This document shows positions 1 through 33,111 of a DNA stretch of 33,111 nucleotides, piece after piece (within the stretch, counting starts at the first letter, position 1; each line of letters opens with the position of its first letter). The stretch comes from Thermoanaerobaculia bacterium (GTDB lineage Bacteria > Acidobacteriota > Thermoanaerobaculia > Multivoradales > JAIOJS01): assembly GCA_019911795.1 (NCBI GenBank), contig JAIOJS010000056.1:1-33111 (forward strand), written 5' to 3'. Below the pieces are notes generated by a model. That model did not search any database and was not told the DNA's origin. It worked only from the letters and a program-made list of their open reading frames with translations. The position numbers were made by a program, and so were the translations under genes.

Positions 1-281
1 TGGAGAAGTGCACGTACTGCATTCAGCGGATCACCGAGGGTAAGCGCCGAGCCAAGCGCGAGGGACGGGAACTGGTCGACGGTGATGTCGTCACGGCGTG
101 TCAGCAGACCTGTCCGACCGAGGCGATCTCCTTCGGCGATATCCTCTCCGAAGCGAGCCCGGTCGCTTTGCGCAAGGCTGACTCTCGCAATTACACGATT
201 CTCGCCGAGCTGGCCAACTTTCCGCGAACCACCTACCTCGCTCGCATTCGCAACCCCAATCCGGCTTGGGAGGAGGCATGA
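1..281 (+). CDS. actB: ACIII iron-sulfur subunit ActB, C-terminal fragment
   Basis: This is the end of a gene that enters from the left edge; the reading frame starts at base 3 and stops at 279-281. The visible 92 residues contain a ferredoxin-type cluster-binding pattern: KCTYCIQRI, then ACQQTCPTEAISFGD. They finish with LAELANFPRTTYLARIRNPNP, the ending I associate with ActB, the molybdopterin-oxidoreductase-like/HybA-like iron-sulfur subunit of alternative complex III. In that complex the subunit lies on the periplasmic side and passes electrons from the quinol site towards cytochromes c. Its stop overlaps the actE start (ATGA), so the two are translationally coupled. In the usual order actABCDEF, actC and actD would come next; here they are missing at this place. 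A generic NrfC/HybA-type ferredoxin subunit is the alternative, but the neighbouring ActE argues for ActB. Confidence 0.85.
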   Translation, partial: EKCTYCIQRITEGKRRAKREGRELVDGDVVTACQQTCPTEAISFGDILSEASPVALRKADSRNYTILAELANFPRTTYLARIRNPNPAWEEA

Positions 282-988
282 CGCGACTCTTTTCCGCCGA
301 GGCACAGCGTTGGGCGGTTCGAACTGTCTGTCTTGGATTGCTGCTCCTTCTTGGCGGTTGCCGCGGCTGTCCGAAGTCTCAACCGCCCATCCATCTCAAC
401 CCCAACATGGACAGTCAGCCCAAGTATCGAGCCCAGGCGGAGAGCGCCTTCTTCGCCGATGGGGCGACGATGAGGACTCCGGTGGAGGGAACGGTGGCCC
501 GCGGAGCGATGCCGATGGCTGATCCCTTGCACACCGGACGTCAGGGCGACGGATTCGTGGTTGGGATCCCTCTGCCCGTCGACGCGGCCGTGCTGACGCG
601 GGGACAGCAGCGCTACGGAATCTACTGCTTACCCTGCCATGGCGATCAGGCCAATGGTCGCGGCATGCTCTATCAACGGTCGCAGATCCAGTCGGCAGAT
701 CTTCACGATCCTCGGATCGTCGCCATGCCTTCCGGTGAGATCTTCGATACGATGACCAACGGCCTCGGCCTGATGCCGGCCTACGACTACTCCATCCCAG
801 TGGCGGATCGCTGGGCGATCATCGCGTACATCCGCACTCTGCAAGGCGCGGATGGGGAGAGTCTCAGTGTTCCGAACGTCGTTCCGAACGACGGGAGTCC
901 CACCGGACCCGACGGAGGCGAGTTGACGACCGATGGGGAGGTCGCAGCCCCCGGAAGCGACGGCGGCAACGAAGGAGTTTCCGGTTGA
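278..988 (+). CDS. actE: ACIII monohaem cytochrome c lipoprotein ActE
   Basis: The 236-residue product begins with a lipoprotein signal (hydrophobic stretch 17-25, then LLGGC with the acylated Cys at 28). It carries one haem c site, CLPCH at 117-121. The segment YRAQAESAFFADG...PVEGTVARG before the haem and GLGLMPAYDYSIPVADRWAIIAYIR after it are typical of ActE of alternative complex III, so it is probably the periplasmic, membrane-tethered haem subunit that delivers electrons to the acceptor. The C-terminal 35 residues are a Gly/Asp/Pro-rich tail. The ATG at 278 is chosen because it overlaps the actB stop as ATGA; an upstream in-frame ATG at 266 would lie inside actB. The gene is followed by a TTGA overlap with the CydA-like gene. 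Finding ActE directly behind ActB, without ActC and ActD between, is unusual. Confidence 0.88.
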   Translation: MTRLFSAEAQRWAVRTVCLGLLLLLGGCRGCPKSQPPIHLNPNMDSQPKYRAQAESAFFADGATMRTPVEGTVARGAMPMADPLHTGRQGDGFVVGIPLPVDAAVLTRGQQRYGIYCLPCHGDQANGRGMLYQRSQIQSADLHDPRIVAMPSGEIFDTMTNGLGLMPAYDYSIPVADRWAIIAYIRTLQGADGESLSVPNVVPNDGSPTGPDGGELTTDGEVAAPGSDGGNEGVSG

Positions 989-2832
989 AGAAGAGCTACA
1001 TCCTCATCGCTCTGGTCGTCCTGCTCGCGGGGGCCGGAGTGGTCAGCGAACTCGCCACCTTCATGGACGGGCGCCTCGCCTACGAGTCTCCCCAGGCGAT
1101 CGACCACGAAGCGCCGACGCCGCGTGAACTCGCCCTGCAAGAGCAGGCGGCCGAGGCGACCAAGGAGGCTCAGGAGCAGCCCTACGTCGAAGAGAAGTAT
1201 CGTGAGTTTCCGGTCATCGGAAGTCGTGTCGCGGTGTGGATGGCCGCACAACTGCACTTGCTTTTCGCTGCTTTCGTGCTCGCGGTCCCGATCTTCGCTC
1301 TGATCATCGAGTTGATCGGCTACAAGACCGGCGACAAGCGCTACGACGATCTGGCCTACGAGTTCACCAAGCTCCTCTCGACCGCCTTCTCCTTCACCGC
1401 GACGCTGGGTGCGCTCCTGACTTTTCTCTTGATCGCGCTTTATCCGCACTTCATGAACTACTTGATGCACGTCTTTTCGCCGACGTTCTTGCCGTACGTG
1501 CTCCTGTTCTTTCTCGAGGCGGTCTTCCTCTACTCGTACTACTACGGATGGCACGCCTTCTCGAAGCGCGTTCATCTCTGCCTCGGCCTGGGTCTCAACC
1601 TGGTCGGTACCGCCATCATGTTCATCGCCAATGCCTGGCTGACCTTCATGATGACTCCCGCCGGTGTGGCCGCGTCAGGCGCTCGCATCAGTACCTGGGA
1701 GGCGGTCACCAACTACACCTGGATGCCGATCAACATTCATCGGATGATCGCCAACGTCGCCTTCGGCGGTTCGGTCGCAGCCGCCTACGCGGCTTTCCAG
1801 TTCCTCAAGGCGAAGACCCCAGAGGAGCGGGCTCACTACGACTGGATGGGCTATATCGGCAACTTCGTAGCCATCGCGGCCCTGCTACCCCTTCCCTTTG
1901 CTGGGTACTGGCTCGCATCCGAGATCTACGCCTTTTCCCAGACGATGGGATTGACCATGATGGGCGGAGCCTTTTCCTGGCTGTTCATCATCCAGGCGAT
2001 TCTCATCGGCAATCTATTCTTGGCTGCCAACTACTACCTGTGGTTGGGCATGGGGCGCATCGAGGGAGCGGAGCGCTTCCGGTCCTACATCAAGTACCTG
2101 TTGATCGTCATCACGGGGTGCTTCCTAGTGTGGGCGACGCCGCGTTCGATCCTTGCTACGGTCGACGAAGTGCAGGCGATGGGCGGATCGTCCCATCCCG
2201 CACTCGGCTTTCTCGGCGTGATGTCGGCCAAGAACACCGCGGTGAATATCCTCATCCTAACGACCTACATCAGCTTCCTGCTCTACCGGAGGAGTGGACG
2301 GATTCCGACCGTCAAGTGGGCTAAAGCAGGCAATGCGGTGCAGTTCGCGATCTTTGCCCTGGCGGCCACGACCGTCCTCTTCTTTGGCATCTACGGCTAC
2401 TTTGTCGAAGCGGCAGTGCGTATCAAGTTCTCAGTGCCACAGGTGGGGTCGGTCCTGGCCGCGATGATCCTGGTGACGGTGATCGATATCTTCCTGTTGC
2501 GAGGCGCCAAGGAGACCGAGACGCGGTGGGGCCAGATTTCGAACACATCGCAGTACGTCCTCATCTTCCTGGCGGTGACCTTCACCTGGCTCATGGGGTT
2601 GATGGGCTACGTTCGCTCGGGCCTCCGCCAGCATTGGCACGTCTACGGCGTGATTCGCGATACGTCACCCGACGCATTCACTCCAACTCTTGGATTTGCC
2701 ACCAAGGTGGTGTCGGTGACCGTCCTTATCTTCTTTGCCTTCCTCGGAGTGGTCTTCTGGTTGGCTAGCCTAGGAGGCAAGCACGGCAAGCCCGAAGTTG
2801 CGGTCGAGGCACTGGACGGGGGCGACGTCTGA
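985..2832 (+). CDS. CydA-like (cytochrome bd-like) membrane subunit
   Basis: A 615-residue polytopic membrane protein resembling cytochrome bd oxidase subunit I (CydA) but diverged. The N terminus has one hydrophobic segment (about 4-20) and a charged periplasmic-looking stretch before the CydA-like core starts near residue 80. Candidate haem ligands are His in AAQLHLLFAAF (equivalent to the helix-1 His of CydA) and His in INIHRMIANVAFGG (equivalent to the helix-5 His). A Glu in FFLEAVFLYSYYYGW matches the conserved Glu near the high-spin haems. I do not see the GRQPW quinol-oxidase signature; the corresponding area reads WATPRS. Similar 'bd-like oxidases' are known from Nitrospira-type genomes. 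The gene starts with TTG (985) overlapping the actE stop, with GGAG about 8 bases upstream, and ends in a TGATG overlap with a cytochrome c gene. No CydB is seen, so the partners are probably the cytochromes c. Substrate and oxygen reactivity are unknown. Confidence 0.75.
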   Translation: MKKSYILIALVVLLAGAGVVSELATFMDGRLAYESPQAIDHEAPTPRELALQEQAAEATKEAQEQPYVEEKYREFPVIGSRVAVWMAAQLHLLFAAFVLAVPIFALIIELIGYKTGDKRYDDLAYEFTKLLSTAFSFTATLGALLTFLLIALYPHFMNYLMHVFSPTFLPYVLLFFLEAVFLYSYYYGWHAFSKRVHLCLGLGLNLVGTAIMFIANAWLTFMMTPAGVAASGARISTWEAVTNYTWMPINIHRMIANVAFGGSVAAAYAAFQFLKAKTPEERAHYDWMGYIGNFVAIAALLPLPFAGYWLASEIYAFSQTMGLTMMGGAFSWLFIIQAILIGNLFLAANYYLWLGMGRIEGAERFRSYIKYLLIVITGCFLVWATPRSILATVDEVQAMGGSSHPALGFLGVMSAKNTAVNILILTTYISFLLYRRSGRIPTVKWAKAGNAVQFAIFALAATTVLFFGIYGYFVEAAVRIKFSVPQVGSVLAAMILVTVIDIFLLRGAKETETRWGQISNTSQYVLIFLAVTFTWLMGLMGYVRSGLRQHWHVYGVIRDTSPDAFTPTLGFATKVVSVTVLIFFAFLGVVFWLASLGGKHGKPEVAVEALDGGDV

Positions 2833-3407
2833 TGCAGATTCCAGTTCCCCTGAAGGTGGCTATCCTCACCATCGCTGCTACGGGTTTTTACACCTACGTT
2901 GGTCAGTTGGTGCCTCAGAAGGAGGTCCATCCGCCCGAGGTCGTAGAGATGAGCTCGGATCTGTCGACGGCGGACCTCGTCGAAATCGGCGAGGGGATCA
3001 TGAGCGGCAAGGGTCTTTGCTTCACCTGCCATACAGTCGGCAAGTCCGGAGCCCTGCGCTTCCCGGATCTCGATGGCGTCGCAATACGGGCCGGATCTCG
3101 ACGCCCCGGCTACGACGAACTCACCTATCTGGCGGAATCGCTCTATCACCCGGACGTTTTTATCGTCGAGGGCTTCTCTGCCGGTATGCCGCAGATCTCG
3201 AAGCCCCCCATCGGCTTGACCGACGACGAGATTCGCGCGGTCATTGCCTACCTACAGACGCTGGGAGGTCAGGCCACCATGACCATGGATACGGTTGTCC
3301 CGTTCTCGGCCGCTGCGCCCGACGGACCCTTGAGCGCGGCGTCGGAGGCGGTCGACGATGGTACAGCGACTGGTAGCGACGAAGCGGAAGTGGAGGGAGC
3401 GGCATGA
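2832..3407 (+). CDS. Membrane-anchored monohaem cytochrome c
   Basis: The 191-residue protein has an uncleaved-looking N-terminal anchor (about 7-28) and one haem c site, CFTCH at 63-67, followed by a class I cytochrome c fold (LPxxG-like FPDLDGVA, and GMPQISKPPIGLTDDEIRAVIAYLQTLGG, where the Met of GMPQ is a likely sixth ligand). The last ~45 residues are an Ala/Asp/Ser-rich linker. Its ATG overlaps the stop of the CydA-like gene, and its stop overlaps the next ATG (ATGA), so it is part of one translationally coupled operon. It is probably the periplasmic electron donor or partner of the CydA-like subunit; this role is inferred from position only. Confidence 0.82.
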   Translation: MQIPVPLKVAILTIAATGFYTYVGQLVPQKEVHPPEVVEMSSDLSTADLVEIGEGIMSGKGLCFTCHTVGKSGALRFPDLDGVAIRAGSRRPGYDELTYLAESLYHPDVFIVEGFSAGMPQISKPPIGLTDDEIRAVIAYLQTLGGQATMTMDTVVPFSAAAPDGPLSAASEAVDDGTATGSDEAEVEGAA

Positions 3408-4234
3408 TGAACCTCGCCGTAGTCCTGCCGGTTCTCGCCGTTCTCATCGGTATCCGCTTCGCCAAACCCAGCATGTTGGGATGGGTCACGGCTTGGTGGT
3501 TGGCGGCGTGGGTCGTCCTCGACTTCGGGTTCGCAGTGCCCGTTCCCAAGACAGTGGTCAAGGAGTTCATGGGCATCATCAGCCTCGCACTGGCCGCCTA
3601 TGTCACCTCGGACCCGCAGCGCTGGCGGGAGGTTCGCGAGCCGACCACGGCCTTCCTCACGGAGCGCAAGTTCCTGCCACTCCTGGTCTTGGTGACGTTG
3701 GCCATTCCGGCCGCGGTCGCCGCGAGCATCTACTTTGACATGACGGCGCCGGCCCAGGCTCCAATCTTCGGGCGCACCGTCCATCCGGCGCCCCCGGCGA
3801 CGCTGACTGTCCACGAGGTGACGCACGACATGCAGACCCTCGACAATCCGTATCGCAAGCTCGAGGCTTCGGACCCTGCGGCCTTCGCAGTGCACGTCGA
3901 AGCGGGGCGCAAGATCTACTACGAAAACTGTTTCTACTGTCATGGTGACCTGATGCAGGGTGGCGGGATGTTCGCCCACGCCCTCAACCCGATTCCCACC
4001 AACTTCCAGGACTCGGGAACCATCGCCATGTTGCAGGAGTCCTTTCTCTTTTGGCGCGTTTCCAAGGGCGGCCCCGGGCTCCCGGAGGAAGGTGGACCGT
4101 GGATGTCGGCGATGCCGGCGTGGGAGAATTTCCTGACGGAGGAGGAGATCTGGGAGGTCATCCTCTTTCTCTATGACTTTACGGAGCAGCGCCCACGGGC
4201 CCTGCATGTCGCCTCGGGAGGGGAGGGACATTGA
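3404..4234 (+). CDS. Multi-helix membrane protein with C-terminal cytochrome c domain
   Basis: A 276-residue protein. The N-terminal half has about four hydrophobic segments (roughly residues 3-17, 24-45, 48-66 and 88-110). The C-terminal half is a monohaem cytochrome c domain with CFYCH at 176-180 and a late PWMSAMPAWENFLTEEEIWEVILFLYDF segment, whose Met is a likely haem ligand. The layout is reminiscent of CcoP-like or ActE-like anchored cytochromes, but I do not recognise the membrane half. It overlaps both neighbours by four bases, and lies between two other cytochrome genes in the actB-actE-cydA-like operon. A role in periplasmic electron transfer to or from the bd-like module is an inference from context. 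Confidence 0.78.
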   Translation: MMNLAVVLPVLAVLIGIRFAKPSMLGWVTAWWLAAWVVLDFGFAVPVPKTVVKEFMGIISLALAAYVTSDPQRWREVREPTTAFLTERKFLPLLVLVTLAIPAAVAASIYFDMTAPAQAPIFGRTVHPAPPATLTVHEVTHDMQTLDNPYRKLEASDPAAFAVHVEAGRKIYYENCFYCHGDLMQGGGMFAHALNPIPTNFQDSGTIAMLQESFLFWRVSKGGPGLPEEGGPWMSAMPAWENFLTEEEIWEVILFLYDFTEQRPRALHVASGGEGH

Positions 4235-5976
4235 GCGGGCGAAGGAACTGGATAAGCGGTGGCCGGTGGGCACTCGGACTCAGTGCACTGCTGCTCGTCG
4301 GGAGCGTTCCCGTTGGCGCACAAGTTGACCTCGGAACCGATGCCCAGCGCGAAACCGGGAAGCGGGTCTACGACAAGTACTGCTCCCAGTGCCACGGAGA
4401 CACCGGCGCCGGGGACGGCTATGCCGCCCCCTTCCTGAGGCCCAAGCCGAGGGACTTTACGTCGGGTAAGTACAAGATCCGTTCGACGCCCAACGGCTTC
4501 TTACCGACCGACGATGACATTCGCCGAGTGATTCAAGCTGGGATTCCTTACACCGCAATGCCGGCCTTCCCTGAGTTCTCCGCGGTGGAGGTGACCGGGC
4601 TCATCCAGTACCTCAAGACCTTCTCGAGCGACTTCGAGGATCCCGAAGCTTATGCCCCGCCCTTGGCGCAACCCGCCGCGCCTCCCTACTCGGCCGACAA
4701 CGTGGCCTCCGCTGTCGAGGTCTACGAGCAGATCGGCTGTGCGCGTTGCCATGGCGTCGAGGGGCGAGGTGATGGTGCCTCGGCTCCCACCCTGGTCGAT
4801 GACTGGGGGGATCCAATCCGCGCCGCGGACCTCTCCGAGCCTTGGACCTTCCGCGGCGGAGCGACCCGCGAGGACATCTACCGTTCGATCAGTACCGGCC
4901 TCAACGGAACTCCGATGGCGGGTTTCGAATCCGGTTTGACACCGGAAGAGCGCTGGAAGATCGTCGACTTCATCTACTCCCTGGCCGACGGCCAGACGGA
5001 GCCGGGCTACGCTAGCCTGGTCACGGCCACCTCGATCGAGGGCGGCCTCGAACTCGAGCGCGGCGAGGAGATGTTCGCATCTGCCAAGCCGGCCCTGCTA
5101 CCGGTGATGGGCCAGATCGTGCAGTTGGGTCGGGCCTTTCATCCCGGTGTGAGAGCGGTGGAGGTTCGCGCGGTCTACGATGAAAGCGACATCGCCTTTA
5201 TGGTGTCCTGGAGCGATATCCAGGCCAATCGCAACGGTGAGAACTCACCCCACCTGCAGGTCGAGGAGCTGGTTTCTACCGCATCGGGTAGTGAGTCCGA
5301 CGAAGGCGGTTTCTGGGGCGAGGAAGAGGCGACTGAGGATGGCGGCGACTTCTGGGGCGAAGAGGAGAGCGGTGACGCCTCCGAAGGGGGCGGCGACGAC
5401 TTCTGGGGAGACGATACTGGCGATGCGGTCGCGACTCTGGACGCCGACACCGCCGAGTTCTCCGATGCGATCGCCTTGCAGTTTCCACGCACCCTGCCCA
5501 CCGGCATTCGCCAGCCCTACTTCATCAACGGCGATAGCCAGCATCCGGTCGAGTTGTGGTACGTCGACCTCGGCTATCCCGATGCTCCCGAGCTCTGGGA
5601 GGGCCGCGGAAGCGCTGCTCTGACCGTTACCGACGAAGCTCCTCCTTACGTTACTGCGACCTACAAAGATGGACAGTGGACCGTGATCTTCAAGCGGTCT
5701 CGGACTCCCGCTCAGGGAATTGGTTTCGCCGAAGATACGTTTGTGCCACTCGCGCTCTCGGTTTGGGACGGCTTCAACGAGGAGCGCGGGAGTCGTCGCG
5801 GATTGACCGCCTGGTATCCTGTCTATGTGCCGCCCTTGGAGACGGTGTCCCCCGTCGGACCGATGGTCAAAACCGCCGGGGGCGTACTTCTCGCAGAGCT
5901 GCTCCTCATCCTCTGGGTGCGTCGCCGAGTGGCGAAGGGCACCGATTCCGGCGACCTCGCGGGAAGCGCTACATGA
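4231..5976 (+). CDS. Dihaem cytochrome c fused to EB_dh-like haem b domain
   Basis: A 581-residue exported protein: signal sequence (about 12-30), two cytochrome c domains (CSQCH at 51-55 and CARCH at 170-174), then from about 265 a domain resembling the ethylbenzene-dehydrogenase gamma subunit family (haem b binding, also found in NXR, perchlorate and DMSO-reductase type II complexes). A C-terminal membrane helix (about 553-570) is followed by RRR. Within the EB_dh-like part, residues ~345-405 form an acidic insertion in which FWG followed by Glu/Asp occurs three times (FWGEE, FWGEE, FWGDD). Start is TTG at 4231, overlapping the previous stop as TTGA, with a GGGAGG run just upstream. It is the last gene of the operon. 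It probably collects or passes electrons in the periplasm; whether it serves an unseen molybdoenzyme or the bd-like module cannot be told from here. Confidence 0.78.
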   Translation: MSGRRNWISGGRWALGLSALLLVGSVPVGAQVDLGTDAQRETGKRVYDKYCSQCHGDTGAGDGYAAPFLRPKPRDFTSGKYKIRSTPNGFLPTDDDIRRVIQAGIPYTAMPAFPEFSAVEVTGLIQYLKTFSSDFEDPEAYAPPLAQPAAPPYSADNVASAVEVYEQIGCARCHGVEGRGDGASAPTLVDDWGDPIRAADLSEPWTFRGGATREDIYRSISTGLNGTPMAGFESGLTPEERWKIVDFIYSLADGQTEPGYASLVTATSIEGGLELERGEEMFASAKPALLPVMGQIVQLGRAFHPGVRAVEVRAVYDESDIAFMVSWSDIQANRNGENSPHLQVEELVSTASGSESDEGGFWGEEEATEDGGDFWGEEESGDASEGGGDDFWGDDTGDAVATLDADTAEFSDAIALQFPRTLPTGIRQPYFINGDSQHPVELWYVDLGYPDAPELWEGRGSAALTVTDEAPPYVTATYKDGQWTVIFKRSRTPAQGIGFAEDTFVPLALSVWDGFNEERGSRRGLTAWYPVYVPPLETVSPVGPMVKTAGGVLLAELLLILWVRRRVAKGTDSGDLAGSAT

Positions 5977-6042
5977 TTTCGAACTGTCCGGAAGGCGTTG
6001 TGGCGCGTCCGGTAACCCCAGCATAGCCAAGGAGATTCCTCC

Positions 6043-8325
6043 ATGTACGAGAGCATTTACGTCCCCGTCGACAACTCAGGGCATTCCAACCGAGCGATCG
6101 ACACCGCCATGACGCTGGGGAAGGGCTTCGGATCGAAGATGATCGGCTCACATGTCTACGCGGCCAAGATGCACGACTACCGTTTCAAGCAGATGGAGTT
6201 CACCCTCCCAGAGGAGTATCTGGTCGAGCAGGAACTCCATCGCCAGCGCAAGATCCACGACAGTCTGATCACGATGGGGCTGCAACTGATCTCAGACTGC
6301 TACCTGGAACCGATGGGCGCTCTCTGCGAAGCCGCGGGACTCGAATTCGAACCCAAGATGATGGACGGGAAGCACTCGACTGAACTTATCAAGGACATCC
6401 GTGAGAATGATTACGACCTCGTGGTCCTCGGTGTTCTCGGAGTGGGCCGTACCCGGGACAGCCAGATCGGAGCCGTCTGCTCACGACTGACCCAGGAGTG
6501 CGCCAAGGACACCTGGGTGGTCAAGCACGTTCCGAAGAAGGATGAACCTGAACGGGACACGATTCTCGTGGGGGTCGACGGCAGCCCTCGATCGTTCGGC
6601 GCTTTGACGACTGCCCTCGAGTTGGCCAAGAAGTTTGACAAGAAGGTCGAGGTGATCGGAGTCTACGATCCCTATTTGCACTACGCCGTGTTCAAGGGGA
6701 TCGTCGATGTCCTCACCGAGCGAGCCGCCAAGGTGTTTCGCTTCGAGGAGCAGAACCAACTGCACGAGGAGATCATCGACACCGGTTTGGCCCAGATCTA
6801 TCAATCGCACTTGAACGTGGCCGAGAGCATGGCTCGGGAAGCCGGAGTCGAGGTCAACAAGACGCTGCTCGACGGCAAAGCCTTCCAGAAGGTCCTCGAT
6901 CACGCGCGCAAGATTGAGCCCTGGGTGTTGGTGGTCGGACGGGATGGGGTCCATGCCGGCGAGGACGAGACCAGTCTGGGAAGCAACACCGAGAACCTTC
7001 TGCGTCTCTGTCCTTGCGATGTGTTGCTGACCAACTCCGAGGTGATCCCCGAACTCGACCTCAAGGCTGAAGAATCGATCCACTGGACTCCCGAGGCCTT
7101 GGAGCGGATGGACCGGGTTCCTCCTCAGGTACTCGGTATCGCTCGAACTGCCATCCTTCGTCTCGCCCTCGAGCAGGGACACAGCGTGGTGTCATCGGAC
7201 CTGGTCACCGATGCCATGGAGCGTTTCATGCCGAAGAAGGCGGCCGAGGCCAACGTGCGACTAGCCGAGGCGCTGATGGTGCACAAGGCGGAACAGCAGC
7301 CGGTCGCGGTGTGCGCCCAATGTGGAGTGGCGGCCCGGACCCAGGATCCGGTGACTTGCACGGTCTGTGGCTCGGCGGAGTTCGAGCGGATCTCGGCCGA
7401 GACCATCGCTCGCATCATCGCGGAGGAAGGTGGTGTCGAGGAGGAGATGACCTACGACGGTCGCAAGGTGCGGTGGACGCAGGAGTCCAAGGCCGCCCTC
7501 AAGTTCCTCGAGGACCGCTACCAGCGGCGCCGGGCCAAGGCTCGAATCGAGAAGGCAGCTCGCATTCAGAAAATGGACCCGATCAGTCTGGAGTTCGCGC
7601 AACGCTTTATCGAGGAGGAGGCGGGAGTCTTGTACCAGCCCTCGGCGGAGTACGAGGCCCGCAAGGCTGAGGTCGCTGCCAACGGAGTCGGGCAGGTGAC
7701 GACGCCCGCTGCCACCGTAGCCGACGACGACGAGGAGCCGGAAGGCAAGATCTGGGGACGGGACGCCAAGAACGTTCCCCTGGTGTCGAGTTTCGATTGG
7801 CAGGCCGATGCCGTCGAACGAGTTCTGCGAGTTCCGGCCGGCTTCATGCGTGACAACACCCAGGGGCGGATCGAGGGGTTGGCAGGGGATCGTCAGGTCG
7901 CGAAGATCGACCTCGGTTTGGTCGAAGAGGGCCTCGAACTCGGGCGGCAACTCATGGAGGAGATGTTGGGTCAGTACAGCGCCCCGGCGGTCGCAACCCA
8001 GGAGACTCAGATAGCGGCCAGCAATGGGGCAGCGGCGGCGGTGACGGCAGCGGTGGTGACTCGGTCGACACCTGAGGCTGTGGTCCCGGACGCGACCCCA
8101 GGTCCGGCCTCAGCCCCGGTTTCAGCTTCGGTTTCAGCAACCAGTCTTTCTTCCACCGTCTCCCCCGAGGAGAGCCCCAAGGCCTCTGGATGCCCGTTCC
8201 ACGTAGCATTGGAGAGCGGCGCTGCCGATCAGGTTCGGGACGTCATGAAGAGCTATCCCCTCAACGAGGTTAGTGTGATGTCCGAGATGGAGCGCAAGAA
8301 GCGAGAGTTGCCGCAAGAGAACTGA
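6043..8325 (+). CDS. Tandem universal stress protein fused to zinc ribbon and PCP_red domains
   Basis: A 760-residue soluble protein without signal peptide. Residues ~1-160 and ~168-330 are two UspA-like domains; the second has an ATP-binding type pattern (GRDGVHAGEDETSLGSNTENLL). Next come a PCP_red-like segment (about 346-396, IHWTPEALERMDRVP), a four-Cys zinc ribbon (C424, C427, C439, C442), and two further PCP_red-like segments (about 472-525 starting VRWTQESKAAL, and about 585-640 starting FDWQADAVERVLRVP). A low-complexity Ala/Ser/Val/Pro linker leads to a C-terminal GCPFH stretch. PCP_red is the small domain named from the light-independent protochlorophyllide reductase B subunit. It is widespread in non-phototrophs, where its job is unclear. 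A good ribosome site (AAGGAG at 6029-6034) precedes the ATG. It lies 66 bases after the cytochrome operon and may be cotranscribed. A stress or redox sensor for the respiratory chain is possible but unproven. Confidence 0.8.
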   Translation: MYESIYVPVDNSGHSNRAIDTAMTLGKGFGSKMIGSHVYAAKMHDYRFKQMEFTLPEEYLVEQELHRQRKIHDSLITMGLQLISDCYLEPMGALCEAAGLEFEPKMMDGKHSTELIKDIRENDYDLVVLGVLGVGRTRDSQIGAVCSRLTQECAKDTWVVKHVPKKDEPERDTILVGVDGSPRSFGALTTALELAKKFDKKVEVIGVYDPYLHYAVFKGIVDVLTERAAKVFRFEEQNQLHEEIIDTGLAQIYQSHLNVAESMAREAGVEVNKTLLDGKAFQKVLDHARKIEPWVLVVGRDGVHAGEDETSLGSNTENLLRLCPCDVLLTNSEVIPELDLKAEESIHWTPEALERMDRVPPQVLGIARTAILRLALEQGHSVVSSDLVTDAMERFMPKKAAEANVRLAEALMVHKAEQQPVAVCAQCGVAARTQDPVTCTVCGSAEFERISAETIARIIAEEGGVEEEMTYDGRKVRWTQESKAALKFLEDRYQRRRAKARIEKAARIQKMDPISLEFAQRFIEEEAGVLYQPSAEYEARKAEVAANGVGQVTTPAATVADDDEEPEGKIWGRDAKNVPLVSSFDWQADAVERVLRVPAGFMRDNTQGRIEGLAGDRQVAKIDLGLVEEGLELGRQLMEEMLGQYSAPAVATQETQIAASNGAAAAVTAAVVTRSTPEAVVPDATPGPASAPVSASVSATSLSSTVSPEESPKASGCPFHVALESGAADQVRDVMKSYPLNEVSVMSEMERKKRELPQEN

Positions 8326-8382
8326 TCCGCGGTTTCCCCGGGGCGCCCGCTCCGCCGGTTGCCAGTTGGACGCAGGTGCTAC

Positions 8383-8916
8383 CTACGCGCCGGGTGAAGG
8401 TGAATCGGTTGGGCAGGCCAGAAGCGACTCCAGCATCCGCGGAGTAACCATCCACGTTAGCTGTCCCCGATGGGATTCGAGGTCGGCCCAACCCTCGAAG
8501 GGGAGGTCGATGCGTACTAGTGCCGCGGTGACCATCTGCACCCTGCCGCCGCCGATGAGCAGGGCGGCAAGGTCGGCCGCGGTGGGCTGATGGCTGACGA
8601 GCAGGAGCCGGGGGGCGGTCTGGCCATACTCGCGGATACAGTCCACCACGCGGATCGGAGAGGACTCATAGAGAGCTTCGAGGGGGTGGGTCGGGGCCTC
8701 CCATTCTCCCGCCTCCTGGGCGAGCTGAAGGGTCTCCTGGGTACGCGTGGCGGTCGACACCAGAACCCGGTCCGGAACCTCGTCGATGCGTTTCAGGAAG
8801 CGCCCGATCTCGCCGGCGGCACGACGCCCGCGACTGCTGAGTGGACGGGCGTGGTCTCCTCCGGACAGGCTTTTCCAGTCGGACTTGGCGTGACGCAGAA
8901 TATACAAGCTAACCAT
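8383..8916 (-). CDS. sixA: SixA-type phosphohistidine phosphatase
   Basis: The 177-residue product belongs to the histidine phosphatase superfamily, short SixA branch. It begins with LYILRHAKSDW, the RHG-type motif with the catalytic His, has the conserved RPLSSRGRRAAGEIG segment, and the second His in LLLVSHQPTAADLAALL. SixA removes phosphate from protein histidines (ArcB in Escherichia coli; PTS proteins have also been reported). The start is placed at the ATG at 8914-8916, because the motif begins five residues later; an upstream in-frame ATG at 8985 would add 23 unlike residues. It is divergent from ppk1, a neighbourhood often seen for sixA-like genes. Confidence 0.88.
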   Translation of the reverse strand: MVSLYILRHAKSDWKSLSGGDHARPLSSRGRRAAGEIGRFLKRIDEVPDRVLVSTATRTQETLQLAQEAGEWEAPTHPLEALYESSPIRVVDCIREYGQTAPRLLLVSHQPTAADLAALLIGGGRVQMVTAALVRIDLPFEGWADLESHRGQLTWMVTPRMLESLLACPTDSPSPGA

Positions 8917-9066
8917 GTTCTGTTCTGATCTTAGCAGTCGGTATCGTCGTTCGCTCTTGGCATCGTTCCAGCATGCTGATTGCACCTTCCGGGTCCACGG
9001 GCGGTCAGTTTCGGCGGGTTTCGCCGCCTATGGAGAACCGTTCCGACTTACAGGTATCCTCTACAC

Positions 9067-9085
9067 GACGATTTCTAGAATCGTC
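9067..9085. promoter_or_regulatory. Inverted repeat in the sixA-ppk1 divergent region
   Basis: A perfect 7-bp inverted repeat, GACGATT-5 nt-AATCGTC, lies 58 bases before the ppk1 start, in the 227-base region between the divergent sixA and ppk1 genes. It could be an operator or an RNA hairpin in the ppk1 leader. No convincing -35/-10 pair or Pho box was found around it. Otherwise the 8917-9143 region shows nothing clear. Confidence 0.35.
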
Positions 9086-9143
9086 ACTTGATCGATAACC
9101 ATGTTGCAGCGTCGTTGCCGGTGCGTTCGAGACTCTGAGGGCC

Positions 9144-11294
9144 ATGATGCCGAAGAAAAAAGCGAAGCAAGAGATCCGACCGAAGAGGAACCTCGGTCAT
9201 AGGACGTACTACATCAATCGGGAGCTTAGCTGGCTAGAATTCAATCGGCGGGTCCTCGAGGAGTCCCTGGATCTCTCCAATCCGCTACTCGAAAGGGTCA
9301 AGTTTCTCGCCATCTTCGCCAGTAACCTCGACGAGTTCTTTCGCATTCGAGTGTCGGGGCTTCGCGGGCAGTTGACGGGCGGTCTGTTGGAGGCTCCGCC
9401 CGACGGCCTATCACCGGCGGAACAGTTGGCTGGAATCCGACGGCAGCTCCTTCCCATGCTGGAAGAGGGTACGCGTTGCTGGCGTGACGATCTGTTGCCC
9501 AAACTGAAAGCCGCGGGCATCCAGGTGATGCGATACGACGAGCTCAAGAACAAGCAACGTCGACTCCTGCGGCGTCACTTCGAGCAGGAGATCTTCCCGG
9601 CTCTGACCCCGTTGGCCTTCGATCCGGGGCATCCGTTTCCCCATATCTCCAATGGCAGCATCAACCTCGCGGTCGTCATCGACGACCCCGATCACGGCGA
9701 GCGGTTTGCCCGCGTCAAGGTACCGCAGGTCTTTCCTCGCTTTCTTCGGATCCCGAGCGAAGAGCGAGCCGATAGCCTCGCTCGCCTAGGGCTGGTCGAA
9801 GAGTCGGGGTCGCGCTTTGTGTGGATCGAGGAAGTGATCGCCGCCAATCTCGATCTTCTCTTTCCGGACCTGAAAGTGGTGGCGTCCTATCCCTTCCGGG
9901 TCACCCGGGATGCGGACCTCGAGATCGAGGAAGACGAAGCAGCCGACCTCTTGGCGGCGATCGTCGAGGTCGTGGGCCAGCGTCACTTTGGGTCTGCGGT
10001 TCGCCTCGAGCTGGACACCAGCATGCCGGAGCTGATCCGCCAGGTGCTGGTGCGCAACCTGGAACTGCAGCCCTACCAGGTCTATGAATTGGAGGGACCC
10101 TTGGGCCGGAGCGACCTTATGGAACTCCTCAAGCTGGATCGTCCAGATCTCAAGGACGCTCCCTTCCTCCCGGTCGTGCCAAACTTCCTGGGACGAGATG
10201 AGAGTCTCTTCAAGGTTCTCGATCGTCGCGACGTTCTTCTCTATCACCCATTCGACAGCTTCAATCCGGTGGTGGACTTCGTCCGTCAGGCGGCGCGCGA
10301 TCCCGATGTCCTGGCGATCAAGCAGACGCTCTACCGGGTGGGACCCAACTCACCGGTCGTTCAGGCCCTGATGCAGGCTCGGGAGAACGGCAAGCAGGTG
10401 TCAGCTCTGGTCGAACTCCGGGCTCGCTTCGACGAGGAGAACAATATCGTCTGGGCGAGGGCGCTGGAACGGGCCGGCGTCCACGTCGTCTACGGCCTTC
10501 TCGGACTGAAGGTCCACGCCAAGATGTGCCTTGTCGTTCGCCGTGAGCGTGGTGGCATTCGTTGTTATACCCATCTGGGTACCGGTAACTACAACCCGGT
10601 AACCGCCCGGCTTTACACCGATCTCGGGTACTTCACCTCCGATCCTGGGGTTGCCGCCGATGTCGCCGATCTCTTCAACGCCCTGACTGGCTATTCGCGC
10701 AAGGATACCTATGACCATCTGCTGGTGGCTCCCGGCACGCTGAGGGAGGAAATCGTCCGACGAATCCATCGCGAACGGGAGCGACATCTCGAACACGGCG
10801 ACGGTTACATCGCCTTCAAGATGAACTCCCTAGTCGACCGCGAGTGTATTCGCGCTCTCTACCAGGCGTCTCAGGCCGGCGTGAAGATCGACCTTCAGGT
10901 CCGCGGAATCTGTTGCCTGCGCCCGGGTGTCGAGGGGGTGAGCGAGACCATCACCGTAACATCGCTGGTGGGACGCTTCCTCGAGCACAGTCGGATCTAC
11001 TACTTCGCCAACGGGGGCGACGACGAGATGTTTCTTGGCAGTGCGGACCTGATGCCCCGCAATCTCGATGGTCGGGTCGAAGCGCTTTTTCCGGTTCGTG
11101 ACGCCAAGCTCCGCCGAGCGCTGCGAGAGGACGTTCTCTTCCTGCACCTTCGCGACAACGTACAGACCCGACGTCTCGACGACGAAGGTGTCTATCGGCG
11201 GGTGGTGCCGACCGACGGTGAACCGGCGATCGATTCGCAGGCGATTCGCTTGGCGAATCGAGGCTCCTGGCATCTGGAGGAGGAGAGGCACTGA
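9144..11294 (+). CDS. ppk1: Polyphosphate kinase 1
   Basis: PPK1 reversibly transfers the ATP gamma-phosphate to a polyphosphate chain. The 716-residue length is normal for the family. The N domain starts YYINRELSWLEFNRRVLEES. The catalytic core contains LAIKQTLYRVGPNSPVVQAL, the autophosphorylated His458 in LKVHAKMCLVV, and the second active-site His615 in EHSRIYYFANGG, with YTHLGTGNYNP between them. The start is the first of two adjacent Met codons; the second is equally possible. It stands alone, divergent from sixA, with a 165-base gap before the diguanylate cyclase gene that shows no further gene. Confidence 0.97.
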   Translation: MMPKKKAKQEIRPKRNLGHRTYYINRELSWLEFNRRVLEESLDLSNPLLERVKFLAIFASNLDEFFRIRVSGLRGQLTGGLLEAPPDGLSPAEQLAGIRRQLLPMLEEGTRCWRDDLLPKLKAAGIQVMRYDELKNKQRRLLRRHFEQEIFPALTPLAFDPGHPFPHISNGSINLAVVIDDPDHGERFARVKVPQVFPRFLRIPSEERADSLARLGLVEESGSRFVWIEEVIAANLDLLFPDLKVVASYPFRVTRDADLEIEEDEAADLLAAIVEVVGQRHFGSAVRLELDTSMPELIRQVLVRNLELQPYQVYELEGPLGRSDLMELLKLDRPDLKDAPFLPVVPNFLGRDESLFKVLDRRDVLLYHPFDSFNPVVDFVRQAARDPDVLAIKQTLYRVGPNSPVVQALMQARENGKQVSALVELRARFDEENNIVWARALERAGVHVVYGLLGLKVHAKMCLVVRRERGGIRCYTHLGTGNYNPVTARLYTDLGYFTSDPGVAADVADLFNALTGYSRKDTYDHLLVAPGTLREEIVRRIHRERERHLEHGDGYIAFKMNSLVDRECIRALYQASQAGVKIDLQVRGICCLRPGVEGVSETITVTSLVGRFLEHSRIYYFANGGDDEMFLGSADLMPRNLDGRVEALFPVRDAKLRRALREDVLFLHLRDNVQTRRLDDEGVYRRVVPTDGEPAIDSQAIRLANRGSWHLEEERH

Positions 11295-11459
11295 CTCCCG
11301 GGGTACGGCGTCGAGGGAGGCTCTCCGAGGTCCAGTCGAGTGCCCTGGATAGGGTCGACGCGTCGCCCGCTTAGCTCGGCAAGGAGGTCGCTGGTCCGCA
11401 AGGGTCCAAATCTGTTCCTCTTTGAGGGATAATGACCACACTGCCCTGCAGGCCAGACC

Positions 11460-12434
11460 ATGAAGAGCGAGGACGAATTCGACCAGCAAGACACCCAGGA
11501 GGGACTCGACCCTCTCGGCCCAGTCGATCTCGATGTGACCCGTGTCTCATCGCGACAGCACTTCGACAGCAAGGCACGTCGTACGGCGACACTGGTGGTC
11601 ATGAACGGCCCCGAGATAGGACACGACTTTCCCCTGCGACGGAACGAGGTCATCATCGGACGTGGCGAGGACGCCGACGTTCTCCTGCGCCACCGTGAGG
11701 TCTCTCGACATCACGCGAAGATCGAGATCCTGCGCTTCGGGGAAGATACCCTGTACCGTCTCACCGACCTCGGGAGCACCAACAAGGTCATGGTCAACGG
11801 CGTGCAAGCCAAGACCCACGTCCTGGTCGACGGCGACAAGATCCATCTGGGCGATGTTGTCCTCGAGTTCGAACTCCACGACGCCATCGACTCGAAGTTC
11901 CACGCCGAGGTGCGCAACCGCATCCGCTACGACGATCTGACCAGTCTACTGACCTACGGATCCTTCCAGACGGCCCTGTCGTGGGAACTTGAACGCCAAA
12001 GTTCCCACGCTGGCTGTGCCGTCGTCATGATGGATCTCGACGATTTCAAAAAGCTCAACGACAAGTACGGTCACCTTGCGGGCTCCTGGGTCCTCGAGGA
12101 GATTGGTGCCCTGCTCGGAGGGAACTTTCGGCATTTCGACGTGGTGTCGCGCTATGGAGGCGAGGAGTTTGTCTCTTATCTCCCTGACACTGAACTCGAG
12201 GAGGCTCTAACCGCGGTGGAGCGAGTGCGCCGGATCATCGAGGAGCACGAGTTCGACTACCAGGGACAGTCGATTCGCTTGACCATCTCCATGGGCGTGT
12301 CTCACTGTCCCGACGACGGAGGCGACTTGGAGACTCTGGTCAAGACCGCAGACGAGCGACTGTACCGAGCGAAGCGCGAGGGGAAGAACATGGTCGTGGG
12401 CCCCGAGGGACCGCTCAACCCTCACCAGGACTAG
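11460..12434 (+). CDS. FHA-GGDEF diguanylate cyclase
   Basis: The 324-residue soluble protein joins a phosphothreonine-binding FHA domain to a GGDEF domain that makes cyclic di-GMP. The FHA part (about 41-139) shows IIGRGEDADV, SRHHAKI, DLGSTN and VNG. The GGDEF domain (about 155-320) has the metal/substrate segment MDLDDFKKLNDKYGH and an intact GGEEF at 233-237. An inhibitory I-site RHFD (224-227) sits five residues before the signature, so product inhibition is expected. No sensor or membrane domain is present; input probably comes through the FHA domain binding a phosphorylated partner. Its stop codon is the first of four in-frame TAG codons created by a short tandem repeat. The gene is convergent with the amidase gene. 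Confidence 0.93.
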   Translation: MKSEDEFDQQDTQEGLDPLGPVDLDVTRVSSRQHFDSKARRTATLVVMNGPEIGHDFPLRRNEVIIGRGEDADVLLRHREVSRHHAKIEILRFGEDTLYRLTDLGSTNKVMVNGVQAKTHVLVDGDKIHLGDVVLEFELHDAIDSKFHAEVRNRIRYDDLTSLLTYGSFQTALSWELERQSSHAGCAVVMMDLDDFKKLNDKYGHLAGSWVLEEIGALLGGNFRHFDVVSRYGGEEFVSYLPDTELEEALTAVERVRRIIEEHEFDYQGQSIRLTISMGVSHCPDDGGDLETLVKTADERLYRAKREGKNMVVGPEGPLNPHQD

Positions 12435-12466
12435 TTCGGCTAGTTCGGCTAGTTAGGCTAGTTAGG
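12431..12466. repeat. Four 9-bp tandem repeats carrying the stop codons of two convergent genes
   Basis: Four units in a row: CTAGTTCGG twice, then CTAGTTAGG twice. Because the unit is nine bases long, TAG recurs in frame with the diguanylate cyclase, giving four successive stops. The TAA stop of the opposite-strand amidase (12462-12464 on the plus strand) also lies inside the last unit. No terminator-like hairpin with a T-run is seen here. Confidence 0.9.
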
Positions 12467-13298
12467 CCCCGTCTGGTTTGTGTAGGGCTCGTCGAAGACG
12501 GCGTAGAAACCGTCGTCCCGGATCCGACTTCTCCGTTCGATAGTCCTCTCGGGCTTCGTAGAAGAGGTCGTGAGCCGGGTGCGTGGGGTCCTCGAGGTCG
12601 GTGTACTCAGAGTGACCGATGACGTAGTCGAGGGTCGAGTACTTGGCGGCGAGATACCGGATGAGCTTCACATTGGCTGCGAGTTGAGCGTCGGTCAGGG
12701 GAGTGCTCCCGTGGCGGGTGGATCCCAGATCCGCATCGCCCACGTTCTCGATACCGATCGCGACGTGGTTGAGTCCGATCACGTGACGGGACATGACGGT
12801 CTCTGGGTAGAGGCGGTAGATCGTGCCATCGAGATCGACGACGAAATGGATGCCGACGTTGAGGCGGCCGTTGCGTCGAATCACTTCGCGGTCGGGGCCT
12901 ATGATGGGCTCGGCGAAGGCGAACAGCGTTCCCTCCAAGGTAGGGATGGCGGTGTAGTGCACGACAACGATTCGCGGAGCAAAGGAGATAGACCGAAGGC
13001 TCTCCTCCGCGGGGAGGGTGGCGGCCAACGGCGGATTGTGAATAGCCAAGTACTCTCGGGTCAGGTGAATGCGCTCCTCATCGATCGTGGTCGCATGCAC
13101 TTCGAGCACGGCAGGCGGCTCTGAAGTCCCGGAGGAGAGCCGGTCGGACGGGAGTACGGTACGGTCAAAGCCGGGCATACAGGCTCCAAGCAATCCCGCG
13201 ACGGCCAGGAGCGCGGTGACTGCTAACGGGTGGACGAGTACAGGCGACCGACGCCTGGGCGCCTTCCCGGCTTTGACGGGCCCGGGCTTGATCAGCAT
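12462..13298 (-). CDS. N-acetylmuramoyl-L-alanine amidase (Amidase_2) lipoprotein
   Basis: A 278-residue protein of the zinc amidase/PGRP-like family that cleaves the amide bond between MurNAc and L-Ala in peptidoglycan. Characteristic parts are IVVHYTAIP (first zinc His), GIHFVVDLDGTIYRL, RHVIGLNHVAIGIENVG, and VIGHSEYTDLEDP plus KSDPGRRF near the end. A lipobox, LLGAC, lies about 38 residues from the start, so it is probably anchored to a membrane. The ATG at 13296-13298 is chosen; the frame stays open upstream to about 13874 but those residues are Arg/Pro-rich and overlap the preceding gene antisense-like. It lies 44 bases behind the AstE-like gene on the same strand, suggesting a two-gene operon. 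Confidence 0.88.
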   Translation of the reverse strand: MLIKPGPVKAGKAPRRRSPVLVHPLAVTALLAVAGLLGACMPGFDRTVLPSDRLSSGTSEPPAVLEVHATTIDEERIHLTREYLAIHNPPLAATLPAEESLRSISFAPRIVVVHYTAIPTLEGTLFAFAEPIIGPDREVIRRNGRLNVGIHFVVDLDGTIYRLYPETVMSRHVIGLNHVAIGIENVGDADLGSTRHGSTPLTDAQLAANVKLIRYLAAKYSTLDYVIGHSEYTDLEDPTHPAHDLFYEAREDYRTEKSDPGRRFLRRLRRALHKPDGA

Positions 13299-13342
13299 TG
13301 CCAGATAGGGCGCTGAGGCAGTAGGAAGGCCAAGATGATCCC

Positions 13343-14557
13343 TCAGCCGTCGTTGCGGCGCACCATGAGGAGGTTGCGCTCTGCGGGCCCCTCGCGATGG
13401 AAGCCGAGAAGATGAAAGACCTCGAGGGCAAACCAACGAGCGATGCCGCGGTCGACGCGATAGCGGTCTGGATTCGAGCCGACCTGGTGGACTCCGGGAA
13501 GCCAGTGGACGAAGCGTTCGATGTGCCGGCGCCGCAGGGTCGCCGAGAGCTTGAGCCAGCTCGGGTTGACAGCCCGTGCGAGAAAAAAACCATCGTCTCC
13601 CTGGGGCTGGTAGAGCGGCATCAGGAGATACCCCGCATCGGAGGCGCGGATGGGACACCCGCCATCGGTGGCGAGTTGCTCTCCGGCAGAAACGGCCTGA
13701 AAGCCGGCGAAGCCTGGCTCCATGGCGAACTCGCTGGTCGAGTCCAGGGCGTGACGGTAGTGCACCTCCACCACATCGGGAAGGTCCCCCTTGTCCCGCC
13801 GGAGCATTTCGCGGCCCTCCGCCGCATGAGGGTTGCCCTCCTCGAGGAGTCCAGTCGTCTCGAGGGCGATCCACAGGGCGGCCCTAGCTCGCTCTACGGT
13901 GCCGGGATCCTCGTGACTCCCGGTCTCGAGCGTGATGCCGGTGACCCCTCGGCTACTGAGATAGTGATAGAGCGTCCCGTCGAGTTCCTCCTCGATTCCC
14001 AAGACCAAGGGAACCTGAAAGGCGAGTCCGAAGGTGCGGTTTCTCAGGCAGTCCTCGAGTACGACAAAGGAGGGGCTGGCACCCGAGGTGGAGTGTAGGT
14101 CGAGAAGGTAGACCGGCTGGTCGGTCGCCACCGCTTGCTGGAGCTCGAGGTCGAGCTCGAGGAGCTCTCGCTCCTCAGTGTTTCCACCTTCACCCTGTTC
14201 GCGCAGTCGCTGAACATTCTCCTCCGACCAGAGTCGGTTGAGGTCAGCGTCGACGAACCGCCGGCCGAGACCAAGGGCGGTGCGGTTTCCGGCCAGGACC
14301 AGGAGTTGCCCCTTGATCGGTAGCGGCTCGGATTCCAGCTTCTCCAGCAACTGGCGGACGGCGAAGACTCCGGCTGGTTCGTTTCCATGGAGACCGACCA
14401 CGCAGATCAGGGTTGGACCCTCACTGGACCCGAGAAGGTGGGCCAGCACCCGTGGCACGGCGATGACCGAGGGGGAGGGAGCGTGGGAAGGACTGGCTCC
14501 GGCCGGAGTTCCGGGAGTGTGGGCGGAGGGCATCCTCGTGGAGGCAAGTGGTGACAT
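13343..14557 (-). CDS. AstE/AspA-family zinc deacylase (succinylglutamate desuccinylase-like)
   Basis: A 404-residue member of the M14-like AstE/AspA family, metal-dependent hydrolases that remove acyl groups from amino acids or peptides. It shows the zinc motif GLHGNEPAG, the substrate-arginine region GNRTALGLGRRFVDADLNRLW, the third ligand region YLLDLHSTSG, and a catalytic-type Glu in ITLETGSHEDP. Length is above the ~330 of AstE, through a C-terminal extension from about residue 290. The start at 14555-14557 gives an N terminus rich in Ser/Ala/Pro; a Met eight codons later is equally possible because no clear Shine-Dalgarno is seen. True substrate unknown. Next to a cell-wall amidase, a peptidoglycan-peptide substrate is conceivable, but this is only context. 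Confidence 0.8.
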   Translation of the reverse strand: MSPLASTRMPSAHTPGTPAGASPSHAPSPSVIAVPRVLAHLLGSSEGPTLICVVGLHGNEPAGVFAVRQLLEKLESEPLPIKGQLLVLAGNRTALGLGRRFVDADLNRLWSEENVQRLREQGEGGNTEERELLELDLELQQAVATDQPVYLLDLHSTSGASPSFVVLEDCLRNRTFGLAFQVPLVLGIEEELDGTLYHYLSSRGVTGITLETGSHEDPGTVERARAALWIALETTGLLEEGNPHAAEGREMLRRDKGDLPDVVEVHYRHALDSTSEFAMEPGFAGFQAVSAGEQLATDGGCPIRASDAGYLLMPLYQPQGDDGFFLARAVNPSWLKLSATLRRRHIERFVHWLPGVHQVGSNPDRYRVDRGIARWFALEVFHLLGFHREGPAERNLLMVRRNDG

Positions 14558-14721
14558 CAGTTGATCAGGGTAACAGAAATTGGGCGGTTTCGGGAGTGCT
14601 ACGGCGTTGGATCTTCGACCATCACCCGAACAATTGTCTTTGGACAAACGGCGGTCCAAAGGTGACTCTCCGCGATGGAGGCCCACCGCGTCCCCCGCGA
14701 GGCCCACACCGCTCCAAGCCG

Positions 14722-14750
14722 TTGACACTGCGGCTCAGAGCGTGTGTACT
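14722..14750 (+). promoter_or_regulatory. Candidate sigma-70 promoter for the GNAT gene
   Basis: A consensus -35 TTGACA (14722-14727) and a -10-like TGTACT (14745-14750, four of six matches) are separated by exactly 17 bases. The -10 element ends 30 bases before the ATG at 14781. It lies in the 223-base divergent region between the AstE-like gene and the GNAT gene. Confidence 0.55.
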
Positions 14751-14780
14751 CACCGGTCCCGTCGGATATATTCGGCCCCC

Positions 14781-15629
14781 ATGGTGTCCTATCGTTTCTG
14801 TCGCCCCGATGATCTGCCCCTGTTGGTGCGGGCTATCAATGAGTGCTACGACCGACATTTCAAGGGGCGCCCGCTGATGACCGAGGAGGCCTTTCGCTCC
14901 GGGATGCGGGAGATCAACCTATGGCCGAGCAACTGCATGGTCGCCATGGGAAAAGATGGGCCGGTCGGAGTTTCTGTCGCAACCAAGCGAGTTGACGAGG
15001 TCCTGGTGCGTGCGGTGGGAGTTCTGACTCAATACCAACACGAGGGGCATGGTCGTCATTTGGTGACGTCTCTGCGGCAGAAGCTGGCGGTGCTAGGTCC
15101 AGAGAGGCTGGTCGCGGAGGTTGCTCGCGGAGACGAGACTGCGTCGGAGTTCCTCGGCTCGATCGGCTTCGTTCACGAGACGGACCTCTGGAACTGGGAG
15201 CGTCCGCCGGGACAGGAGGTACCTCCGAACCAACTTTTTGGCGCCGTGACGGTCGCTGAACTCGACGCCGCGGGGGAACTAGTGGCGCCGCCGGGCACGG
15301 CGTGGGAGCGTCAGATCGAGACTCTACGAGGACGCGCGGAGAGCCTGCGGGGGATCGCGGTGGCCACTCCGGAACGGTTGGAAGCCTGGATCCTCCACCG
15401 CCAGGAAGGTCGCCTAACCGAGATCGTGGGCTGGGGTGGAGCGGCAGAGGCTTCCACGCGTTCCCGACTCTTCGACCTTCTCTGTCGCCGGGTGGAGGGT
15501 GAGACCGGCGCGGCGCTGCGGGTTCCCAAGCTTAGTGCCACCGAGAGCGATGGTCTAGGACTCCGAGCCCTGGGTTTCAAGCCGGCGGCGGGCTATTATC
15601 GCTTCTCCGGAGAGGCAATTCCTGCGTGA
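14781..15629 (+). CDS. GNAT-family N-acetyltransferase
   Basis: A 282-residue protein with an N-terminal GNAT domain (about 1-150): YRFCRPDDLPLLVRAINECYDRHF at the start, VRAVGVLTQYQHEGHGRHLVTSL at the acetyl-CoA binding strand and loop (with QHEGHGRH in place of the usual Q/RxxGxG/A), and FLGSIGFVHETDLWNWE at the end. The second half (about 165-282) again contains GNAT-like ends (LGFKPAAGYYRF), so it may be a two-domain enzyme with one degenerate half. Acceptor unknown. The start at 14781 is preferred over an in-frame ATG at 14580 because the similarity begins there and a promoter lies at 14722-14750, inside the longer version. Confidence 0.8.
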   Translation: MVSYRFCRPDDLPLLVRAINECYDRHFKGRPLMTEEAFRSGMREINLWPSNCMVAMGKDGPVGVSVATKRVDEVLVRAVGVLTQYQHEGHGRHLVTSLRQKLAVLGPERLVAEVARGDETASEFLGSIGFVHETDLWNWERPPGQEVPPNQLFGAVTVAELDAAGELVAPPGTAWERQIETLRGRAESLRGIAVATPERLEAWILHRQEGRLTEIVGWGGAAEASTRSRLFDLLCRRVEGETGAALRVPKLSATESDGLGLRALGFKPAAGYYRFSGEAIPA

Positions 15630-15710
15630 TGCGCGGACCAGAAGAGGCGGACTCAACTTGCGGCAAGACGAACCGAAGCAATCGACAGGCTTGATCGCCC
15701 GGGGTCTCGG

Positions 15711-16601
15711 TTGAAGCAGTACGGAGACATCGCGGGCGACGGAGGGTCGGATGTCCTCGGCCAGGTCATCGCGCAGCGTAAGGCGATGAGGGAAAGCCTC
15801 GCTTCGGTACGCCACGTGGTAGCGATCGCCTCGGGCAAGGGAGGGGTGGGCAAGAGCACTATGACCCTCGCCTTGGCGAGTTCCCTGCGCGACCGAGGTC
15901 AGGATGTGGCGATTTTGGATTGCGATGTCAGCGGCCCCTGTCAGGCTCAGCTCGCAGGGTTGTCGGGAGTGCCCTGGATTCCGGAGGACGAGGGACTTCG
16001 TATGCCGCGCCGTGAGGATGGGCTCGGAGTAGTTTCGTTCGGCGGAATTCTCGGCGCTGACCAACCGATGCTTCACGAGTCGGTGGCTCACGGTGACGAG
16101 CACACCTGGCGGGCGACTCGGGAGATGGCCATGCTGGGGCAACTCATCACCGCGGTTCATTGGGGTGATCTGGATGTCCTCCTGGTCGACCTTCCCCCGG
16201 GCGCCGACCGCACCGTCCATCATCTGGAGCTACTTGGTCCTTCCGCCAAGGTTGTTCTCGTCACTCTTCCTTCGGCCCTCGCGACTGGAGTCGTCGCCCG
16301 CTCTCTGGCCGCGGTCCGAGAGGCTGGGGTCGAACCGCTCGGTTACATTCAGAACATGGCGGGGTACTGGTGTCGAGACTGTGGAGTGATCCGTCCTCTC
16401 TTTCCCGACGGTAACCAGGACCTCGATGTACCCTGTCTCGGCTCGGTCCCCTTCGATCCCGGTCTGGCGCGCCGTTGTGACGACGGCTGGCCGACGCGCA
16501 CAAAGGACGTGGCGACCGAGGATGTTACCGATCCTTCCTCGACGGCGATCGAAGCAGTCGCCCTCGCTCTCATGACTGCCCTGGAGGAGTCCAACCGATG
16601 A
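15711..16601 (+). CDS. mrp: Mrp/ApbC-type P-loop ATPase
   Basis: A 296-residue Mrp/NBP35-family ATPase; the family acts as iron-sulfur cluster carriers or scaffolds. It has the deviant Walker A SGKGGVGKST (41-50), ILDCDVSGPCQAQLAG, VLLVDLPPGADRT (Walker B-like), and IQNMAGYWCRDCG with the CxxC at 221-224 that would bridge a cluster between two subunits. The frame starts with TTG at 15711 without a clear ribosome site; an ATG at 15787 is an alternative that still keeps the ATPase domain. Its stop overlaps the ATG of the following PCP_red gene (ATGA), so the two products are likely to work together. Confidence 0.9.
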   Translation: MKQYGDIAGDGGSDVLGQVIAQRKAMRESLASVRHVVAIASGKGGVGKSTMTLALASSLRDRGQDVAILDCDVSGPCQAQLAGLSGVPWIPEDEGLRMPRREDGLGVVSFGGILGADQPMLHESVAHGDEHTWRATREMAMLGQLITAVHWGDLDVLLVDLPPGADRTVHHLELLGPSAKVVLVTLPSALATGVVARSLAAVREAGVEPLGYIQNMAGYWCRDCGVIRPLFPDGNQDLDVPCLGSVPFDPGLARRCDDGWPTRTKDVATEDVTDPSSTAIEAVALALMTALEESNR

Positions 16602-17098
16602 AGTTTCTCTGCGTTGCCTGTGACCAGCCCATGACCTTGCAGGATGCCATGCCGGCCGAGGAGAAGGGCACCCTAGCCGTCGTCTATGTTTGTGGAGGGT
16701 GTGACCATCAGATCGCGATGTTGACCAACCCCTGGGAGACTCAGATGGTCCAGTCTCTGGGCATTCGCATCGGACCCAAGAGCGGTGCAGATGCAGCTGC
16801 CGGCCAGGAAGCAGGCACCGGCGAGGTGGCCGGCAAGTGTCCGTTTGCGGGGATGGTTCAGGAGCTGGGAGCAGAACCTCAATCGGTTGTACCCATTCCA
16901 GATACCAATCCATCGGTGACCGATGGCGACAGCCTGCAGTGGACGGCGGAGGCCCTGAGCCGTCTGGACCGCATTCCGGAGTTTGTGCGACCGATGGCGA
17001 AGCAGGGGATCGAGCATTGGGCTCGAGATCACGGCTGCGATCGGGTCACGGAAGAGGTCCTCGAACGGGCGCGCGGGACGATGGGGATGTCGTCATAG
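16598..17098 (+). CDS. Small zinc-ribbon/PCP_red protein
   Basis: A 166-residue protein with two CxxC pairs at the N terminus (C5, C8 and C32, C35), a Gly/Ala-rich linker with GKCPFAGM, and a C-terminal PCP_red domain (about 112-160): LQWTAEALSRLDRIPEFVRPMAKQ and onward. The same combination of Cys ribbon, GxCPF and PCP_red is found, enlarged, in the product of 6043-8325. It overlaps the Mrp-type gene by four bases, which suggests a role linked to iron-sulfur or metal-centre handling. Function unknown; the domain call is fairly safe. Confidence 0.78.
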   Translation: MKFLCVACDQPMTLQDAMPAEEKGTLAVVYVCGGCDHQIAMLTNPWETQMVQSLGIRIGPKSGADAAAGQEAGTGEVAGKCPFAGMVQELGAEPQSVVPIPDTNPSVTDGDSLQWTAEALSRLDRIPEFVRPMAKQGIEHWARDHGCDRVTEEVLERARGTMGMSS

Positions 17099-17265
17099 GG
17101 GATGTAGTCTCGACGATGTCGGCCTCGCCTTGTGACCAGACCCTACGCTAGAACCTGTCGGCCTGGTCTATCTGGCTGGGTGCAGTTCTAGCTGGTCTCG
17201 TCGGCTCGGAGGCCTCGTCTCACCGGCGCGCGGGCCTGCTGGGTTCGCGATTCCTGGGTAGCGCC

Positions 17266-17850
17266 TTAGCCTGACGTCGGAGCTCGGTCCACGCGCTCGG
17301 GAAAGCGTTCCCGAAGCTGGCTATCGGCGCGGGCCAGATCGAGGCAGGAGAGGTCGTAGCCCGGTACCCAGATCTCGGCTCGGTGAAGCTGCTGCTCCTG
17401 TCCGCGGACGATCTCCCCGCCCTCCTGGACGATCTCAGCCAGGGCGTTGAGATAACTCGAGTTGTCGCCGCGGACGATCGGACGCCGTGCGACCGACGCG
17501 AGGTACACGATCTCGCCTTCGTCTTCGGGGACGCCATGTTGGCGAGAGAATCGCTCCGGCGCCGTTTCGGGGAAGTACCTCCGCTGAAGGAACAGGTCAC
17601 CGGCCAGCGAGGCGTCGCCATCGGATCCAAAGCGGAGATAGCCGACGATATCGTTGAAGTACCAAGGGGGCCAGTACCACTGATCCTGCCAGTAGAGTCG
17701 AATGTGGGGCGGCAGCTCGCTCCACGGTTGATTCCACTCGCGCTCGATCTCAGGCCGCAGCGTCTCGACCTCACGGTCGTGCTCTCGGTAGTACTCACCA
17801 AAGGACCGACGATGGATCGGAAAGGTGAGGAGAAAGTAGCGAACGAGCAT
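17266..17850 (-). CDS. Hypothetical protein downstream of coxB
   Basis: A 194-residue soluble protein I do not recognise. It is rich in aromatic and charged residues, for example WQDQWYWPPWYFNDIVGYLRFG. A strong AGGAGG Shine-Dalgarno lies seven bases or so before the ATG at 17848-17850, which supports the start. It lies 57 bases behind coxB on the same strand and is probably the last gene of the oxidase operon. An overlapping minus-strand frame at 17220-17801 is Ser/Arg-rich and has no such site. No function can be assigned. Confidence 0.65.
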   Translation of the reverse strand: MLVRYFLLTFPIHRRSFGEYYREHDREVETLRPEIEREWNQPWSELPPHIRLYWQDQWYWPPWYFNDIVGYLRFGSDGDASLAGDLFLQRRYFPETAPERFSRQHGVPEDEGEIVYLASVARRPIVRGDNSSYLNALAEIVQEGGEIVRGQEQQLHRAEIWVPGYDLSCLDLARADSQLRERFPERVDRAPTSG

Positions 17851-17907
17851 GGAGCCTCCTAGTGAGTAGGGTAGCGTCCGGCGAGGTTGCTACCGGGAGA
17901 GCCTAGC

Positions 17908-18717
17908 TCAGTCCCAGAAGTCGTCGCCTCCCTCGTCTTCGGCGAGCAGAGCTTGTTCACTCGCCATCCAGGCATCGAAACCACTTTGATCGTGGATGGT
18001 CACGAATCCGCGCATGCGGTAGTGACCGATGCCACAGAGCTGAGCGCAGGCGATCTCGTAGTTGGCATCCTCCTGGCCACGGTTGGCACGCATCTCGGCC
18101 GTGGTCACGGTGGGTATGAACCAGAGGGGGATGGTCATGCCGGGCATGGCGTCCTGCTTCACCCGAAACTCGTTGAGCATGAAAGAGTGGATGACGTCCT
18201 TCGAACTGATGTGGATAATGGCCGGCTTGTCGACGGGGAGGTGCAGCTGGTTGATGGTGGTCACGTCGTCAGCGGCGCTGGGGTCTTTGCGGTCGAGACC
18301 GAGCGGGTTGGAGATGGCATCGACCATTCCGATATCGGTGCGACCGAAGATTCCGTCGGGGCCTGGGTAGTGAACGTTCCAGGCGAACTGCTCGCCGACA
18401 ACTCGAACCTCAGTGGACTCGCTCGGAGCGGGGAAGTCGTCGACACGTTGCGACCAGAGCGGGATCGAGAAGCCGACCAAGAGGATCGCCTCGGAGGCGA
18501 TGACCGCCCACTCTGCGTAGGTCGATGACTTGCTCTTCAGCCCTTCGTACACGGCGGTGGGATGTCGGCTGGCTCGAAACTTCCACAGCATGTAGAGGAA
18601 TAGCAGTCCCCACCCCACGAACATCACGAACATCAAGCCGTGCACGAGAAGCGTGGCATGGTCGAGTTCCGCGCCGTGGGCGGAGGCGATTTCTGGGAGT
18701 CCGAGCGGTCTATCCAT
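17908..18717 (-). CDS. coxB: Cytochrome c oxidase subunit II (CuA)
   Basis: The 269-residue subunit has two membrane helices (about 24-46 and 68-88) and a periplasmic cupredoxin domain that accepts electrons from cytochrome c. The CuA ligands are H177 (VIHSF), C224, C228, H232 and M235 (CAQLCGIGHYRM). Position 226 is Gln rather than the usual Glu; since only the backbone carbonyl there binds copper, the site should still form. A GPDGIFGRTD insertion (119-128) matches CoxB of Acidobacteriota/Planctomycetota-type oxidases. There is no fused haem c domain. The tail ends in an acidic GGDDFWD (263-269), which also occurs in the dihaem cytochrome at 4231-5976. The ATG overlaps the stop of the preceding small gene (TAATG). 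coxB is last among the oxidase genes here rather than first. Confidence 0.95.
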   Translation of the reverse strand: MDRPLGLPEIASAHGAELDHATLLVHGLMFVMFVGWGLLFLYMLWKFRASRHPTAVYEGLKSKSSTYAEWAVIASEAILLVGFSIPLWSQRVDDFPAPSESTEVRVVGEQFAWNVHYPGPDGIFGRTDIGMVDAISNPLGLDRKDPSAADDVTTINQLHLPVDKPAIIHISSKDVIHSFMLNEFRVKQDAMPGMTIPLWFIPTVTTAEMRANRGQEDANYEIACAQLCGIGHYRMRGFVTIHDQSGFDAWMASEQALLAEDEGGDDFWD

Positions 18718-18947
18718 TACTTCCCTCGCGTCGAGAGTGCGGTACGGCGACGCACCACGACCATCATGAAGGCTCCCCCTCCGAGGAGGAGGTAGGTCAA
18801 TAGGAGCATGAAGAGGATGGCGTTCTGGCCGCCGTCGATCATCGCATTCTTGGCCGCGCCGTAGCAGACAGTGCAGGCCGACGCCGGGGCCGTCAAGAGA
18901 CCTGCGAGGAGCAGGACGAACAGAGTCGAGAGTAGTCGCCGAGTCAT
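18717..18947 (-). CDS. Small exported membrane protein with CTVC motif
   Basis: A 76-residue protein with an N-terminal signal-like helix (about 5-22, ending PASA), directly followed by CTVC, then a second helix (about 42-64) and a basic RRR end. It lies between a 65-residue membrane protein and coxB with overlaps on both sides (ATGA and TAATG). The start at 18945-18947 is fixed by this overlap. The CxxC would face the periplasm. Small oxidase accessory subunit or copper/thiol helper are both possible; I know of no defined family. Confidence 0.65.
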   Translation of the reverse strand: MTRRLLSTLFVLLLAGLLTAPASACTVCYGAAKNAMIDGGQNAILFMLLLTYLLLGGGAFMMVVVRRRTALSTRGK

Positions 18948-19141
18948 AGGAAGCTCACCTCGCGGGTTTTGCGCAGGAACCAGACACCATAGACCGGAAG
19001 TGCGATCGCGGCGCCGACAGAACCAAAACCGAGCCAACCCATTCCCTCGCCAGGCGCCTGTTGAAACGCCCAGAACGCCACCCCAGCGGCGAGCAGGGTG
19101 GAGGCGGTGACAAAGAGGACGTGGAAAGCCTTGAGGGACAT
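18944..19141 (-). CDS. Small two-helix membrane protein in the cox operon
   Basis: A 65-residue protein with two hydrophobic helices (about 5-26 and 35-56) and a charged C terminus (RKTREVSF). It follows subunit IV by 40 bases and overlaps the next small gene by four bases (ATGA). Small membrane proteins of this type are common in bacterial oxidase operons as accessory subunits. No specific family is recognised. Confidence 0.65.
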   Translation of the reverse strand: MSLKAFHVLFVTASTLLAAGVAFWAFQQAPGEGMGWLGFGSVGAAIALPVYGVWFLRKTREVSFL

Positions 19142-19181
19142 ACGGGGCGCCTGGTTCGGAGTGATGAAGTCTGGAGTGGTC

Positions 19182-19478
19182 TTAGAGAGTAATCGGGTTG
19201 CCGGCCGTCATAGTGGGGATGACGAGGACGAAGAAGAAGAACACTGCCGAGAGGAGGAGGGTCCAGAGGATCAACTTGCGCTCGGTCATCAGGTGCATGA
19301 AGTAGCACGCGACCAGACTTGCCTTGACGGTAGCGATGAGCAGAGCCAGGGCAATGGCCTCCATGGTCGGTAGGTGAAGGTACGACACCGCGACCGTGAT
19401 CAAGGTCAGCGTCATCAAGGCCACGAAGACCATGATGTAGGGTCGAATGTTGGGCTTCTCTCCCAGGGTATGTGCCAT
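19182..19478 (-). CDS. Cytochrome c oxidase subunit IV (prokaryotic type)
   Basis: A 98-residue protein with three membrane helices and the usual pattern of bacterial subunit IV: LPTMEAIALALLIATVKASLVACYFMHL in the second helix, ending with a hydrophobic third helix. The start at 19476-19478 (MAHTLGEKP) is chosen over an in-frame ATG at 19634 that would overlap coxC. It stabilises the oxidase and has no cofactor. It lies 52 bases behind coxC. Confidence 0.88.
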   Translation of the reverse strand: MAHTLGEKPNIRPYIMVFVALMTLTLITVAVSYLHLPTMEAIALALLIATVKASLVACYFMHLMTERKLILWTLLLSAVFFFFVLVIPTMTAGNPITL

Positions 19479-19530
19479 AAAGTGAACTCCGGTGGTAGTC
19501 GTCGTGTCGTGAATCGCTACAGTAGACGCG

Positions 19531-20145
19531 CTAGGAGGCGGCGTCCGGGAGCAGATAGAGGATCGGAAAGAGGAAGATCCACACCAGGTCGACGAAGTGC
19601 CAGAACAGGCCGGAGGCCTCGACTCGATTGGCAAACTGCTGGGGGTTGGAGTGGAACATCTTCGATCCTGGAATCCACAGGTAAGCGTTGTAGCCCATGC
19701 CCACGATCACGTGGAGGGCGTGAAGACCGGTGAAGGTGAAGTAGATCGCCATGAAGGTACTGTGGCTGGGATACAGATGGTGCTCAAACTTGGCCGAGTA
19801 CTCGAACCCCTTGACCACGAGGAACACCGCACCGGCCATCACGGTACATCCCATGTAGAGCCGGAACTTGGCGAAGTTTTGTTCCATCGCGGCGGCCCAG
19901 GCGAGGACCATGGTCACACTGGAGGTGATCAAGACCACAGTGTTGAGGGTCGCCATGGGAACCGAGAGCGCGCCTGATCCCGCTCCGAACTCCGGATTGC
20001 CGGTCCGCAGCAAAATGTAGCCGGCAAAGAGAGATCCGAAGAGCATGATCTCAGAGGCGAGGAAGAGCCAGATGCCCAGTTTAACGTTGTTGACCCCGGT
20101 GTCGGGGCGAATCTCCGTGGTGTAGGGAATGACGGTCGTCGACAT
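19531..20145 (-). CDS. coxC: Cytochrome c oxidase subunit III
   Basis: The 204-residue length and five predicted helices fit the short bacterial subunit III. Family marks are KLGIWLFLASEIMLFGSLFAGYILLR, the conserved Glu in VKGFEYSAKF, and TGLHALHVIVGMGY followed by ASGLFWHFVDLVWIFLFPILYL at the end. Subunit III carries no metal but supports proton uptake into the D pathway. It follows coxA by nine bases. Confidence 0.93.
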   Translation of the reverse strand: MSTTVIPYTTEIRPDTGVNNVKLGIWLFLASEIMLFGSLFAGYILLRTGNPEFGAGSGALSVPMATLNTVVLITSSVTMVLAWAAAMEQNFAKFRLYMGCTVMAGAVFLVVKGFEYSAKFEHHLYPSHSTFMAIYFTFTGLHALHVIVGMGYNAYLWIPGSKMFHSNPQQFANRVEASGLFWHFVDLVWIFLFPILYLLPDAAS

Positions 20146-20154
20146 GGGGATTCC

Positions 20155-21897
20155 TCAGGCTTCGGAAGATACGTTGCCAGCGACGTACTGGGGGAGGAAG
20201 TCCTCCTCCATGCCCGGAACGCTGTACTCGTAGGGGCCGTGGTAGACGGTCGGAACGGTGGCGAAGTTTCCGTGTGGCGGGGGCGAAGGCGCCAGCCACT
20301 CGAGGGTGGTCGCCTGCCAGGCGTTGTCCGGCGCCTTGGCGCCGCCCTTGAGGCTCATGAAGAAGTTGATGATAAAGGGAATCTGGGCGATCGCCAGACC
20401 CCAGGCCGAGAAGGACATCACCTTGTTGAGGTGGAGGACTTCCTGAGCGTGAGCGTAGATCTGGCCGCCATCGAAGAGCCGCCGCTGCACACCGTGCAGC
20501 CCCTGGATCAGCATCGGGAAGAAGATCCCGTTGATGAAGATCAAACTGGGCCAGAAGTGAATTCGCCCGAGCTTCTCGCTGAGGTACCGACCGGTGGCTT
20601 TCGGATACCAGTAGTAGACCCCGGCAAAGAGGGCGAAGATGGTCCCGGGAGCGACCACATAGTGGAAGTGCCCGATGACGTAGTAGGTGTCATGCAGATG
20701 GATGTCAGAACTCGCCAGACCGAGGGGGAGGCCGGTGAGGCCGCCGATGCCGAACATGGGGATGAAAGCAAGGGCGAACATCATGGCGGTATTGAAGCGG
20801 ATCGAGGCGCCCCACAGCGAGAGTAGGAGGCAGGTCAGGATCACCACGGACGGGATCGAGATGATCATCGTCGTCGTCTGGAAGAAAGCCGACATCATCG
20901 TTCCCATACCGGTGATAAACATGTGGTGGGCCCACACGATGAACGACATGAAGCCGACGAAGAGCACCGAGTAGACCAGTGCCTTGTAGCCGTACAGCGG
21001 CTTGCGGGTGTTGTTGGCCACCACCTCGCCGACGATACCGAGCGCCGGAAGGATGAGGACGTAGACCTCGGGGTGAGCGAGAAACCAGAAGAGGTGCTGC
21101 CACAGGATCGGACTACCACCACCGGTGTTGGCTATCGCCTGGCCGCTGACGATCAACCCCTCCGGCATGAAGAAGCTGGTACCGGCCAATCGGTCCATGA
21201 GCTGCATGACACCGGCTGCTTGCATGGCTGGAAAGGCGAGAAGCAGCAAGAAGGAGGTGACGAACTGAGCCCAGACGAAGAAGGGAAGCCGCCAGAAGGT
21301 CATTCCAGGCGCTCGAAGCTGCACGATGGTGACGATGAAGTTAATCGCACCGAGGAGCGACGACATGATCAGGAAGAGCATGCCGAAGACCCACCAGGTC
21401 TGTCCGGAGCCGGCGATGTTCGACAGCGGCGGATAGGAAGTCCAGCCCGACTGAGCGGAGCCACCGGGTACGAAGAAGCTGGAAAGCATCACCACGCCAC
21501 CCCAGAAGTAGAGGTGGTAACTCATCATGTTGAGGCGGGGGAACGCCATGTCGGGAGCGCCGATCTGGAGGGGCACCACGAAGTTGCCGAAGCCGCCGAC
21601 GGCCAGAGGTACCACGCCTAGGAACACCATGATGGTTCCGTGCATTGCCCCGAGCTGGTTGTAGAACTCGGGCAGCATGATCCCCCCCGGCATGCGGCTG
21701 TCCCCGAGGAGTCCTCCGAACGGCAGCGCTTCACCTGGGAAGGCGAGCTGCCACCGCATCAGCATCATGAGGGTGAAGCCGAAGAAGAGGAAGAGCAGGG
21801 CGGTGACGGCGTACTGAATCCCGATCACCTTGTGATCTACTGAAAACCAGCTCGCTAGGAGTCCTGGTTTCTCGTGATGTGCGTGCGACTCTCCCAT
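20155..21897 (-). CDS. coxA: Cytochrome c oxidase subunit I, K-channel lysine absent
   Basis: The 580-residue catalytic subunit reduces oxygen to water and pumps protons. Haem a ligands are H86 and H412, haem a3 ligand H410, CuB ligands H275, H324 and H325, and the cross-linked Tyr is Y279 (HPEVY). The D-pathway residues are present: N105, D116, N123 and E277, so it is an A-type enzyme. However, the helix that normally carries the K-pathway motif (IPTGVKxF) reads IPSVVILT at 348-355, placing Ile353 where the lysine should be. Translation was checked on the bases at 20836-20880. The first gene upstream encodes a cupredoxin-like protein; gaps to coxC are nine bases. The N terminus (GESHAHHEKPG) is His-rich and lies before the first helix. 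Confidence 0.96.
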   Translation of the reverse strand: MGESHAHHEKPGLLASWFSVDHKVIGIQYAVTALLFLFFGFTLMMLMRWQLAFPGEALPFGGLLGDSRMPGGIMLPEFYNQLGAMHGTIMVFLGVVPLAVGGFGNFVVPLQIGAPDMAFPRLNMMSYHLYFWGGVVMLSSFFVPGGSAQSGWTSYPPLSNIAGSGQTWWVFGMLFLIMSSLLGAINFIVTIVQLRAPGMTFWRLPFFVWAQFVTSFLLLLAFPAMQAAGVMQLMDRLAGTSFFMPEGLIVSGQAIANTGGGSPILWQHLFWFLAHPEVYVLILPALGIVGEVVANNTRKPLYGYKALVYSVLFVGFMSFIVWAHHMFITGMGTMMSAFFQTTTMIISIPSVVILTCLLLSLWGASIRFNTAMMFALAFIPMFGIGGLTGLPLGLASSDIHLHDTYYVIGHFHYVVAPGTIFALFAGVYYWYPKATGRYLSEKLGRIHFWPSLIFINGIFFPMLIQGLHGVQRRLFDGGQIYAHAQEVLHLNKVMSFSAWGLAIAQIPFIINFFMSLKGGAKAPDNAWQATTLEWLAPSPPPHGNFATVPTVYHGPYEYSVPGMEEDFLPQYVAGNVSSEA

Positions 21898-21939
21898 CGG
21901 GGACCTCTCAGGTATAGGGCTCTACTGTGCGGTGCAGCA

Positions 21940-21999
21940 AGTGCTCCGGATCCAGCTCAAGTGTTCCGGATCCGGCTCAAGTGCTCCGTGTCAGACTCA
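21940..21999. repeat. Three imperfect 20-bp tandem repeats upstream of coxA
   Basis: Three consecutive 20-base units, each beginning AGTG(C/T)TCCG and ending CTCA: 21940-21959, 21960-21979 and 21980-21999. Units 1 and 2 differ at two bases; unit 3 differs mainly in its middle. They fill about half of the 121-base gap between the cupredoxin-like gene and coxA. Twenty bases is close to two helical turns, so all copies would face the same side of the DNA. They may be binding sites, an mRNA element, or just slipped replication. Confidence 0.8.
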
Positions 22000-22018
22000 A
22001 CTGCGTTTCTAGGGTGTC

Positions 22019-22726
22019 TTACTTCTTGGGAATCATGAAGGAGAAATCGAGCTTGGCTGCCCCTCCGGAGACCGTGACCGAGCCGCTTTGGGTGCCGAGC
22101 TTCTCGTGCCATGCAATCACTTCGTAGGTTCCATCCGGAACGTTTTGGATGGTGAAGCCGCCATTGGCGTCGGACACCGCAAAGAAGGGGTGGTCCATCA
22201 CGGCGACGTAGGACTTCATCCAAGGGTGCACGTCGCACTTCACGGGGAAGACGGCTTCTGGCTTTGAGAAAGAGGTCTCCTTCTCCTTGAGGGTTGGGGG
22301 CATGCCGATGTTGAACTCGCGGTTGACTTCGGGCAATCCGTGCACGTTGTGGAGAACGCCGTCGGAGTTGTGAAACATCAGTTTCTGTCCAACCCTGACT
22401 CCAGCCACGTGAGGCACGTACATGCACCCTTCCTGGTTGATGATGACATCGGAGCTAGGGGCTGGGAAGTCGCCGGCCGGCGGGTTCTTGATCTGCAAGA
22501 AGACGTTGGCGAGGCCATTGCCCTCGCCGAGAACGAGAACGTCCTGCTGGATCGGACCGGAGTGCTTTGAAGCGCAGGCCGGGTCGGCGTCCATGCGGAG
22601 TGGCTTGAGGGAAGGGACCTTGTCGTCGTAGGTGACCTTACCGGTAACGCTACCGGCAAAGGCGGAAGTGGTGGCCACGACGGCGCAGGTAAGGGCTACG
22701 GCGAGGGTGCGGGTATTCAAACGCAT
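22019..22726 (-). CDS. Exported cupredoxin-like protein with C-terminal carboxypeptidase-regulatory-like region
   Basis: A 235-residue protein with a clear signal peptide (MRLNTRTLAVALTCAVVATTSAFA). The body resembles plastocyanin-like proteins often found near oxidase genes in Acidobacteriota-type genomes. LMFHNSDGVLHNVHG could supply one His, and FPVKCDVHPWMKSYVAVM could supply Cys, His and Met, the usual blue-copper set. The end (GGFTIQNVPDGTYEVIAWHEKLG) is like a carboxypeptidase-regulatory beta-sandwich. It is the first gene of the cox operon, 121 bases before coxA. A periplasmic electron carrier to CuA or a copper donor for assembly would both fit. The assignment rests on motif reading only. 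Confidence 0.75.
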   Translation of the reverse strand: MRLNTRTLAVALTCAVVATTSAFAGSVTGKVTYDDKVPSLKPLRMDADPACASKHSGPIQQDVLVLGEGNGLANVFLQIKNPPAGDFPAPSSDVIINQEGCMYVPHVAGVRVGQKLMFHNSDGVLHNVHGLPEVNREFNIGMPPTLKEKETSFSKPEAVFPVKCDVHPWMKSYVAVMDHPFFAVSDANGGFTIQNVPDGTYEVIAWHEKLGTQSGSVTVSGGAAKLDFSFMIPKK

Positions 22727-22770
22727 TGGAGTGATTCCTTTTCCTGAGAACCGACCCGTCGCTTTGGCTG

Positions 22771-22791
22771 GGTCAGGAGAATTTCCTGACC
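22771..22791. promoter_or_regulatory. Perfect 8-bp dyad in the leader of the cox operon
   Basis: GGTCAGGA-5 nt-TCCTGACC is a perfect inverted repeat centred 55 bases before the start of the cupredoxin-like gene. A nearby 9-base direct repeat, GGCTGGGTC, occurs at 22766-22774 and 22810-22818. Promoter elements further upstream are weak (minus strand TTGGAC then AATAAG, 17 bases apart). It may be an operator or a leader hairpin controlling the oxidase genes. Confidence 0.45.
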
Positions 22792-22979
22792 GGCGAACCC
22801 TAGGATCTGGGCTGGGTCGGTCCTTATTGTGGTATTGCTAATAGCGTCCAAGGATAGTGGGAAGAGGTGCAGAGGGTCAAGGGGGATCGGGGCGACCCGG
22901 GGCGACCCGCTTACGTGCTCGGCAGGCATCTCAAAACGATATACTGCGGCGGCTCGTTCGAAGAGGATCTCTCCGGTTC

Positions 22980-23795
22980 ATGAATCTAACCACAGCGAAC
23001 ATCAAGGACTTTCTGTCCCATCCCCGTTTGACCTTGCGGGTTAGGCGCCAGCTCATGGCGCTACCGTCCTCGTTGGTCGGCAGCATTGGAGCCGGGGACT
23101 TCAAGCGCTCGGGACGCGAGCTCTGCGAGTTGCTCCAATCGGAGGGCCTACGTTCCACCGACCGAGTACTCGACCTGGGTTGTGGGCTTGGCAGAGTGGC
23201 CATGCCGCTCCAGGGAGTCCTCGGACATCGAGGTTCCTACGACGGAGTGGACGTCGTTCCCGAGATGATCGCCTGGGACACCGAGCACATTACGAGCTGC
23301 TCCCCCAACTTCCGGTTCCATCACCTGGATCTCCACAACGGGATGTACAACCCGAACGGTAAGCTCGAAATCGCTGATCTGCGCTTTCCCTTCGACGACG
23401 ACTCTTTCGATCTCGCCTGGGCGACGTCTCTCTTCACTCATCTGCTGGAAGCCGACACCATTGCCTACTTTCACGAGCTCTCGCGAGTGCTCCGTCCGGG
23501 GGCCTGGGCGCTGGCGACCTTTTTTCTCCTCGACGACACGACCCGCGCCTTCATGGAGGGCGGGACGCACCAGCCCGTCTTCGCTCATCGCTGGAAGCGC
23601 GGTTTGATCGACAACCCTGAGAGTCCAGAGGATGCCGTCGCTTTCGAACTCGATTGGGTCCTCGAGCAGTTGCGCTCCGCCGGGCTCGAGCCCCGGCTTC
23701 CCCACTACCGAGGCTTCTGGTGCGGTCGTCCCGAGACGGCCGAAGATGTCGGCGGGCATAGGTTCCAGGACTACCTGATCGTCCGCAAGCTGTAA
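22980..23795 (+). CDS. Class I SAM-dependent methyltransferase
   Basis: The 271-residue protein has a Rossmann methyltransferase fold. Motif I is VLDLGCGLGRVAMPL, followed by YDGVDVVPEMIAW (acidic residue binding the SAM ribose), LRFPFDDDSFDLAWATSLFTHLL (motif IV region) and ELSRVLRPGAWALATFFLL (motif V). The N-terminal 50 residues are basic and outside the domain. The ATG at 22980 is preferred, although the frame is open to 22857. A TATACT -10-like element at 22940-22945 lacks a good -35. Substrate unknown. It is divergent from the cox operon and convergent with the GNAT-like gene. Confidence 0.85.
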   Translation: MNLTTANIKDFLSHPRLTLRVRRQLMALPSSLVGSIGAGDFKRSGRELCELLQSEGLRSTDRVLDLGCGLGRVAMPLQGVLGHRGSYDGVDVVPEMIAWDTEHITSCSPNFRFHHLDLHNGMYNPNGKLEIADLRFPFDDDSFDLAWATSLFTHLLEADTIAYFHELSRVLRPGAWALATFFLLDDTTRAFMEGGTHQPVFAHRWKRGLIDNPESPEDAVAFELDWVLEQLRSAGLEPRLPHYRGFWCGRPETAEDVGGHRFQDYLIVRKL

Positions 23796-23833
23796 TGCTT
23801 GCCGCGCGGACGCGTCAACTTCTGCCGGTCTGC

Positions 23834-25288
23834 CTAGAAGAGGTCGCCGTCGCCCATCGAGTAGTAGAGGTGTTCGAGGGGAGCTTCCGTTTCGGCGTCA
23901 GGGAGAATCATGAAGCCGAGCTTGGAAGGGTTAGGGAGATCCTCGAAGCCTAGAGCTCGTAGCTGTTCATGCCACCAGGACGGACGAGCGGGGAACCAGG
24001 CCTCAATCCCCTGGTCAGCGTAAGTGGGGTTGTCGTTCTGAACTTGGGCGAGAATGTCGCTTGCGGCGCTGTGGTGTCGCGGAGCGAAGAGCGCGTCGCC
24101 CCACACCAGGCATTCGCTCCCCGAACGGAAGACGCTCCAACCCACGAGTCGACCCCAGCGGTAGGCGGCGTAGAGCTGATAGTCGACATCGGGGCATCGG
24201 AGGTAGCGCCAATCGACGTACTCGCCGTCGCGGCGGACTAGATAGCCGTAGGCGGGCGCCGCTCGGGAGAAGAAGCGATCGAACTGTGTGCGAGAGCGGC
24301 TATCGAAGGCGTTGACTCGTCGGATCCGGTACCTGGAGCGGATCGACGTTAGGGCCTCACCATTGCGACGCCGGTAGTGGACCGGTTCGACCTCCATGCC
24401 GCCGATGAACCAGCGCGAAAAGCGTTGGATGGGGCCGGTGTTGAAGCCGTAGAAGAAGCCGAATCCAGTGTTGCGGTATCGCGAAAAGAAGTGGCGGACA
24501 GTGCGAGCCATCAGGCCGGTCGTCCCCCGTCCCACCCCCCTGAATTCGGGGTCGGTCATGGTGTCGCCGATCTGTAGAGCGGTGAAGGTTCGACCCTGAT
24601 ACCAAAAGGGCATGCCGTAGCCGGCGTAGTGGGCCGCGAGTTTTCCGTCCGCAGTTCGTGCCACGCTGATGTTGTGCCCGGACCAGGGGTTGTCGCGATA
24701 GGCCCACGCCCACCGCTCCACGCTGCGAGTGTGATGAAAGCTGCGCTGAAAGAGCTCGAGGATGCCCGTCTCATCCCCTTCACGATAGCTGCTGATGCGA
24801 TTCTCATCGGGCTGCAGGACGAGCAATGCCGTGGCCGGCGGAGTGGCAGTCAGCCGGAGAGCATAGAGGACGACGAAGCCGAGTTCCGAAGCGACCCTCA
24901 CCCATTGCGGAGGTACTTCATCAACGTCGCGGAACGCCAAGAGGAGTCGGCCTTCGGAACTAAGTCCGGTTCGCAGCTCGGTGAGCTGTCCGGTTACATC
25001 GACATCGCCGTGGTCAGCTTCGACGACGGTTGCGATGCCGTCAAAGAGGTCCTCGGAACTTTGGTCATGGAGTTCGCGCCGAACAACCTGCCGTCCTTCC
25101 AGGGCCTCGGAAGGCACGAGGTCGACGGCAGTCTCGCTGACCATGAGGCGGGTCCCTGATCCCAGGTATCTCTGCCAAGAGGAGATTCCTGAGGCGGTCT
25201 GAGCCGAACCCGTCGGGGTCATGCTCCTCGTGGCCCGGGGCCGGGTCGGGGACTCGTTGTCGTCGGTCTCGGAAGGCCCGTCCGTCAT
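23834..25288 (-). CDS. GNAT-like acetyltransferase with N-terminal degenerate domain
   Basis: A 484-residue protein. From about 166 it carries a GNAT-type acyltransferase core: ILELFQRSFHHTRSVERWAWAYRDNPW, then LQIGDTMTDPEFRGVGRGTTGLMARTV, with the acetyl-CoA loop RGVGRG at 250-255. Residues ~60-160 (including TELRTGLSSEGRLLLAFRD and ASELGFVVLYALRL) look like the C-terminal half of a class I methyltransferase that has lost its SAM site. The gene overlaps the end of the radical SAM gene (ATGA), so they are translationally coupled behind actF. Acceptor unknown; such GNATs often act with radical SAM enzymes in peptide or sugar modification, but nothing here decides this. Confidence 0.72.
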   Translation of the reverse strand: MTDGPSETDDNESPTRPRATRSMTPTGSAQTASGISSWQRYLGSGTRLMVSETAVDLVPSEALEGRQVVRRELHDQSSEDLFDGIATVVEADHGDVDVTGQLTELRTGLSSEGRLLLAFRDVDEVPPQWVRVASELGFVVLYALRLTATPPATALLVLQPDENRISSYREGDETGILELFQRSFHHTRSVERWAWAYRDNPWSGHNISVARTADGKLAAHYAGYGMPFWYQGRTFTALQIGDTMTDPEFRGVGRGTTGLMARTVRHFFSRYRNTGFGFFYGFNTGPIQRFSRWFIGGMEVEPVHYRRRNGEALTSIRSRYRIRRVNAFDSRSRTQFDRFFSRAAPAYGYLVRRDGEYVDWRYLRCPDVDYQLYAAYRWGRLVGWSVFRSGSECLVWGDALFAPRHHSAASDILAQVQNDNPTYADQGIEAWFPARPSWWHEQLRALGFEDLPNPSKLGFMILPDAETEAPLEHLYYSMGDGDLF

Positions 25289-26430
25289 TCTTCGTAGGTA
25301 ATCGCCATGGGGCAGTTGCGGCAGATGAAGTTGGCCGGCGCCTCCTCGAGGCCGTAGGCCCAGCGTCTCATCTCGGCCAACCCAGGCCCCGACAACACCT
25401 CAGCCACGGAGTGGGTGTTGAGGTCGCCGACTTCGGCGGTTTCGGAGTAGTCCTGGCAACAGAGAATTGCCTTGGCGCGTGGCGTGATGTGCAGATGCTG
25501 CAGAGGGCGGGAACCGACGTACTCACAGCCGCGGAGCTTCTGTCGCTTGTGACCACCGACCCCGATTCCGATCTGGAGGTAGGCCGCGCGGTCGTTGACC
25601 ACGTAGTACCGGGTGTCGAATCGCGATCCGTCGAAACGCTCCTTGATTGCCTCGTAGTCCGCCTTGTGCTGGTCGTCGCCGGTGCCCAGAACGACGATCG
25701 CCATCTCGTCGGCGAGTGCCTTGTCTTTGGCGTAGTCCAGGTTCTTCAGGACCAACTCGAGGTGGTCACCCCCGCGGTCCTTGGAATACCGCTCGCGGTC
25801 GAGGGTCGACAGGTTGATCGATAGGAAGCGTAGTCCGCCGATCTCGAGAAGCTGATCGACGCGCTTTGGGGTCAGTCCAGTGCCGTTGGTCAGGGTGGCT
25901 GGAGGGAGCCCGGCGTCACGAATCGCGCGAACCTGTTCGACGAAGCGCTTGTCGGCGGTCGGTTCGTTGTAGCTGATCATGAAGACCGCTTCGATCGTGT
26001 CGCGGTAGGCCTTCAGTTGGTCGAGAAGGTCGAGGTACTGCTCGGTCGGCATGAAATGGTCTTCGCGGGGATCGAGCGAGACCGGGCAGAAGTAGCAGGA
26101 CTGGTTGCAGACCGTATGCGCCTCCAGGGAGACGTACTTCAGCAGGTACTGGGTCGAGACATCGACTTCGTTGCCGACGAGCCATTCGTCCTCGATGAGG
26201 AGCGAGAGGATCTCTGCGGGAACGCCGTCGACACTCTCGTTGCCGGCCAAGATCTGCTGCAACTCGAGGAATCCCCTCTCGCCTTCGAGAAGGGTCACAT
26301 CGGTCAAGGGATGGTAATAGCGGTCGGGACCGAGATGGATGAAGGGGTGAGCCTTCCACGGGGTCGTCGATGTAGCTGGGGTGTCGGGCGTGGTCGCCGT
26401 TGCACTATCTGTAAGGTTCGGGGCTGGCAA
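25285..26430 (-). CDS. Radical SAM protein with SPASM-like cysteines
   Basis: A 381-residue protein. The radical SAM cluster motif is CNQSCYFC (C108, C112, C115), preceded by about 100 residues that include an N-terminal Thr/Pro-rich tail and a PqqD-like helical stretch (YYHPLTDVTLLEGERGFLELQQILAG). After the barrel, Cys residues in RGCEYV, ILCCQDY and ICRNCPM suggest an auxiliary SPASM-like cluster. The start is TTG at 26428-26430, with AGAGG about six bases upstream; no near ATG exists. It lies 77 bases behind actF on the same strand. The family includes peptide-modifying enzymes; the substrate is unknown and no precursor peptide was found. Confidence 0.82.
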   Translation of the reverse strand: MPAPNLTDSATATTPDTPATSTTPWKAHPFIHLGPDRYYHPLTDVTLLEGERGFLELQQILAGNESVDGVPAEILSLLIEDEWLVGNEVDVSTQYLLKYVSLEAHTVCNQSCYFCPVSLDPREDHFMPTEQYLDLLDQLKAYRDTIEAVFMISYNEPTADKRFVEQVRAIRDAGLPPATLTNGTGLTPKRVDQLLEIGGLRFLSINLSTLDRERYSKDRGGDHLELVLKNLDYAKDKALADEMAIVVLGTGDDQHKADYEAIKERFDGSRFDTRYYVVNDRAAYLQIGIGVGGHKRQKLRGCEYVGSRPLQHLHITPRAKAILCCQDYSETAEVGDLNTHSVAEVLSGPGLAEMRRWAYGLEEAPANFICRNCPMAITYEE

Positions 26431-26507
26431 GGAAGTCCTCTCTAGTCCGCAGGACGCGGTTGACTTCCGATTCTAGCAGGGAGTCCCGATTTGCCACGCG
26501 CTGCGTT

Positions 26508-27722
26508 CTACGCGTTTTCGAAGAGCAGACTTTCAGCCAGACGTGGATCCTTGACGGGAACCAGTGGTCGGCGCCTCATGATGGTGGCGAGCACGGCGAC
26601 AAAAACACCGCCGACGCCGATCACAGCGGTGAGGTCGAGAGGATTCAGGTTGGGTGCCTCGTGATGGAAGTTCGGCATCACCAGCCAGTACAGGTCGACA
26701 TAGTGCATGACGAGCAGCCAGCAGGAGACCGCTACTAGGGTGATCCGTCGCCGCTTGACGTCCCTGATGAGGAGAAAGAAGAAGGGAAGGACGAAGTGCC
26801 CAACGGCGAGGAAGATGGAGAAGCTCTTCCAATCGGTATTCCAGCGTGCGGCGAAGAACTCGGTCTCCTCTGGAATGTTGGCGTACCAGATCAGCATGAA
26901 CTGAGAGAAGGCGATGTAGGCCCAGAAGACGACGAAACCCAGGAGCAGCTTTCCGAGGTCGTGGTAGTGCTCCCAGGTGACCAGGTCGTGGAGGGCGCCC
27001 GCCCGCTGCAGCGCCATCGCCAGGAGAATGATGACGGCGAGGATGGCGACCACCGAGCCGGCGAAGAAGTAGACCCCGAAGATGGTCGAGAACCAGTGGG
27101 GATCTAGGGACATCAACCAGTCGAAGGAGGCAAAGGTCTGGGTCAGGGCATAGCCGATCAGGGCGAGCGGCGAGAGCGTTTGAAGTCGCCGCGTGATCGA
27201 GACGGCCCCCATCTGATCCTGTCGCTGCGACTGTCTCCAGTAGTAGACCGCAATGACGGACCACACGATGAAGTAGAGGATCGCTCGGAGATGAAAGGCT
27301 GAGATATCGAGGTACGCACTCTTGTGTTGCAGGATGGGATCGTGGGCAACCGCATCGGCGTGGCTCCAGTGGTAGAGCTCGTGAACCCCGAGTGCGATGG
27401 GGATGAAGAGCACCGCGAAGACCGGAAGCGTTGCCATGACGTGTTCGGCGAGCCGACGGACGGTGACGCTCCAGCCCGCCCGGACCAGGAACTGAATCAC
27501 CACGAAGAACAGCCCTCCCAGGGCCAGGCTGAGGAAGAAGACGAAGGCCACCAGGTAGGAGTGAATGGCCTGGGCGGGATCGGCCTGTCCCAAGAGCCAG
27601 GTCAGGACGAGTCCGGCGATGCCGAGGCCGGCGCCTATCCGTGGCAGCTGGGTCCACAGACCACGCTCCGGGACGGCGATACTGACCGCATCGAGATTGG
27701 GGGTCGCGATCTCCATCGACAT
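26508..27722 (-). CDS. actF: ACIII membrane subunit ActF
   Basis: The 404-residue protein has about ten membrane helices and the layout of ActF, the second NrfD/PsrC-like subunit of alternative complex III. Conserved-looking parts are VRAGWSVTVRRLAEHVMATLPVFAVLFIP, LYHWSHADAVAHDPILQHKSAYLD, TFASFDWLMSLDPHWFSTIFGVYFFAGS and FWAYIAFSQFMLIWYANIPEETEFF. It lies in the membrane next to ActC and is thought to take part in energy coupling rather than quinol oxidation. Its ATG overlaps the actD stop (ATGA). actE, which normally lies between actD and actF, is absent here and is found at 278-988. Confidence 0.93.
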   Translation of the reverse strand: MSMEIATPNLDAVSIAVPERGLWTQLPRIGAGLGIAGLVLTWLLGQADPAQAIHSYLVAFVFFLSLALGGLFFVVIQFLVRAGWSVTVRRLAEHVMATLPVFAVLFIPIALGVHELYHWSHADAVAHDPILQHKSAYLDISAFHLRAILYFIVWSVIAVYYWRQSQRQDQMGAVSITRRLQTLSPLALIGYALTQTFASFDWLMSLDPHWFSTIFGVYFFAGSVVAILAVIILLAMALQRAGALHDLVTWEHYHDLGKLLLGFVVFWAYIAFSQFMLIWYANIPEETEFFAARWNTDWKSFSIFLAVGHFVLPFFFLLIRDVKRRRITLVAVSCWLLVMHYVDLYWLVMPNFHHEAPNLNPLDLTAVIGVGGVFVAVLATIMRRRPLVPVKDPRLAESLLFENA

Positions 27723-28249
27723 CAGGCCTCCACCATTTCTATGTACTGGGCGCCGGCCTGGCGGAGTAGGGACTCGGTGCCTTCGCGGTCGAAATTCGGA
27801 TCCTCTGCCTCGATCGAGATGAAGAAGCGGTCGTCGCTAAATCCCTCAAAGCGAGTCGAGTTGAAGAGCGGATGGTTGTGCTGCGGTAGTCGGGACAGGC
27901 CGAGGAACCCGAAGAAGGCACCCATCGCTCCGCCGAGGACGCCGCATTCGAACATGATCGGCACGAAGGCGGGCCAGCTGAACATCGGCTTGCCGCTGAC
28001 CACCAGTGGATAGGCTTGGGTGCTCGCCCACCATTGCAGTCCCATGCCTGCGGCGGCGCCGCCCAGTCCGAGGGTCAGGACCACCAAGGACACCCAGGAG
28101 CGCTTCAATCCCATCGCCCGCTCGAGGCCGTGGATTGGGAAAGGAGTGTGGGCGTCCCAGTGAGTGAACCCTGAGTCGCGGACGCGCTCGCAGGCCTGCC
28201 ACAGCGTGTCCGGGTTGGCGAACTCGGCGAGGATTCCGTAGGGTTTCAT
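27722..28249 (-). CDS. actD: ACIII membrane subunit ActD (DUF3341)
   Basis: A 175-residue DUF3341 protein: an N-terminal soluble part beginning KPYGILAEFANPDTLWQACERVRDSGFTHWDAHTPFPIHGLERAMGL, two membrane helices (about 53-75 and 95-118), and a C-terminal FFISIEAEDPNFD segment. ActD bridges the membrane subunits of alternative complex III. The ATG at 28247-28249, with GGAG seven bases upstream, is preferred over a TTG at 28267 that overlaps the actC stop. Confidence 0.92.
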   Translation of the reverse strand: MKPYGILAEFANPDTLWQACERVRDSGFTHWDAHTPFPIHGLERAMGLKRSWVSLVVLTLGLGGAAAGMGLQWWASTQAYPLVVSGKPMFSWPAFVPIMFECGVLGGAMGAFFGFLGLSRLPQHNHPLFNSTRFEGFSDDRFFISIEAEDPNFDREGTESLLRQAGAQYIEMVEA

Positions 28250-28263
28250 CGAGATCTCCTCGC

Positions 28264-29703
<1,440 letters not shown>

Positions 29704-29728
29704 ACTCCCTCGCAACCTCTATTGAGAG

Positions 29729-29747
29729 CTGCCGCAGCTAGCGGCAG
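29729..29747. promoter_or_regulatory. Inverted repeat in the actC leader
   Basis: CTGCCGC-5 nt-GCGGCAG is a perfect 7-bp dyad between the candidate promoter and the actC start, 26 bases before the ATG. In mRNA it would form a GC-rich hairpin close to the ribosome site, so it could act at transcription or translation. Confidence 0.45.
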
Positions 29748-29778
29748 GTATCGTTCGTGATCAGAATTGTTGGTTCAC

Positions 29779-29808
29779 GTTCTAGCATCTCGGAGGCAGG
29801 GTCGTCAA
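29779..29808 (-). promoter_or_regulatory. Candidate sigma-70 promoter for actCDF
   Basis: On the minus strand TTGACG (29808-29803) and TAGAAC (29784-29779, four of six matches to TATAAT) are 18 bases apart. Transcription would start near 29772 and give a leader of about 70 bases that contains the 29729-29747 dyad. Confidence 0.45.
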
Positions 29809-30224
29809 GGATTCGCCCGTTGAAACACTGTCTCTTGCATGTCGAAGTACGGTATCTTGCATCTTGCGACATCCTCTCCAGCGATACTTCCTCCAGCGAC
29901 ACTTGGGGTCCGGACTCCAAGTCCTCGAACCGGGTTGAGGGTCAGGTTCTCCGCCCCCTGCCCATTGGATCTTCCTGGCGGTTCGAGGAGCGAAGAGTCG
30001 ATGATGGTGTCGATGTCGATGAAGCGGATCCGATAGGTGTAGGCAGTGAGGGCGGGGTCGAGACTAGTCATAAGGCTGGCGGTCTCCACGAAGAGGAGGG
30101 AGCGAACCCACTGGAGAAACCCGGTGTGGAGACCGAGTGGGAAAGACTCGTAGGGATGAGAAAAAGATGGCACGGGGATTGCGCTACAAGTCCGCGACTC
30201 CATGATGAAGAAAGGTGCTTTCAT
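29805..30224 (-). CDS. Doubtful hypothetical protein
   Basis: A 139-residue open frame beginning MKAPFFIMESRT. Its only support is a GGAG six bases before the ATG at 30222-30224 and normal-looking composition in the middle (LTAYTYRIRFIDIDTIIDSS). It has no recognised family, its end runs into the candidate actC promoter, and the opposite strand is open as well. It may equally be non-coding. The whole 29704-30428 stretch otherwise holds only the actC promoter and dyad, short direct repeats (CTCCAGCGA twice at about 29876-29899; CGCCAAACC twice at about 30276-30307) and the ribosome site of the selenoprotein gene. Confidence 0.2.
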   Translation of the reverse strand: MKAPFFIMESRTCSAIPVPSFSHPYESFPLGLHTGFLQWVRSLLFVETASLMTSLDPALTAYTYRIRFIDIDTIIDSSLLEPPGRSNGQGAENLTLNPVRGLGVRTPSVAGGSIAGEDVARCKIPYFDMQETVFQRANP

Positions 30225-30416
30225 CGAGGTCTCCAAGGGGTAGGTCGGGGGTCCGAGACTATCATCTCTCGATCGCCAAACCGTGCATCTCTCGAGCGCC
30301 AAACCCTGCTATTTGCTCGGGTACTTGCGGTCCCAAGTCGTCCATCGATGAGGTTGGCCTGCAACTCAGATCGGGGCTTCGTCTATCATTGGCGCCGGGG
30401 AGATGGACTCCCGGGC

Positions 30417-30423
30417 AAGGAGG
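30417..30423 (+). promoter_or_regulatory. Ribosome binding site of the selenoprotein gene
   Basis: A near-perfect AAGGAGG lies five bases before TTG at 30429 and eight bases before TTG at 30432. It fixes the start just upstream of the in-frame TGA, and would have no purpose if translation began after the TGA. Confidence 0.75.
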
Positions 30424-30428
30424 ACGAT

Positions 30429-30776
30429 TTGTTGCAGTTGATCTGTCGCAGGACCTGAGGCACCTGTCGCAAGGCGGTCGCCTTGCTGAAGGAGAATGAG
30501 ATCCCCTTCGAGTACCGTGAGTACACTGAAGATCCCCTTTCCGAGGACGAGCTAAGGGAACTCTTCTCCGCGCTTGGTCTAGAGCCGGCCGAGACTCTGA
30601 GGACTCGGGATCCTGTCTATCGCGAGCTCGGTCTGACGGGGAACGAACCTGCAGAAGCCTTGATTCGATGGATGGCCCTACATCCGACCCTGCTGCAGCG
30701 ACCGATCGGAGTCGTCGGTGAGCGGGCTGTGCTCGGGCGTCCCCCTGAACGACTCTTGGAACTGATCGAGGCTTAG
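30429..30776 (+). CDS. Selenocysteine-containing ArsC/Spx-family thioredoxin-fold protein
   Basis: Read through an in-frame TGA at 30456-30458, the frame gives a 115-residue protein, the normal length for the ArsC/YffB/Spx family. The N terminus reads LLQLICRRTUGTCRKAVALL, where U is the TGA. It occupies the first position of the family's CxxC/CGTC active site (Sec10, Cys13), at the end of the first beta strand as expected. Further family marks are FEYREYTEDPLSEDELRELF, ETLRTRDPVYRELGL and LLQRPIGVVGERAVLGRPPE, including the conserved Arg-Pro before the last strands. Start is TTG 30429 (or 30432) after AAGGAGG. A hairpin matching a bacterial SECIS element follows the TGA. A standard gene call would begin at 30483 and lose the catalytic site. 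Likely a thiol/selenol oxidoreductase; arsenate as substrate is not shown. No sel genes are in the window. Confidence 0.82.
30456..30492 (+). promoter_or_regulatory. Bacterial SECIS-like element (UGA plus hairpin)
   Basis: Directly after TGA (30456-30458) the RNA can fold GCAAGGC-GGTC-GCCTTGC (30469-30486): seven perfect pairs closing a GGUC loop. The loop begins 17 bases after the UGA. Outside an internal loop, CCU (30463-30465) can pair with AGG (30490-30492). SelB in bacteria recognises a hairpin inside the reading frame just after UGA with G residues (GGU in E. coli fdhF) in its apical loop; distance and loop fit that model. Pairing is compatible with coding for RKAVALL. Confidence 0.78.
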
Positions 30777-30789
30777 TCGGGGCTGCCGC

Positions 30790-32025
30790 TTAGGAAGGGC
30801 GGGCCCTCGATCCGAAGACGGGGCCTCGGCCCGATCCCTGCATTCCCTCTTCCATCAACTCCGCGGTGATCACATCAGCGCCTTGGCGTCGGGCAAAAGC
30901 CTCGATGCCGCTCTCCAACTTGCGACGGATGAACGCGATTGGGATCCTCTCGAGTCGAGCCCGGGCGGCGGGGCTCCAGCGCACGGCCGCGTTGGTCAGC
31001 CGTTCCCCGGTCGGCTGATGAGGGCAGGCAGGATCCTCGGCGAAGATGTTCCCGGTGTGAGCGTAGGCGCGACAGCGACAGCCGCCGCAGAGGTCGCGGT
31101 ATTCGCAGGCGCCACAGCGACCCTCGAGCCGTTCCGGGTCTCGGAGGTCCCGCAGCAGAGGGGCGCTCTCCCACACTTCGGTAAAGCTGGAGTCGAGGAC
31201 ATTGCCGGCAATCTCGACGGTGTAGGGGCACGGTGTGACATTGCCCTCCGGGGTGATTCGACAGTAGTGGGTTCCGGCCATGCAGCCGCCACTTTCAAGC
31301 CCGGCGAGGCCCTGTTCGTAGGCGATCCGTTTGAACTGGGGCGCACATTTGGAGCGCACCAGCATGGGGCGATAGCGCTCCTGCTGTTCGGTCAGCCAGG
31401 TGAGTAGGGACTCGGTGCGCTGTGACGAGAGTTCGGTCATCGTCTCACCGCGACCCGTCTGAACGAGGAGGTAGAGGTTGAAGGACCAGGCACCCTGGTC
31501 GCGGGCGAAGGCTAGGAGGTCTCCGACCTCGTCGTAGTTCTCCTCCATGACGGTGGTCTGGACCAGAACTTCGAGGCCGTGGCGGCGGCATGTTTCGAGG
31601 GCTCGCACCGAGTGGTGCCAGGCGTTCTTGCCCCCTCGAAAGGCATCGTGACGGGCAGCGTCGATCGAGTCGATACTGATCCCCACCCCCTTGACGCCAC
31701 ATTCCACCATCTTCTGCGCTACCGCATCGGTCACCAGCACGCCATTGGTTCCCATCACGACCCACAATCCGCGCCGTGAGGCGGCGCTGGCGATCTCGTA
31801 GATATCCTTGCGTAGTAGCGGCTCCCCCCCGGTGAGGATCACCATCTCGGTCCCTAGGTCGGCCATCTCGTCGACGAGGGCGAGGCACTCCGCGGTATCC
31901 AACTCTCGGGACGCTGACTTTCCGGCATCCAGATAGCAGTGCGGGCACTTCAGGTTGCACTTCTTGGTCAGGTTCCACGACACCAAGGATGGCCGGAAGT
32001 CGATGGAGGGTACTGGGTGGCTCAT
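30790..32025 (-). CDS. Radical SAM/SPASM protein with C-terminal PCP_red domain
   Basis: A 411-residue protein. The radical SAM motif is CNLKCPHC (C23, C27, C30) after SLVSWNLTKK, with VILTGGEPLLR as the SAM-binding GGE motif. A SPASM-type region follows (GGCMAGTHYCRITPEGNVTPCPY, then CGACEYRDLCGGCRCRA), which would bind one or two auxiliary clusters. Residues ~345-392 are a PCP_red-like domain (VRWSPAARARLERIP onwards). The order is like AhbD/NirJ haem-pathway enzymes, which convert porphyrin side chains, so a role in haem maturation for the oxidases is attractive but unproven; a peptide-modifying enzyme is the alternative. It converges on the selenoprotein gene, with only 13 bases between the two stops. 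Confidence 0.82.
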   Translation of the reverse strand: MSHPVPSIDFRPSLVSWNLTKKCNLKCPHCYLDAGKSASRELDTAECLALVDEMADLGTEMVILTGGEPLLRKDIYEIASAASRRGLWVVMGTNGVLVTDAVAQKMVECGVKGVGISIDSIDAARHDAFRGGKNAWHHSVRALETCRRHGLEVLVQTTVMEENYDEVGDLLAFARDQGAWSFNLYLLVQTGRGETMTELSSQRTESLLTWLTEQQERYRPMLVRSKCAPQFKRIAYEQGLAGLESGGCMAGTHYCRITPEGNVTPCPYTVEIAGNVLDSSFTEVWESAPLLRDLRDPERLEGRCGACEYRDLCGGCRCRAYAHTGNIFAEDPACPHQPTGERLTNAAVRWSPAARARLERIPIAFIRRKLESGIEAFARRQGADVITAELMEEGMQGSGRGPVFGSRARPS

Positions 32026-32538
32026 GGGGGCTGGTCGCTCGACAATCTTGACTCCAACTGGGAGTCGACGGCGCGAGTATATCCATCAGCTGACTTGCTT
32101 CGGTTCGTGGTGCCGCGGAGGCCGCCGCCGATCGAAGGCTCCATGGGTGCAGACCGGCAGCGTCCGAAGGGTCTATCCATCATCCCCATCGTCTCCCGGA
32201 AGGCCGACGACGCTCACAGGCGAAACCGCCCTGGAACGCCTAGGTTCCCGTTGGCTCTTCGTTTGGGCGACATCGACGCTTATGGGACTTCTCGTCGCTG
32301 TCGACGGTGCGACCCAGTCCAACGACTTCGTGTGGGACGACTTCATGGGGGACGACCACGAACAGATCGCAGACAATACCGCGCTGCGCTCCCTCGGCGG
32401 CTTGCCTTGCTACGTGGTGGCAGCTGTGAGAAGTCGGATTCTCGACCTGGCAGGTGTGGTCGGCATAGAAGTCGTGAGTTCCGCCCGGGGAATCCGGCGG
32501 TTCCAATCAGCCCTGAACTTCGTCGCCGGTACCCGTGA
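32026..32538. other. 513-base intergenic stretch without a convincing gene
   Basis: Both strands have short open frames, but none has a ribosome site or recognisable product. Items seen: a GACTCC-5 nt-GGAGTC hairpin at 32050-32066; a TATACT -10-like element on the minus strand near 32075-32080 for the radical SAM gene, without a good -35; and a 15-bp tandem duplication (32322-32336 and 32337-32351, ACGACTTC with following G-run) trailing into a third partial unit. The stretch separates the end of the second oxidase operon from the radical SAM gene. Confidence 0.6.
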
Positions 32539-32886
32539 TCAGCTTCCTGGGACTCCAAGCCAACCCCGAGTCGCAAAGTCAGAGAAGGTGATGAGAAGGA
32601 GCAGGAGGAGGAAGAAGATGGCGATGAGGACGGCCAGTTTAGTGGTCGATTCCCCCCACTTTGCATGCATGAAGAAGAGCACGACGAGCGAAGCCTTGGT
32701 CACCGCGATCGAGATCGCGACGACGTCGTTCCAGGGGTCACCGAGGTGATGGAAGGCAACCCACACGGTCAGGGCGGTGAGACCGAAGAGAGTGCAAATC
32801 ACTGCGATGTAGGTCGCCGGCCCGACGATGTGATGTGGGACCCCCGACTCTGAGTGGGACGGGACGTCTGAATGGGTTCGAGACAT
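32539..32886 (-). CDS. Cytochrome c oxidase subunit IV of a second oxidase locus
   Basis: A 115-residue protein with a soluble His/Ser-rich N terminus (about 1-22) and three membrane helices; the second has the subunit IV pattern DVVAISIAVTKASLVVLFFMHAKWGESTTKL. AAGGAAG lies seven bases before the ATG. It follows a subunit III gene by 39 bases, and is the last gene of an oxidase operon that continues beyond the right edge. It differs clearly from the subunit IV at 19182-19478, so it is not a recent copy. Confidence 0.85.
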   Translation of the reverse strand: MSRTHSDVPSHSESGVPHHIVGPATYIAVICTLFGLTALTVWVAFHHLGDPWNDVVAISIAVTKASLVVLFFMHAKWGESTTKLAVLIAIFFLLLLLLITFSDFATRGWLGVPGS

Positions 32887-32925
32887 AGACTGCTTCCTTG
32901 AAACTGCTTGGAACGGTGGTCGTGG

Positions 32926-33111
<186 letters not shown>

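Follow-up and report, generated by a model that had tools for sequence, protein, structure and literature searches.

An ArsC-family gene of a Thermoanaerobaculia bacterium predicted to encode selenocysteine at the catalytic position

The gene at positions 30429-30776 of the DNA analyzed here very probably encodes a full-length ArsC-family selenoprotein in which selenocysteine (Sec) is specified by an in-frame UGA codon, and this was the best explanation overall. That the product is a selenoprotein, as judged by comparison of sequences, we hold to be nearly certain. The window, that is, the whole stretch of DNA analyzed, consists of 33,111 nt of contig JAIOJS010000056.1 (assembly GCA_019911795.1) from a Thermoanaerobaculia bacterium of the Acidobacteriota. 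A selenoprotein had been proposed in a preliminary description of the window, and the proposal was strengthened by the selenium machinery of the genome, by homologues that carry only TGA or a Cys codon at this site, by a SECIS hairpin with covariation that is degraded in the Cys forms, and by conserved arginines. The features of the gene are as follows:

30417-30423, + strand: AAGGAGG, which resembles a Shine-Dalgarno motif, with 5 nt between it and the TTG start, read from the sequence.
30429-30776, + strand: predicted selenoprotein gene of the ArsC family (thioredoxin fold), 115 codons with the TGA read through, assigned from profiles and a structural model.
30429-30431, + strand: TTG start codon, aligned with the ATG or GTG of most homologues (alignments A1 and A2).
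30444-30446, + strand: Cys6, four residues N-terminal of Sec, invariant in A1 and present in 45 of 45 Sec sequences.
30456-30458, + strand: UGA, predicted Sec10, equivalent of the catalytic Cys-12 of R773 ArsC, TGA in 21 of 21 rows of A2.
30465-30467, + strand: Cys13, putative resolving Cys of the UxxC motif, invariant in A1 and present in 45 of 45 Sec sequences.
30469-30486, + strand: predicted bSECIS stem-loop GCAAGGC-GGUC-GCCUUGC, identified by its fold, covariation, synonymous-site freeze and published criteria.

Translation of the frame reads LLQLICRRTUGTCRKAV...LLELIEA*, with a single TGA and a TAG stop codon at 30774-30776. As had been noted in the preliminary description, AAGGAGG precedes a TTG start that is close to the TGA; the distance from TTG 30429 to the TGA is 27 nt, and a second in-frame TTG follows immediately at 30432. 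The read-through protein matched Pfam ArsC (PF03960; residues 9-111, E 6e-13) and NCBIfam arsC (residues 9-113, E 8e-24), and the PF03960 score of 49.3 bits against a gathering cut-off of 24 bits places it in the ArsC family. Because the two matches cover residues 9 to 111 and 9 to 113, homology runs across the TGA, in agreement with the original observation that the TGA falls on the first active-site Cys (TUGTCRKA) of a frame with family similarity on both sides.

To determine the conservation of the TGA codon, 197 genomes of relatives were searched, and TGA was found at the identical codon in 21 of them, the window's own included (alignment A2 has 21 rows, also counting the window). When 84,980 species genomes were scanned, 48 loci were obtained, 47 of them within the clade of the window's gene and one (L099) distant and outside it; the scan was biased against Sec because one of its two patterns matches Cys codons only. 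In the clade of 48 sequences (47 public loci and the window), the codon is TGA in 45 and TGC in three (L071, L082 and L093). No other residue and no frameshift was found at the Sec codon among the 47 public clade loci. An unrelated residue or a frameshift in homologues had been named at the outset as evidence that would speak against a selenoprotein, and Cys or Sec at position 10 as evidence in its favor; position 10 is Sec or Cys throughout the 48 sequences. The clade loci belong mainly to Acidobacteriota, Gemmatimonadota, Myxococcota/Deltaproteobacteria and Planctomycetota, with single metagenome-assembled genomes labelled Calditrichota and Actinomycetes.

In the tree, the clade forms a single branch (support 100/97), to which the other ArsC-like proteins of Acidobacteriota do not belong. 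L071, L082 and L093, the Cys members, do not group together but fall at separate places among the Sec sequences, which suggests that the change from Sec to Cys has happened repeatedly. Since the tree (112 columns, long outgroup branch) has low resolution within the clade, the order of these changes was not inferred beyond the separateness of the Cys rows. In the genome of the Cys member L082, neither tRNA-Sec nor selB was detected at the thresholds used, and the genomes of L071 and L093 contain both.

The predicted SECIS hairpin has a stem of 7 bp in which 30469-30475 pairs with 30480-30486 around a GGUC loop at 30476-30479. The hairpin begins 10 nt past the UGA and its loop lies 17 nt past it; with its GGUC loop, 7 bp and 17-nt distance it falls within the constraints for bacterial SECIS elements quoted in PMC13188914. 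The folding energy was about -16 kcal/mol for a 45-47 nt stretch. Taken singly, the sequence in the window gave a modest folding z-score (-0.7 to -1.65), and the case for the hairpin was thus built on comparison between sequences and not on stability alone. When 41 distinct Sec sequences were compared, 97.9% of the cells were paired, with both-sided changes at three pairs (A-U to G-C, G-C to A-U and C-G to G-U); none of 500 shuffles reached this paired percentage or the covariation score, and slid-control positions paired at 58% or less. In the 21 sequences of A2, pairing was found in 147 of 147 cells. Codons 14-18 were each represented by a single codon in 93-98% of sequences compared to a background of 39-72%, codon 19 was TTG in 84% compared to 13%, and this synonymous freezing dropped back past the stem. 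In the Cys homologues L071, L082 and L093, 5-6 of the 7 pairs are kept and the GGUC loop is lost. One Sec homologue, L096, keeps the TGA and has a much weaker hairpin, in which 4 of the 7 pairs form around a CGTG loop; another hairpin may be in use there, or Sec may be in the process of being lost. An Rfam search of the window gave no match.

The window lies on contig C465 of a 5.4-Mb assembly that is 94% complete. One tRNA-Sec with a UCA anticodon was found above the Rfam cut-off (75.4 bits), and a second match above the cut-off is a tRNA-Ser. The selB, selA and selD genes were detected with 360, 458 and 325 bits, respectively. The preliminary description had held that a genome without selA, selB, selC and selD would contradict a selenoprotein; all four are present, above the family cut-offs. 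Among the 21 TGA-carrying genomes (the window's own included), tRNA-Sec was found in 20. Since tRNA-Sec is common in the phylum (160 of 197 genomes), its co-occurrence alone discriminates weakly. The selD gene of the window's genome (L018, G000:C194:530-1456, - strand) has an in-frame TGA of its own and reads ASTGGUAAKV, with the TGA at what we take to be the SelD active-site position.

The TGA differs by one base from TGC and TGT, and a Cys codon that had been mutated in a pseudogene or misread in sequencing would leave the situation in which annotators would call a shortened 97-residue ORF from TTG 30483. However, the same codon is TGA in 20 other relatives' genomes and at 44 public loci (overlapping sets) from several phyla, at protein identities that are mostly about 55-66%, and it is thus neither chance nor an assembly error. 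The residues flanking the TGA on either side are also invariant in A1. Pseudogene formation, sequencing or assembly error and chance were refuted by this conservation across genomes, and we consider a lost or misread Cys codon to be vanishingly improbable. The in-frame TTG 30483 does open a 97-codon ORF, which raises the question of whether the real product starts there, with the upstream codons serving as a leader. In this shortened ORF the first strand is missing, and so is the catalytic motif, whereas L4, I5, C6, T9 and an ATG/GTG start are conserved upstream of it and the Cys homologues are uninterrupted. A downstream start was rejected on these grounds and is very improbable.

A less clear-cut alternative accepts the Sec residue and holds that the protein is a thiol-disulfide oxidoreductase or an Spx-like regulator instead of an arsenate reductase. 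The UxxC motif occupies the position of the CxxC of B. subtilis Spx, which it resembles, and the protein matched an Spx profile with 66 bits. No conserved partner gene was found over the 47 public loci and the window, so the gene stands alone; the clusters that do recur at the locus represent the gene or ORFs that overlap it out of frame or on the opposite strand. Acr3 was found in 12 of the 25 Sec-ArsC genomes tested, leaving about half without it, and neither Acr3 nor ArsB was detected in the window's genome (94% complete assembly). On the other hand, the AlphaFold2 model (pLDDT 93.2) had arsenate reductases as its best Foldseek matches (3rdw and 3f0i, TMq 0.88-0.90) and matched R773 ArsC (TIGR00014; 1i9d and 1jzw) with TMq 0.89-0.91; overall, TMq was 0.88-0.91 to ArsC compared to a weaker 0.72-0.81 to Spx. 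The features that define ArsC, the catalytic Cys-12 position (Sec10 here) together with Arg-60, Arg-94 and Arg-107, are all represented, the arginines by R58, R91 and R104, which are invariant in A1. The Arg triad residues are required for arsenate resistance, as reported in PMC5155266. The Arg of Spx at the R107-equivalent position is not conserved, and in the Spx profile comparison GRP stands opposite GYN at this position. The top family was arsC for every member listed. The cut-offs of the Spx models were not reached (NF002459, 47.7 against 123 bits; TIGR01617, 52.8 against 75 bits), and neither was the TIGR00014 equivalog cut-off of 106.05 bits, with 84.4 bits for the window's protein and 71-96 bits for five other members listed. 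In summary, the fold and the Arg triad match arsenate reductase and not Spx. A role as oxidoreductase or Spx-like regulator is still a serious contender, to which we give somewhat less than an even chance.

If the gene is read as an ArsC-family selenoprotein, the UGA at 30456-30458 would be decoded as Sec by SelB and tRNA-Sec, with insertion directed by the hairpin at 30469-30486 within the coding sequence. Sec10, which aligns with the catalytic Cys-12 of R773 ArsC, would be the nucleophile that attacks arsenate, another oxyanion or a disulfide held by the Arg triad. Cys13, perhaps with Cys6, may resolve the intermediate as a selenenylsulfide, and thioredoxin or glutaredoxin would then reduce it. 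In comparison to R773 ArsC, the protein has Sec for Cys-12, Cys for Ser-15 (UxxC) and Cys6 for His-8, the R773 sequence having been confirmed against 1i9d. Selenols are acidic already, so that the loss of His-8 is plausible, and by its position Cys6 could join the redox relay. For the predicted enzymatic activity, the Arg triad favors arsenate or another oxyanion. Whether arsenate is the physiological substrate is evenly balanced because Acr3 and ArsB are missing from the protein's own genome, Acr3 is patchy in the others and conserved neighbors are lacking.

Selenoproteins of the ArsC kind have been predicted before. UxxS Sec-ArsC proteins were predicted in 2005 (PMC1088965), ArsC-like Sec proteins in 2006 (PMC1794560), and both UxxS and UxxC forms in 2008 from marine/GOS data (PMC2398784); Sec-ArsC is also listed in reviews of 2022 (PMC9312934) and 2026 (PMC13188914). 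The statement in the preliminary description that ArsC-like selenoproteins had been reported from marine metagenomes was correct (PMC1088965, PMC2398784). No report that joins selenoproteins with Thermoanaerobaculia was found in the literature searched. The Sec arsenate reductase of the Sargasso Sea (PMC1088965) is similar in belonging to the ArsC family with Sec at the catalytic position, but its motif is UxxS (TIGR00014 in PMC13188914) and not UxxC. The GOS "arsenate reductase 2" (cd03032, PMC2398784) has the ArsC fold and UxxC, a likeness drawn from its description only. In the 2026 review (PMC13188914), the UxxC form is placed under NF041106 (ArsC_rel_Se_1), a model that no other paper in the literature searched mentions. 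In contrast to this assignment, the window's protein scored 13.9 bits and the listed relatives at most 22.1 bits against an NF041106 cut-off of 85.

Since the members tested fall below the cut-offs of NF041106 and TIGR00014, the clade lies outside these two models. The sequence evidence gives good support to a subfamily within a known kind of selenoprotein, which may overlap with the GOS UxxC set, compared here by description. We lean slightly toward a fuller account in which this is a distinct multi-phylum Sec-ArsC subfamily (CxxTUxxC and Arg triad), outside the tested NCBIfam models, in which Sec is the usual state and Cys arose secondarily, by reversion, in a few members, and which may couple the reduction of arsenate or another oxyanion directly to thioredoxin via a Sec-Cys pair. 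Because no tested NCBIfam model reaches its cut-off, automated annotation is likely to truncate the clade proteins and strip them of the active site. The preliminary description had stated that the gene would normally be mis-annotated as a 97-residue protein; the corresponding 97-codon ORF is there, and the loss in annotation is judged likely. The branch consists mostly of Sec proteins with a few Cys members, and its conserved, minimal SECIS has decayed in all three of the Cys forms found. This makes the clade well suited, as a clean series provided by nature, to studying the benefit of Sec in an enzyme with the ArsC fold. It is also suited to asking if soil and marine bacteria use selenium against arsenic.

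A second Acidobacteriota Sec-ArsC group with the motif KPTU[TK][TK]CR (L117, L119, L122, L123 and L125) is similar to the clade in being an ArsC homologue with UxxC from the same phylum. It differs in forming a separate tree branch, in its mixture of Sec and Cys, and in having another, more distal hairpin, an example of which is GTTGTTT-CGTGA-AAACAAC. Sec and Cys are intermixed on the tree in this group, suggesting repeated Sec/Cys exchange.

In terms of the surroundings of the gene in the window, alternative complex III-like (ActD, NrfD-like) and haem-copper oxidase subunit-like genes were found upstream of it and around it, at 1-6000, 17900-22000 and 26508-29715, and no linkage of such genes to the selenoprotein gene is conserved over the 47 public loci and the window. 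The adjoining gene (30790-32025, - strand) encodes a radical SAM/SPASM protein whose C-terminal domain is PCP_red; the protein is closest to the NirJ2 and AhbD heme-pathway models, below their cut-offs. A PCP_red domain is also found at 6043-8325 (+ strand), where it is fused to universal stress protein domains.
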